This document shows positions 1 to 64,000 of a stretch of 64,000 nucleotides of DNA, in pieces. The notes beneath the pieces were generated by a model, which saw only the letters and a program-made list of their open reading frames with translations, was not told the origin of the DNA and did no database searches. Every line of letters starts with the position of its first letter. Within the stretch, counting starts at the first letter, position 1. Source of the stretch: a bacterium (GTDB lineage Bacteria; SZUA-79; Acidulodesulfobacterales; Acidulodesulfobacteraceae); the NCBI GenBank assembly GCA_021812245.1, contig JAKAOK010000001.1, positions 1 through 64,000 of the forward strand. Direction: 5' to 3'. Both the position numbers and the translations under genes were made by a program.

Positions 1-229
1 CCCGTTGGGTGAAATCTTAAATCCCCATATTGTCATTCCCGCGAAAGCGATATTTCCATCCGTGTTTATCGAAGCATGTCTTTGATACGGATGGAAATGC
101 CAGAAAATAAATTCCTAAATCGGGATTTGGGTATAAAATTGCCGGGCCGATTTAAAAATACCGTTTTTGGTGTAAATTAATTATTAATTATACTTGGCTA
201 ATGAAAATGGAGATACGACATTGATATTT

Positions 230-667
230 CTATGAAAGTTTATTTGCAATTAATTTATAAATATTTTTCATTGTTTCAAAATATTCAAGGGCGGAAGTTA
301 TCGTTGCAATAATTTCATCGGTATTATCTGGATACTCGTGGGTCATTGTATTTCTTATCTGCCTTATTTTTATCCAGTCGTCCGTATTTAACACGTTTAA
401 CTTCTCAAGTTTATGCAAAATATCTATTAATGACATTGATTTATTATATTCCTGCAACTGCTCAAGAAATGCCGGAAATAATTTTTCTCCCATAATATCT
501 TGAATTTTACCGAATCTGTATATAAAAGAATCAATCGTTTTAATTCTGTTTATATCTTCCATATCTTCGGTTTTGAGCGGCAGGAAACTTTTTATCTCCG
601 AAACTATTAATTCTATTTTAGAAAACTGTTTATCAAGAACGTTTAGCGCATATTTAGGTTCCATCAA
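230..667 (-). CDS. HepT-like HEPN toxin
   Basis: 145 aa ORF with RNTMTHEY (RX4HXY HEPN RNase motif); overlaps the upstream MNT ORF by 4 bp. Confidence 0.85.
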   Translation of the reverse strand: MMEPKYALNVLDKQFSKIELIVSEIKSFLPLKTEDMEDINRIKTIDSFIYRFGKIQDIMGEKLFPAFLEQLQEYNKSMSLIDILHKLEKLNVLNTDDWIKIRQIRNTMTHEYPDNTDEIIATITSALEYFETMKNIYKLIANKLS

Positions 668-1023
668 ATCATTACTCCTGTTTTTTTCGCAATATTAAAA
701 ATATCCTTATCTTTGGAATTCTTTCCTTTTATAACGACGTCTATTTTTTGTTCACCTACTTTTTTTACAAGCTCAGTTAAAAAATTTATTTTTTTGTTAA
801 TAATTTCTTCAGCATCGTCGTCTGTCTCTATATAAATATCTATATCGCCTCCTTTTAAAGATAAATCCACTCTAGAACCGAATATATATATAGAAGGATC
901 GGTGAATATAAGATTTGCAAAATCTTTTATAGCTTTTACCTCGGAATCGTTTAACCTTACGTTGTTATAAATCATAATTATATTATTATATATATTTAAT
1001 TCATTGAAATAATTATAGCACAT
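664..1023 (-). CDS. MNT-type nucleotidyltransferase antitoxin
   Basis: FGSRVDLSLKGGDIDIYIE matches the GSx(n)DxD motif; paired with HepT. Confidence 0.85.
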   Translation of the reverse strand: MCYNYFNELNIYNNIIMIYNNVRLNDSEVKAIKDFANLIFTDPSIYIFGSRVDLSLKGGDIDIYIETDDDAEEIINKKINFLTELVKKVGEQKIDVVIKGKNSKDKDIFNIAKKTGVMI

Positions 1024-1034
1024 TAAGAAAAAAT

Positions 1035-1058
1035 GGTATCTGATTTATTTATTCCTTA
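1035..1058. repeat. AT-rich junction repeat, inverted copy A-prime
   Basis: ggtatctgatttatttattcctta; 19-nt inverted match to 1287-1306. Confidence 0.75.
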
Positions 1059-1063
1059 TAAAC

Positions 1064-1171
1064 GAATATCCGGAAACGGTTTTAGGGGTTCTGCTTCATA
1101 CCGGACGGGAAATTAAACGGCACGGCTCTAAGGTTATTGCAGTTCCGTGGCGATTGATAGATTATGCATAA
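1064..1171 (+). pseudogene. C-terminal fragment resembling a DUF4143-type ATPase
   Basis: Open frame EYPETVLGVLLHTGREIKRHGSKVIAVPWRLIDYA* resembles the usual C-terminus of AAA_14/DUF4143 proteins; no upstream gene body. Confidence 0.5.
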
Positions 1172-1286
1172 ATAAAAATGGCGTTAATAACACTCTTGGA
1201 CGGATTTTTCATTAAATCTTTGCTCGAAACAGATAACTCCGTGTTATTCCCTTTAAACTAAGCGTCATCAAACGCAGTCAGGAGTA

Positions 1287-1311
1287 AAGGAATAAATAAA
1301 TCAGACCCTTT
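1287..1311. repeat. AT-rich junction repeat, copy A
   Basis: aaggaataaataaatcagaccctt. Confidence 0.75.
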
Positions 1312-1334
1312 AATTCTTAGACCCTTTAATTCTT
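1303..1334. repeat. Tandem duplication of agaccctttaattctt (2 x 16 bp)
   Basis: Exact repeat at 1303-1318 and 1319-1334. Confidence 0.95.
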
Positions 1335-1362
1335 CTTCGAAGCATACATCCCTTTTGTTTCT

Positions 1363-1635
1363 TCAATAAACTTCCCCGTGACTCCCGATGTCTATTAACA
1401 GAATCTCGTCCTTGACAACCGTGAAAGACAAAATTATCCGATAAGAATACGTCAATGAAACGGCATATTTATTTTTGAATTTTCCTTGCAGCTTATGAAG
1501 TTTTAAAGAAGTATGACCGGGGTTTAACTCCAATAATTTAAGTATATTTTTATATTTTTCCGTAAGTTCGGCATGACGGCTTAAAAACGTTTTTTCTTTT
1601 TTTGAATAACTTTCGGTAAAAATTAGTTTAAACAT
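1363..1635 (-). CDS. RelE/YafQ-like toxin
   Basis: 90 aa; HKLQGKFKNKYAVSLTYSYRIILSF pattern typical of the RelE/ParE superfamily. Confidence 0.8.
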   Translation of the reverse strand: MFKLIFTESYSKKEKTFLSRHAELTEKYKNILKLLELNPGHTSLKLHKLQGKFKNKYAVSLTYSYRIILSFTVVKDEILLIDIGSHGEVY

Positions 1636-1883
1636 TAGATGCCGAGTCTTTTAAAATGTTCTTCCGAGCTTTCAATTATAAATTTTCCTTTTTTATAATC
1701 GTCTTCCGAGTCGATTATAGCCTTAAAAATATCCGCCTCTTTTAATCTTTCATATTCTTTTAACGAAAGCAGGACAAATTTTGTTTTTCCTCTTTTAGAT
1801 ATAAAAACCTCGTTTCCTTCCTCTATTATTTTTTCGATATTCGATAACCCTTTAGTTTTTATATCGTTAGCGCTAACAATCAT
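1635..1883 (-). CDS. Phd/YefM-type antitoxin
   Basis: 82 aa; N-terminal SANDIKTKGLSNIEKIIEEGNEVFISKRGKTKFVLLSLKEYERL; adjacent to the RelE-like ORF. Confidence 0.8.
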   Translation of the reverse strand: MIVSANDIKTKGLSNIEKIIEEGNEVFISKRGKTKFVLLSLKEYERLKEADIFKAIIDSEDDYKKGKFIIESSEEHFKRLGI

Positions 1884-1960
1884 TATTTTAACCTCCTGTT
1901 TAATCGTACTGTTAATAGTATTATAATATATTGACTATAAATTATCAATAATAATTTGTC

Positions 1961-1990
1961 AAAAATAAATAAATCAGACCCCTTTAATTG
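1961..1990. repeat. AT-rich junction repeat, copy B
   Basis: aaaaataaataaatcagacccctttaattg. Confidence 0.8.
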
Positions 1991-2016
1991 AATTGCTTTA
2001 ATTTCTTTAATTTTAA

Positions 2017-2060
2017 TTTAGAATACTATTGATATAAACTATGAGATTGGGGAAAAAGCG
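2017..2060 (+). pseudogene. Short shard of a PIN-domain vapC gene
   Basis: tttagaatactattgatataaactatgagattggggaaaaagcg is near identical, with small indels, to 4717-4755 inside the intact PIN gene 4505-4903. Confidence 0.7.
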
Positions 2061-2068
2061 AGGAACGA

Positions 2069-2467
2069 TTACTTGCAGTTATTGTTTAATTTCTTATCGA
2101 AACTTAATACCCCTATTTCAAGCTTTTTCGATTTTATACATATAAGACAATCTACAAGGCTTAAACAGGAATGACTGCCATGACAATCCAGGGCATGTAT
2201 AAAAGAATCCGTCGAACCTTCTTTAACGCCCTTAAAAGACAACAAGTTTTTTAAAACGTTTATTATTTCGCTTTTTGGAATGTCGTAAACCTTAGATAAA
2301 ACATAAAAAACTTCCATGAGGACGCTTTCGAGAATTACCGCCTTCCTCTTTCCGGCTTTTACCCCGACGAAGAAAGAATCCGCGATTTTAAATTGCCCTT
2401 CGTCGTCCTTTAAAAGATACCTAAGGATTATATTAGCGTCTATTATTTTATCTTCGGTCTCTTTCAT
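2069..2467 (-). CDS. PIN-domain ribonuclease toxin (VapC-like)
   Basis: DANIILRYLLKDD...VLMEVFYVLSKVY...LSLVDCLI...LSFDKKL acidic PIN pattern. Confidence 0.8.
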   Translation of the reverse strand: MKETEDKIIDANIILRYLLKDDEGQFKIADSFFVGVKAGKRKAVILESVLMEVFYVLSKVYDIPKSEIINVLKNLLSFKGVKEGSTDSFIHALDCHGSHSCLSLVDCLICIKSKKLEIGVLSFDKKLNNNCK

Positions 2468-2489
2468 ATAAAAGGCTGTTTGTTCCGTG

Positions 2490-2744
2490 TCATTTATTTT
2501 TAATTTTCTTATTATTGCCGTATTTGTCTTTCATGGCGGACTTCCATGCAATTTCCCTTTCTTCGGCGAATGAATAGTTTTTTTCCCGGGCATATTTACT
2601 TAATACCCCGGCGACGTCCTTAACAGGTTCAATCCCGACCCTTCCTTCTTCGACATAAAACCTTATTACGTCGCTTTTTAAGATATTTCTTATATGTTTA
2701 GGAATAGTAACTTGACCCTTAGCCGTTATTTTAGCAGCATTCAT
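2490..2744 (-). CDS. AbrB/MazE-type antitoxin
   Basis: AKITAKGQVTIPKHIRNIL SpoVT/AbrB motif; next to the PIN ORF. Confidence 0.85.
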   Translation of the reverse strand: MNAAKITAKGQVTIPKHIRNILKSDVIRFYVEEGRVGIEPVKDVAGVLSKYAREKNYSFAEEREIAWKSAMKDKYGNNKKIKNK

Positions 2745-2993
2745 TTTTTGAACCTCCTTACATTTTTATTATACATTACTTTTAACTAATGAGCAAGGAA
2801 ATTTTTAATTTTAAGGAAGAAAAGATAGTTTTCTATGTTTAACGACAGCTTTATACATTTCGTTCCCATCAACGATTCCCTTTTATAAAACCGCATGATA
2901 ATAATAATTATTTGCCCCGAATCTTAAAAATATGTATAATTTATATTAAAAAAAATCTGTAAAAAAATATAACGATTTTAAAAAATAGCCGCC

Positions 2994-4157
2994 TTGAATA
3001 ATAAAAAAATAAACGACCTTTTTTTAAGGATTTTAAACGGCTCACCCGTTAATTTTCTGCTGAGGCTTTTAAAATCCGCGAAAAAACCGCGGCCGTCCAA
3101 AATCGGCAAGGTTCTGTTCATAAAAATGGAAGGCATCGGGGATTCCATTTACCTTCTCGAAATTATCCACAGACTTTTCACGAGCTATCCTTCGTTAAAA
3201 ATAGACGTTCTTTCAACCGGCGGAAATCCTCTCTTTCCTCTATTTAAGGACTCCCTTGGCGAATCCCATAAATTCGGTTTAAAAATATTAAAGCCATTAA
3301 ATCCGCTGAGTTATATAAAAACCGTAAAAGATATAAATAAGGAAAATTACGATATAATATTCGATTTTACGGGAATGCCCGTAAATATTCCCTTAATGCT
3401 TTTATTTGCAAAATCTTACAAAGCCGGATTCGATATGCTGGATTTAAGAAAAAAAAGCTATAATTACGTTATAGGTATAGACAAAAACATTCATATATTC
3501 GACAACTATTTAAATCTTGTCAAACCGTTTCTTTCTATTTCCGGCGAAAAAAAATTCACGATATACGTGCCTAAAGCTACCGTAGAAACCGGCCGGGGGG
3601 GGCGTAATTTTATCAACCTCGTTTTATCCAGCAGCGGTGGCGGCAATATGAACAGGAGACTCCCACCTGATAACTCTGCTCTTTTAATAAACCTCCTTGT
3701 AAAAAACTTTCCCGGGTATAAAATAAACCTGCTTGGCGGCCCAACGGACTATGCCTATCTCGAACAGTTGTGCGGATTGCATGATGGATTAAGTTCGCGT
3801 GGCTTAACGACCGATATTGCAACGGATATCGTTTCCGTAAAAAGAACTAAAAACATAAGGGAAGCAATGGAACTTCTCAAAAATTCGCTGTTTAACGTCT
3901 GCATAGATTCGGGGCTTATGCATATATCTTCGCTTGTAAATCAAAATACCTACTGTCTTTTCGGATATTCAAGCCCGGTAAATTCTCTGCCGTTTAACAA
4001 TATCGGTTACTATGCCGCAGATATTGCCTGCGCGCCCTGCTCGTTTTACAAAACAAGCGAATGTAAAACTCTAGAGTGCATGAAAAAAATAGATGTAACT
4101 AAAATAATAGAAGTAGTCAGACAAAATTTAACGCAAGCAACGGCGGCTAACGCATAA
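2994..4157 (+). CDS. Glycosyltransferase family 9 (heptosyltransferase-like)
   Basis: KMEGIGDSIYLLEIIHRL N-terminal; CIDSGLMHISSLVNQNTYCLFGYSSP C-terminal GT9 motif; TTG start. Confidence 0.8.
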   Translation: MNNKKINDLFLRILNGSPVNFLLRLLKSAKKPRPSKIGKVLFIKMEGIGDSIYLLEIIHRLFTSYPSLKIDVLSTGGNPLFPLFKDSLGESHKFGLKILKPLNPLSYIKTVKDINKENYDIIFDFTGMPVNIPLMLLFAKSYKAGFDMLDLRKKSYNYVIGIDKNIHIFDNYLNLVKPFLSISGEKKFTIYVPKATVETGRGGRNFINLVLSSSGGGNMNRRLPPDNSALLINLLVKNFPGYKINLLGGPTDYAYLEQLCGLHDGLSSRGLTTDIATDIVSVKRTKNIREAMELLKNSLFNVCIDSGLMHISSLVNQNTYCLFGYSSPVNSLPFNNIGYYAADIACAPCSFYKTSECKTLECMKKIDVTKIIEVVRQNLTQATAANA

Positions 4158-4260
4158 AGAGTTAATGCACTGCGTTAATATGCAGCATTGACTAAATGAT
4201 CGAATATGATGTATAATTTATACATCATAAAGTATAATATTTAATTAAAAGGCGGAGATT

Positions 4261-4512
4261 ATGCATAGAACACAAATATACATAGAAGAGGAAATTTTTC
4301 AAAAAGCGAGGAAAGAATCGGAGATTTTAGGAATATCTATCTCTGAATTTATTCGAATGTCTATAAAGAAAAACATCCAAAAAAATTCGGCAAATAATAT
4401 AAATGTTTTTTTTGGCAATTTAAAACCTCTCGAAAGTTTTAAAGATATTAATCCTAAAGAATATGTTGATAATATTAGGTCAAAGAGCAGGATTTTAACG
4501 AATAATGAATAA
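4261..4512 (+). CDS. Ribbon-helix-helix antitoxin (VapB/CopG-like)
   Basis: MHRTQIYIEEEIFQKARKESEILGISISEFIRMSIKK; overlaps the PIN ORF by 8 bp. Confidence 0.8.
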   Translation: MHRTQIYIEEEIFQKARKESEILGISISEFIRMSIKKNIQKNSANNINVFFGNLKPLESFKDINPKEYVDNIRSKSRILTNNE

Positions 4513-4903
4513 ATCTACCGATAACATAAATAAAATATTTTTAGATACCGATATAGCGATTTTTTTACTTAAAAAAGAAACTAAATTTATAAAATCGTTT
4601 TTAAATTTATATAACAATGGAACAAGGTTTTTTTATAACCCTATAGTTAAAGCTGAAATATATGCAGGCGCTTTTAAAAGCGAATATGGCACAATCGAAC
4701 AATTCTTTAATATTTTAGAATGCATTGATATAAACGATGAGATTGGGGAAAAAGCGGGATTATATGCTAATGAATTTAAAAAATCTTATAACGGCATATC
4801 GCTTGAAGATTTTATAATTGCCGCAACCGTAAAAACATATGGTCTTAAACTCTGGACAAACAACATTAAGCATTATCCAATGGAAAATATAGAATTTATT
4901 TAA
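4505..4903 (+). CDS. PIN-domain toxin (VapC-like)
   Basis: FLDTDIAIFLLKKE...PIVKAEIYAGAF...SLEDFIIAATVKTYGLKLWTNNIKHY. Confidence 0.85.
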   Translation: MNKSTDNINKIFLDTDIAIFLLKKETKFIKSFLNLYNNGTRFFYNPIVKAEIYAGAFKSEYGTIEQFFNILECIDINDEIGEKAGLYANEFKKSYNGISLEDFIIAATVKTYGLKLWTNNIKHYPMENIEFI

Positions 4904-4947
4904 TTAATATAAGAAAAACAAATTAACAGGTAAAGAGATAAAAGGTT

Positions 4948-6273
4948 TTGGAACTGAGCGAAATAAAATCCATAAGAAAATCAGAAATTGACGCCCTTGC
5001 CGCCTCGCCAATAAAAAGAAAATTAAAAAAAATCGGCTACCTTTTAAGATACGGCATGCCGTTTAATAAATTTATTAAATATACTTTGTCTTACCTTTTT
5101 GCCCTTCCATTAGCGAAAATAAAAATAAATTTAGGAAGTAAGGCTGTTAGGGAAAAATATTTCGGAAATACCGGCAAGGACGATGCCGGCGGCGGCAACG
5201 GCAACGCCTGCTATATAGCCGTTAATATCGGCAACGCGGGCGTAGGAGACGCCATAGTAGCAATTAGATTTCTCAGGGATATGGCAAATTTCGTAAATGA
5301 ATCAAATAAAACAAAAACCGGAATTAACGGCAATACCGGTAATGGCAAAGACGAACTGTTCAAAAAAGCGGATGGCATGGAGGCCGAAAGCAGCGGAAAC
5401 AAAATCGTCTTCGACATTTTCTACAGATCGCCAGGTTCAATCGAATTCATAGCATCTCCGCTGACCGCCATAAGAAGGGTTTTAGATTTATTCGATTATA
5501 GCTGCCTGCATAAATTTTATGATATCGACTTTAGATTAAATACGTTTTTCATAAAAGAAGAAATTAACGAAGCGAGCCGCAAAAAGCTGTCTGATAAATT
5601 TCCCGCTCTTTTAAAAATTATCGAAAATATTAAAACTAATCAAGCCTCTCTCGAAAAATATATTAAAACCCGCCCTTTCAGCGAAGGCATCTTATCCGAC
5701 GACGTCACGGCAATGGGGCTTTCGAGGGCATCGTATTTAAACTATGCGGCTGGAATAGCTTACAGCTTTTCAAGTAGCGACAATGACATAGGCAAATGGA
5801 ACAAATCCGGGATAGGCCTTAATATCTCAATAGATTCAACCGCTACGACAAAATTCAACCTTAAAGACGTTAAATTCATCACCATTCACGACGGATGGGA
5901 CGAAAACACAAAAATATCAGATGAAATTTCTACTAAATCTTATCTGCCGGAAATGTGGTCTGAACTCATGAAATTATTAAAAAGTGAAATCCCCGGCTAT
6001 ACAATCGTCCAGCTCGGCGGTCTCGGCAACGGCTCCGACATAGAAGGCGTCGATTTAAACCTTAGAGGAAAAACGACGTTAAAAGAAGCGGCATCAATCC
6101 TTTCCGAATCTTCCCTGCACATCGATACCGACTCCGGACTCGTGCATATAGCGACTTCCCTTGGAACCAAGTGCGTCGTTCTGTTCGGCCCGACTAACGC
6201 CGCCTACTGCTCCTACTCCGAGGGTTGCTTTCGGCGGTTAACTCGTGCGCATTTATTTCTATTAAATAATTAA
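4948..6273 (+). CDS. Glycosyltransferase family 9, C-terminally truncated
   Basis: DTDSGLVHIATSLGTKCVVLFGPTNAAYCSY GT9 motif, then an atypical short tail (EGCFRRLTRAHLFLLNN). Confidence 0.75.
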   Translation: MELSEIKSIRKSEIDALAASPIKRKLKKIGYLLRYGMPFNKFIKYTLSYLFALPLAKIKINLGSKAVREKYFGNTGKDDAGGGNGNACYIAVNIGNAGVGDAIVAIRFLRDMANFVNESNKTKTGINGNTGNGKDELFKKADGMEAESSGNKIVFDIFYRSPGSIEFIASPLTAIRRVLDLFDYSCLHKFYDIDFRLNTFFIKEEINEASRKKLSDKFPALLKIIENIKTNQASLEKYIKTRPFSEGILSDDVTAMGLSRASYLNYAAGIAYSFSSSDNDIGKWNKSGIGLNISIDSTATTKFNLKDVKFITIHDGWDENTKISDEISTKSYLPEMWSELMKLLKSEIPGYTIVQLGGLGNGSDIEGVDLNLRGKTTLKEAASILSESSLHIDTDSGLVHIATSLGTKCVVLFGPTNAAYCSYSEGCFRRLTRAHLFLLNN

Positions 6274-6282
6274 AAGCGTCAT

Positions 6283-6513
6283 CTATCTCTTAGCATGTGC
6301 TACAAGCAGAACTTCTATATTATGGGTTTTTAAAGTTTTAATTATTTCCTTGCCGTTAAAAACAAGATATGCCTTTAAATATTTTTCGGCGCATTGCTGG
6401 GCATGGAAATAAACAGTGTCGGTGGCAGGTTTATCGGTTATTATTTCATCCTTGGCGGTTTTTAAGTCGTGTTCGGCTTTTATTATATAGTGGTTTGTCA
6501 GCTCTTCGTTCAT
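6283..6513 (-). pseudogene. HEPN-domain protein, C-terminally truncated
   Basis: FHAQQCAEKYLKAYLVFNGKEI..THNIEVLL HEPN pattern; ends before the expected C-terminal helices. Confidence 0.7.
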
Positions 6514-6857
6514 ACCGCCAAACCTTCTTTTAAAGCGTAATTCGTTAAATATCCGGATTTATTTTTTCTTTCGTTTACTGTATCCAAAGACTGAATTATT
6601 ATATCGCTTAAAATGTGTAATTCCGCAAGCCTAAGTCCTATCTTGCCTCTGATGTGCCTTTTTGTATTAAAATCTATCGTTTTATCTATTATAATGTAAA
6701 AATCCCAGTCGCTGTCTTCATTGTAATCCCCCCTTGCACGCGAACCGAAAAGATAAACGGCTTCGACTTTAAATCCAGCTTTTTCTATTTCTTCCGCAAT
6801 TATTTGTTTTGCGATATTTAATATATAATCTTTAGTTTTCCATATGATAATTATTAT
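6510..6857 (-). pseudogene. MNT nucleotidyltransferase ORF without an ATG in frame
   Basis: Reverse frame reads KTKDYILNIAKQIIAEEIEKAGFKVEAVYLFGSRARGDYNEDSDWDFYIII...YALKEGLAV*; closely resembles 46865-47236; the only nearby ATG (6841-6843) is out of frame. Confidence 0.75.
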
Positions 6858-7073
6858 ATCATTGTTTTATTTTTTTACCTGAGAAATTTTCAAAAGGAGA
6901 CATTGCCGGTTTATTATAAAAATTTTAATTCGGAGTTAACATTTTTTTACACTAGTAAGTATGTTCGTACCTATCTACCGATACGCTTAAAAAAGCGGTT
7001 GACGAAGTGTGGGGAAAGAGTGATAAAAAGGACCCGTCTTAAACTCAAAATTTGGAAGGATTTTTCAGCGTTT

Positions 7074-7318
7074 TTAAAAAAGTTTTTCCATCAATTCTTT
7101 TTTGTCTATACCCAAATAATTCGCAACATCGTTTAAGATGTTATTAAACGTTCCAATTTAAATAAAATATGGTCACGTATCGTAATTCTATGTTCAAAGC
7201 CTTTATAATTAGACTTTAAACTGAAATGACTGCCAGCTTGCCTGTCAAATTGTTAGCCGTATTGGGATAGTAATTTAGCCAAATCGCGACCGAAGATATT
7301 GCGAGGGATTTTAGGCAT
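7074..7318 (-). pseudogene. hicA: HicA mRNA interferase pseudogene
   Basis: MPKIPRNIFGRDLAKLLSQYG*QFDRQAGSHFSLKSNYKGFEHRITIRDH then frameshift to KIGTFNNILNDVANYLGIDKKELMEKLF*; one in-frame TAA and one frameshift. Confidence 0.85.
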
Positions 7319-7523
7319 ATGCGAAAACTTCTTCTTTAACTCGATGAAGCCTTACAACCGGCGGAATATCAGATTTGTTCTCGAAATGGCATTCCAGGGC
7401 ATTTTTAATGTTTTCTTTTAATTCCGACAGGGTTTCCCCTTCCGTAAAAATAGAATAACCTAAAGCCTTGGCATTATATCCTGACTCAATATCTTCTTCT
7501 ACTATAAAAATTATCTCATTCAT
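7311..7523 (-). CDS. hicB: HicB-like antitoxin
   Basis: 70 aa; GYNAKALGYSIFTEGETLSELKENIKNALECHF; stop overlaps the hicA pseudogene start. Confidence 0.75.
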   Translation of the reverse strand: MNEIIFIVEEDIESGYNAKALGYSIFTEGETLSELKENIKNALECHFENKSDIPPVVRLHRVKEEVFAYA

Positions 7524-8181
7524 ATTATATGTAATTATATACCGTTTAGATATAATAATAAAGCAAATATTTTATTGATATAATAAATACCGTTTTCATC
7601 TTGTTTATAATTTATGCAATTTAATTAACCCGTTAATAATTTTAAAAATATTTTTTATAATATCTAAATATCTATGTTTTTTCAAAACAATTCCACAAAA
7701 CCTGTTAATAACCTTAATTTCCCCGTAAAACTATATACTTTTACGGGCATTATCGAACAAAACCTCGAATATATATTAAACCTTATTTCTACGCTCGAGG
7801 ACCCGTCCGTAAAATATAAAAACGAAGACTCCCGAAACTGAATAAATGCCCCGTAACATCATACACGCCTGCAATAGAAGAAAAAATATCAAATATTTTT
7901 TTAGACATTGAATGTTTCAATATATTATTTTAATTACACTCAAAATTGCCGATGAAAATTCTAAAAACTGCTTTAAAGTATTACCAATACTGGATTCTCG
8001 CTTACGCGGGAAAGTTTATTTGAAACTTCATATACCTTCGGCACGCGTTGAAAGGCGCACGCCGCCATTTGCGTGCCAAATATACTGAAAGTCATATAAA
8101 CGCATGCCGTTTATGGCGAAGCGATAATTTTGAGGCACTCTGCTTTGCTTTGAAAATCTGCTAATTGAATTATATAATCAC

Positions 8182-9444
8182 TTAATTTAATTCCATAATC
8201 TCTAAAAGTTTTTTTGCTGCCTTTTCCCATGTAAAATCCTTAACTCTTGCAAACCCCCTTTTTACCAGCTCGTACTTTAATTCGTCGTCAAAAATCAGAT
8301 TTTCCAACCCCTGCCTTATGCCGTCTATTTCGTAAGGATTAAAATATACCGCGGCTTCGCCCCCTACCTCTGGCAAAGAAGTCCTGTCGGACGCCGCCAC
8401 AGGCGTTCCGCATGCAAACGCTTCAAGTAGCGGCGTTCCAAATCCTTCATAAAAGGATGGATATATAAAAACTTCCGCGGCATTGTAGAATAGCGGCAAT
8501 TCTTCCACCTTTGTATTCCTAATTAAATGAATATTATCCGAATATTTCGATATCAATTTCAGTTCTTCTCCGCTTTGCCAAATTTGTCCCGCCACGATTA
8601 CCATGTCAAAATTCTTTCTTAACGACTCTGAAGAAATGTAAGCGTCAAGAAGACCTTTGATGTTTTTTCTCGGCTGGATAGCTCCTACATAAAGTATGAA
8701 AGGCTTTTCGATATTATGCCTGTTTTTCAGATATTCCTTTACTTTATTTTTACCTTTGCCTCCGTCTTCGACCGGCTTAAATATATTCATATCTACGCCG
8801 TTTGGAATAATTTTAATCTTGCCTCCGTCTATGTTTAATAAATCAATAAGCCTCGATTTGGTGTAATTTGAAACGGTCGTTATAATATCTGACCTTTTTA
8901 TGCTAGCCAATGAATTGGATTCTACCCGTTTTCTCTCCGAAAGCCTAAGGTAATTTCTAAAATTTAAACTCTTATTTTGGCTTCTGTCAATGCCGGCTAT
9001 ATCGTGAATCGTTGCAATTATCATGTCCGCTTTGAAAGGGGGGAAATAGTATCCGGCGTTGGGCAAATATATCGCGTCAAATTTTTCTTTCCCCTGCCCT
9101 TTCTTTGTTTGCTTGTTATACATCCTATATATTTTGTTAAGCTTTAATTCCTTCAACTTATTATAAATATAATCGGCTCCGCTTCTTAAAATTCCGATTT
9201 TTTCGATGTAATATTTTGAAAGCTCCTTATATTTATTAATTGTTTTCTTGCCCTTATCGTATTCCGGTTGTTCCCTTACGGTATCCTGAAGAAAATACAA
9301 ATCGAGATACTCCGCGCCAGTGTTTTTATTTTCTTCGTTTAAAGCAATAAAATTTTTTATTAAGTTATAGGTAAAAACAGGTATGCCCCAGTTGGGTTCT
9401 TCCGTCCATTTTTGTACATCCACAAGCAAAGATTTTTTCATCAT
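8182..9444 (-). CDS. Glycosyltransferase family 4
   Basis: ILYVGAIQPRKNIKGLLDAY ... FIYPSFYEGFGTPLLEAFACGTPVAASDRTSLPEVGG. Confidence 0.9.
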   Translation of the reverse strand: MMKKSLLVDVQKWTEEPNWGIPVFTYNLIKNFIALNEENKNTGAEYLDLYFLQDTVREQPEYDKGKKTINKYKELSKYYIEKIGILRSGADYIYNKLKELKLNKIYRMYNKQTKKGQGKEKFDAIYLPNAGYYFPPFKADMIIATIHDIAGIDRSQNKSLNFRNYLRLSERKRVESNSLASIKRSDIITTVSNYTKSRLIDLLNIDGGKIKIIPNGVDMNIFKPVEDGGKGKNKVKEYLKNRHNIEKPFILYVGAIQPRKNIKGLLDAYISSESLRKNFDMVIVAGQIWQSGEELKLISKYSDNIHLIRNTKVEELPLFYNAAEVFIYPSFYEGFGTPLLEAFACGTPVAASDRTSLPEVGGEAAVYFNPYEIDGIRQGLENLIFDDELKYELVKRGFARVKDFTWEKAAKKLLEIMELN

Positions 9445-9452
9445 ATATTTTT

Positions 9453-9935
9453 TTAATTAATTTTTAAAGTTTCAGTTTTACAATATTTCGCATAATTCGC
9501 ATAATCTTTATAAATTTCGCCTTTATTTTCTTTAGGAATATTATACAGCGCCACCCCGCTTATCATTTTCGGCTTTAAATTTAAACCGCCGACGAAATTT
9601 TTAAATGATTTATATGGGTGATACATGTTGTAATTAAGCATATTAGACATCTTGCCTCTTATTATAATTATATAATGAATACTATGGGAGGCAAGAAAAT
9701 ATTTTAATGCATACTTATCGCAGTTGCCGACCATTTTTACGCCCCTGTCCTCCATTAAAAGATTAAATACTGGATTTTGCGTATATGACCCCGGAATAAA
9801 GTCATAATAACCCCCTGCCAATTTAAAATAATATCCCGTTGCCGCCTGATATGCAAGGGAATAACCGTCATTGGAAAACGGAATTATTAATATATTCGAA
9901 CCCGTTTTAAAATATTTTAAGATTTTTTGAGTTTT
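9453..9935 (-). pseudogene. C-terminal remnant of a membrane glycosyltransferase-like protein
   Basis: Frame is open upstream of the listed ATG (KTQKILKYFKTGSNILIIPFSNDGYSLAYQAATGYYFKLAGGYYDFIPGSY...) back to in-frame stops at about 9936; no N-terminal membrane domain. Confidence 0.55.
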
Positions 9936-10063
9936 TTATTATAAAATTATACCAAATTTTAATAGCGCAATTGAAAAATTATGAAAATTATGAAAATTTT
10001 ATATTGCACCTTTATTTTTTATCTTTAACATGTTAATCTTAAATTATAAATAAAACCAAAACT

Positions 10064-11092
10064 ATGATTATTCGTTCAAAAGCTCCATTAAGATTAGGCC
10101 TTGCAGGAGGCGGAACAGATGTAAGCCCGTATTGCGACATTTATTCCGGCATGATTTTAAATGCCACCGTTACTATGTTCGCTTATGCTTCTATCGAACC
10201 CCTCGATAAGGATAATAAAATTGTTTTAAGCTCCATAGATAGAAACAAACTTATAGAAACTCCGTTAACTAAAAAATTAGATATGGACGGCAATCTTGAC
10301 CTTTTAAAGGGCGTGTACAACAGAATCGTAAGAGATTTTACAAAAAAACCGCTGGCATTTAAACTTACCACATATGTAGATGTTCCTCCGGGCTCAGGAC
10401 TTGGCTCTTCTTCTACGCTTATTGTCGCAATATTGAGCGCCTTTGCCGAATGGCTGAATCTCCCTTTAGGCGAATACGATGTGTCTCATCTCGCTTACGA
10501 AATAGAAAGAATAGATATCGGCATGACGGGCGGAAAACAGGATCATTACGCGGCGGCATTCGGTGGTTTCAACTTTATGGAATTTTACGACAATGGCAAG
10601 GTTATAGTAAATCCTTTGCGCATTAAACAAAAATATATAAACGAGCTTGAAAACAATATACTGCTCTTTTATACCGGAACATCAAGGCTGTCTTCCAAAA
10701 TAATCGCAAACCAGATAAAAAATGTAAACGACAAAAATAAAAAATCCATAGAAGCTATGCATAAGCTTAAAGAGCAGGCGATATTGATGAAAGAAGCCAT
10801 CCTTAAAGGTAATCTAAACGAACTGGGGGAGATATTAGATTTTGGGTGGAAATACAAGAAAAAAATGACGGATGAAATAACAAATCCCGTTATAGACGAA
10901 ATATACCAAGCCGCGAAAAAGGCCGGCGCCTTGGGCGGAAAATTATCCGGAGCCGGAGGCGGCGGGTTTATGATGCTTTACTGCCCCCAAAATGCGCGAT
11001 ACGATGTGATAAATTCGCTTCAAAGGTTTCAAGGAGAATTTAGAAGATTTCTTTTTTCTAATCACGGGGTATTAAGCTGGAAAATTCAATAA
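10064..11092 (+). CDS. hddA: GHMP kinase, D-glycero-D-manno-heptose 7-phosphate kinase-like
   Basis: MIIRSKAPLRLGLAGGGTDVSPYCDIYSG ... PPGSGLGSSSTLIVAIL ... GGKLSGAGGGGFMMLYC. Confidence 0.8.
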   Translation: MIIRSKAPLRLGLAGGGTDVSPYCDIYSGMILNATVTMFAYASIEPLDKDNKIVLSSIDRNKLIETPLTKKLDMDGNLDLLKGVYNRIVRDFTKKPLAFKLTTYVDVPPGSGLGSSSTLIVAILSAFAEWLNLPLGEYDVSHLAYEIERIDIGMTGGKQDHYAAAFGGFNFMEFYDNGKVIVNPLRIKQKYINELENNILLFYTGTSRLSSKIIANQIKNVNDKNKKSIEAMHKLKEQAILMKEAILKGNLNELGEILDFGWKYKKKMTDEITNPVIDEIYQAAKKAGALGGKLSGAGGGGFMMLYCPQNARYDVINSLQRFQGEFRRFLFSNHGVLSWKIQ

Positions 11093-11154
11093 AAGTGACC
11101 GCCATTAGATTCTACCCTTACTAAATTTAACAATATAGATACTGCCAGATTATA

Positions 11155-11179
11155 TTTACGCAATATATTTTACACTGTC
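11155..11179. repeat. IS-terminus-like repeat, copy 1
   Basis: tttacgcaatatattttacactgtc, 23/25 identical to 13282-13306. Confidence 0.8.
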
Positions 11180-12156
11180 TAAAATCCTGTACTAATTTTT
11201 TTTAAGTAAAACGCTGCTTGATCGCCGTCATTCTTGGAATTTAATTTTTTTGCACTTTCTTTAAAAATTTTTATCTCTTTTTTTGAAAAAATTGATTTTG
11301 AAGGTTCTATTAAATAAGAATTTTTAGCCCTTAAAGGAATATCCCTTTTATATTGTTCACTTCCATAAAATTGGAGTTCGTAAGAATCATAAACTATATG
11401 TTTAATTTCTAATCCTGCATTTTCAGCTAATATTTTCATACTTTTTATAGAATGAAGAAAAAAATGCCTTGGGGCATCAATCTGAACCCAATTTGTTTTG
11501 TAATTTCTCCATGCCCATTGATCTATGACAGGAATTCGAATTAAACAAGTTCCATCCGAAGATAGCAAGTTATTGACACAGGAAAGGGTCTGCAAAGGGT
11601 CTGCAATGTGCTCAAAAGAATGATGGAACATAATCAAATTATATTTACGTTGCTCCACATCACAAATTGATTTTTTAATGACATTTAAACCATTCTTATA
11701 ACATATATCCTTCTCAATATACGGATCAATGCCAAGCAAATTTATAAACCCAAGCTCACTAAGAGCATACAAAAAGCTGCCCGAACCGCAACCTACATCC
11801 AATATTCTTGAATCTTTCAATAACTTAATATTAATATGAGATAAACTTGCCGGAAATGTGTGTAAAAAACTTTTATAAAATAACCTCCCAACAAATCCAC
11901 GATTAAAAATTATGTAACGGCTTATTTCTCGCTTTGCTAATTGCATAATTAGATTCTTAAGCCCTTTAGTAAAATCATCAAAACTATAATAGTCTGATGG
12001 GTAGTATTTAGACATATTTCCCGGAATCTCTTTAATAAAAAGGCATCCACACTTAGAACATTTAATGTATGCGAACTCGTCTTTGAAACCGAACATCATT
12101 TCTTTAATTTTAAATTCTTTATTTTCTTTTCTATTACCACATATTTTGCATTCCAT
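11179..12156 (-). CDS. Class I SAM-dependent methyltransferase with N-terminal Cys motifs
   Basis: CKICGN...CSKCGC zinc-ribbon-like start; ILDVGCGSGSFLYALSELGF; MFHHSFEHIADP. Confidence 0.85.
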   Translation of the reverse strand: MECKICGNRKENKEFKIKEMMFGFKDEFAYIKCSKCGCLFIKEIPGNMSKYYPSDYYSFDDFTKGLKNLIMQLAKREISRYIIFNRGFVGRLFYKSFLHTFPASLSHINIKLLKDSRILDVGCGSGSFLYALSELGFINLLGIDPYIEKDICYKNGLNVIKKSICDVEQRKYNLIMFHHSFEHIADPLQTLSCVNNLLSSDGTCLIRIPVIDQWAWRNYKTNWVQIDAPRHFFLHSIKSMKILAENAGLEIKHIVYDSYELQFYGSEQYKRDIPLRAKNSYLIEPSKSIFSKKEIKIFKESAKKLNSKNDGDQAAFYLKKISTGF

Positions 12157-12313
12157 ATTATAAAATACTCCGTGGATTTCAATTTTTATTAATAAAAATT
12201 GAAATCCTTTAAAAAATTATGATGGCTAAACTCTATTCCGTTTATCAACACATTTTAAAATAATATATGACTCAAATATATATTATTCTAAAACTGCTCC
12301 CCAAAGTCAAGAC

Positions 12314-12374
12314 TATAATGTTCCTATAAATTAATACAACCACCACAGGTGGATTAATTTATAGGAACATTATA
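12314..12374. repeat. Perfect 22-bp inverted repeat with a nested 5-bp stem
   Basis: tataatgttcctataaattaat / attaatttataggaacattata flanking acaaCCACCacaGGTGG. Confidence 0.95.
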
Positions 12375-13268
12375 CCTATCTTAACCGACGAAACCGACGA
12401 ACCGTTTAATCCCCTGTTTTTAAGGTCATTAAAGGACTGCATCCATGAAGAGGCGGACTCCTTATCGCCTAACTGGAAACCCAAGACCTAACGGTAACCG
12501 TTAATATCCACGCCTATAGCGACGAGCACGGGAACGGTCTGTATTTTCTTAATCCGCATGGAAAAATTAACGCCGTCTAAATAGATATATTTTATATTCT
12601 CGCCCGATAAATCTCTGGTTCTCCATTTTTCAACGGCAAGGGTTAATTCCTTGTTGGCGTTCGATATCTCCTGCGGAGACAATTTCCTGCCTATAAGTTT
12701 ATTGGACAAAAGGGATAACGAGCGGGTTGATATGCCGGTTAGATACATCAGCGTCAAATCTTCTTTTATGCACTCCAGCAGGCATAAAGGCTTCGCCTTT
12801 ATAAGCGCCTGCTTGCGTATTTCGTATCTTTTAAAGCGGGGAAGCACCTAAGGCTTATACGAGCCTTTTCTGTCGCGGGGAACCGTAATATTAGTATCCC
12901 CGATGGATTTAATGCAAAATCTGCGGTTATAATATCTCCGCCTGCAAGAGTGTTAACGCATGCCGTTAACGCAGGCGGAGATGCGTTGCGATAGTTAGGG
13001 TCGGCCTCATCAGAACGTTCGTATTTATCCCTTTTCAGATGCTCTTTAAGCTCAAGGTCTAAAAGGCCAGAGATGTAACTTCCGATTGTTTCCTTTACGT
13101 CTTTCCTGATTAAACCCTACATACTTGCCGGCTCTTTTTGAATTTCTTTGAATAAAGTCGTAATTTCTGATACACTTAAAATTAACTTCATTGGCCGTAA
13201 AAGGCATGCTTTTACATCTCCTTTTAATGTTATTTGTTAATAACCATTTTATAGGAGGTGCGCCTATT

Positions 13269-13296
13269 TTGCCATTAGAAATTTACACAATATATT
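13269..13296 (+). promoter_or_regulatory. Possible outward promoter from the IS end toward hddC
   Basis: ttgcca - 16 nt - tatatt; -10 lies about 16 nt upstream of the hddC ATG. Confidence 0.35.
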
Positions 13297-13306
13297 TTAC
13301 ACTATC
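13282..13306. repeat. IS-terminus-like repeat, copy 2
   Basis: tttacacaatatattttacactatc. Confidence 0.8.
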
Positions 13307-13311
13307 ACAAT

Positions 13312-14058
13312 ATGTCAAATATAATTAATATACCCGAAAAAGCATTAATCCTTGCCGGCGGTCTCGGCACAAGGCTTAGAAGCGTTATTAGCGACATCCC
13401 TAAGCCTATGGCCGATATCAATGGAAAACCCTTTTTATCTTATTTATTCGATTATATTTTAAATCAGGGTGCGGGCATCAAAGAATTGGTCCTATCGGTT
13501 GGTTACAAACACGAGCGTATAATGGATTATTATGGAAATAAATACGGAATTTTAAACCTGAAATATGTAATAGAGGATAAGCCGCTCGGCACGGGCGGAG
13601 CTATAAAAAATGCAATAAATAAATTTGGCGGGGATAATGAAATACTAATATTAAACGGGGACACTTTTTTTAATATCGATATTAAAAACCTATACGAATT
13701 TCATAGAAATAAAAACTCCAACTTAACGATTGCCCTTAAAAAAATGGAAAATGCAGCCAGGTACGGTTTTATAGAAATAGACATAACCGGCAAAATTATG
13801 AAGTTCCTCGAAAAAGGTCATGGCCATGTTATGTCGGGCTTTATCAATGGGGGAATTTATATTTTAAATAAATCTTTTTTAGATAATTTAGATAATATAG
13901 AAAATCCTTATCTTTTTTCTTTCGAGAAAGATATTATAGAAAAATATTATAACTACGGCAAATTCTACGGCATTAATTTTAACGACTGTTTCATAGATAT
14001 TGGAGTGCCTGAAGATTACGAACGGGCTAAGGCTATTCTTAAGCATTTTTTTATATAA
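13312..14058 (+). CDS. hddC: Sugar nucleotidyltransferase, D-glycero-alpha-D-manno-heptose 1-phosphate guanylyltransferase-like
   Basis: ALILAGGLGTRLRSVISDIPKPMADINGKPFLSYLFDYI ... PLGTGGAIKNAINK ... ILNGDTFF. Confidence 0.8.
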   Translation: MSNIINIPEKALILAGGLGTRLRSVISDIPKPMADINGKPFLSYLFDYILNQGAGIKELVLSVGYKHERIMDYYGNKYGILNLKYVIEDKPLGTGGAIKNAINKFGGDNEILILNGDTFFNIDIKNLYEFHRNKNSNLTIALKKMENAARYGFIEIDITGKIMKFLEKGHGHVMSGFINGGIYILNKSFLDNLDNIENPYLFSFEKDIIEKYYNYGKFYGINFNDCFIDIGVPEDYERAKAILKHFFI

Positions 14059-14087
14059 TTTTAAAAATTGGTTTAATAAACTAACGC

Positions 14088-16244
14088 ATGAAATTTAAAA
14101 TATTAGATAAATCAAAACAATTTATAAACATTTTGAGTAATTTCGTATCTTTTATCATATTAGACCATAAAAAATTTTTACTAAAAATAAAAAATTCATA
14201 TAAGTATCTCAAAAGAGGGGATTTTCAAGTAATAAAAAATAAACTGATTATTTTCCTTGCTAGAGATTTAGATTTAAAAAAAATTGATATAAAAACTTAC
14301 AATATTAAAGATTTTAAAGAAAAACATTTTGATTTTCCCCTATTCAAAGACCCTCTGGTATCAATAATTATTCCCGTATATAATAAATTGAGCTATACCT
14401 TTTCCTGTTTGAATTCTTTAATGGAAAATATTAAAGATATTCCTTATGAAGTTATAATTGCCGATGACAATTCAACCGATGAAACTAAAAATATTGAAAA
14501 TTATATTAAAAACATAAAAATAATCAGAAACAAAAAAAATCTTGGATTTTTAAAAAATTGCAATAATGCATCCAAATTTGCAAATGGGAAATACATATTG
14601 CTGTTAAATAACGATACCAACATTCAACCCAATTATTTAAAATATCTTTTAGAATTAATTGAAAGTGATGAAAAAATAGGCATGGTTGGTTCTAAAATTA
14701 TATACCCAAACGGCATTCTTCAAGAAGCAGGCGGAATAATATGGAAAGACGGGTCATCGGCAAGCTGCGGCAACGGCGATGAACCTGAGAAATCCCAATA
14801 TAATTATGTAAAAGAAGTTGATTATGTTTCAGGATGTTCAATAATGATTAAAAAAAAATTGTGGGATGATATCGGCGGTTTTGATGAAAGATTTGCTCCG
14901 AGTTATTATGAGGACTCTGATTTGGCATTCGAAGCGAGAAAGCATGGCTATAAAGTTCTTTATCAACCTGAATCGATAATAGTTCATTTTGAAAATATTT
15001 CCCACGGCAATAACGCACCCCATTTACTTGTCAATAAAAATACATTTTATAAGAAATGGAGCAAAGTTTTAGAAAAAGGACATTTTAGCAAGGATAAGGA
15101 TTTTTTTTTGGCAAGGGACAGGTCTTTTAATAAAAAAACCATTTTATGCATAGACTATTGTATTCCAACGCCTGACCGTGGTGCCGGTTTCAAAACAATA
15201 TATCAGTATCTGGAACTTTTTTGCGAGTTAGGTTTGAATGTTAAATTTATACCCGATGATTTCCTATATAATGCAATATACGCCCAAAAATTAGAAAATA
15301 TGGGTATAGAAACCTTATACGGCAAATACTATTATAACAACTTCAAAAAATGGATAAAAGAAAATGCAAAATATTTTGATTTTGTGCTTCTGAGCCGTCC
15401 GGATATAGCCGCAAAACATATAGATTTTATTAAAATCTATTCAAAAGCCAGGGTGCTATATTATGGACATGATTTACATTATATAAGAGAGTTCGGGAGA
15501 TATGAAACGGAAAAAGAATCTACTATACTGAAAGAATCTGAAAAATGGAAAAAAATAGAATTTAATGTATTTAATAAAGCCGATATAATATTAACGCCCA
15601 GCATTAATGAAAAAATTATCATAGATAATAATTCATCAGGCAAAAAAACAAAAGTTGTTCCGCCTTTTTTTTATGATAATTTTAATTTAATAAATAAAGC
15701 CTTTACAGAAAGAAAAAATATTATTTTTATAGGGGGATTTAATCATACTCCAAATGTTGACGGAATTTTATGGTTTTTAAGAGAAATTTTTCCTTTAATA
15801 ATAAAAAATAGAAAAGATATAAAACTCGTTGTAGCTGGATCTAATCCGCCTGATAGTTTAAAGAATATGGATAATGGACATAATATTATAATTAAAGGCT
15901 ATGTGAACGATAAAGAATTAAAAAATTTATACGGCAACGCAAGAATTGCGATAATACCTTTAAGGTATGGGGCGGGTGTTAAAGGGAAAACTGTTGAAGC
16001 TATGTATTACGGGGTTCCTGTAGTGTCAACATCTTTTGGAATTGAAGGCATGCCGGATATTCAAGAAATAATAAATCCCATGGACGATGCAAAACAATTT
16101 GCGGCTGAAGTAATAAAGATGTATAACGATGAATCGCTTCTTAAATTAATGGGCGAAAAAGAAACGGCTTATATTAAAAAACATTTTTTTAAAGAAACGG
16201 CTAAAAACATTTTTTTAGATATTTTAGATTTAAATAAGCCGTAA
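14088..16244 (+). CDS. Bifunctional GT2-GT4 glycosyltransferase fusion
   Basis: N-half VSIIIPVYNKLSYTFSCLNSL...LLLNNDTNIQPNYL (GT2); C-half IIFIGGFNHTPNVDGILWF...IIPLRYGAGVKGKTVEAMYYGVPVVSTSFGIEG (GT4). Confidence 0.85.
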   Translation: MKFKILDKSKQFINILSNFVSFIILDHKKFLLKIKNSYKYLKRGDFQVIKNKLIIFLARDLDLKKIDIKTYNIKDFKEKHFDFPLFKDPLVSIIIPVYNKLSYTFSCLNSLMENIKDIPYEVIIADDNSTDETKNIENYIKNIKIIRNKKNLGFLKNCNNASKFANGKYILLLNNDTNIQPNYLKYLLELIESDEKIGMVGSKIIYPNGILQEAGGIIWKDGSSASCGNGDEPEKSQYNYVKEVDYVSGCSIMIKKKLWDDIGGFDERFAPSYYEDSDLAFEARKHGYKVLYQPESIIVHFENISHGNNAPHLLVNKNTFYKKWSKVLEKGHFSKDKDFFLARDRSFNKKTILCIDYCIPTPDRGAGFKTIYQYLELFCELGLNVKFIPDDFLYNAIYAQKLENMGIETLYGKYYYNNFKKWIKENAKYFDFVLLSRPDIAAKHIDFIKIYSKARVLYYGHDLHYIREFGRYETEKESTILKESEKWKKIEFNVFNKADIILTPSINEKIIIDNNSSGKKTKVVPPFFYDNFNLINKAFTERKNIIFIGGFNHTPNVDGILWFLREIFPLIIKNRKDIKLVVAGSNPPDSLKNMDNGHNIIIKGYVNDKELKNLYGNARIAIIPLRYGAGVKGKTVEAMYYGVPVVSTSFGIEGMPDIQEIINPMDDAKQFAAEVIKMYNDESLLKLMGEKETAYIKKHFFKETAKNIFLDILDLNKP

Positions 16245-16269
16245 ATTAATAATCAAAATAGGTTGAATT

Positions 16270-17688
16270 TTGTTATCGAATAAACAAAGGTTTATAAAAA
16301 ATCTTGGATTTCTTTATTTATCCAGGATTATAATAATAATATTTTCTCTTTTAATTAATATTATCATCATTAAAAGATTAGGCTCTTCCGTTTACGGAGA
16401 TTTTGCCTTCGGCTTAACCTTTGTTCAATATTTTATTATATTTGCAGATTTAGGTTTATCGCAATATGGAATGGTAGAAGTTTCAAATAATATAGAAAAT
16501 GTAAATTTTATTGTTAATGATATTGTATCTGCAAACTTAATTTTATCGACGCTTTCGTTTATAGCCATACTGTTTTTGGCTAATATATTAAAATTTGGAC
16601 ATATTCAAAAGGAAATACTTTATATATTCGCTTTTTTGCCGCTGATTAATTCTATTTCGGTAAGTTGGACTATAACCGGACTCGAAAAAAATTTTTTGTT
16701 TTCAATTTCAAATTTAATAGGAAAAACGCTTTATATAGTTTTATTATATTTGCTGGTTCTGGATAAAAATTATTATTTTATTGCCGCAATAATTTTATTA
16801 AGTTCAAATTTTATAATATCCTTAATTCAATTCTTATATATAAAAAAATTTATCTCTTCATTTAGATTTCGTTTAAACAAATTCTGGGTAACATTAAAAA
16901 AAGGGCTGCCGTTTGGAATTATGTCCGGATTATTTTTTATATACGGATCTCTTCCTATTATATTTTTAAAAATTTTTAACACAAATAAAGATATAGGTTA
17001 TTACTATATATCATATAAATTTATTTTTTTTATTTTTACGCTTTTTCACTTAGTATCAAATGCTTCCCTTCCGGTGATTAAATCAGTTGTAAACAATAAA
17101 GATATTAATAAAGAAAAGAATATAATAAATGAATTATTAAGATTTGGCTATACATTTGCAATACCGGCAAGTTTTGGAATTTTCGCTATAAGTCATAATT
17201 TAATAAATTTAATTTTAGGAATAAAATTTATATTTGTTGCACGTCTTTTGAAAATTATGGCTATTTCTATAATTTTTGGCACTTTAGGTTCAATTATGAT
17301 AGGATATTTAACGGTAAAAACCCTAAAAACAAGCATTATTAAAGTCGGTTTATTATCCTCATTATACGGACTTATATCCGGTTACTTATTAATAAGATAT
17401 TTTGGAATCTACGGCGCCGCTATTTTATTCCTGTCAATTGAACTTGTGGTTATGCTTTTACTTATTTTTATAACTAAAAGCCAGATAAAAATGGAAATTA
17501 ATTTGTTAAATTTAACAAAAGTTATTTTATCTGCAAGTTTAATGGCTGTTATTGTAATTATATTAAATCAAGGTCTGATTTTAAGTATAATTATAGGAGC
17601 GGCTATTTATTTTATTTTATCTCTATCATTAAAAACCATTACTAAAAAAGATTTAAACGAAATTAAAACCTTTATGGCGTCAAAATAA
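16270..17688 (+). CDS. Polysaccharide flippase (Wzx-like)
   Basis: 472 aa, about 12-14 predicted TM segments; RFIKNLGFLYLSRIIIIIFSLLINIIIIKRLGSSVYGDFAFGLTFV. Confidence 0.8.
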   Translation: MLSNKQRFIKNLGFLYLSRIIIIIFSLLINIIIIKRLGSSVYGDFAFGLTFVQYFIIFADLGLSQYGMVEVSNNIENVNFIVNDIVSANLILSTLSFIAILFLANILKFGHIQKEILYIFAFLPLINSISVSWTITGLEKNFLFSISNLIGKTLYIVLLYLLVLDKNYYFIAAIILLSSNFIISLIQFLYIKKFISSFRFRLNKFWVTLKKGLPFGIMSGLFFIYGSLPIIFLKIFNTNKDIGYYYISYKFIFFIFTLFHLVSNASLPVIKSVVNNKDINKEKNIINELLRFGYTFAIPASFGIFAISHNLINLILGIKFIFVARLLKIMAISIIFGTLGSIMIGYLTVKTLKTSIIKVGLLSSLYGLISGYLLIRYFGIYGAAILFLSIELVVMLLLIFITKSQIKMEINLLNLTKVILSASLMAVIVIILNQGLILSIIIGAAIYFILSLSLKTITKKDLNEIKTFMASK

Positions 17689-17705
17689 AGAGAGTTATCC
17701 CATAT

Positions 17706-19241
17706 CTATCTTGTTTTAAGTTTTATAATCGTATTACACCCCTTTTTATAAATAACATTATATCGCTCTGAATTTTTAAGGGTATCAAATGTATTTAATA
17801 ACTTATCGTCCCTTCTTTTATTGTAGGGAATAAAGTAACATGTTGAAAATGCGATGTAATCTACATAATTAATGTCGTCAGGAAATACTGCAAGAAAATA
17901 CCTCTTGTACAAATGCGAGCCTAAAAAATTGGAAGCCGAAATGGAATAACCCGGCTTTATCGTTTCAAAAGTTTTACGAAGACTTTTAGGGTGCATGCCG
18001 TTTTTATACTTGTAATTTTGCATGTTAAAGATGTTAAATAAACCGAAATTAGAAATTGACGAATAATTTTGAATCAAGAACGTTAAGACTATTATAGATG
18101 CCGCAAAAATTATATTAAAACGCTCCCTTAAAAATTCAACTCTCGTCTCGCTTATAAAATCGGATGTGTTTTTCAATCCGTAAACCGCGGCTAATACAAA
18201 AAAAGGAACGGTAAAATACGAATACTGCATAATAAGAAACGGCTCATAATAATAAAAATGGTTTGGATAAAAGCTGACCAACCAGCAGACAAGCAAGGGC
18301 AGAACCGTAACCGTGAGCATTTTTTTTGAAAATAACGGCATAAAACCTAAAGCGGTAAGCAGATATAACAAAAACCTGAAATTATATTTGATATTTTGAA
18401 AGAGCGGGCCGACGACGGTGGAAGCTAAACCGATTAAATTAAACGCCTTAAGATATTTAATGACCTCGGTAAGTATTAAGTAGATAGGATGATCGGTGCC
18501 TACCCCCCATCTCCCTGTTAAATTTCCTTGAATATGGGGCAACATATAAAAAAGGGTGAAAAAACCGTATGCCCAAGCAACGGTTAACATTATAAATATA
18601 TATTTCTTTTTATAGCCGAGAAGAAACATAAAAACGGCTATAGACGATAGGTAGATAAAAGAATCCGCTTTAGTAACCAAAACTAAAAAAGAAAACAGGT
18701 ATAAGAGAAATATCTTTTTTTGATAAGCAAAATATAAAGCAAAGCTTATTAATGGAACATAAAAAACCGAAATATGGAAATCGTCCATATTGCCAGTGTG
18801 GATTTGCGGGTTAAGAAGAATAAGGAGCGGCCCTATAAATCCCCATTTATTTCCGAGCAAATTCCTGCTTATGTAATAAAAGGGAAATGCGCTTATCCCG
18901 ATAAGAAACGATTGCAGAATTAGAAAGAAAGAAACATGAGGAATAATTTTATAAATAAACCCTAACGGAATATATAGAATTTCGAAATATCCCTCTAAAA
19001 GACTTACATTGCTTAAACTCCCGTTAGCATTAAAAAAATAAAGATAACCCTTGGAAATAAGAAACAGCTCATGCATTTCAGCACCCAGATCCATTGTCGC
19101 CGCATTGAATGTTTCGTATTTTAAAATCGTGGCAATAGAAAATATTGCGGTATATAAGATACAAAATATTAAAGGAGTGCGATTGTTTTTTAATATTTCT
19201 TCTAGCCTGATAAACTTGCCGTCTAAATTAACTGCCCACAA
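17706..19241 (-). CDS. DUF2079-type multi-TM membrane protein
   Basis: ATMDLGAEMHELFLISKG...LNPQIHTGNMDDFHISVFYVPLISFALYFAYQKK. Confidence 0.75.
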   Translation of the reverse strand: MWAVNLDGKFIRLEEILKNNRTPLIFCILYTAIFSIATILKYETFNAATMDLGAEMHELFLISKGYLYFFNANGSLSNVSLLEGYFEILYIPLGFIYKIIPHVSFFLILQSFLIGISAFPFYYISRNLLGNKWGFIGPLLILLNPQIHTGNMDDFHISVFYVPLISFALYFAYQKKIFLLYLFSFLVLVTKADSFIYLSSIAVFMFLLGYKKKYIFIMLTVAWAYGFFTLFYMLPHIQGNLTGRWGVGTDHPIYLILTEVIKYLKAFNLIGLASTVVGPLFQNIKYNFRFLLYLLTALGFMPLFSKKMLTVTVLPLLVCWLVSFYPNHFYYYEPFLIMQYSYFTVPFFVLAAVYGLKNTSDFISETRVEFLRERFNIIFAASIIVLTFLIQNYSSISNFGLFNIFNMQNYKYKNGMHPKSLRKTFETIKPGYSISASNFLGSHLYKRYFLAVFPDDINYVDYIAFSTCYFIPYNKRRDDKLLNTFDTLKNSERYNVIYKKGCNTIIKLKTR

Positions 19242-19244
19242 AAC

Positions 19245-19637
19245 TTAAGCATCCCCCTTTTCTTTCGTATTTTCTTTTCTCTTAAGGTTTATCATTTCGA
19301 CAACCACCGTTTCAATTAGAAAATAATAAGTTATAATGGCAAAGCCGTTGGCAACACTTTCATTGCCGGATAAATCTAATATCATAGCAACGAACAAAAA
19401 AAACATAGCGCCTGATGCATAAGGTCTCGATATCCCGCCGTCTTTGAAAAATTTTAATTTATTGAAAAAATTATTTCTAATATAATACCTGACCCACAAA
19501 GAATACAATATGACTATAATTATTCCAAGCCACTGGAAAGCGAACCCCGCATGACCGTTAGCTATTCTAACTATCAAATCGACAGCAAACCCCACTCCGA
19601 TTAAATTTATAATTAAAAAAATGATATTATTTCGCAT
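19245..19637 (-). CDS. Small integral membrane protein
   Basis: 130 aa with about 4 hydrophobic segments; overlaps the upstream ORF by 11 bp. Confidence 0.6.
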   Translation of the reverse strand: MRNNIIFLIINLIGVGFAVDLIVRIANGHAGFAFQWLGIIIVILYSLWVRYYIRNNFFNKLKFFKDGGISRPYASGAMFFLFVAMILDLSGNESVANGFAIITYYFLIETVVVEMINLKRKENTKEKGDA

Positions 19638-22230
19638 TCAACCCTCTTAAAGTGAATAAATCTATTTTAAAGAAACTCTTATTTAATGATCTAATATAAT
19701 AAATGCCCTTTAAAAGATATAACTTTTTATAAATCCAACCGCCGCCGTTTTTAAATAAATCATTAAATTCTTGCTTGTTTTTTATAAACTCTCGCAATGA
19801 AATAAATTTTTTCCTTGAATGGTTTAAACTAACCAAAGGAGTTTTAATTGTATATTTTAGCAGGGTTTCATTTGATTTTTTAAAATTAAAAAACATTATG
19901 CTATTTTCTGCAATTTTAAAATGAATTTTTTTAAACTCATAAAGATTTAATCTATTTATTCTTTTAGGCATAATTTTTAGTTTAATTTCGTTTACATCAA
20001 ACAATTTGTTTTTTAATTGTTTTCCTCTTAAATAAATTAAGGTACACTTGCTCCCATTCAGGCTTATAATCCTGATAGGTAAAACAATTTGTCTGCCGGG
20101 ATTATGACTGTTAGAAATACTTGCTTTTAATTTAGCAAATTTTTTAAGGTCTTTTAATTTTTTATTTGAGTAAAATTTTATTAAAATATATTGAAAATTC
20201 TTTATATTTAAACTTTCAACCTTAAGGATAATAATTTTATTGAAATTATTCAGCGAAGATATTAGAAAAAACTTTTTATCTAATAACGACGCATAATTAT
20301 TCTCCTTCTCTTTCTCCTTTATGTTAACAATTTTATAATTTTCGTTCAGGATATACGATTTATTAAAAAAATTATATGGTCCAATTTTATTATACTTTTT
20401 TATAATATTTAAAATATTATTACAATTATGTGGCATAATCTTATTATTAACATTAGAAATGAATAAACCTGACAACGGATAATTATTATTTGATTTAGAA
20501 ATTAAAATTTCAGGATAAGTCTTCGGAATACCGTTAAAATAAAAATAAGATTTAATTTCTCCGGGTTTTTTATTGAATATAAATAGCTTTACCCTATGTA
20601 ATTTATGATAATTTCTGTAATATTGCTTACCGTAACAGTAATCGTCATTACCGCCTCTTAAAACAAGTTTATCGCTATTTTTTATTTCTTTATTATTGCC
20701 ATATAATATTATATTTAATATTGCTTTATCATAACTAAAATATTTATATAATTTTAAATTTTTAAAATTTATAGAGAAATAAGCGATTTTTTTATTTCTG
20801 GCGGCATTCGGTTCCGAAATAATATTTAATTTGATTGAATCAGATTTTATAGGTATAAGAATATTTTTATACCATATTTTTTTACGATGAAATAAATTTG
20901 CTATATAATCTGTCAAACCCTGCTTATGTATATAATGTCTATAGATAAAATAATAAAAAGCCCTGACAACCTTGTTGCGAATATGAGATATATGCTTTAT
21001 TCTTGTATTATAATCAAGCATAAAAATCTTCGTTACGGTATTATCGATAAAGTCCTTTTTAATGGTTTTTGACGGAATGGATTCTTTTCTGCCTTTTTTT
21101 ATTTGCTTTTTAAGTTCTTTTTTAAACACGGCGCTTCGTTGCATAAAATTCATAAAATATTTTTTAAGAATAAAGCTTTTAAAAATTTTTGCAAAGGATG
21201 AAATATTTGGCTTTATTAATTCTGAATCTGTAAATTTGACGCTTCCTTTTTTATTTTTAACAGTTTTATACGTAAAATCCGCTTTAATTAATTTAATATT
21301 ATTGCCTTTATTTTTCTTGTTTTTTAATATTTTATAAACATTTATTAATTCTCCGCTATATACGCCGAAACTTTTATAAAATTTTTTACCCTTGTATTCA
21401 TATTCAAATACGGCTTTTATATTATGAACAGTTCCAGTAACCGTATAATTAGGATAGAAATAAATATATTTATTTATTTTAATTTCAGGTTTTTTAATGC
21501 TTGGGAAATTCATAAGTTTTATATAGCCGTTATTTCTTATTTTTGCGATTATAATATGGCTGTTAAGTATATTAGCTTCAGGAATATTTATCGGGGTATA
21601 AAGTATTCTTTCGAGTTTATTTTTGGGAACAAAATTGATATAGAAAAGAAAAAAAGGGTTATCGCCGTTTTTAAAATTTGATATCGCCGAAGTAAACCTT
21701 AAATGTCTATAAGTCAGCTTGTTGAATTTATGCTTTTTAATGCTGTTTATATTTATCTTTCCTGTATAATAAAATAATTCGCTTCTTAATGATTTTAGCA
21801 ATAAGCTATTTTCATTGTTTTGATTTTTTCCGGTATTATCGATATTAAATAATATATTGGCTATTATATTTCTTTTGTAAAAATACTTTTTTTTAATATT
21901 TAAATATATCCCCAGCCTGTAATATCCACTTTTCTTTATTAAAATAGCTTTATTTACAACAGGTAGGCTTCTTGTTATTTCGCGATGGGTTATTATTTTA
22001 TATACTCTATAAACAATAAACAAAGCAAGAATTATTAAAGCCCATTTAAAAATTTTAAATTTATAATTCCAGCATGATAATACAAAATTTTTTGTTTTTA
22101 AAAATAGGCTTTTTATATTTTTATATATACTTTTATCTGTTTTCATAAAAATGTCAAGAATTTTATATAGATTTTTTATAAAAGGGTAGCTTAAGCCACA
22201 CCTTCTCCACTCTTGTTTGTACCCAAGCAA
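19627..22230 (-). CDS. Large Lys/Asn-rich protein with one N-terminal TM anchor, unknown function
   Basis: 867 aa continuous ORF; IFKWALIILALFIVYRVYKII anchor; no family recognised. Confidence 0.65.
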   Translation of the reverse strand: MLGYKQEWRRCGLSYPFIKNLYKILDIFMKTDKSIYKNIKSLFLKTKNFVLSCWNYKFKIFKWALIILALFIVYRVYKIITHREITRSLPVVNKAILIKKSGYYRLGIYLNIKKKYFYKRNIIANILFNIDNTGKNQNNENSLLLKSLRSELFYYTGKININSIKKHKFNKLTYRHLRFTSAISNFKNGDNPFFLFYINFVPKNKLERILYTPINIPEANILNSHIIIAKIRNNGYIKLMNFPSIKKPEIKINKYIYFYPNYTVTGTVHNIKAVFEYEYKGKKFYKSFGVYSGELINVYKILKNKKNKGNNIKLIKADFTYKTVKNKKGSVKFTDSELIKPNISSFAKIFKSFILKKYFMNFMQRSAVFKKELKKQIKKGRKESIPSKTIKKDFIDNTVTKIFMLDYNTRIKHISHIRNKVVRAFYYFIYRHYIHKQGLTDYIANLFHRKKIWYKNILIPIKSDSIKLNIISEPNAARNKKIAYFSINFKNLKLYKYFSYDKAILNIILYGNNKEIKNSDKLVLRGGNDDYCYGKQYYRNYHKLHRVKLFIFNKKPGEIKSYFYFNGIPKTYPEILISKSNNNYPLSGLFISNVNNKIMPHNCNNILNIIKKYNKIGPYNFFNKSYILNENYKIVNIKEKEKENNYASLLDKKFFLISSLNNFNKIIILKVESLNIKNFQYILIKFYSNKKLKDLKKFAKLKASISNSHNPGRQIVLPIRIISLNGSKCTLIYLRGKQLKNKLFDVNEIKLKIMPKRINRLNLYEFKKIHFKIAENSIMFFNFKKSNETLLKYTIKTPLVSLNHSRKKFISLREFIKNKQEFNDLFKNGGGWIYKKLYLLKGIYYIRSLNKSFFKIDLFTLRGLNAK

Positions 22231-22303
22231 ATATTTTTATAAATATAAACAAATGTTACGAAATAAATTATAAGAGCTATTCTTTTCGACAAGTTGATAA
22301 AAA

Positions 22304-23257
22304 CTAATCAATATTATAAAGCATTTTGATGTACTCAATCTCATTACTCAATCCTTCTTCTAAAGTAAACCGTGGATTAAAACCAAGTTCAGATTTTATT
22401 GAGCGCAAATCAGCTTCAGTTTTATATACGTCGCCTTTTTGAAAATTAGAATATAATCTTTTCAATTTTAGATTTGTTATATTTTCTATGACATTTATCG
22501 CCTGCTCCAATGAACACTTATTGCCGCCCCCTACATTATATATTCTTCCCGAAGGAGCGTTAATTGACAGCAAGGTTGCATCAATAATATCGCCTATATA
22601 TGTGAAGTCCCTCATCTGAGATCCATCTCCGTATATTTCGATCGGCAGTCCTTCTAAAGCACTTTTTATAAACTTGTGAAAAGCCATATCCGGCCTCTGT
22701 CCTTCTCCATAAACCGTAAAATATCTTAACATTACAGAAGGCATATTAAAATTTTTATAATATAAGTAGCATAAATTTTCGGCGGCAAGCTTTGTAACCC
22801 CGTACGGCGATACAGGACGCGTGAAAGAATTAACCTCATTTAAGGGAAAATCCTTTGTATCTCCATATACCGATGAAGACGACGCATAGATAAATTTTTT
22901 TATATTGCTATTCTTGGATGCTTCAAGTAGCATTTGGGTAGAAAGAATATTATTATTAAGATATATTTCGAATTCCTTTCCCCAACTAGATCTAACTCCG
23001 CCTTGTCCGGCTAAGTGAAAAACAACATCGATTTCTGTCAATAATTTATCCAAATCCAAATCGGGATCAATAAGATTTTTATTTATTAATTTAAAATTTT
23101 GATTTTTTATTATTTCATTAATGTTTTTATCTTTAATCCATTTCTCGTAATAATCTTCAAATGAATCAACCCCAACAACAATATTATTATCATGAATTAG
23201 TTTTTTGCAAAGACTGCTTCCTATGAAGCCTGCCGCCCCTGTTACCAGTATTTTCAT
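22304..23257 (-). CDS. NAD-dependent sugar epimerase/dehydratase (SDR)
   Basis: MKILVTGAAGFIGSSLCKKL; YASSSSVYGDT; YGVTKLAAE. Confidence 0.9.
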   Translation of the reverse strand: MKILVTGAAGFIGSSLCKKLIHDNNIVVGVDSFEDYYEKWIKDKNINEIIKNQNFKLINKNLIDPDLDLDKLLTEIDVVFHLAGQGGVRSSWGKEFEIYLNNNILSTQMLLEASKNSNIKKFIYASSSSVYGDTKDFPLNEVNSFTRPVSPYGVTKLAAENLCYLYYKNFNMPSVMLRYFTVYGEGQRPDMAFHKFIKSALEGLPIEIYGDGSQMRDFTYIGDIIDATLLSINAPSGRIYNVGGGNKCSLEQAINVIENITNLKLKRLYSNFQKGDVYKTEADLRSIKSELGFNPRFTLEEGLSNEIEYIKMLYNID

Positions 23258-23315
23258 CCCATCATCCTCCCCTTATTTTGATTTTTGCTTTTAAAATAAT
23301 AAATTAAATTCATAG

Positions 23316-26054
23316 TCAAACGTTATAATTACCTTTATTTTTCTTAAGAAAATAAAATATTACATATAGACCTATAAATGAGAATATAATTAAATCTAAA
23401 ATCAAGCCCAATATGAAATATTTCTGCAAAGAATACTCTATTAAAACATAATAATTTTTATTTTTTAAATTTTTAGAAGAAATTAAATAGCCGTTTGCAA
23501 ATCCATTTACAATAAAATGAATAGCAATATTTTTGCCTAAAAAAGAAGGAAAAACGTAGTAAATAAATTCTCTTAACTGTAAAGGGAAAAATCGTAGAGA
23601 ATTATTTACTCTCTTAGATATAATAACGGCGTTCCAATAAGGAAGAAAACCTTTGCCAAAAACTACAATAAAGCTTTTTTGATTTTTATCTTTTAATTTT
23701 ATTAGATATTGAGTATCGGAAAGCTTCTTATAATTTATAATATTATTAAAAGTACGCATAGAATTATTTTTGTTGATATTCAAAGAAGAATTATTTTTAT
23801 CATAAAAAATTAGGCAATAATTATGGAGAAGGTTGAGATTAAATTCCCTTATAGTCAATCCGCTGTGCATAATTTTAAAATAAGTACTTCTATTAATAAA
23901 TGATTTAATAATAAATATGCTCTGGTCAATGGGCAGCAATTTATTCAAGAAAGGAAGATAATTATTGCATTTAAGATAACCGGAAATATTTCTATTGAAA
24001 ACATTGCTTGTGATATTTAAATTATTATTCACTAAATTCAGATATTCCGAATCATAAATAAGAGGCTTTATATATTTTTTTTTCATGACATACAAATATA
24101 GACCTTCTACATATTTTTTAGATATTATTCCTTTTATTTTATTTAATTTATTTTTAATCAAATATCGATTAAAAATATAATAATTGCCCAAAAAATTTTT
24201 TAAATGCCAATTATAATCATTGTGAAATATAATATATTTCACGCCTAAATATCCCAAATAAATGAGCAACGTTTGTTTGCTTATGGAGGAAAAACCCTGT
24301 GATTTCTCAAAAGTTTTATATATCGACAGTTCCTCTAAATTAATTGAATCTCCCCCTGTATAACCGAAATAAACAGGGTATGGCCAAATGCTTTCGTCAA
24401 TCATGTCTCCTCCGCTATAGCCGCCCACATCCCCGTCTTTCTTTAACCATAATAAGTAAGTTGAGGAATTCAGATTGTAAGGCATTATAAAAATATTTCC
24501 ATACCCGTTTTTAAGCAATAACGTTTTGGTTTTATAATAGTAAGATGGGATTCTGAATCTTCCTTCACGAAAATGCCTATTCCCATTATTTATTATATTC
24601 CCATTAAAAAAAGGAAACATATATATAGGAAAAAGAAAAATAAAAAGAATTAATGAGAATATACTTTTAAACCGGAAACCTCCATATTTAAAAGCCGAAT
24701 AAAATCTATTCAACCCAAATCCAAATAAAATTGAACCGGATAAGGACAGGATAATCCCAAATTTTATTATATTGGTAGAAAAAGCCTCCATGAAAAAAGG
24801 TAGGTTCTTAGTGATATAAAACAAACATTTTCCTAAAAAACTGCCTTTAGCATTGATAAGTAAACCGACAAATAAAAAAATGAAGAGAAAAAAAACAATA
24901 TTATTTTTTTTTTGATTTTTATCATAAAAATTAAATAAAATAATTCCTAATATAATAAAAAAAATGGGAATAAAACTTAGAAAAATAAAAAACCCCGATT
25001 TATAAACCGGGGACCATTTATAATAAAGCAAAGATTTACTGAAACTGCCAAACATAGCCCAGAAGCCAGTTAATCGTTCGATATTAAGAATGGCCAGGCT
25101 GTTAAGGATATAATTATAGTATGCACCTCCAAAATTTTGAATCTTTAAATATGAAAATTTGCTCATGGAAGAGAGATTCAAAAAAAATGGTATAAACCAG
25201 TATAAATTTAAAATAAAGAAAAATATCAAAAAAATAGAGGTAAACCGAATTGCTAAATATAATTTTTGTTTATTTTTAAAATTAAAGTAAAAATAGAATA
25301 CAAAATAAGCAAAAATCAATAATAATTGATTAATTAATAGGACTGGATTAGCATAAGCATAATCGCCAATCAAAAACCAAAACGAGGCATACAATATCGG
25401 TTCGATTATTTTTTTAGAATTATTTATTCCTTTTATATATAAAGCCAGAATTAATGGGGCTAAGGAGTATGCAGGGGATATTAATCCCCCGGATTGCGTA
25501 GAGAAATAGATAGTCAACGATAACGGGTTCATCATATAAAACAACGAAGCAAAAAATCTCCCGTAACTATTTACTTCATTAATCGAACATAAATAATACA
25601 TAGATAATCCAGAGGATAGAAACCAGAATACAAACAAGAATTTTTCATAATCAATTATAGACAAGCCTATAAATTTAAACGCCACTCCACCAATTGCGAA
25701 AGGTATCAAAAAAGCCGATACGCCGGGACTTAAAATTCCAGAACCCACATCGGACATAAAAGAACTGAACGAATTATTAAATAATTTAACAGCGGACAGC
25801 CAGAATCCGTAATCTGCCGTATCAATGTAATTATTGCCTCTAAACCATAAAAGAGGAAGGAAAGAAATAATAAAAATTAATAAGATATCTATTCTCTTTA
25901 AAACCCCTCCGAAAAAATTGAGGTAATATTCTTTGGCTTTAAAAATTTTATAAATATTATTTATCATATCCCGCATTTCTTTTAATTGTTTATTATTTGA
26001 AATTGATTTCATAAAAGTAATTAAAAATAAATATTTTATATAATTGAAAAGCAT
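23316..26054 (-). CDS. Large multi-TM membrane protein (GT-C/YfhO-like)
   Basis: 912 aa, about 12 TM segments plus a soluble C-terminal domain; listed start overlaps asnB by 62 bp, so a downstream Met (MINNIYKIF) may be the true start. Confidence 0.65.
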   Translation of the reverse strand: MLFNYIKYLFLITFMKSISNNKQLKEMRDMINNIYKIFKAKEYYLNFFGGVLKRIDILLIFIISFLPLLWFRGNNYIDTADYGFWLSAVKLFNNSFSSFMSDVGSGILSPGVSAFLIPFAIGGVAFKFIGLSIIDYEKFLFVFWFLSSGLSMYYLCSINEVNSYGRFFASLFYMMNPLSLTIYFSTQSGGLISPAYSLAPLILALYIKGINNSKKIIEPILYASFWFLIGDYAYANPVLLINQLLLIFAYFVFYFYFNFKNKQKLYLAIRFTSIFLIFFFILNLYWFIPFFLNLSSMSKFSYLKIQNFGGAYYNYILNSLAILNIERLTGFWAMFGSFSKSLLYYKWSPVYKSGFFIFLSFIPIFFIILGIILFNFYDKNQKKNNIVFFLFIFLFVGLLINAKGSFLGKCLFYITKNLPFFMEAFSTNIIKFGIILSLSGSILFGFGLNRFYSAFKYGGFRFKSIFSLILFIFLFPIYMFPFFNGNIINNGNRHFREGRFRIPSYYYKTKTLLLKNGYGNIFIMPYNLNSSTYLLWLKKDGDVGGYSGGDMIDESIWPYPVYFGYTGGDSINLEELSIYKTFEKSQGFSSISKQTLLIYLGYLGVKYIIFHNDYNWHLKNFLGNYYIFNRYLIKNKLNKIKGIISKKYVEGLYLYVMKKKYIKPLIYDSEYLNLVNNNLNITSNVFNRNISGYLKCNNYLPFLNKLLPIDQSIFIIKSFINRSTYFKIMHSGLTIREFNLNLLHNYCLIFYDKNNSSLNINKNNSMRTFNNIINYKKLSDTQYLIKLKDKNQKSFIVVFGKGFLPYWNAVIISKRVNNSLRFFPLQLREFIYYVFPSFLGKNIAIHFIVNGFANGYLISSKNLKNKNYYVLIEYSLQKYFILGLILDLIIFSFIGLYVIFYFLKKNKGNYNV

Positions 26055-27849
26055 TATTCTTCTTTAAAGCTAAATGTTCATAGAATAAATTTTCTATATA
26101 ATTCTTATTAAAAAAATTATGGCTGAAATTCAAAAGCACATTTTCAAATACTTTATTCAATTCATCCCGAATCCATTTATCCATAGGAACCCCGAAACCC
26201 AATTTTTTCCTGTAAACTAAGTCTTTCGCATAGTATTGGGAGGCAATTTTTTTTAATATATATTTCCCCTTATTTCCTCTTATTTTCCATTTACCGCTAA
26301 GACTAAAAACAAATCTGGTCAAATCCTTATTTAAGAATGGGGTTCTGCTTTCTAGAGAATTTGCCATTGTAGCAATATCAGCTTTTACCAAATAGCTGTC
26401 CGGTAATTGAATGAGGCAATCCAACAATAATGATTTATTTATAAAATCATTAGTTAAAAAACTATCATAAAAAGATTTAGCATCTTCAAAAATTCTATCC
26501 TCATCAGCAAATAAATGAAAATCTTTATTCATCAGATTTTTTATTTCCTCGGCTTTAAAACTGCTAAAACTAAACTGCCTGGCGTAAAAAGGCTTGTTAA
26601 ACCCGTAAAGTAAACTATTCAACAAAACGTTTTTTTTAAAAAAATGATGGCCGTATTTTGCTAAAATTGAAAGAAAATTAAATTTTTCGATAAGATATTG
26701 GGCTCTATATTTCGTATAACCGCCAAATAATTCATCCCCTCCGTCGCCTGTTAATGCGACGACAATATGGTTTTTTGAAAACTTAGCAAGATAATATAAT
26801 GGGATTATGGCATGGTCGGCCATAGGCTCATCCAAATAATTTATTATTTCCGTAAAATTTTTCTCTACTAAAGCATTTTCGAAATAGCATAATTCACATT
26901 CTACGCCAGCCATTTCGGCGATTTTCATCGCGTATTTCGATTCATCTATGGTGGGAGAATCCTTGTATGAAATTGAAAATGCTTTTATATCATTAGAAAT
27001 TTCTGATGCATATTTCAACACAAGGCTGCTATCAATCCCTCCGCTTAAAAAAATGCCGATAGGAACATCGGAAACAAGTCTTCTTCTAACCGATTGTTTT
27101 AATAATCGTTCCGACTCAAATAATATATCTTTTTCTGAATTATAAATATTTTCATTATATTTATCTTCAAAATAAAAAAATTTTCGTTTGTCCTTTAACA
27201 TCCAATTCCTAATATCAAACACAAAAGATGTCCCTGCCTCTAATTTTTTAATTTTGTCATATATTGTATGGGGGGAAGGAATATATCCGTAATAAAGAAA
27301 CTTTAGAAGCGATAAATGATCTATGAGAAGTATATTTTTTATGGATTCATGTTTTATAATGGCTTTTAATTCCGAACCAAAAATAAAATTATAATTATCA
27401 AAATAATATAAGAAGGGTTTTTCGCCATAAATATCTCTAGCGCAAAAAATTGAATTTTGTTTTAGGTCATAAATTGCGAAAGCAAACATCCCATCAATTA
27501 ATTCTGTTACCTTTTCTCCATATTCAATATAACAATTCAATAAAACTTCCGTATCGGAATTTGTTGTAAATATATGACCTCTTTTAATTAAGTTATTTTT
27601 TATTTCCTGATAATTATATATCTCACCGTTAAAAACTATTACAAACTCTTGGTTTTTGCTTACCATTGGCTGATTAGACGTATCCGAAAGATCAATAATT
27701 TTTAGCCTTCTATGTCCCAGAATTACATTATTCCTATAATAAATGCCTTGCGCATCCGGACCTCGTTTTTCTAACGTGTCCAACATTACCTTGAAATTGT
27801 TTCTTTCTATTTCATGGTTACGGTTAACCTGTCCTAATATGCCGCACAT
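25993..27849 (-). CDS. asnB: Asparagine synthase (glutamine-hydrolysing)
   Basis: MCGILGQVNRNHEIERNNF; GHRRLKIIDLS; GIFLSGGIDSSLVLKYA; LTGDGGDELFGGY. Confidence 0.9.
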   Translation of the reverse strand: MCGILGQVNRNHEIERNNFKVMLDTLEKRGPDAQGIYYRNNVILGHRRLKIIDLSDTSNQPMVSKNQEFVIVFNGEIYNYQEIKNNLIKRGHIFTTNSDTEVLLNCYIEYGEKVTELIDGMFAFAIYDLKQNSIFCARDIYGEKPFLYYFDNYNFIFGSELKAIIKHESIKNILLIDHLSLLKFLYYGYIPSPHTIYDKIKKLEAGTSFVFDIRNWMLKDKRKFFYFEDKYNENIYNSEKDILFESERLLKQSVRRRLVSDVPIGIFLSGGIDSSLVLKYASEISNDIKAFSISYKDSPTIDESKYAMKIAEMAGVECELCYFENALVEKNFTEIINYLDEPMADHAIIPLYYLAKFSKNHIVVALTGDGGDELFGGYTKYRAQYLIEKFNFLSILAKYGHHFFKKNVLLNSLLYGFNKPFYARQFSFSSFKAEEIKNLMNKDFHLFADEDRIFEDAKSFYDSFLTNDFINKSLLLDCLIQLPDSYLVKADIATMANSLESRTPFLNKDLTRFVFSLSGKWKIRGNKGKYILKKIASQYYAKDLVYRKKLGFGVPMDKWIRDELNKVFENVLLNFSHNFFNKNYIENLFYEHLALKKNNAFQLYKIFIFNYFYEINFK

Positions 27850-27868
27850 ATTATAAATTCCATACTAA

Positions 27869-28384
27869 TTAACTGATTAATTTTTCTAAAACTTCCGGTT
27901 CGAACCTGAATCTGATATGTTTAGCTGGGACACCCCCCACTATTTCGAATGGCAAAACATCCCTAGTAACAACCGCATTGGCCCCGACAATAGCACCCTT
28001 ACCTATTCGCACGCCGGGTAAAATGACAGCATTACATCCTATCCATACATCGTCTTCTATTAATATTAAAGAATATATCACGCCGGAAGAATGAATCGGG
28101 GTATCCGCCAAGTCGAATCTATGCTGCGATGAAAGTATATTAACATTATTACCGATTAAAACATAATTCCCTATCTTGACGCCTCCCTGACCCCCGATAA
28201 CCACATCATGGTTAATATTTACAAAACTTCCTATTTCAATATTATGAGGCGATTTAAATTGGCATTTCGAGAATATATAAACTTTTTTTCCGATCCCTTT
28301 AAGGAATATACCCCAGAATAATGAACGCAATCTTGCCTTGCTAAAAATAAACCAATTATACATTCTTAAAATTAAATAAACCAT
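27869..28384 (-). CDS. Hexapeptide-repeat acyltransferase
   Basis: IEIGSFVNINHDVVIGGQGGVKIGNYVLIGNN...DDVWIGCNAVILPGVRIGKGAIVGANAVVTRDV. Confidence 0.9.
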   Translation of the reverse strand: MVYLILRMYNWFIFSKARLRSLFWGIFLKGIGKKVYIFSKCQFKSPHNIEIGSFVNINHDVVIGGQGGVKIGNYVLIGNNVNILSSQHRFDLADTPIHSSGVIYSLILIEDDVWIGCNAVILPGVRIGKGAIVGANAVVTRDVLPFEIVGGVPAKHIRFRFEPEVLEKLIS

Positions 28385-28394
28385 ATAATATCAA

Positions 28395-29348
28395 TTAATT
28401 TAATTTGTCCAATTTTATCGATATTTTAAATTTACTCGTTAAAAAATAATACACGCCATCCTTAAAACCCTTCCAGTATAACCCTATTAGCCCATATTTT
28501 TCTCCCCTGGCAAATATGATTGAAGAGTATAATATTGGCCATAACCATGAAAAAAATAATAAGAACACGATTTTATTAAAGCTATTCCCATATCGTTTAA
28601 TAATTATAAATCTATTTCTCATTAAACAGTAAGCCTTTTGAGAATATCTGCCACCCAAACTTCTGTAGTCATACCATGACTGGATTTTATGAAAGGTGAC
28701 TGCGTCTGGTATAATACAACATTTTATTCCATGTTTTTTTAAAGAAAACGCGAAATCCGGTTCCGTAAAGGTCTGGATCAGCCTTTCGTCAAACATTCCA
28801 TATTTTTTAAATAATTCGGTTCTTATCATAAACACGTTTGGAATTCCATCGCTTTCGTAAAAATCCTTTGCCTTCTTTGAAATAATCCCCTTTGTTTTTC
28901 CTGTAAACAGGTTTATCCTTTGATAATCCAGATATTTCTTTTTATTATCAAAATAATACATCGATGGACCTATTATGCCGAAACTTTTATTGAGGTTAGC
29001 AAAATTTATTAATTTATTAATCATATACGGGTCAATTTCATTATCATCGTCTATAAACAAAACATATTTCTGGGCTTTTGCTAATTTTATACCTATATTT
29101 CTAGCCCTTACCATCATTGATTTTTTTTTCAAATGGTATATAGTTATGTTTTCAAAGCCGTGTTTTTTTATAAAATATGCATCATCATATAAAGATGTAT
29201 CATCTTCTGAAGAATCGTCTATTATAATAATTTCAAAATTGTCTATAAATTTGCTGCTTAAAATACTGCTAATGCAATTATTTAGGTCGTTTGCTCTATT
29301 TCTGGTAGTAATTATAATAGATAGAGTGAAGTTATCCATAAATAACAT
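28395..29348 (-). CDS. Glycosyltransferase family 2
   Basis: LSIIITTRNRANDLNNCISSIL...YVLFIDDDNEID. Confidence 0.9.
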   Translation of the reverse strand: MLFMDNFTLSIIITTRNRANDLNNCISSILSSKFIDNFEIIIIDDSSEDDTSLYDDAYFIKKHGFENITIYHLKKKSMMVRARNIGIKLAKAQKYVLFIDDDNEIDPYMINKLINFANLNKSFGIIGPSMYYFDNKKKYLDYQRINLFTGKTKGIISKKAKDFYESDGIPNVFMIRTELFKKYGMFDERLIQTFTEPDFAFSLKKHGIKCCIIPDAVTFHKIQSWYDYRSLGGRYSQKAYCLMRNRFIIIKRYGNSFNKIVFLLFFSWLWPILYSSIIFARGEKYGLIGLYWKGFKDGVYYFLTSKFKISIKLDKLN

Positions 29349-29443
29349 ATATCCTATTTAATTATTTTTATAAACCATTGTTAAAATTATCATTTTCTTC
29401 ATAACTTCTTTTTAACAATAACAATTTAATTGAAAATATTGTT

Positions 29444-30181
29444 TTAACGGCATTTTTTTGCCCATATGGCTATTCCCAAAGGTAATAATAATGCTCCTTC
29501 AGATTTGGGTATTTTTCCAATTATTGGATTTATAGTTGGGTTTAAAACTTTTTCCGAAACCATAAAAAATAAATTACTAACGGTATTAAAGCTATTTTTA
29601 ATAAATTTTGGAAATGGCAGGTAGGTAACTATCAGATTAAAGATAATAAAAGGAGTTGCAAAGATAGTGTTAGACTTTTTTATTTCATCAATTTCTAAAC
29701 CTAACTCTATTAGTTTTTTCTTATAAAAAAATTCGGTAAATCTATAAAAATCAAAAGGTCTTCCGTGCTCAGGAAAAGCAAAAGGAGTTGAAATAAAAAT
29801 GTACCCATCACTTTTTAACATTCTAACCGCTTCTTTTAAAAAAAATTCTGTTTTATAAATATGCTCTAACGATTCTGAAATAATAACTAAATCAAAATAT
29901 TCGTCATGATATGGTATAGTTTCTTCGTTTAAATCTAAAATGTGGTCTGCATAACTATTCTCTGAAAAGTCTATACCAATATATTCAGCGCTATCATCAA
30001 AAAATTCTCTAAAAGGTTTATATTCACAACCTAAATCCAAAATTCTGTTTAATTCTTTATTTTTAATATTTCTTTGAAATATATCTAAATGACTTCTAGT
30101 CATTATATATGTCGAATCCCAAATCTTTGGCTTAATTCGCACTCTTATTGATTCCTGTATTTTTCTATCTTCGATTTTCAT
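29444..30181 (-). CDS. Class I SAM methyltransferase
   Basis: ILDLGCEYKPFREFF...DLVIISESLEHIYKTEFFLKEAVRMLKSDGYIFISTPF. Confidence 0.85.
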   Translation of the reverse strand: MKIEDRKIQESIRVRIKPKIWDSTYIMTRSHLDIFQRNIKNKELNRILDLGCEYKPFREFFDDSAEYIGIDFSENSYADHILDLNEETIPYHDEYFDLVIISESLEHIYKTEFFLKEAVRMLKSDGYIFISTPFAFPEHGRPFDFYRFTEFFYKKKLIELGLEIDEIKKSNTIFATPFIIFNLIVTYLPFPKFIKNSFNTVSNLFFMVSEKVLNPTINPIIGKIPKSEGALLLPLGIAIWAKKCR

Positions 30182-30972
30182 TATCTTTTTTTATAAATCT
30201 TATTCAAAATAATTGTCTTTGTCTTAATTGGAAAAAACTTAATCAAAATTAAGTGGGCATAATCAACTATTCTATTCTTTATATATTCCAATCTTCCCAT
30301 AACATTTCTATTTTTTACATCAACTGATATACCCATTTTTTTTATTTGTTTAAAAGAATTTCTATACCATTTTCCTTTTTTAACACCATGAATAGACTTA
30401 AAATAATTATTGCGATTTACAGAAAAAAAATTGTCATATTGAGAGGAGCGATCAGAACCTGATATTTCAAAATCCCAAGCAGTCTCTTCATCATCCAATA
30501 ACTTCAACAACAAATCTTTCCTCCATAGAGAGAAAGGAGTGGATGTTCTGTATGGAGAATTTCTACTTATTTTGCCATGGTTAGAATCTATTTCAATATC
30601 AGGTTTCAGATACGAATTAAATCTTAAATAATTATATCCACTTGAGTACATTTTAGATGCAAGCGACAAGATATCTTTTGTATTAACTTGCTCAATTATA
30701 AAATGATCTTCAAGCAGCAGAAAAATATAGTCTTCCTCAATTTGCAGCAAACTTTTTTTTATATTCATTGACCATGTAACATCTTCACCTATAAGTATAG
30801 GAAAAACTTTCGAATGTGTATATGCTAAATTATTACTCAATAAATATACTTTAAAGGGGCAATCTTCCCAATTTTTCCAAAATAGGTTAAAAAATGGTTC
30901 CCATAAGTCGGAATATTTATCGCAGGATGGAATTATAACTGCAAATTTTTCTATAATATTTTTATTTATCAT
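30181..30972 (-). CDS. Putative glycosyltransferase (GT-A-like)
   Basis: FAVIIPSCDKYSDLWEPFFNLFWKNW...YIFLLLEDHFII. Confidence 0.6.
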   Translation of the reverse strand: MINKNIIEKFAVIIPSCDKYSDLWEPFFNLFWKNWEDCPFKVYLLSNNLAYTHSKVFPILIGEDVTWSMNIKKSLLQIEEDYIFLLLEDHFIIEQVNTKDILSLASKMYSSGYNYLRFNSYLKPDIEIDSNHGKISRNSPYRTSTPFSLWRKDLLLKLLDDEETAWDFEISGSDRSSQYDNFFSVNRNNYFKSIHGVKKGKWYRNSFKQIKKMGISVDVKNRNVMGRLEYIKNRIVDYAHLILIKFFPIKTKTIILNKIYKKR

Positions 30973-30987
30973 TTATTTAGACGATTT

Positions 30988-32067
30988 TTATAGACATTTA
31001 TTATTGCCGACATACCACTCATAAACATTCTTTAAGCCGTCTGTTAAATTAGTCTCGGCTTTCCATCCAAGAGCCTTTATTCTTGAAATATCCAAAAGTT
31101 TTCTTGTTATACCATCCGGCCTTGAAATATCATATTTTATTTCACCGTCAAAATCAACTATCCTCCTAATTGTTTCTGCCAAAACTTTTAGTTTAATATC
31201 ACAACCAGTTCCAATATTTATAAATTCCCCTATATCTTTATAATTGTAGTTCTCCATCAGGAATACACATGCTTTCGATAAGTCATCTGCATAAAGAAAT
31301 TCTCTATATGCTTCGCCGGTACCCCATAAAAACACATAATCTTTTGAAATGCCTATATTTTGAAAAGCATATTCAATAATCTTTTCGCTATCGCAGTTTA
31401 TCAAGGCATTAAGATTAAAACCTATCGGACGGGTTTTTATATCGTTTATCACCGACGCGAAATCCCCTTTCTTTAGTAATTTAGCCAGATGAAACTTTCT
31501 TATGAGAGCAGGAATTACATGAGTCGTCTCTAAATTAAAATTATCGTTAATTCCATATACATTTGAAGGCATTACGGATATAAAGTCGGCGTTAAATTGT
31601 TCATTGTAATATTTACATAGCTTTATAGTAGATATCTTCGCGATAGAATAGGCTTCATTGGTTGGCTCTAAAATCCCAGACAAAAGATATTCTTCTTTCA
31701 TCGGTTGAAGAGAATGTTTAGGGTATATACAGGAAGAACCAAGATTTAGGAGTTTCTTCACTTTATTTTTATAAGCGGTATGTATGACATTTATGGTTAT
31801 AGAGAGATTATCGTATATAAATTCGGCGCTATTTGTAGCGTTGGCAAGAATACCCCCAACTTTTGCAGCCGATAAAAATATCCATTCTGGTTTTTCTTTT
31901 TCAAAAAAAGCCTCTACCTGCTCCTGCCTTCTTAAATCCATTTCCACGCTGGTTTTAAAGATTAAATTATTATAATTACTTTTTTCTAATCTTCTTTTAA
32001 TTGCCGAACCTACAAGGCCCCTATGTCCGGCAATATATACTTTATAATTTTTATAATTATTATTCAT
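30988..32067 (-). CDS. fcl: GDP-L-fucose synthase family (Fcl or ColC-type)
   Basis: VYIAGHRGLVGSAIKRRLE; LNLGSSCIYPK; NEAYSIAKISTIKLCKYYNEQFN. Confidence 0.8.
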   Translation of the reverse strand: MNNNYKNYKVYIAGHRGLVGSAIKRRLEKSNYNNLIFKTSVEMDLRRQEQVEAFFEKEKPEWIFLSAAKVGGILANATNSAEFIYDNLSITINVIHTAYKNKVKKLLNLGSSCIYPKHSLQPMKEEYLLSGILEPTNEAYSIAKISTIKLCKYYNEQFNADFISVMPSNVYGINDNFNLETTHVIPALIRKFHLAKLLKKGDFASVINDIKTRPIGFNLNALINCDSEKIIEYAFQNIGISKDYVFLWGTGEAYREFLYADDLSKACVFLMENYNYKDIGEFINIGTGCDIKLKVLAETIRRIVDFDGEIKYDISRPDGITRKLLDISRIKALGWKAETNLTDGLKNVYEWYVGNNKCL

Positions 32068-32080
32068 TTTTTATTTACAA

Positions 32081-32110
32081 TAGTTCACAGCTCTATAGTT
32101 CACAGCTCTT
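32081..32110. repeat. 15-bp tandem duplication at the gmd stop codon
   Basis: tagttcacagctcta followed by tagttcacagctctt. Confidence 0.9.
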
Positions 32111-33271
32111 AGGTATATCAAACCCGCATTTTTTAAGGATAAACTCTCTATAATTTTTTTCTAAATCGGAAAAAATCATTTCTTTGACTATATCCTCAAG
32201 GGTATATTTAGGACTCCACCCCAGTTCATTTTTGGCTTTAGAAGCATCTCCTATTAACATATCAACTTCGGTTGGTCTAAAATATTTAGAATCTACTTCA
32301 ATAACGCTTTTACCAAGCATTTTTTTAATGTTGTCAAGAATACATCCGACATCCTTAACTTTTGCAGCTTCCAGTAACTCAATTGCCTTATTTTTGTTAA
32401 TTTTTTCTACAAAACCTTTTTCATCGGCGCCATTGCCTTTAAACACCAATTCTATTCCTATCTCCTTGAACGCCATCTTTGCGAATTCCCTAACCTCCGC
32501 GGTCTTTCCTGTTGCGAAGAGATAATCATCCGGCTTATCCTGCTGAAGAATGAGCCACATTCCCTCGACATAATCCTTAGCATGTCCCCAATCCCTTTTT
32601 GCGCCAAGATTTCCAAGATAAATTTTCTTATCGAGCCCTAAAAGCAATCTTGACACCCCTCTGGTTATCTTCCTTGTAACGAATGTCTCCCCCCTCATAG
32701 GAGATTCATGATTAAATAATATGCCGTTGCATGCAAACATACCGTATGCTTCCCTGTAATTTACCGTCATCCAATATGCGTATAACTTAGCCGCCGCATA
32801 AGGACTTCTTGGATAAAAGGGGGTTTTTTCGGTTTGCGGAACTTCCATGACTTTGCCGAAAAGCTCCGAGGTAGATGCCTGATATATTTTGGTTTTGCCG
32901 GTTAGACCAAGAAGCCTGACGGCTTCGAGTATCCTTAATGTCCCGAGGGCATCGCAATTTCCGGTATATTCCGGCTCTTCAAAGCTCACTTTTACGTGCG
33001 ACTGTGCCGCAAGGTTATAGATTTCATCCGGCTTAACTTCTTGAATGATACTCGTCAAGTTAGCGCTATCGCTCATATCTCCGTAATGAAGAAAAAAACT
33101 TATATTTTCTTCATGAATATCTTTATAGAGATGATCTATCCTTTCGGTATTAAATGAACTCGCTCTTCTTTTTATACCGTGAACCTCATAATCTTTGGAC
33201 AGCAAAAACTCTGAAAGATAGGCTCCGTCCTGACCGGTAACGCCTGTTATTAGTGCAACTTTTTTTGCCAT
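32093..33271 (-). CDS. gmd: GDP-mannose 4,6-dehydratase
   Basis: [54 protein letters not shown]. Confidence 0.95.
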
Positions 33272-33305
33272 ATGCCTTCCTTCCTATAATATGCTTATTA
33301 ATTTC

Positions 33306-34493
33306 TTATATATCTTTAAGGGTCTTATGCAAATAATCTATCTTATTTTTCATATCATAGGGATTATTTCCTACAAAAAACCCGTTATAATGAACAATGT
33401 CGGCGTTAATTGATTTAGTAGCTACATAATCGTAATATTTTACAACATCGTGTCTTAGTATATTACCGCCTGTTATTATCCTGTACTCTATACCGGCATC
33501 TTTTAAAATATTTAAAACGTTCTCTCTGCTTATGCTGGCCAAAGGATTAATGATTAAGGTGAAGCCAAACCAGGAAGATTCGCCCACTTCTTGCTGTATA
33601 ATGAATCTGTCGTCCTTTCTAAAAAGCTCGACAAAATATTTAGCATTATCCCGCCTAGCCTCTATAAACTTGTCTAATTTTGCAAGCTGGCATAGGCCTA
33701 TAGCTCCGTGAATTTCCCCTGGTCTTACATTGTATCCCGGCAATATAAATCTATACGCTTCAAAAAAATCATCTTTTTTTCTTTCAAATATGGGGCTATC
33801 GACATCCTGTTCCCTCGTCCAACCATGATTTCTGAGCGATTTTAAAATATTATATATTTCCCTGTCATCAGTTAAAACAAGCCCGCCTTCCATAGTTGAA
33901 ATATGATGGGAAAAAAAAGTACTGAACGTATTTACAAGTCCGAACGTGCCGGTATATTTGCCGTTAAATTTTGCCCCCATGGACTCGCAATTGTCTTCAA
34001 AGAGGATTATATTATTTTCTTCGCACAATTTTATTATCTCATCGAACCGGCATGGATTTCCAAGTATGCTTACCGCTACAATCATGCGTGTATCTTTGGT
34101 AATAGCTTTCCTCAGTTCTTCAATATCATAATTAAGCGTATGCAAATCTACATCGACAAATTTTAATTTAAGCCCATACTGACACAAAGGGTGAAAAGTC
34201 GTTCCCCATGAAACACATGGGACTATTACCTCGTCCCCTCTTTTTAAGGGATTATTCTTTCTATAAAACAGGGAAGCCACAGCAATAAGGTTAGCGGAAG
34301 ACCCCGAGTTTACCATAACGGCATATTTCATGGCAAAATGCTTCGCGAACTTATGTTCAAATTCTTTTACCCTTCTTCCCATTGTGAAAGAATTTTCGCT
34401 TAAAACTTGCATTATTGCATTTTTTTCTTTTTCATCCCATGTCGGGCTTGAAAGTTCGTATTTCATAATATGTTTCCACGGTTTAATTTGCAA
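33306..34493 (-). CDS. DegT/DnrJ family PLP enzyme, ColD-type 3-dehydratase candidate
   Basis: FSTFFSHHISTMEGGLVLTDD has His where aminotransferases carry the Schiff-base Lys; NSGSSANLIA; SILGNPCRFDEI. Confidence 0.75.
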   Translation of the reverse strand: MQIKPWKHIMKYELSSPTWDEKEKNAIMQVLSENSFTMGRRVKEFEHKFAKHFAMKYAVMVNSGSSANLIAVASLFYRKNNPLKRGDEVIVPCVSWGTTFHPLCQYGLKLKFVDVDLHTLNYDIEELRKAITKDTRMIVAVSILGNPCRFDEIIKLCEENNIILFEDNCESMGAKFNGKYTGTFGLVNTFSTFFSHHISTMEGGLVLTDDREIYNILKSLRNHGWTREQDVDSPIFERKKDDFFEAYRFILPGYNVRPGEIHGAIGLCQLAKLDKFIEARRDNAKYFVELFRKDDRFIIQQEVGESSWFGFTLIINPLASISRENVLNILKDAGIEYRIITGGNILRHDVVKYYDYVATKSINADIVHYNGFFVGNNPYDMKNKIDYLHKTLKDI

Positions 34494-34599
34494 TAATACA
34501 TATACCCCCTACCCTTAATCCATCTATTTTTATTTATCTAAATTTAAAATATCAGGTTCATCTGATTATCCATAGCAATACAAAAATTAATGTTCAACA

Positions 34600-36039
34600 T
34601 CATGTTTTTGATTTTAGAGATAGAAAAAATGAATAAAATATTTTTAATTTAGCCACTTTCAAAGCAATTTTATGCATATAAGATATTCTTGTGATATAAA
34701 AAATTATTCCGCCAATAAATTTCCCAAATCTAAATTCTAATATTTTTCTTTCGTTCATATTAAAACCCATTTTATTTATTTTCAACCTTTCCTCTTTGGT
34801 AAATTCCTGAGTTTCAAATATCGGCACGTTATCCCCTATGGAAACTGATTTTAAGTAATCATTACTATTTATAAGAAACCTTCCGTTATTTAATACCCAC
34901 TCATATACTTCTGTATGAGGATATGGAACCAAATTGTAGAAATTCACAAAATTACACGGTAACTTCCTTGCGAAATCAATTGAATCCAAGGCAGTTTTGT
35001 AAGTTTCTCTCGGAAGACCTGTTATAAAGTTAACAGCATGATTAATTTTAAGCGCACGCGCCCATTTCGATACCTGAAAAACTTGCTGTGTTGTTATTCC
35101 TTTTTTAATTTCTTTTAGCACTTCATTATTTCCCGATTCGCATCCAAAAACGATAAAAGTGCAACCTGCCTCTTTCATTTTACTTAAAAGGTCATAATCT
35201 ATCCTATCGACTCTTATGCCGTTATACAACGAAAATTTGATTTTCATGCCACTTTTTATAATTCTGTCGCAAATATCATTTGCCCTTTTCATGTCAAGAG
35301 TAAAACAATCATCATTTATGTCAAAGAATCTTATCCCTTTATCATACAGTGTTTCTAATTCGCTTAAAACGTTTTCTGGGCTTCTAAAGCGAAATCCGCG
35401 TCCCATTGATAATTTTACCGAGCAATAGTTGCACATATAAGGACAACCCCTTGAGGTAATTATAGGCAATGCTTTAAATTGATGATAAATATATTTACTA
35501 AAATCAAACGCGGTATAATAATCCGGTAGAGGCAATTCGTCTAGTTCTTTGGAAGTCAAAAAAGGTCTATCTTTATTCTCGATTATCTCATTATTATTGC
35601 GCCAAATTAAGCCATCAATATCGCAATAATTATGATTACCTTCACTAACATATTGAAATAATTCGAGTAATGTTTTTTCGCCTTCATGTTTTATCGCAAA
35701 ATCAGCGGTGGTTTCCTGTAATATCTGTTTTTTTGTTGCAGAAACATGCGCGCCGCCTACTACAAGCGGCGTATTTGCTTTATTCTTTACAAAATTAATC
35801 AAATCAATCCCGTTATTATAGCCATAACTATACATGGTAATAGCAATTAAACCTATGTTATCATCTTTAATTTTGTTTTCTAATTTTTCATAAGACTCTT
35901 CTATTCCATCATCAAATATATCAATACTGATGTCATTCTTTGCTAACCATGAAGAGAGATATGCAACGCCAACATGGGGGTGCTTAGGTTTTTCGTTAAG
36001 CGTTGTGGCCTGGCGTGGTATCACAAAAAGTATTTTCAT
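34600..36039 (-). CDS. B12-binding-domain radical SAM protein
   Basis: TSRGCPYMCNYCS (CX3CX2C); N-terminal cobalamin-binding-like domain (GGAHVSAT). Confidence 0.85.
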   Translation of the reverse strand: MKILFVIPRQATTLNEKPKHPHVGVAYLSSWLAKNDISIDIFDDGIEESYEKLENKIKDDNIGLIAITMYSYGYNNGIDLINFVKNKANTPLVVGGAHVSATKKQILQETTADFAIKHEGEKTLLELFQYVSEGNHNYCDIDGLIWRNNNEIIENKDRPFLTSKELDELPLPDYYTAFDFSKYIYHQFKALPIITSRGCPYMCNYCSVKLSMGRGFRFRSPENVLSELETLYDKGIRFFDINDDCFTLDMKRANDICDRIIKSGMKIKFSLYNGIRVDRIDYDLLSKMKEAGCTFIVFGCESGNNEVLKEIKKGITTQQVFQVSKWARALKINHAVNFITGLPRETYKTALDSIDFARKLPCNFVNFYNLVPYPHTEVYEWVLNNGRFLINSNDYLKSVSIGDNVPIFETQEFTKEERLKINKMGFNMNERKILEFRFGKFIGGIIFYITRISYMHKIALKVAKLKIFYSFFLSLKSKT

Positions 36040-36109
36040 TATCTATAATATTTTATCAGAATAATGTATAAAATAATTTTAATTTAATTACCATAAGTAT
36101 TAAAATTAA

Positions 36110-37060
36110 TTAAAAACTCACAAGCCTGCTTTTTAAATACTCTATTCCAACCATAACCCTTAAGAAATACATTCCCATTGTTAAAAAAGGGCGGCTGAGC
36201 AACCTCTTCCATTTACCGTTTTCCAAAAATACAATAAAATACCTGTAGGGTATCCCAAATTGTTTCCTTATGATGCTGTCATTGTTTCCCCATTTACTTA
36301 TGTATTGGCTGAAACTTCTAGAATAAACCCTTTTTTTCGCCATATATTTCTTAAGATTAAACTCGCTTTCGTTATGAAATAAAATATTCCTCTCAGACAG
36401 GACGGCATCCGTTACTCCTTTTTCTTCCAAAAAGCGATCGAAAGTATTATGCCATTTCGTTAAATTTTCAACATTATTATACGCATTATCCGTTTTTGCG
36501 AAAGATTCAGAATCTGATATCATTTTTAATTTACCGACCTCAGACAATCTCCTATCCAGATCCCAATCTTCAGGTCCAGACATGCTTTCGTCAAAACCTC
36601 CTACTTCTAAAAAGGCTTCTTTTTGAACAAACCTGACGGCATCTATCGGAGTACCGCAATAGAACGACCTTTCAAATCTCCTTACCCTAGACCATAAACC
36701 TTTACCCAAAATCACTTCTTTTATATATAACCCGATAACCTTATCATCTGTGATAATTTCATTTATACAAGATTCCACAACAAATGGCCCCAGTATCATG
36801 TCGGCATCTATATATAAAATATATTCGCCTTTGGATATGCTAACACCATAATTTCTCTGCGCCGACCTCTCCGGTCCTTTATCGTAAACCAAATTGGTAT
36901 ATTTCTTGGCTATTTCTTTAGTTTTATCCGTTGAACCATTATCTACGATTATAATTTCAATATGTTTGTATGTTTGACATATTATTGACTTAAGACAATT
37001 TTCGATATTGCTTTCTTCATTTTTTGTAGTAATTATAACAGAAACTAAATTATTTTTCAT
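36110..37060 (-). CDS. Glycosyltransferase family 2
   Basis: VSVIITTKNEESNIENCLKSIICQTYKHIEIIIVDNGSTDKT. Confidence 0.9.
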   Translation of the reverse strand: MKNNLVSVIITTKNEESNIENCLKSIICQTYKHIEIIIVDNGSTDKTKEIAKKYTNLVYDKGPERSAQRNYGVSISKGEYILYIDADMILGPFVVESCINEIITDDKVIGLYIKEVILGKGLWSRVRRFERSFYCGTPIDAVRFVQKEAFLEVGGFDESMSGPEDWDLDRRLSEVGKLKMISDSESFAKTDNAYNNVENLTKWHNTFDRFLEEKGVTDAVLSERNILFHNESEFNLKKYMAKKRVYSRSFSQYISKWGNNDSIIRKQFGIPYRYFIVFLENGKWKRLLSRPFLTMGMYFLRVMVGIEYLKSRLVSF

Positions 37061-37088
37061 ATTGGATGCTTTAAATTTTTATTGATAA

Positions 37089-38573
37089 TTATTTTTTTTG
37101 CTTATTTCCGAAATCTATTAAATGCGCCGCCACTTTCCTGCCTGCCCTCAGCATAAATTTAAGATCATCAATATTTCTTATGGAAATTACCTTTCTTGCA
37201 ATAAATGAAGGATTTAACGCGGCCGTATATAATCCTTGAGTAAACCTTAATACATCGTTATTATCAACCGGGCTTTTCCATACGGACCCTTTCATATCGT
37301 ATCTATCCCAGTCTTCCGTCAATAACCAGCCTTCTTTTTTTGCTTCTTCAAACAAAGTGGTGCCGGGATATGGAACAACTATCGTAGCCTGAAGAGTGTC
37401 GAGATAACCCTTTTGAAATAAATATTTCGCGAAATCTATAGTTTTTAAGGCTTCTTCTTTGGTTTCCCACGGATAGCCTACCATTGTTGTAATATGCGGC
37501 TCCAGTCCGGCTTTTTTAGCCATTTTAACAGTTTCTTCTATGTCTGATACCTTTATGCCTTTATTAAGTTTATCCAAAGTAGTCTGAGTCATAGACTCAA
37601 GACCGATAAGGATAAACCTAAAATTAGCTTTTTTTAGTAGACCCCAGTCTTCCTGCTTTAAAGCTCCCACCCTCATATTACAGCCCATTACGACTTTTTT
37701 ATTATATCCCCTTTCAATCATTCCTTGTGCAAAATCCCTCAGCCAGTCTCCCACCGGAAAACAGCCGCTGTCATCGAATATCTCTTTAACTTTCAGTTCT
37801 TCAATCAACATACCGATTTCGTCAAGGTGTCTTTCAGGGCTGATTGACCTAAAACTTTTACCGGGAAAAAGCGTAGTCCACGAACAAAAACTGCACCTGC
37901 CATACCAGCAATCTCGCCCCGCCATAACATAAGTTCCGGGGGTATATTTGAAATTTCCGTTCTTATAAGCGTACAAATGCCATTTGGTTAACTTTCTATC
38001 TATATACGGCAGACCATTAAGGCCGTTATTAAGCTCAAACCTGCCGGTATTAACTATCTGTCCGTTGTCTTTATCTTTATAATATATGCCGGGGGTTTTT
38101 AATAATCCAGATGCAGAAGATTTCGATAAGTTTAAGAAAGAACACAGTCCGTAAAGCGAAAAATCGTAGTCCCCTCCCGTAATTATAAAATCCGCCTCCG
38201 AATTCAAAAGGGATTCTTCCGGCAAAGCCGTTACATGGTCGCCCATTAAAACTACTATGGGATTATAAAGTTTTTTTACATCCGATATTATCTTCCAGTG
38301 CCTTTTGACTACCGGGGTTTTTGTTTCTATAGCAACGACATCCGGCTTTTCATTTTTCAGCCTTAAAAGCCATTCATCATACGGAAGTCCTTCCGCTATA
38401 CCGTCGTCCCATACGACATCGAAGCCGTTTTTACTCAATAATGTGGCGGCATAAGCCGGAATAACCGGATATATAAACGTAGGGTCATTAAACCACTGAA
38501 ATTGCCGGTTTTGAGTTAAAAGAGGAACACCCTTTCCCGATTCTAACGGCGGAAACGATATCGAAATTTTCAT
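37089..38573 (-). CDS. B12-binding-type radical SAM protein with CX4CX2C cluster motif
   Basis: AGRDCWYGRCSFCSW; GDHVTALPEESL; LIGLESMTQTTLDKLNKG. Confidence 0.85.
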   Translation of the reverse strand: MKISISFPPLESGKGVPLLTQNRQFQWFNDPTFIYPVIPAYAATLLSKNGFDVVWDDGIAEGLPYDEWLLRLKNEKPDVVAIETKTPVVKRHWKIISDVKKLYNPIVVLMGDHVTALPEESLLNSEADFIITGGDYDFSLYGLCSFLNLSKSSASGLLKTPGIYYKDKDNGQIVNTGRFELNNGLNGLPYIDRKLTKWHLYAYKNGNFKYTPGTYVMAGRDCWYGRCSFCSWTTLFPGKSFRSISPERHLDEIGMLIEELKVKEIFDDSGCFPVGDWLRDFAQGMIERGYNKKVVMGCNMRVGALKQEDWGLLKKANFRFILIGLESMTQTTLDKLNKGIKVSDIEETVKMAKKAGLEPHITTMVGYPWETKEEALKTIDFAKYLFQKGYLDTLQATIVVPYPGTTLFEEAKKEGWLLTEDWDRYDMKGSVWKSPVDNNDVLRFTQGLYTAALNPSFIARKVISIRNIDDLKFMLRAGRKVAAHLIDFGNKQKK

Positions 38574-38588
38574 TGTTATTAAATTTAT

Positions 38589-39572
38589 TTACCTTAGCTT
38601 GCTTTTAAGTTCTTTCACAAATACAAAGCCGTAAAAAAATCTTATGCCGTACCAGATATGCGTTAAAACAATATAATAAAGAGATACTAATGATATTCTA
38701 AAATATTTCACTTTTCCGTTAATATCGAAAAAAGCGTATATTAATGCCCCTGCATATAAAACAAAGCCGAAAGCCAAATAATATGCCAATCCGCTAAAGA
38801 AAAACAGGGAAACGATGAATAAACATAAGTATAGCACAAAAAACGACGGAATGAAATATAAGAGTTTGAAGGAGGTTTCGGGGTATCTTTTTGCAAAGAA
38901 GCCCCTGTGAATGCCATAATTGCCTATCTGTTTCAAATGGCGCAATAAACCGGACCTTCTGTGATGCCATACCGCAACATCCGGAGCATATAATATTTTG
39001 CCGCCTTCCTTTATTATCTCGAGGCAGAGTTTGGTATCTTCGCCCGGCCAGTATTCCGATTTGAACCCGCCTATTTTTATAAACATTTCCTTTCTGACAA
39101 TGAGGTTAACGGACGGCCAATCGTCAATTTCTTTGGTTTTACCTTTAGGATAATATCTTTCAGGAATGCCTCCGCCTACTTTAGTCAGAAAAACGGCCCC
39201 GGATACTTTTTGAAAAAAGCTGTCGCCGAGAGGCGTTATTGCCGGACCACCTATTGCCCCAACCTCATGATTATTAAAATAAGGAATAGCTTTGTTTATC
39301 CAGTCCTTTTCAGGATACGAATCATCGTCAAGAAAAAATAATAATTCTCCTTTGGCATTCTCAGCGCCGATATCTCTTTTTATTGCGGGAGATACTTTGC
39401 CTGTGGGAATGATTTTTATGCCAGAAAAATCCTTAGAAACAGGCTCATCAGGTAAAACAATTATTTCATAATTCTTATAATCAAGATTAAGCAAATACGG
39501 ATACGACTCTAAAAAGTAATCGTTTATACTCACCAGTGGAATTATAATCGAAACGAATATATTTTCTTTCAT
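38589..39572 (-). CDS. Glycosyltransferase family 2 with C-terminal TM segments
   Basis: VSIIIPLVSINDYFLESYPYLL...ELLFFLDDDSYPEKDW. Confidence 0.85.
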   Translation of the reverse strand: MKENIFVSIIIPLVSINDYFLESYPYLLNLDYKNYEIIVLPDEPVSKDFSGIKIIPTGKVSPAIKRDIGAENAKGELLFFLDDDSYPEKDWINKAIPYFNNHEVGAIGGPAITPLGDSFFQKVSGAVFLTKVGGGIPERYYPKGKTKEIDDWPSVNLIVRKEMFIKIGGFKSEYWPGEDTKLCLEIIKEGGKILYAPDVAVWHHRRSGLLRHLKQIGNYGIHRGFFAKRYPETSFKLLYFIPSFFVLYLCLFIVSLFFFSGLAYYLAFGFVLYAGALIYAFFDINGKVKYFRISLVSLYYIVLTHIWYGIRFFYGFVFVKELKSKLR

Positions 39573-40918
39573 TTTGTCTTTAGAATTGGTTTTCCCTTGT
39601 TAAAGTTAAAGAATAAAGCAAACTCTTCATGAAAAGCGTAAAAAGATAAGGTAAACAACACCAGCCAGCCGGTTATCATAATAAATATAATTATTTCTTT
39701 TAAGGAATTATGAAATAGATAAAATAAACCCACTTCCATTATTGAAAACAAAAACATTGAAATTAATATCTTTGAATTATTTATCGCCATGAAATAATTG
39801 ATAAAGATATTAATAAAAGCAAAGGGAAACATGCTTAAACCGTATAAAGTAAGAAGCGGAGCCGAAGTTATATATTTTACTCCCATAAGAAACGAGATAA
39901 TTTTATCGGGAAATAGGATATAAAACATTTCAAGAAACGAACACATAAGAAATGTAACGAAAATGGCTTTAAGGAGTAAATGCTTTGTATTGCTATTTGT
40001 GGCATGGGCATGCGAAACTTCGGGAAACACAACAAGTACGATGGCAGCTGGAAAATAAAGTATTATCTTGCCGAGTATATCGGCAACAGAATATATGCCT
40101 ACTTCATAAGTCGGAAAAAAATGTTTTACCACTATAAGGTCTATGTTGGTAAAGAAGGTAAAAAAGAATAATATAAAAAATATAAATATGAAATACGGTG
40201 TTCCCTGTTTTAATCCATTTTCTTTATCATATCTTACATCGATAGTTCCATGTTTCGTCTCTCCTGCAACCTGTTTGTGTTTCAAATATGAAAATAAGAT
40301 AATAACGGCAACCAGAATAATAATTACAGGTGAAATCACGCCCGATAATAAAGCCCCGATGACATTTAAACCAGCATATACAAGTATAACGGCTAAAATA
40401 AATCTTATAACGGATGATATGCTTGAAAGCAAACCCAACGATAAATACATTCTGGAACCCTGAAGACCGCCGAGAATAAAAGAGTACGGGAATATAAGAA
40501 ATATAGCCATTCCGACCATAACATAATAAAGATAAAAATTAACCTTCATAAATTCCATTAAAAAAGGAATGCAAATAAAAAATATTAGCAATAATAAACA
40601 ATCATATAAAAATGTTCTTGCAAGAGTGTGTTTTATAAATTTTTTTACCCCTGAAACATCGTTAATTGCAAGATTTGTTGAAATATTTTTAGCGGAAAAA
40701 ATGATTAATGCCCCTGCTGGAACCCCCGTTATAATAAGCAAAGATAGTAAAGAATTAAGTGTGCCGTAATCGGCAACACTGAGGCTTCTGCTCATGGAAA
40801 TCTGGAAAAGATAATTAAAAAAATTGCCGATCATCACAAAAAAGAAAATCACTGCGCTGTTAAAAAACAGTTTATCGGAAATTAGCCTTTTAGCTAAGCT
40901 TTGCATCTTATTTGTCAT
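39569..40918 (-). CDS. Polysaccharide flippase (second copy in window)
   Basis: FYLFQISMSRSLSVADYGTLNSLLSLL-type start, multiple TM segments. Confidence 0.8.
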   Translation of the reverse strand: MTNKMQSLAKRLISDKLFFNSAVIFFFVMIGNFFNYLFQISMSRSLSVADYGTLNSLLSLLIITGVPAGALIIFSAKNISTNLAINDVSGVKKFIKHTLARTFLYDCLLLLIFFICIPFLMEFMKVNFYLYYVMVGMAIFLIFPYSFILGGLQGSRMYLSLGLLSSISSVIRFILAVILVYAGLNVIGALLSGVISPVIIILVAVIILFSYLKHKQVAGETKHGTIDVRYDKENGLKQGTPYFIFIFFILFFFTFFTNIDLIVVKHFFPTYEVGIYSVADILGKIILYFPAAIVLVVFPEVSHAHATNSNTKHLLLKAIFVTFLMCSFLEMFYILFPDKIISFLMGVKYITSAPLLTLYGLSMFPFAFINIFINYFMAINNSKILISMFLFSIMEVGLFYLFHNSLKEIIIFIMITGWLVLFTLSFYAFHEEFALFFNFNKGKPILKTK

Positions 40919-41651
40919 AATATTTTAATAACTTCATTCTATACCAAATAGCCATGGTATCTATCCAGATACCCAGTATATCGTTAATTTTAATTCGTCC
41001 CATATTATTCTTCCTCAAAAAAACAATTTTTATTGGAACTTCGGTTATTTTATACCCGCTGCGAACCGCATTTGCAAGTATTTCCACATCAAAGGCATAT
41101 TTTTTGCACAATATCTTCGGAAATATTTTATCGAGAACATCGCGCCTGAATGCTTTAATGCCGGACTGCGTGTCTTTAATAGGAAGGTTAAATAGCAGCC
41201 TTATGATGGCATAATAGCCCATACTTAATATTTTCCTAGAAAAAGGATATGTTAAATTGGATTCCTTATGCCGTTTAGAACCTATAGCAATCTCCGAATC
41301 ATTATCCCTCATAGCTTTTAATAAGTTTCCGACCTGAAAAGGGGCGATCTCAAGATCGCTGTCTAAGAATACGATTATATTTCCGGACGCATTTGAAAAC
41401 CCGTTTTTTAAAGCAAAGCCCTTGCCAAAATTAACTTTATTCTCTATAAGTTTTATCTCCGGATGCAAAGAATATGCTCTTTTTATTTCATCTTTAGTAT
41501 TATCCTGACTACCGTCATCTATGGCCAAAATTTCAAACGGAAACCTGAATTTTTTAAATGTTTCCCATGCTTTTAAAAGATTGTTAAAAATCCTATCGCC
41601 CTCGTTATAAGCAGGCATTAATATAGATATTTTCCCTTTATATAGTTTCAC
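40908..41651 (-). CDS. Glycosyltransferase family 2 (DPM1-like)
   Basis: ISILMPAYNEGDRIFNNLLKAW...VFLDSDLEIAPFQV...DTQSGIKAFRRDVL. Confidence 0.9.
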   Translation of the reverse strand: MKLYKGKISILMPAYNEGDRIFNNLLKAWETFKKFRFPFEILAIDDGSQDNTKDEIKRAYSLHPEIKLIENKVNFGKGFALKNGFSNASGNIIVFLDSDLEIAPFQVGNLLKAMRDNDSEIAIGSKRHKESNLTYPFSRKILSMGYYAIIRLLFNLPIKDTQSGIKAFRRDVLDKIFPKILCKKYAFDVEILANAVRSGYKITEVPIKIVFLRKNNMGRIKINDILGIWIDTMAIWYRMKLLKYYDK

Positions 41652-41833
41652 TCTTAATCGTTCCTTATTTATTCCGGATTAAATATTTGTTAATAAATAT
41701 ATAATATTAAACCAGCTTTGTCAATAAAAATATCCCCCCCAGCCCTTGCAATTCAAGCGGTTAGAAGGAAAGGGGGGCACCTTTTTTTCATTTTTTTATG
41801 ATAGGTCGCTCCCGAAAACGGCATCAGATTTAT

Positions 41834-43102
41834 TTAATTTCCAAAGAGCCGCCTTGACGGTATCATCCAGATGCCCGGTTCCGCAATCTTGCCTATCCTG
41901 TCGCCGTTATAGATTAAAAGCCCGCCGCCCCATAATTTGCCAAGACCATCTGCTACTGCTTTCATTGGTCTTAAATCCGAAGCGGCTGCCGTGCCGCGAT
42001 TTTTAATTTCTATCCCTATTATTCTTTCGTTAATCTTTAAAAGCATATCTAATTCTAATCCTGAGCGGGTTCTATAAAAATACATCGAGGCAGGTCTTTG
42101 CATTGTTTTGATCCATTTGTAAATTTCCGAAATTACCAAAGTTTCGAATATATCGCCGGAAATCACGTCACCCCAAAAACCGGTCATTTGTCTTAACAAG
42201 CCTAAGTCGAGCCAGTAAATCTTGGGGGTTTTTACCGCGGAACTGGTTATATTTGCACCGTAAGGCTGAAGCAGTATAGTTTGATAAGATATCTTCAGAT
42301 ACTCTAAGTATCTCTTCGAGGTATCCACGCTTATACCGGCATCGCGCGCCAGTTCAGAATAATTGAGCAGTTTTGCATTTCTTAAAGCCGCGAGCGTTTG
42401 AAATTTTTTAAAAGGTTCCAAATCTTCCAACCTTGACAAATCGGCGAGATCTCTTTCTAAATATGTATAAGTATAATCCCTGAGCCATTTTTGCCTTTCA
42501 TCTGCCTTTTTAATACTTAAAAGGAACGGCATTCCGCCCCATCTCAATAAGTGCTTCTGCGCTTCTTTTAATTTTATGTCGTCCTCTCCTATTAAAACAG
42601 ATGGGAGATTTTTCATTAGTTTTTGAAAGTCTTCTTCTTCAAGAATGCGGTCGAGAATCGGCGGCTTAACGCTTTTAGCCCCTGCTCCGGCATATATCTC
42701 TGACATCATTAACGGCCACAGTTCGTAAAGGGATATTCTTCCCGCCAGAGATTCCCTTATCTTTTTTAGTAAAAGAATCTGGCTTGAGCCGAGAAGCACT
42801 TCGAAGTCGAGCTTTCCTTCGTCATAGGCATATTTAACTTTCTCAAACAAGGAGGGTTCTTTCTGCGCCTCGTCAAGTATAGCTTTACCGACGTCTCTAT
42901 GCCAGTTTGAAGCGGGAATCTGCGAAATGCCGTCCCGTATTTCGGGAGAATCCAGATTTATATACCGCAACGCATCATACTTATTTTTTGCCAGAGTGGT
43001 CTTTCCCGTCTGGCGGGCACCGGTTATTAAGACTATTTTTTTTTCTTTTTCGGAGGGCAAAAAATTGTATATTGCCCTAAAATACTGTAAATCTTCGCTC
43101 AT
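41834..43102 (-). CDS. AAA_14/DUF4143 ATPase
   Basis: VLITGARQTGKTTLAKNKY P-loop; C-terminal GLELDMLLKINERIIGIEIKN (PD-(D/E)XK-like). Confidence 0.9.
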   Translation of the reverse strand: MSEDLQYFRAIYNFLPSEKEKKIVLITGARQTGKTTLAKNKYDALRYINLDSPEIRDGISQIPASNWHRDVGKAILDEAQKEPSLFEKVKYAYDEGKLDFEVLLGSSQILLLKKIRESLAGRISLYELWPLMMSEIYAGAGAKSVKPPILDRILEEEDFQKLMKNLPSVLIGEDDIKLKEAQKHLLRWGGMPFLLSIKKADERQKWLRDYTYTYLERDLADLSRLEDLEPFKKFQTLAALRNAKLLNYSELARDAGISVDTSKRYLEYLKISYQTILLQPYGANITSSAVKTPKIYWLDLGLLRQMTGFWGDVISGDIFETLVISEIYKWIKTMQRPASMYFYRTRSGLELDMLLKINERIIGIEIKNRGTAAASDLRPMKAVADGLGKLWGGGLLIYNGDRIGKIAEPGIWMIPSRRLFGN

Positions 43103-43110
43103 AATAGTAA

Positions 43111-43139
43111 ATTTTACAGTATATTTTAGGATATGTCAA
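43111..43139 (-). promoter_or_regulatory. Sigma70-like promoter for ATPase 41834-43102
   Basis: Reverse strand TTGACA - 17 nt - TAAAAT; spacer contains ATATACTG. Confidence 0.65.
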
Positions 43140-43295
43140 TAAAATGATGGATAAATTCATAAAACTTCTTAAAAAGAAAAAGGGCAGGCACATTTTTCAT
43201 TTTCTTATGCGCATTATAAGTCGTCAATAAAAAGGCTAAAATCTCTTCGTCCGTAAGTTTATTCAAACCTTTCCGAACGGAATATCCAACGCTGC

Positions 43296-44510
43296 CTATA
43301 ATTCCGACTTTTCTACCATATAGTGCCGGAGAAATAAAACATTGCATCCGCCTATAGATAAAGAACCTGCTATATTTGAATTTAAAATAATGCCTTTATC
43401 GGGATTATACTTCTGGATGAAACTACGGAAAGACTTGGAAACGGAAGGTTTTGAAAGTTTAGACTTTACTTCGACGGGCAATTTGTCGTCTATTATAAAG
43501 TCTATTTCCGCCCCGCTTTTACTCCTGTAATATTTTACGCTCTTGTCATTCTCGTAAAACGCCCTGAATATATAATTTTCGAATAACGCTCCCTTGTCTA
43601 TCCTGTCGTCTATTAGTTTAAAATCTCCAAGTATGGCATTTCTAATCCCTAAATCCATAAAAAAAACTTTAGGATTTTTGGAGATTTCTATCCGCTTATT
43701 GGAAAAATAAGGAGTAACGAACTTTACCAGAAAAAGTTTTTCGAATACGGAAAGTATCAGCTTTGTTTTATAATAATCCAGTCCGCTGACCGCCGCAAGC
43801 TCGTTATAAACGGCTATATTGCCTATCTGCAAAGCAAGAGCCTTCAAAAGTTTATAATACTGCGTTTCATCCGCTAAAGATACTAAATCCTTTATGTCTC
43901 GCAATAAATAGATATTGACGATATTTTTCAGAACTTCTTTTTTTTCTTCGTCGTCATTTGCAAGCAAAATACGCGGATACCCGCCGTAAACCAGATAGCT
44001 TAACAAATATTTATAAATCTTTTTATTAATTTGCTCCGAAAATTTATCTCCATCGGTAAATATATTGTAGAGGGGTTTGTCCACAGCCGATAAAAACTCA
44101 GAAAAACTGAAGGAATAAAGATAAAAAACAAAAATACGTCCCGCCAGATACTTAATTGCTTCTATACTCAAATTCATAGCGGAAGATCCGCTTATTAAAA
44201 GTTTTTTTCCGACCGAAGTATCGTATATATACTTTAATTTCTTTCCGCCCTCTTTCGCGTATTGAAACTCGTCGATGAATATCGTTTTATAAGGCTCGAT
44301 ATAAAGTTTTGCAAAACTTTTAATATCCTCTTCGAATAAAAGTTTTAATTCTATATCCTCAAAAGTTAAAAAAACCGCATCTTTTGATTCTTCATAAATT
44401 TTTTTTAGAAGCGTGGTTTTCCCGACTTGTCTCGGTCCAAGAACGGCAATGATTTCCGGTTTATCTATATAGGCTTTTATTTTGTCTTCCAGATCTCTTT
44501 TATAATACAT
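43296..44510 (-). CDS. AAA_14/DUF4143 ATPase
   Basis: IAVLGPRQVGKTTLLKKIYE; IFIDEFQYAKEGGKKLKYIYD; SGAEIDFIIDDKLPVEVKSK. Confidence 0.9.
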   Translation of the reverse strand: MYYKRDLEDKIKAYIDKPEIIAVLGPRQVGKTTLLKKIYEESKDAVFLTFEDIELKLLFEEDIKSFAKLYIEPYKTIFIDEFQYAKEGGKKLKYIYDTSVGKKLLISGSSAMNLSIEAIKYLAGRIFVFYLYSFSFSEFLSAVDKPLYNIFTDGDKFSEQINKKIYKYLLSYLVYGGYPRILLANDDEEKKEVLKNIVNIYLLRDIKDLVSLADETQYYKLLKALALQIGNIAVYNELAAVSGLDYYKTKLILSVFEKLFLVKFVTPYFSNKRIEISKNPKVFFMDLGIRNAILGDFKLIDDRIDKGALFENYIFRAFYENDKSVKYYRSKSGAEIDFIIDDKLPVEVKSKLSKPSVSKSFRSFIQKYNPDKGIILNSNIAGSLSIGGCNVLFLRHYMVEKSEL

Positions 44511-44547
44511 ATAAACATATAAACCAGATAAAATATTATTTATTTTT

Positions 44548-44576
44548 ATTTTAGCAGGGGAAAAATTTTATGTCAA
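44548..44576 (-). promoter_or_regulatory. Sigma70-like promoter for ATPase 43296-44510
   Basis: Reverse strand TTGACA - 17 nt - TAAAAT. Confidence 0.65.
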
Positions 44577-44709
44577 TGAATTTTTGTATAATACTCTCCA
44601 AAAACTGGACTGAGGTCTAAGGTGTAAGGAATTCTCCATACGGCTATATCTATATCCGAACCTTCAACAAATTCTAGGGTGGCTAACAAACCAAATAAAA
44701 CTGCTTTTT
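44573..44709 (-). pseudogene. MNT nucleotidyltransferase fragment with degraded active site
   Basis: Reverse frame KKAVLFGLLATLEFVEGSDIDIAVWRIPYTLDLSPVFGEYYTKIH*; GS replaced by GL. Confidence 0.65.
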
Positions 44710-44713
44710 TTGC

Positions 44714-44727
44714 ATAGTGTAAAATAT
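44714..44727. repeat. IS-terminus-like motif atagtgtaaaatat
   Basis: Reverse-complement match to 13293-13305 region; also at 47311-47324. Confidence 0.5.
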
Positions 44728-44774
44728 TTTATTTATAAAATTTTACTGCAGTATAATCTTACTTTATTGGTTCG

Positions 44775-46145
44775 TTATAATTCTTTAACCGCTTTCTCTA
44801 TATCGTTTATGTCCATTTTAATAATTCCTTTTGAAACATTATGGGCAAAGACTTTATCTTCGAAACCGGATTTGCTTATAAAGGCGGTGATTTGCTTTCT
44901 TTTGTCTTTTACGTAACTGCATTTCTTTAAAAAATTATCTATATCATTCGTAGAAGTTTTTCTATTGCGCCATTTGCATTCGATTAATAAGACGGCATCT
45001 TTGCTTTCGCCTATTACGTCTATTTCATAAACTTCTTTAGAGCCGGGAATTTTACCCCAATGCTTTCCGACCGAATCCGGAAAAAAAGGAATAAGATTTG
45101 CTTTATATAAATAAGGAATAATCGATTTTATAATTTCTTCGAATATCCTGCCCGTAAATTCGTTTATATTTTTAACGGCAAAATTGAATGCGGCTTCCGG
45201 ATTAAATTCCATTTTATCTATATTAGAATAAATGTAATTAAACCAGAAATTTAAAAAATTGTCTTTTATTCTGTAACGTGCGCCGCGTTTAGAGCCGCTA
45301 AGCTTATTTTCGATTTTTTCGATTATTGCGTAATAGTCGGAAAGCTCGCTAATATACTTCATGACCTTTGTTCTTTCCATTCCGGTTCTATCGACTATCT
45401 CGCCGATGTCCCTGTCGAAACAACCTATCTTTTCCAAAATGGAAAAATATCCCGGATGTTCCGAACCGAACTCCCCTATTAAAAGATTTTTACCTTCTTC
45501 TTTTAGCGGCGCAAACTCATCGAAGAATAGATTTTTAAGTTGCTTTTTGAAATCGTCTTTGGCCTTAAGGTACCATAGGTATTTTGGAATACCCCCGAAC
45601 ACCGAGTATGCGTTTACTATTTCTTCTATCCGGTATCCAAATGAGTCCAGCATTTTTACCGCTTCTTTAAAATCGAATTCTTTTAAAGCAATTTGATAAG
45701 AACTTCTTCCGAAAAGAGGCTCTTTATAGTCCAAAAATATACGTTTCATCATGCCGGTGTAAGAACCGCAGAGTATTAAAATAACTTTTGAACCAATGTC
45801 GTCCCAGACTTTTTGGAGAATAGAAAATACCGAATTATCGACCCTTATAAAATTTTGAAATTCGTCTATTATAACGGTGCCGTTATTATTCAAAAGATGC
45901 CTGAAAAACGCTTCCCAGTTATCAAAAACCCCATCGAATATCTGGCTTGAAAAATCTTTAAGAAGGGTTTCCTTTGACCTTGTGTCAACAAATAAGTATT
46001 TTGCCGAAGGAAAAACATATTTCAAAAGCGTCGTTTTGCCGATTCTTCTCCTGCCGTAAACGACAACCATCTGTTTTTCGTCCTTCTGCCCCAGTTTTCC
46101 GAGAAATTCTTTTTCTTTTGTTCTGTCGAAAAATTCCATTAACAA
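44775..46145 (-). CDS. P-loop ATPase with C-terminal DUF234-type nuclease-like domain
   Basis: MVVVYGRRRIGKTTLLKYVF; EIDVIGESKDAVLLIECKWR. Confidence 0.9.
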   Translation of the reverse strand: MLMEFFDRTKEKEFLGKLGQKDEKQMVVVYGRRRIGKTTLLKYVFPSAKYLFVDTRSKETLLKDFSSQIFDGVFDNWEAFFRHLLNNNGTVIIDEFQNFIRVDNSVFSILQKVWDDIGSKVILILCGSYTGMMKRIFLDYKEPLFGRSSYQIALKEFDFKEAVKMLDSFGYRIEEIVNAYSVFGGIPKYLWYLKAKDDFKKQLKNLFFDEFAPLKEEGKNLLIGEFGSEHPGYFSILEKIGCFDRDIGEIVDRTGMERTKVMKYISELSDYYAIIEKIENKLSGSKRGARYRIKDNFLNFWFNYIYSNIDKMEFNPEAAFNFAVKNINEFTGRIFEEIIKSIIPYLYKANLIPFFPDSVGKHWGKIPGSKEVYEIDVIGESKDAVLLIECKWRNRKTSTNDIDNFLKKCSYVKDKRKQITAFISKSGFEDKVFAHNVSKGIIKMDINDIEKAVKEL

Positions 46146-46223
46146 TCCAATATAAAATATAAATTATTAAATTTATAAATATCTCGTATCTTTTATTTAA
46201 GCTTCGCCGCCGAAGCATATTTG

Positions 46224-46262
46224 TATACTTTGCAGTATATTATTTATCAGTATACTATACTG
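46224..46262. promoter_or_regulatory. Twin palindromes (candidate operators)
   Basis: TATACT-TTGC-AGTATA (46224-46239) and CAGTATA-C-TATACTG (46248-46262). Confidence 0.6.
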
Positions 46263-46276
46263 CTCCCCTTTGTCAA
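46249..46276 (-). promoter_or_regulatory. Sigma70-like promoter for ATPase 44775-46145, -10 inside a palindrome
   Basis: Reverse strand TTGACA - 16 nt - TATACT. Confidence 0.65.
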
Positions 46277-46711
46277 GACAATTTTTTTATATATTTTTGC
46301 ATCAGGAGGCTACGCGACTTCTACATCCGCTACTTCCTTAATCGCAAAAAATATTCTTTTAAAACTTGGAGTAAAGAAATCCGGCATAATCGTGGAAGAC
46401 AGAAGCTTTGATACCGCGCAGAACGCGTTATATACCGCAATGATTTGTAAAAAGAACAAATTTAAAAGAATAATCTTGGTCACGTCGGCTTACCATATGC
46501 AACGTGCAATGTTTCTTTTTAAAAAGGCTTTCAAAAAAACCGGAACCGGCATAATTCCATATCCAACCGATTATAAGAGCAATTATTCCTATAACTTTTA
46601 CAGTTTTATGCCCGGCCTCGGCAGCCTGACTATTTCTGGCGAAGCAATCCACGAGTATCTGGGCATAATTTATTACAAATTTATAAATAAATATGATTAT
46701 TGAATACAAGG

Positions 46712-46740
46712 ATTAAAGGGGTCAGATTTATTTATTTTTA
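46712..46740. repeat. AT-rich junction repeat, copy C (inverted)
   Basis: attaaaggggtcagatttatttattttta; one mismatch to the reverse complement of copy B over about 28 nt. Confidence 0.8.
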
Positions 46741-46769
46741 AAGAAGAGTCGTCCGGTTTTTTGATAAAA

Positions 46770-46868
46770 TCAACGGCTATTATACTCAAATAGTTCAGAT
46801 AGTTTTTTACCGTCTTTAAAATCTTCTTCTGCGACTAAAAATAGGTCTTTAGCTGACTTTTTACTCAT
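46770..46868 (-). pseudogene. HEPN-like ORF truncated to 32 aa
   Basis: MSKKSAKDLFLVAEEDFKDGKKLSELFEYNSR*; overlaps MNT ORF by 4 bp in the usual MNT-HEPN arrangement. Confidence 0.6.
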
Positions 46869-47236
46869 AAAGACTTGCCTTCATTTAATGCATAATAATC
46901 TAAATAACCGATATCATGATTTTTTTCTTTCCATTTTTTTGCAGATGCAATAAAAATATCGTTAGATGTTTTATTCATTACAGCCAACCTTCTGCGAATT
47001 TTCACGGACATGTCCCATTTTAATTGTCCTTCTATCCCTTTATCGGTAACAACAAAAAAATCCCAGTCGCTGTCTTCGTTAAAATCCCCTCTTGCACGGG
47101 AACCGAACAGGTAAACGGCTTCTACTTTATAGCCGTATTTTTCTATTTCTTCGGTTATTATGCTTTTAGCCGTTTTAAGTATGTTTGAGGATTCTTCCTC
47201 ATAATCTTTGTAATATTGCATGGTTCCGTTAATCAT
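46865..47236 (-). CDS. MNT-type nucleotidyltransferase antitoxin
   Basis: KVEAVYLFGSRARGDFNEDSDWDFFVVTD. Confidence 0.85.
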   Translation of the reverse strand: MINGTMQYYKDYEEESSNILKTAKSIITEEIEKYGYKVEAVYLFGSRARGDFNEDSDWDFFVVTDKGIEGQLKWDMSVKIRRRLAVMNKTSNDIFIASAKKWKEKNHDIGYLDYYALNEGKSL

Positions 47237-47396
47237 AATTTATTATTATAAATCCATAAATTTAATTAAATTATAACATAAAAACGGATTTTTTATTAAG
47301 CGGATATTAGATAGTGTAAAATATTTAGAAAGGAGTATCAAAAAACTTGACGGTATCTTTTATTAAGATATATATTGATATTAATAAATCTAAATA

Positions 47397-48692
47397 TTAC
47401 CGCAATGCCCATTTCCAAAACGGCGTTACGTTAATATTTATACCCTTGTAAACAAAATGGTCTTCGATATCGTATGTTATAACGATACCTTCCTTCAATC
47501 CTATAGATTCGGCTGCTTCAACCAAGCCTTCGAATTCCCTATCCCTGTTTGAGTCGTTAAGTTCGTAGCAAACCTGAAAGACCGAAAAGGCGGCACTTTT
47601 GGATACGATAAAATCGCATTCCCTTTTGCCTTCGAAGTAGAATATTTCGTCGTAATTTTTTTTAAGTTCTATAAAAGTTAAATTTTCGAGCAGCCTTCCG
47701 GAATCGGGCGACGTAGTCCTTTTGCATAATCCGTTATCGGCAAGATATATTTTGGCTGGGTTCCTCATTCTTTTATAAACGGATTCGGTAAACTTTCTCG
47801 TTTCGTATATCAGCATGCTATCCAAAAAATAATTATAATAGGAATACAGGGCGTCTTTGGAAAACGGAAAATTATCTTTGTATTGCCTGTACACCGAAGC
47901 AAGCGAAAGCTTGGTCGAAAACGAGGAAAAAAGTTTGTTTTTTAAAGCGTCTATCAGCTTTATGTTTTTTACGTCAAATCTTTCTACAAGATCCTTAAAA
48001 AACATTGCGTCTAAATATTCCCTTAACAACTTCGTCTTTTCGAATTCCGAACCGGCAAGGATTATTTCAGGGAATCCTCCGTATTGTAAATATTCGCTTA
48101 GATATTTTTTTATAACTATTTTAGTATCGCCGTAAAATATATCGGGGGGTTTTATATTACGGCTGTAGCCGCCTAATTTTAACTCGAGAAGTTCTTTAAA
48201 GGAAAACGGAAATGTTTCGACGCTCCACGATCTTCCCCTTAAAGAAGTGTTAATTTTGTAGGGAGTAATTTTAGACGACGAGCCTGCGCAAAAAATATGG
48301 ATATTTTCCTTCTCCGCCATTCTTCTTGCGAACTTTTCCCAGTTTGCTATATTTTGAATTTCGTCGAATAAGAAATATACATTGTTTTTGTCGTTTATAA
48401 GATGCGGGTTTAATTCAAAAAAAGCGCTTCTTACATACTCCATGTCTTCCGTTTTAATATCGCTAAGCCTTTCGTCTTCGAAATCGATATACAACGATGA
48501 ATCGGGGTGTTTTTTAAAGATATCGTATAAAATAAAACTCTTGCCGCTCCTTCTCACCCCGTATAAAATAACTGCCTTATTGATATTGTCGGGTGGGAGC
48601 GGGATATTTCTTCGGGATATTATATCCGGTAAATTAATAATGAATTTTTTATTTTCGGTTATTATTTCTTTTAGTAATTCTTTACTCGGCAT
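47397..48692 (-). CDS. AAA_14/DUF4143 ATPase
   Basis: VILYGVRRSGKSFILYDIF; YFLFDEIQNIANWEKFARRM; GKRECDFIVSKSAAFSVFQVCYEL. Confidence 0.9.
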   Translation of the reverse strand: MPSKELLKEIITENKKFIINLPDIISRRNIPLPPDNINKAVILYGVRRSGKSFILYDIFKKHPDSSLYIDFEDERLSDIKTEDMEYVRSAFFELNPHLINDKNNVYFLFDEIQNIANWEKFARRMAEKENIHIFCAGSSSKITPYKINTSLRGRSWSVETFPFSFKELLELKLGGYSRNIKPPDIFYGDTKIVIKKYLSEYLQYGGFPEIILAGSEFEKTKLLREYLDAMFFKDLVERFDVKNIKLIDALKNKLFSSFSTKLSLASVYRQYKDNFPFSKDALYSYYNYFLDSMLIYETRKFTESVYKRMRNPAKIYLADNGLCKRTTSPDSGRLLENLTFIELKKNYDEIFYFEGKRECDFIVSKSAAFSVFQVCYELNDSNRDREFEGLVEAAESIGLKEGIVITYDIEDHFVYKGININVTPFWKWALR

Positions 48693-48776
48693 AATTTAGA
48701 CAAAAATTTTTAACCTTGCGGCATTTAATCATGCGGCAAAACAATCCATTTATTTTTAATTATTTCAAATTTAATT

Positions 48777-48826
48777 ATCCTTCATTAAAGGATATAATAA
48801 CATAAACTAATCCTTTATGGAAGGAT
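48777..48826. promoter_or_regulatory. Twin 17-bp near-palindromes upstream of ATPase 47397-48692
   Basis: atccttcattaaaggat (48777-48793) and atcctttatggaaggat (48810-48826), centres 33 bp apart. Confidence 0.6.
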
Positions 48827-49020
48827 AAATTTTAACCTTAATCCTGCAATAAAAAATATTTAAATGCTCATATTTTACGTAAATACCTTTAATTCTACTT
48901 TAATTCAGAGATTCGTGCTACCGTCGAAATTTTCTGGTTTTCTCGCCCAAATTCCGATTTAGGAAATCGATTTGCATAATTCATAGTTAGCCTGTATAAT
49001 TACGATAACTTATATTTATT

Positions 49021-50100
49021 ATGGATATAAACACCTTAATACTGAACAATCTAAATTATTCCGTTATTCTATTCGACGAAAACCTCGTTTTAAAGTCTTT
49101 AAACCTTCCCGCGCAGGAACTTACCGGATATTCGGACAGATTCTTAAATAACTTGACGCTTAGCCGCTTTTTCAACAATAACTCCTATATCGAAGAAAAA
49201 GTAGAAAACGTTATGCGGACGGGAGAAGGGTTTATAGAATTCGAATATAAATTCCAAAATAAAAATCGGGAACAAACCAGATACGTAATTTTAGAAATAT
49301 CCCAAATTATCGCTGCCGACGGGAATAAACCGTATCTTTTAGTTTCGTTAAAAGATATTACGAGATTTAAAGAAATGGACCATAATATCAAAAGCGAAGA
49401 AAGGATAGAAGACCTGTCGCGGTTTATAGCCGAGATGTCGCATGAAATAAGAAATCCTCTCGGCGGAATTAAAGCTTCGGCGGCTTATTTAAAAAGAAAA
49501 TTCAACGAACCCGACCTGAATAATTTTCTCGAAATAATAATAAAAGAATCGACAAGAATCAACAACCTAATAGAAGAACTTCTGGCATTGTCTAAAAAGC
49601 ATAAAATAAAAACTTCCGCCGTAAATATCAATAAAATAATCAACGAAATAATAATTATGGAGCAGGCCGAATTTTCGGCAAAAAATATCGAGGTTATAAA
49701 GGAATTCGACCCGAGCCTTCCTAAAATATACGCCTCCGAGAATGCGCTTATCCAGGTATTCTTAAATCTGATAAAAAATTCGGTTTATGCGGTAAATGCG
49801 GCAGTAAAACCGTCGGGCGGAACAATAAAGATTATCACGAAATTGGACTACACGAGAAACAATCCTAAATTTTTAAAAATAGAATTTATCGACAACGGCT
49901 GCGGAATAAGCAAAAACGATATGAATAATATATTCGTTCCGTTTTTTACTACAAAAGAAAAAGGGGGCGGGCTAGGCCTTGCGGTAAGCCAGAAAATAAT
50001 ATACGAACACGGGGGCTTTATCGATATATCGTCGGTAAAAAACCGCGGCACGGACGTTTCGGTTTATATTCCCATAGAACAATATTCACAAAGACGATAA
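49021..50100 (+). CDS. PAS-domain sensor histidine kinase
   Basis: EMSHEIRNPLGGIKASAAYL H-box; FLNLIKNSVYAV N-box; GGGLGLAVSQKII G-box. Confidence 0.9.
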   Translation: MDINTLILNNLNYSVILFDENLVLKSLNLPAQELTGYSDRFLNNLTLSRFFNNNSYIEEKVENVMRTGEGFIEFEYKFQNKNREQTRYVILEISQIIAADGNKPYLLVSLKDITRFKEMDHNIKSEERIEDLSRFIAEMSHEIRNPLGGIKASAAYLKRKFNEPDLNNFLEIIIKESTRINNLIEELLALSKKHKIKTSAVNINKIINEIIIMEQAEFSAKNIEVIKEFDPSLPKIYASENALIQVFLNLIKNSVYAVNAAVKPSGGTIKIITKLDYTRNNPKFLKIEFIDNGCGISKNDMNNIFVPFFTTKEKGGGLGLAVSQKIIYEHGGFIDISSVKNRGTDVSVYIPIEQYSQRR

Positions 50101-50592
50101 AAAGTCCGATACGCCTGAAGGAAGAAAGGGGATATTTATCATATTGTAATGAACAAGAACGGCTACGGCGGCAATTAAAAATACTACTATTAAAACTATA
50201 AGAATTACAATTTGAAACGGGGTTGTCCTGCCCTTACTCTTGCCGGGTGAAAAAGACGGCGCTGAAACCGTGTCCGAACCGGAATCTTTTTTATGCTTCC
50301 CGCCCGCTTCTTCGGCGACGGCGCTATTGATTTCGGACATAATAGACTGCATAAAATCATCGGAAACAGAACCGGACGCGGGCAAAGGCGAATGTGCAGG
50401 TTTAATCGACGTTTGCGTTATAGGAATTTGAGTTTCTGCGGATACCCGCGGTTCGTCTTTAAAAACGCCGGAGTTTTTATTCAGGATAAAAACATTGGAG
50501 CATACCCTGCATTTTACTTTAATATTGCCTTCGGGAATCAGTAAATCGTCTAATTCGTAATGCGCCCCGCAATACGGACAATTAATATCCAT
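50086..50592 (-). CDS. MJ0042-type zinc-ribbon membrane protein
   Basis: INCPYCGAHYELDDLLIPEGNIKVKCRVCSNVFIL; C-terminal TM. Confidence 0.85.
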   Translation of the reverse strand: MDINCPYCGAHYELDDLLIPEGNIKVKCRVCSNVFILNKNSGVFKDEPRVSAETQIPITQTSIKPAHSPLPASGSVSDDFMQSIMSEINSAVAEEAGGKHKKDSGSDTVSAPSFSPGKSKGRTTPFQIVILIVLIVVFLIAAVAVLVHYNMINIPFLPSGVSDFLSSL

Positions 50593-50650
50593 AGGTTATT
50601 AAATTTAATTTATTGAAAATTTTTGTATTATAAGCAATAATATTATAACA

Positions 50651-50950
50651 ATGAAATTAAATCAACAACTAAATTTAAAAGAAGTTCTTTTAGCCGCGTT
50701 AAAGAATAAACTTAGCGCGTCCGATTATTGCGCTTTAATATTATACGAACACTGGGAATCCATCTGCGGAAAAGAAATAAGCAAAAAAACTAAACCTAAA
50801 TCTTTATATAAAAATATTTTAACCGTCAGCGTGGAAAATCCAGTTTTAATATTCGAGCTGGGATTTATCAAGGAAGAGTTTATAAGAAAGATAAATACCG
50901 CCTTAGACAAAAGCATGGCCGTCAAGGACATACGCTTTATCAGCGGCTAA
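50651..50950 (+). CDS. DUF721 (DciA-like) protein
   Basis: 99 aa; HWESICGKEISKKTKPKSLYKNILTVSVENPVLIFEL. Confidence 0.7.
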   Translation: MKLNQQLNLKEVLLAALKNKLSASDYCALILYEHWESICGKEISKKTKPKSLYKNILTVSVENPVLIFELGFIKEEFIRKINTALDKSMAVKDIRFISG

Positions 50951-50974
50951 AACCGCTCTAAAATATTTCAAATA

Positions 50975-52072
50975 CTATATAAAAGATTTGATTTTATCCA
51001 TAAAAGATTTTTTTAACGGATGCGTTTCTTCTTTGTTTTCGGCGGCAAGCTCTTCGAAGAGTCTTTTTTGTTTAGAAGTCAGATTCGTCGGAGTTTCAAC
51101 GACAACGCTTATATATTCGTTTCCCCTTACGCCTCCGTTAAGTCTCGGCGCCCCCTTTCCTTTAAGCGTAAACTGCGTTCCGCTCTGCGTTCCGGGCAGT
51201 ATTTTTATAGTAGATTTTCCGTCCACCGTCGGCGCTTCTATCTCGCATCCCAAAGCGGCTTGCGAGAAGCTGACCGGCATCGAAACAAATATATCGTTCC
51301 CCTGTCTTTTAAATACGCTGTGGGGCTCAACGGTAATATCGACGTAAAGGTCGCCGTTAGGTCCTCCGAAAAGTCCGGACGAACCTTCTCCAGACACTTT
51401 AAGCCTGTTGCCGTCGTCTATGCCTGCCGGTATTTTTATATCCAGCTTGCGTTCCTTTATGACCCTTCCTTCGCCTTTGCAAACCGGACAGGGATTTTCG
51501 ATAATTTCTCCTTCTCCGTTGCATTTATAGCAGGTTCTGGATATAGAGAAAAATCCCTGCTGCTGTCTTATTTCTCCCGTCCCTTTGCATACCGGACACG
51601 AAACTCTTTTTGTTCCTTTTTTTGCCCCAGTCCCGTCGCAGGAAGAACACGTTTCGTATCTGTTGTATTTTATCTGCTTGGATATGCCGAATAAAGATTC
51701 TTCGAAGTTTATCCTAATGCCGTACCGGAGGTCTTCCCCTTTTTTGCGTCTGGTCTTTTTGTTGGGCTGGGAAAAAATATCGCCGAAAAAATCGCCAAAT
51801 ATATCGCTGAATCCGAAGCCGCCCCCGCCTCCAGAAGAAAAAGCGCCCATGCCTTCGTGTCCGAATCTGTCGTAAGCGGCTCTTTTTTCTTCGTCGCATA
51901 AAATGCTGTATGCTTCGTTTATTTCTTTAAATTTCTCTTCGGAATCCCCGTCGCCCTGATTTTTATCCGGGTGATGCTTTAAAGCTAATTTTCTGTATGC
52001 CTTTTTTATTTCGTCTGCGCCTGCTTCTCTTTCTACTCCCAGTATTTCGTAATAATCTCTTTTAGATGCCAT
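50975..52072 (-). CDS. dnaJ: Chaperone DnaJ
   Basis: J domain with HPD; four CxxCxGxG-type repeats. Confidence 0.97.
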
Positions 52073-52125
52073 AGTTTGTAAGGGGACGGAATTAATTCCG
52101 TCCCCGTTTAAATGTTAATTTATCT

Positions 52126-54063
52126 TTATTCGTTCTTTTTGTCTTTTACTTCTTCGTATTCCGCTTCTACCACGTTTTCGTCCGCAGGTTTGGACTGGCC
52201 TTCCCCTGCTTCTCCTCCCGCCGTTCCCGCCCCTGCTCCGCCGGCGCCTGCTTCGGCGGCGGTTTTCTTATAAATAGATTCGGCGACTGAATGGGACAAT
52301 TTTTCCAATTCTTCGGTTATGCGTTTTATCGAATCTACGTCGTCTCCTTCAAGGGCTTTTTTAGCCTCGGCGATTTTTTCTTCGGCGGCCATTTTGTCCG
52401 CGGATTCTATTTTATCTCCGGAATCTTTTAACGTTTTTTCCACGGAGTAAACCAAACCGTCCAAGTGGTTTCTTACCTCTATCAGTTCTTTCTTTTTAGA
52501 ATCTTCGTCTTTATGCAGTTCCGCTTCTTTAATCATTTTGTCTATTTCTTCTTTAGACAATCCGCTTGAAGCGGTGATTCTAATGGACTGCTCTTTGCCG
52601 GTTCCCAAGTCTTTTGCAGAAACGTGGACTATGCCGTTGGCGTCAATGTCGAACGTAACTTCTACCTGCGGAACGCCTCTGGGAGCAGGCGGTATTCCCG
52701 TCAACTCAAACCTTCCGAGGCTCTTGTTATCCGACGCCATTTCCCTTTCACCCTGCAGAACGTTTATCGTAACGGCAGGCTGGTTATCCGCGGCAGTCGA
52801 AAATATCTGGCTCTTTCTTGTAGGAATAGTCGTATTTTTCTCGATTAATTTCGTGCTGACCCCGCCGAGCGTTTCTATTCCCAGCGATAACGGAGAAACA
52901 TCCAGCAATAAGACGTCTTTAACCTCTCCCTTGAGAACGGCGCCCTGAATTGCCGCCCCGACCGCTACTACTTCATCAGGATTAACCCCCTTGTGAGGTT
53001 CTTTTCCGAAATAATCCTTAACTACCTCTTGAACTTTAGGCATTCTGGTCTGTCCGCCTACAAGCACGACTTCATCGACCTGAGAGGTTGACAAACCTGC
53101 GTCTTTCAATGCCGTTTTAACGGGTCCCATAGACCTTTCGACTAATTCGCCCGTAAGCTGTTCCAGTTTCGCCCTCGAAAGCTTCATATTAAGATGCTTG
53201 GGGCCGCTCGCGTCTGCCGTAATAAACGGTAAATTTATATCGGTTTCTAAAGACGAAGAAAGTTCTATTTTTGCTTTTTCTGCGGCTTCTTTTAATCTTT
53301 GAAGCGCCATTTTATCTTTTCTTAAATCTATTCCCTGGTCTTTTTTGAATTCATCGGCTATATAATCTATTACTTTCTGGTCGAAATCTTCTCCGCCCAA
53401 GAAAGTATCGCCGTTGGTGGATTTGACTTCGAACACCCCTTCTCCGAGTTCGAGTATTGAAATATCGAAAGTTCCTCCGCCTAAATCGTAAACCGCAATC
53501 TTTTCTTCTTTCTTTTTATCCAAGCCGTATGACAGGGATGACGCGGTAGGTTCGTTGATAATCCTTAAAACGTCGAGCCCTGCTATTTTGCCGGCATCTT
53601 TCGTCGCCTGTCTCTGCGAATCGTTAAAATAGGCGGGGACGGTAATAACGGCTTCGGTAACGGTTTCGCCGAGATAGTCTTCCGCCGTCTTTTTCATTTT
53701 CGTCAATATCATGGACGATATTTCCGCAGGAGAATATTTTCTCCCCTTTATTTCCACCCATGCGTCTCCGTTTTCGCTCGGAACGATTTTATAAGGACAA
53801 ACCTTCTTAAACGCCTGCACTTCCGGCGAATCGTATTTTCTGCCTATAAGCCTTTTAACAGCGTAAATCGTGTTCTCCGGATTAGTTACCGCCTGTCTTT
53901 TTGCAGCCTGCCCCACGAGCCTTTCACCGCTGTCGCTTATGGATACGACGGAGGGGGTCGTCCTCGTTCCTTCGGAGTTTGCGATTACGACAGGCTCCTT
54001 GCCTTCCATAACCGCAACGCAAGAGTTTGTGGTTCCCAAATCGATTCCTATTACTTTTCCCAT
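52126..54063 (-). CDS. dnaK: Chaperone DnaK
   Basis: [36 protein letters not shown]-type motif. Confidence 0.98.
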
Positions 54064-54140
54064 GATTGAATTCTCCTTAAAACTTTATGATTTTTAAATT
54101 TTTAATTTTATTATAATTATATCTTAAACATGCAAGTTTA

Positions 54141-54827
54141 TTAATTTTTAGATTTTGCGATAGATACCATAGAAGGCCTTAAAAGCCTCTCCTTGTAAAC
54201 ATAGCCCTTCCTTTTTTCTTCGATGATTTTTCCGTCGGGCTGACCGGAATCTTCGACCATTTCAACCGCCTCGTGAAAATTGGCGTCAAAATTTTTCCCT
54301 GAGGTTTCAATGGCTTCGGCGCCGTAATTCCTTAATACTTTAACGAATTCGCCGTAAGCTAATTTTACGCCGTCCACGAACGATTTTAAATTTCCGGAAG
54401 AATCCTGCTCTAAATAATATGCCGAATGTCCTATCGCAAGGTCTAAGAAATCCAGAACCGGCAAAAGGTCTCTTAAAAGCTTTTCGTTTGAGTATTTTAA
54501 AGATTCTTCTTTTTCCCTGTTCATCCTTTTTCTGAAATTTTCCAGGTCGGCTAAGCTCTTAAGATAATTAGAGTTTGAATCTTCGTATTCTTTTTTAAGG
54601 TTTTTCAGCGCATTTTTTAAATATTTAAGCTCGTCCTCCGCTTCCGCAAGATTTTTAGGGTTCGGAACATCGTCTATATCAAGGTCGGCGGAGACGGCGA
54701 TGGAACCCTCGACCGGTTCTTCTAATCTTTTTCCAAATTCTTTTTCTATATTGGAATCGTCCCCGCCCTCGTTTGCGCCGTCGTATCCGTCTTTTCTTTC
54801 ATTTTCATACATTTGCCGCATCTCCAC
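54141..54827 (-). CDS. grpE: Nucleotide exchange factor GrpE
   Basis: LADLENFRKRMNREKEE; ETSGKNFDANFHEAVEMV. Confidence 0.95.
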   Translation of the reverse strand: MEMRQMYENERKDGYDGANEGGDDSNIEKEFGKRLEEPVEGSIAVSADLDIDDVPNPKNLAEAEDELKYLKNALKNLKKEYEDSNSNYLKSLADLENFRKRMNREKEESLKYSNEKLLRDLLPVLDFLDLAIGHSAYYLEQDSSGNLKSFVDGVKLAYGEFVKVLRNYGAEAIETSGKNFDANFHEAVEMVEDSGQPDGKIIEEKRKGYVYKERLLRPSMVSIAKSKN

Positions 54828-54854
54828 AATTTTTATTTATTTTTTTATTCTTAC

Positions 54855-55910
54855 TTAAATAATCCCGCCCAGAAATTCGGCCATAAAATCTATTAAAGGA
54901 ATAACATGGGAATAGTTCATCCTTAACGGCCCTATGATGCCTATAGACCCTTTCAGCATATTGTTTTCGCTGATATACGGAGCCGTTATAAGAGACAGTC
55001 CCGATATTTCCGACCACTCTTTATCCGAACCTATAAATATCTGCTTTGTTTTGCAGTTTTTAGTATGCCCAAGCAGTTTTATTATCGTCTTTTTATCGGA
55101 AATAGTTTTTATAAGAAATTTTATCTGTTCGTTATCGGAAAATTCCGGCTCTTCCAATAAATCGGCTTCGGGGCCGACATATAAGCATTTATCGTAATTA
55201 TCTTCCGTACCGGTGCAACAAAATACGGCATTGTTTAATATGGAATAAAAATTTTCCTTGTCGCTGCGCATTTCTTCGACGATAATATCTTTCAGGTCGT
55301 CTAAATCGCATTTTTTATTTTCTAGAATTTCATTAAGCTTGTTTGAATACCGGCTTAGTTCGTTCTGTTTAATGTCTTTTGAGATATAAAACGATTTATT
55401 TTCGTTAATGCCGTTTTGAAATACGATAATCGCAAGTATATTGTTGGGCTTTATTCTTATAAACTCGATATGCAAAAGATATATGCTTGCCGTGTCGGGA
55501 GCAAGAACCACGCCTGCGTAATGAGATAAATCCGACAGGGATATCGAGGCTTGATTTAATATGTCGCCTAAATTTCTATTTCCCTGATCAAATCTTTTTT
55601 TTATGTTTTCTTTTTGCTCCCGCGTAATCTTTTCGGCCTTCATCAGGCCTTCTATGTAAAACCTGTATCCTTTTGCGGTAGGAACCCTTCCAGCCGAAAA
55701 ATGGGGCTGATATATATATCCTTCTTCTTCCAGAGATGCCATTATATTTCTGACGGAAGCCGGGCTTAAATTCAAATTGTAATTTTCGGCTATGAATTTA
55801 GAACCTACGGGGTTTGCCGTTCCGAAATATCCCTCTATTATACCGAGTAGAATTTCCCTGCTTCTTTCGTTTAAATCGTTATAATTATGTTTTTCGCATT
55901 TTTCTTCCAT
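54855..55910 (-). CDS. hrcA: Heat-inducible transcription repressor HrcA
   Basis: NLSPASVRNIMASLEEEGYIYQPHFSAGRVPTAKGYRFY. Confidence 0.96.
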   Translation of the reverse strand: MEEKCEKHNYNDLNERSREILLGIIEGYFGTANPVGSKFIAENYNLNLSPASVRNIMASLEEEGYIYQPHFSAGRVPTAKGYRFYIEGLMKAEKITREQKENIKKRFDQGNRNLGDILNQASISLSDLSHYAGVVLAPDTASIYLLHIEFIRIKPNNILAIIVFQNGINENKSFYISKDIKQNELSRYSNKLNEILENKKCDLDDLKDIIVEEMRSDKENFYSILNNAVFCCTGTEDNYDKCLYVGPEADLLEEPEFSDNEQIKFLIKTISDKKTIIKLLGHTKNCKTKQIFIGSDKEWSEISGLSLITAPYISENNMLKGSIGIIGPLRMNYSHVIPLIDFMAEFLGGII

Positions 55911-55938
55911 AATTTATTTATAATACTAAAATTTCATT

Positions 55939-55965
55939 TTAGCACTTAAACATTATGAGTGCTAA
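55939..55965. promoter_or_regulatory. CIRCE operator
   Basis: TTAGCACTT-N9-GAGTGCTAA; one mismatch to consensus; upstream of hrcA. Confidence 0.95.
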
Positions 55966-56000
55966 ATATTATTTAATCAATATTTTTAGATTTTGTCAAC

Positions 56001-56155
56001 CCCAAATTGCCGATATAAAATCTTTATTCTGGATTATCGCTTCGCTCTCGCACTTCGTGCTCGTGAAGTTTATCCTAAACTTTCCTGCTTTCTCAGAAAT
56101 CCAGTCTTTTTAACACATTAAAGCTCTTTTAAGATTTTCTATCGGCAATTTTGGG
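56001..56155. repeat. MITE-like element with about 24-bp terminal inverted repeats
   Basis: cccaaattgccgatataaaatctt / aagattttctatcggcaattttggg with nested ctggatt/aatccag and aagttta/taaactt stems. Confidence 0.75.
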
Positions 56156-56197
56156 TATATTTTTTTGCTTTACAATTTTTGGATAATAAAATAAAAT

Positions 56198-57532
56198 ATG
56201 AAAATGCTTTCAAAAATAAATAAATTCTTTTGCTCCGTCAAACTCGCTATATTCCTTTTTATAGCAATCGCCGCATTTTCAATGGTCGGAACTTTCATAA
56301 ATCAGGGCGATACCACAAGCCAATACAGAACTATTTTCGGACCGGAGATATATCATATATTATACTGGCTGGGATTTTTAAATATTTACGGTTCATGGTA
56401 TTTTATAGGTCTGACGGTGTTGTTGATTGTAAATCTCGTAACGGCTTCCGTCAATATTTTTCCGCATACCCTTAAAGCGGTTTTCGGACCTTATCCGTCT
56501 TTCAAAGAAATGATGGATAAAAAAAGTCCTAAAGCGGCATATGAGGTTGTCGAATCTAAAAAAAACATCGAGGAAACTAAAAAAGTTTTAAACGAAAAAT
56601 TTGGCAAGCCGTTTTCGGAAACGGAAACTGAATTATACTATTCAAAAAACTCTATTTTCAGATTTTCTCCGTATATAGCCCATTTAAGCATCATAATAAT
56701 TATTATAGGCGTAATATTAAACGTTAAATACGGCTTCAGGTCATATACCAACATTAAAGTAGGCGAAAAGACGGATGTCTCTTATCTGACTAAAAATCAG
56801 AAACCCGTAAAGCTTCCTTTTACGATAAGGCTTGATAATTACCAGACAAAATACTACAAGGACGGCATACCGAAGTCTTATATAAGTAAAATCAGCATAA
56901 TTAAAAATCACGTAAGCGTCGCGGAAAAAAATATAGAGGTCAACCATCCTTTTACATACGGCGGCATAACTATATATCAGGCAAGCTACGGCCATTATAG
57001 GCCTACTGTCGCCAAACTTTTAATAGTCAATTTAAAAAACCGCAAATTAGAAAAGGCTGTTTACGCTGAATTCGGCAAATTATACGATGCCGGAATAAAT
57101 AATATAAAATTCAGGTTTATACCGTATAAGCGCCCCAAAAGGGGTGAAATCCCATTTTTTATAGAATTAGGCAATAAGCGAATATTGAAATTTAACGTCC
57201 TGCCGTATAAAAATAAAAGCATGCCGTTAATATTCGCTAAATATCATGACGCGGTTTTTCTTTATACCGGAGTAAAGAGCTATTACTACAGCGGCGTGGA
57301 AATAACAAAAAACGCCTATACATCCGTCATATGGCTCGGCTCTATAATACTGATAACGGCTTTGTTTTTCTCGTTCTTTTTCAACCACGTGGAAACGTGG
57401 GTTAAATTATCAGGCTCGAAAGACGGCAAAAAAACCAGTATGGAAATACTATCGGTTCCTAAAAAGAAATTCGAATCGTTTTATAAAAATTTCGACAAAA
57501 TAATTGCTAAAATTAAAAAAGATTTAGGTTAG
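56198..57532 (+). CDS. resB: Cytochrome c biogenesis protein ResB/Ccs1
   Basis: FFCSVKLAIFLFIAIAAFSMVGTFINQG; NHPFTYGGITIYQASYG. Confidence 0.92.
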   Translation: MKMLSKINKFFCSVKLAIFLFIAIAAFSMVGTFINQGDTTSQYRTIFGPEIYHILYWLGFLNIYGSWYFIGLTVLLIVNLVTASVNIFPHTLKAVFGPYPSFKEMMDKKSPKAAYEVVESKKNIEETKKVLNEKFGKPFSETETELYYSKNSIFRFSPYIAHLSIIIIIIGVILNVKYGFRSYTNIKVGEKTDVSYLTKNQKPVKLPFTIRLDNYQTKYYKDGIPKSYISKISIIKNHVSVAEKNIEVNHPFTYGGITIYQASYGHYRPTVAKLLIVNLKNRKLEKAVYAEFGKLYDAGINNIKFRFIPYKRPKRGEIPFFIELGNKRILKFNVLPYKNKSMPLIFAKYHDAVFLYTGVKSYYYSGVEITKNAYTSVIWLGSIILITALFFSFFFNHVETWVKLSGSKDGKKTSMEILSVPKKKFESFYKNFDKIIAKIKKDLG

Positions 57533-57560
57533 ACTCTAAATTTGAGGAAATAAAATAACT

Positions 57561-58448
57561 ATGATTTCTGCCAACGTATCCGCCCTCGACGGCTCTTTAT
57601 ATTTTACGATTTCTTTGTTTTTTGTGCTAGCATCGTTTGCCGGATATTTTATTTTTTTATTCACCGGAAACAAAACTATCCCGAAAGTATCATTCGGCAT
57701 TTTAATCGCGGGATTTATAATTCAGACGGCGGCATTCGTCGTAAGATGGATTTATGCCTATAAAATAGGCATCGATACTCCGCCTTTAGTTGACCTTTAC
57801 GACTCCATGGTTTTTTTCGCCTACGTTATCATATTCGGATTTATCTTAATAAGGATTTTTTACGATTTCGACGCGCTGGGCTTTATAATAACCCTTGTCG
57901 CCTCGCTTGCTCTGGCGTTTGCTTCTTTTTCCCCTCTTGCTCCAAGCGCGGTCGAACCGACTATTCCGGCTCTTCAAAGCTACTGGCTGATTTACCACAT
58001 TATGACGCTGTTCGTATCTTACGGGGCTTTCGGAGCTTCGTTCGGGCTGGGAATACTTTATCTTATTAAGAGCGGCAGGAAAAATAAAACCGGCGGCTGG
58101 TTCTTAAACCTCCTGCCGCCGTCAAATATAATAGAAGAAGCGATTTATAAAGTAATAGTATTCGGGCTTGTTTTTCTAACCGCCGGCATCGTCATCGGCG
58201 CGGCATGGGCAGACAGCGCATGGGGCGGCTACTGGAGCTGGGACCCCAAAGAAACATGGTCGCTTATTACTTGGCTTACTTATATTCTGTTTATTCACGC
58301 AAGGTTTACAAAGGGCTGGGGCGGCAAGAAAATGGCATGGATTGCCGTCATAGGGTTTGCGGTCGTCATATTCTGCTATCTCGGAGTCGATTTAATACTT
58401 CCTGGACTGCATTCATATGCGACGCCCGGCTCGACCCCGATTTTATAA
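57561..58448 (+). CDS. ccsA: Cytochrome c biogenesis protein CcsA/CcsB
   Basis: GAAWADSAWGGYWSWDPKETWSLITWLTY WWD-type motif. Confidence 0.95.
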   Translation: MISANVSALDGSLYFTISLFFVLASFAGYFIFLFTGNKTIPKVSFGILIAGFIIQTAAFVVRWIYAYKIGIDTPPLVDLYDSMVFFAYVIIFGFILIRIFYDFDALGFIITLVASLALAFASFSPLAPSAVEPTIPALQSYWLIYHIMTLFVSYGAFGASFGLGILYLIKSGRKNKTGGWFLNLLPPSNIIEEAIYKVIVFGLVFLTAGIVIGAAWADSAWGGYWSWDPKETWSLITWLTYILFIHARFTKGWGGKKMAWIAVIGFAVVIFCYLGVDLILPGLHSYATPGSTPIL

Positions 58449-58473
58449 TATAAATTTTGGTTATTAATTTGTT

Positions 58474-59754
58474 ATGACGAGTGTTTTGCCTTTTAGGCCT
58501 TATATTTACGACGTTCAATGCGCCGGAGAAATTAAAAACTTAACGGCTCCGCCGTACGACGTGATAAGCAAAGAACTTCAGGACGACCTTTACGAAAGGT
58601 CGGAATATAATATCGTCCGGCTTGAGTTCGGAAAGGAATTTGTCGGCGACGACGAGACGGAAAATAAATATACGAGGGCAGCGCTATTATTTAAGGAGTG
58701 GATAGACAAAGGAATACTAAAAAGGGAAACTAAAAATTCCGTTTACGTTTACACGCAAACATTTACCATAGATGATATTTCATACGAAAGAATAGGATTC
58801 TTATCTCTTTTCCGGCTGCCCGAAACAAAAAAAAACCGGTCTATTTACGGTCACGAAGCCACTCTTTCCAAGCCTAAGGAAGACAGATTCAATCTTATGG
58901 AAGCCGCAAACGCCAACTTCAGCCCTATTTTTTCCGTGTTCGAGGATAAAAATTCCAGCGTTTTAAATACTTTAAAGAAATCCATGGAGGACGGAGCGGC
59001 CAAAAAACTTTTCGATTTCACGGACGATAACGGCATAAAAAACGTTCTACACAGGCTTGAAGACGAAGGCATTATAGCGCATATTCAAAGCGAAATGGCG
59101 CATAAGCCGGTTTATATAGCCGACGGACATCATAGATTCGAAACCTGTATTAACTTCAGGGATTACGTTAAAAAAGAGGGGTTGGATAAAAAGGGGATTA
59201 ATGCGGATTTCTGTCTTATGTATTTTGCGCCTTCAAACCATGACGGACTTGTTATCCTGCCTACGCACAGGGGCATAAAAGGAAAGAATATAGATATCGA
59301 AAACTTGCTCGAAAGGATAAAAGAGGATTTCGACTATAAAGAAACAAATCTCGCCGATTTGCTTAAAGAAAACAAAAAATCCGGCGAAAACTCCGTTTCT
59401 TTCGGGTTTGCCCACAGCTCGGGAAGAGGGTTTATTCTGTCGTTTAACGGCAAAACAGGCAAAAATCCTTTAGGAAAATTAGATGTTTCAATTTTGCAGG
59501 AATATATATTAAAAAAAGCCCTTAATATCACGCAGGAAGAAATAGACGCCCAGAAATATCTCGTATATGAAAAGAACTCGCAAAAAGCTTTAGAAAAGGT
59601 AAAGGGGGGGGATTTGGAAGCCGTTTTCTTTATGAATCCCACAAAAATAGAAGACGTCATCGGCATCGCTTCTCTGAGCCTGAGAATGCCTCAAAAATCC
59701 ACCTATTTTTACCCAAAAATATTAACCGGACTTGTCGTCAATCCACTGGTTTGA
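58474..59754 (+). CDS. DUF1015 family protein
   Basis: PFRPYIYDVQCAGEIKNLTAPPYDVIS; YIADGHHRFET. Confidence 0.93.
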   Translation: MTSVLPFRPYIYDVQCAGEIKNLTAPPYDVISKELQDDLYERSEYNIVRLEFGKEFVGDDETENKYTRAALLFKEWIDKGILKRETKNSVYVYTQTFTIDDISYERIGFLSLFRLPETKKNRSIYGHEATLSKPKEDRFNLMEAANANFSPIFSVFEDKNSSVLNTLKKSMEDGAAKKLFDFTDDNGIKNVLHRLEDEGIIAHIQSEMAHKPVYIADGHHRFETCINFRDYVKKEGLDKKGINADFCLMYFAPSNHDGLVILPTHRGIKGKNIDIENLLERIKEDFDYKETNLADLLKENKKSGENSVSFGFAHSSGRGFILSFNGKTGKNPLGKLDVSILQEYILKKALNITQEEIDAQKYLVYEKNSQKALEKVKGGDLEAVFFMNPTKIEDVIGIASLSLRMPQKSTYFYPKILTGLVVNPLV

Positions 59755-59777
59755 AGAAATTTTGACATATTAAAAAT

Positions 59778-59810
59778 AAAAGAGGGCGGGCTTTGAGCCC
59801 GCCCTCTTTT
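59778..59810. terminator. Bidirectional intrinsic terminator
   Basis: aaaagagggcgggct-ttg-agcccgccctctttt; perfect 15-bp stem between convergent genes. Confidence 0.92.
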
Positions 59811-59843
59811 ATCATGCATCTGCCGTAACCGGCCATGATGCCA

Positions 59844-61211
59844 TTATAAATTATATCCGGATTCGTCGTGCTGCGTTATATCGAGACCCATCGACTCCGC
59901 TTCTTTATCTACTCTTAGTCCCATAACTTTATCGATTACCTTGAAGATTATATAGCTCATAATAAATGAATATGCCGCTACAGTAATTATCGTCAAAAAC
60001 TGAACCCACATCTGCCCTGGATTGCCGTAAAATAAGCCCTTTCCGGCAGAATTAATCAGGGGGTCCGCAAACAAACCGGTCGCTAAAGCGCCCCATATTC
60101 CGCCCACACCGTGAACGCTGAAAACGTCGAGCGCATCGTCGGCGCCCAATTTCGGCTTAACGAAAACGACCATTGAATAGCAGAGAACACCCGCAACAAA
60201 ACCTATTATCAAGGAACCTGTCGGGTTGACAAAACCGGATGCCGGAGTTATAGCGACAAGCCCAGCTACCGCTCCCGATACTATACCCAAAGTCGTGGGT
60301 TTTCCGCTTCTTATCCATTCGGCAATCATCCAGCCGATAGCGGCAGCCGCCGTTGCGGTATTTGTCACTAAAAATGCCGAAGCGGCAAGCGGACTGGCCT
60401 CTAAAGCACTTCCGGCGTTAAATCCGAACCATCCGAACCACAAAAGCGCCGCACCGAGAATGGTATAACCAAGCTGGCTCGGCTGGACGATATTTTCCTT
60501 CATATATCCTTTTCTTTTCCCCAGAACAAGAGCGCCGGCAAGACCCGCTACGCCGGCATCGATATGGACGACGGTTCCTCCCGCAAAATCAAGCGCGCCC
60601 ATTTTCTGGAATAACCCCCCAAGCCCCCATACCGCCTGAGCAACCGGAGCATAAACAACGGTTAACCAGATTACGGTAAACACAACCCACGAAGAAAATT
60701 TTATTCTTTCTACGAGCGACCCGCTTATCAGCGCAACCGTTATTATTGCAAACATAAGTTGGAACATAACGTAAACATAAGAAGGTATAGTTCCTTCGTA
60801 TCTGGAATGCTGGGTTTCTTTCATGGCCAAAAGCCCGATGTATTTAAAGTTTCCGATTAATCCGCCGAAAGAATCCGGGCCGAAAGCTAAAGAATACCCC
60901 CATAAAACCCATATTACGCTGACTGTAGCAATCGCAATAAAACTAAGCGATATCGTATTTAAGACATTTTTTCTTCTTACCATACCGCCGTAAAAAAACC
61001 CGAGCGCAGGGGTCATAATTAAAACCAAAGCTGACGAAGCTAATACCCATGCAATATTTCCGGAGTCAAACGCGGGAACTTTAGCGGCAGTATCTGCAAA
61101 AGCAGGGCTTACCCATGAACACAGCACCAAAAATAACCCGGCTATCAGAGACCATGTATATATCAAAGGTATTTTAAAATTTTTAACGTTCATAATTAAA
61201 TTAAAGTTCAT
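59844..61211 (-). CDS. amtB: Ammonium transporter
   Basis: LGFFYGGMVRRKNVLNTISLSF; FAGGTVVHIDAGVAGLAGALVLGKRKGY. Confidence 0.96.
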   Translation of the reverse strand: MNFNLIMNVKNFKIPLIYTWSLIAGLFLVLCSWVSPAFADTAAKVPAFDSGNIAWVLASSALVLIMTPALGFFYGGMVRRKNVLNTISLSFIAIATVSVIWVLWGYSLAFGPDSFGGLIGNFKYIGLLAMKETQHSRYEGTIPSYVYVMFQLMFAIITVALISGSLVERIKFSSWVVFTVIWLTVVYAPVAQAVWGLGGLFQKMGALDFAGGTVVHIDAGVAGLAGALVLGKRKGYMKENIVQPSQLGYTILGAALLWFGWFGFNAGSALEASPLAASAFLVTNTATAAAAIGWMIAEWIRSGKPTTLGIVSGAVAGLVAITPASGFVNPTGSLIIGFVAGVLCYSMVVFVKPKLGADDALDVFSVHGVGGIWGALATGLFADPLINSAGKGLFYGNPGQMWVQFLTIITVAAYSFIMSYIIFKVIDKVMGLRVDKEAESMGLDITQHDESGYNL

Positions 61212-61261
61212 AATTTTTTCTATCCTCCTTCGAGTTTATATTTATTTTGGCTATATAATAA

Positions 61262-63047
<1,786 letters not shown>

Positions 63048-63102
63048 AATCTCTCCTTTTATTATTTATTTTATAAAATTATAAAGTTTAATTTTTTATA
63101 AA

Positions 63103-63117
63103 GCAAAAGTTATGCCA
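63103..63117 (-). promoter_or_regulatory. Sigma54 (-24/-12) promoter for porin-glnK-amtB
   Basis: Reverse strand TGGCATAACTTTTGC; GG and GC separated by exactly 10 nt; about 55 nt upstream of the porin start. Confidence 0.75.
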
Positions 63118-63168
63118 ACTTATTATTTTTAGAATTTAGTAAAGCTCATAAACCCATAAGAGAGCGTA

Positions 63169-63219
63169 GATTGGTTAGCTGCGCTGGACTTCGTCCGTCC
63201 GCTTGCGCTCGCAATGATA
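63169..63219. repeat. Dispersed repeat, intergenic copy
   Basis: gattggttagctgcgctggacttcgtccgtccgcttgcgctcgcaatgata; related to 63538-63605. Confidence 0.75.
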
Positions 63220-63335
63220 GTGGAATAGGGGTAAGATTTATGTGCTATAAATTTAGGCAATTTTGAATACCGACGGTTTATTGATTAAAATTTAGGCAAA
63301 GAATACAAACAGAGGAAAAATTTTATGTCGATGAA

Positions 63336-64000
63336 TTAAAAAATTATGTCAAGTGCGTATATTCTTTTCTGTAAGTTGCGGCGGCTCATACCGAGAATCT
63401 GGGCGGTCCTTGTTACGTTATTATTGTTTTCTTTTAATTTGCGGATAAGATATGCCTTTTCAAAATATTCTTTCGCCTGCTTAAAGGAACCAGCCGCCAT
63501 ATAACTTTCGAAATCCAGAGATGAATCGTCTGCGGGAGATTGTTTAGCTTCGCTGGACTCCGTCCGCCTGTGCTGGACTCCGTCCGCTTCGCTCACAATG
63601 ACGTTAGCCTTAATTTTCAATTCCATTCTAACGTCTTTTTCGGTTATTCTGTTATGCATGTTTAAAATAGAAAATCTCTCGATAATATTTTTTAATTCCC
63701 TGACGTTTCCCGGCCAGTTGTAATCTTTTAAAATATTTACGGCGTTTTCTTCTATTTCCAATCTTCCAGCATTACCGCCGAAAATTTTAATAAAATAATC
63801 GATTAAAAGAGGTATATCGTTTTTTCTTTCCCTTAGCGGCGGAATATACAGCGGGATAACGTTAAGCCTATAAAATAAGTCTCTCCTGAATCTGCCCGCA
63901 GATATTTCCAACTCCGGGTCTTTATTCGTAGCCGCGATAACTCTGACGTCCGATTCTATCTCGCTTTCTCCGCCGACCCTCTGAAATTTGTTTTCCTGTA
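63336..64000 (-). CDS. Sigma54-dependent NtrC-type activator, partial (runs off window end)
   Basis: Frame open to the window edge: ESDVRVIAATNKDPELEISAGRFRRDLFYRLNVIPLYIPPLRERK; C-terminal Fis HTH RTAQILGMSRRNLQKRI. Confidence 0.92.
   Translation of the reverse strand, partial: QENKFQRVGGESEIESDVRVIAATNKDPELEISAGRFRRDLFYRLNVIPLYIPPLRERKNDIPLLIDYFIKIFGGNAGRLEIEENAVNILKDYNWPGNVRELKNIIERFSILNMHNRITEKDVRMELKIKANVIVSEADGVQHRRTESSEAKQSPADDSSLDFESYMAAGSFKQAKEYFEKAYLIRKLKENNNNVTRTAQILGMSRRNLQKRIYALDIIF
63538..63605. repeat. Dispersed repeat, copy inside the regulator CDS
   Basis: gctggactccgtccgc present twice (63552-63567, 63572-63587) and flanked by gattgtttagctt ... gctcacaatgacg. Confidence 0.8.

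Follow-up and report, generated by a model that had tools for sequence, protein, structure and literature searches.

Probable single-gene ATPase cassettes of the PDC-S01 and PDC-S27 families, and the inverted repeats at their promoters, in a bacterial gene array

PDC-S01 is a catalogued but unvalidated single-gene defence candidate that combines an ATPase with a PD-(D/E)XK domain (PMC12988326), and it is reported to rank fourth among prokaryotic defences by frequency (PMC12988326). The literature searched contained no study of the binding or activity of its members, nor any description of their operators or cassette borders. PDC-S27 is likewise a catalogued single-gene candidate that awaits validation, and since the two families are known in this form, the four ATPase genes described below are not a new four-gene system.

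These genes lie within what is referred to throughout as the window, the whole stretch of 64,000 nucleotides that was analysed, which is bases 1-64000 of contig C22 of a draft genome (1.78 Mb, 87% complete); the accompanying phylum-level search covered 30 genomes, all from one family. The array is flanked on one side by a glycosyltransferase cluster and on the other by a PAS histidine kinase, beyond which lies the dnaJ-dnaK side. An earlier sequence-only reading had described four same-strand P-loop ATPases in 7 kb, interleaved with broken toxin-antitoxin and DUF218 genes, and indeed all four open reading frames are present on the minus strand:

41834-43102, minus: ATP1, 422 aa, AAA_14 ATPase with predicted winged helix and DUF4143 PD-(D/E)XK, PDC-S01
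43296-44510, minus: ATP2, 404 aa, AAA_14-DUF4143 with ExK intact, PDC-S01
44775-46145, minus: ATP3, 456 aa, ATPase_2-DUF234 with ExK intact, PDC-S27, likely start ATG at 46139
47397-48692, minus: ATP4, 431 aa, AAA_14-DUF4143 with a degenerate nuclease motif (QVC for ExK), PDC-S01
46221-46703, plus: DUF218 gene remnant, its N-terminal part gone beside the ATP3 promoter
46770-46868, minus: truncated HEPN gene, 32 codons
46865-47236, minus: MNT nucleotidyltransferase, antitoxin-like, reading frame intact
46715-46734, plus: REP-like repeat AAAGGGGTCAGATTTATTTA, exact copy
41817-41836, plus: diverged copy of the REP-like repeat AAAGGGGTCAGATTTATTTA, 3 mismatches, at the ATP1 stop codon

The interleaved genes are broken in part. 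The DUF218 gene matches Pfam positions 28-133 of 133 and lacks roughly the first 130-140 residues of its 260-280-aa relatives, while the HEPN gene, intact at 133 aa on contig L078 of the related genome G003, lacks in the window about 305 bp between two AGTTTTTT repeats. The MNT reading frame is whole, but the MNT/HEPN pair is broken. The traces of insertion sequences that had been reported in the array amount to the two REP-like repeats listed above. The repeat has 4 matches in the window against 0.03 expected and 32 copies in the genome at up to 2 mismatches, many of which surround the single Y1 (RAYT-like) transposase gene of the genome, on contig C25 around 18704-28202; these repeats and the transposase gene look like a REP/RAYT system. 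An Rfam search of the window gave no match. Elsewhere in the window, further genes resemble toxin-antitoxin components: 230-1023 matches HEPN and MNT weakly, and PIN domains are encoded at 2069-2467 and at 4505-4903. There are also a stretch at 6673-6803 with 81% DNA identity to part of the array MNT gene, which is probably a second MNT remnant, and a Mutator-family transposase fragment at 12488-12847.

As regards the families, the assignments made from the letters alone are confirmed by Pfam, in which ATP1, ATP2 and ATP4 score above cut-off for AAA_14 and DUF4143, and ATP3 for ATPase_2 and DUF234. PADLOC models of PDC-S01 are matched over their full length by ATP1 (PDLC04790, 5e-81), ATP2 (PDLC04789, 5e-83) and ATP4 (PDLC04787, 9e-88), and the PDC-S27 model likewise by ATP3 (E 6e-43). 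The P-loops differ from one protein to the next (GARQTGKTT, GPRQVGKTT, GRRRIGKTT and GVRRSGKS, from ATP1 to ATP4), as do the C-terminal motifs (GIEIKN, VEVKSK, LIECKW and FQVCYEL in the same order), exactly as had been stated. Walker A and Walker B are intact in the PDC-S01 members of the array, as judged from the Pfam matches and from conserved alignment columns. In an alignment of 98 ATP1 homologues, Walker A, Walker B (D77, E78) and R122 are invariant or at least 90% conserved, and the same is true of a putative catalytic set made up of E320, D352, E365 and K367; a single alignment mixing all subfamilies proved too diverse for a locus scan. The PD-(D/E)XK catalytic residues are thus present by sequence in ATP1 and ATP2, and the D...ExK pattern is retained in both ATP2 and ATP3. 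In ATP4 and two distant relatives the D is kept and E-x-K is replaced by Q-x-C, N-x-S and Q-x-C (Q-V-C in ATP4 itself). In other words, since the relatives share the loss, the oddity of ATP4 is a trait of its subfamily.

The earlier suggestion that these C-terminal signatures are nuclease-like is borne out by fold prediction as well as by conservation. An AlphaFold2 model of ATP1, built on the 98 sequences from the window and related loci, has a mean pLDDT of 94.9 (an earlier model from 9 sequences had reached 45), and it predicts with high confidence an AAA+ domain, a winged helix and a PD-(D/E)XK domain. Among solved structures the model matches, among others, the archaeal ATPase 2qen, DNA-bound Orc1/Cdc6 and the PD-(D/E)XK proteins Can2 and VC1899, with low TM-scores (about 0.2-0.5) that support the assignment of the fold and not membership of the matched families. 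A sequence search for a solved structure of any DUF4143 protein found none.

The four genes appear to be independent of one another. A DNA search within the genus places orthologues of ATP1, ATP2 and ATP3 at unrelated loci with 81-98% DNA identity, apart from the other array genes, and one of ATP4 on a single contig of a relative. For ATP1 and ATP2 the borders of the shared DNA are sharp. At six other ATP1 loci, with 84-98% identity, homology begins no more than about 20 bases from the stop codon; where the loci extend as far as the 5' end, it stops at or just past TTGACA, the -35 box. At four loci orthologous to ATP2 the stop codon is its exact starting point. The junctions showed no target sequence in common, and no linked antitoxin or second gene moves along with the cassettes. 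The ATPase genes have dN/dS values of about 0.07-0.13, which is purifying selection, and their cassettes are carried on 324 plasmid records. A phage origin is not supported, since relatives are scarce among phage records and viral contigs account for 22 loci. Nor are the REP-like repeats proposed as the mover, for they flank some copies yet genome-wide do not follow the ATPase genes.

The turnover of the array itself can be read from contig L078 of G003, which is 98.9% identical to the window over ATP4. It carries ATP4 beside the same kinase, an MNT gene whose HEPN partner is intact, part of ATP2 and one additional AAA_14 gene, and it lacks ATP3 and DUF218 in between. The array therefore changes one gene at a time. 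Several copies of the kinase are present in the G003 bin, with three versions of the kinase region on contigs C5, C42 and C71 (L063, L078 and L064), and the bin may mix strains, though a comparison made contig by contig is untouched by this. What lies upstream of the histidine kinase is variable: the site is occupied by a spermidine-synthase operon in four genomes, one of them from another genus, by a radical-SAM gene in one genome, and by a different PDC-S01 gene with MNT and HEPN on C5 of G003. Kinase loci L072-L074, which have no HSP70 genes nearby, were dropped from this comparison. A stretch between ATP4 and the kinase (48824-48886) recurs at many places in the genus genomes and may be a regulatory element or a small repeat.

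Clustering of these ATPases is, as proposed in the sequence-only reading, other than random. The host genome has 7 DUF4143 matches in 1.78 Mb, three of them inside the array, and across the family's genomes 17 DUF4143 pairs are no more than 5 kb apart where 1.16 would be expected (P about 1e-14), or 15 against 1.05 when the host genome is excluded, on a simple null of uniform placement and with related genomes that are not independent. Convergent pairs of DUF4143 genes also recur in G004, G013 and G014 (L039-L045, L075, L076, L086). As for a defence-type island, the site upstream of the kinase does vary between genomes; around ATP1 relatives (80 loci in diverse bacteria) PADLOC hits are similar in number within 2 kb and beyond 5 kb, with no clear excess of known defence genes close by. 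Overall, then, the earlier interpretation is partly supported.

The upstream regions of the four genes contain promoter-like and palindromic elements, all on the minus strand:

43111-43139, minus: ATP1 promoter, read from sequence, TTGACA at 43134-43139, 17 bp spacer, TAAAAT at 43111-43116
43084-43120, minus: ATP1 dyad, a candidate operator, ACTGTAAA-N21-TTTACAGT, overlapping the -10 box, start codon and codons 4-7
44529-44576, minus: ATP2 promoter, TTGACA at 44571-44576, 17 bp spacer, TAAAAT at 44548-44553
46224-46276, minus: ATP3 promoter region, TTGACA at 46271-46276, CAGTATA-G-TATACTG at 46248-46262, TATACT-GCAA-AGTATA at 46224-46239
48776-48826, minus: ATP4 upstream inverted repeats, TATCCTT-N5-AAGGATA at 48776-48794 and ATCCTT-N5-AAGGAT at 48810-48826

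It is the ATP1 dyad that is most informative. Across the ATP1 group it has the 35-bp consensus CTGTAWAWTT-N15-AAWTWTACAG with fixed spacing, and it takes in the -10 box, start codon and first codons. When anchored on the protein alignment of the group, its arms agree at 7.9 of 10 positions if correctly spaced and at no more than 4.1 if slid by up to 6 bases; three of the 19 sequences lack it in good form at the expected spacing. Over 17 distinct sequences drawn from several phyla, pairing between the arms holds in 80.5% of cells as against 72.3% after shuffling, a value reached in none of 500 shuffles, and the covariation score likewise exceeds all 500. Double changes affect 8 of the 13 pairs; immediately outside the core, for instance, four sequences have C-G in place of A-T. 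The dyad is also confined to one kind of gene. Its exact 37-bp form occurs at six places in 16 genus genomes, always where an ATP1-type gene starts, and a control pattern, the same form reversed, has zero occurrences in these genomes. Of eight distant genomes, six contain the 35-bp form once each and two do not contain it, and every occurrence is at an ATP1 orthologue, though other members of the family are present in those genomes.

A site that is found at one kind of gene only and is carried between phyla requires that its binding protein travel too. As the cassette holds a single gene, the encoded protein is the only candidate binder, and ATP1 has a predicted winged helix. Since cassette and dyad travel together, the likeliest reading is autoregulation by the ATPase's own winged helix, which suggests that ATP1-type genes control themselves via a private predicted operator. 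The ATP1 start codon is close to the expected transcription start. Because the upstream arm of the dyad contains the -10 box, that arm is probably not transcribed, and a DNA operator is accordingly favoured over an RNA hairpin.

The ATP2 promoter contains TAAAATA-N11-TATTTTA (44529-44553), which is short, AT-rich and weak alone. Arms of the TATACT-N4-AGTATA kind, with altered loops, recur before several DUF234 genes other than ATP3. The outer part of the ATP4 upstream repeats lies inside sequence that is repeated elsewhere in the genus, which makes its link to ATP4 uncertain. When 142 non-identical ATPase genes whose upstream DNA is free were set against 200 other genes from the same loci, an upstream inverted repeat beyond dinucleotide-preserving shuffles (p < 0.05) was found in 38% of the former and 5% of the latter, and repeats with z > 4 in 21% and 2% (Mann-Whitney P = 4e-18); the enrichment persists when counted over protein clusters (40 ATPase against 175 control, P = 6e-6). 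The cores of the repeats follow the subfamily, examples being TGGGATAA for spirochaetes and, for clostridia, CGACTAAT or GACTAAT. The genes that pass are a minority at that 38%, ATP2, ATP3 and ATP4 have weaker repeats than ATP1, and in other subfamilies some repeats may be terminators or attenuators.

Taken as a whole, the array is rather probably to be explained as four independent, horizontally moving single-gene cassettes, three of PDC-S01 and one of PDC-S27, with self-regulating promoters. Each cassette encodes a single protein in which an AAA+ NTPase of the STAND/Orc1-Cdc6 kind is joined to a winged helix and a PD-(D/E)XK domain, and the genes have promoters of their own with inverted repeats. 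Presumably the protein uses its winged helix to bind its own operator and keeps its own expression down, such that the nuclease is scarce. Upon invasion an ATP-dependent change could free the promoter, and the freed nuclease could then attack the nucleic acid of the invader or of the cell; ATP4 might act through binding only. A self-repressed, ATP-dependent nuclease acting on invasion is the best-supported candidate mechanism. A hint at function, albeit an indirect one, comes from Thermus thermophilus HB27, where RNA of the AAA_14-DUF4143 gene TT_P0211 rises 6.6-fold with a plasmid present in Argonaute-positive cells (PMC4406477). That effect needed Argonaute, and other induced genes lie by CRISPR loci (PMC4406477), so that it may be indirect. 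The Thermus megaplasmid DUF4143 gene TT_RS11170, which may be the same gene as TT_P0211, has inverted repeats before its start, among them TGCCATCTC-cctga-GAGATGGCA.

Several rival explanations have to be set against these self-regulating cassettes. That the ATPases form one multi-gene defence system, acting together, as the suggestion of a single undescribed system would have it, is highly improbable: four same-strand genes in 7 kb do invite the idea, but they belong to two catalogued candidate families (PMC12988326), the set is not conserved and its orthologues stand apart, ATP1 and ATP2 have promoters of their own, and a near-identical contig does without ATP3 and has ATP2 only as a fragment. 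Passive clustering, on the other hand, concerns location alone and is compatible with the cassette explanation; it holds that a tolerant intergenic site gathers cassettes and debris with no link between neighbours. It is a real possibility, though one we would not favour, in that the stretch before the kinase varies within the genus and turnover is evident from the broken copies of DUF218 and HEPN and from the REP-like repeats, while close pairs of the same family recur elsewhere in several genomes.

The nature of the cassettes may also be read differently. They could be selfish or addiction-type elements, whose nuclease cuts DNA that lacks the cassette or punishes its loss and whose self-repression limits harm to the host. 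This is unlikely, even with sharp-ended single-gene cassettes at many loci, plasmid carriage, many copies per genome and toxin-antitoxin genes as neighbours, given that the junctions share no target, nothing such as an antitoxin travels along, and ATP4 keeps its place despite a degenerate nuclease. That same degeneracy, with the operator-like repeats, the winged helix and the Orc1/Cdc6-like fold matches, would fit the proteins being regulators and not effectors, that is, STAND-like transcription factors or DNA-maintenance ATPases with PD-(D/E)XK as a binding module. We consider this very doubtful, for a mere binding module would not need a catalytic set at least 90% conserved in 98 homologues, and the ATP1 dyad occurs at no other gene.

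If the self-repressing cassette were general, PDC-S01 and PDC-S27 would be very common self-contained immune switches of one gene, one protein and one private operator. Their AAA+ and winged-helix parts would couple sensing to self-repression and nuclease action, an invader would at once lift the repression of the gene and switch on its enzyme, and the cassettes would spread and build up one at a time. This wider proposal is tentative, and we would sooner doubt than assert it. A private operator per gene would give, for each protein, a short DNA that it should bind and that could be used as a reporter for the trigger. Were this confirmed, a large anonymous family would become tractable and a general design for single-gene defence modules would be indicated.

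Among known systems, the MNT/HEPN module is represented in the array by its MNT gene and a HEPN remnant and is intact in a close relative; the window copy of HEPN is truncated, however, and the module is not part of the ATPase cassettes. The CRISPR ancillary nucleases of the Can2/VC1899 type resemble the ATP1 model in fold, presumably through PD-(D/E)XK, but no CARF ring-nucleotide sensor domain was found and sequence identity is about 11%. The archaeal STAND-like ATPases (2qen PAB2304, and 2fna, the latter by profile) and Orc1/Cdc6 combine AAA+ and winged helix and give the best matches to the ATP1 model, albeit with TM-scores of 0.25-0.48; ATP1 differs in having a C-terminal PD-(D/E)XK instead of their other domains. 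PDC-S27 is matched in full by ATP3, whose promoter bears the TATACT/AGTATA palindromes common to several other DUF234 genes of the family. PDC-S01 is a single gene for ATPase and PD-(D/E)XK (PMC12988326) to which ATP1, ATP2 and ATP4 correspond over their full length, ATP4 differing by the absence of the ExK motif. What is new here is the set of inverted repeats at the promoters of PDC-S01 genes.
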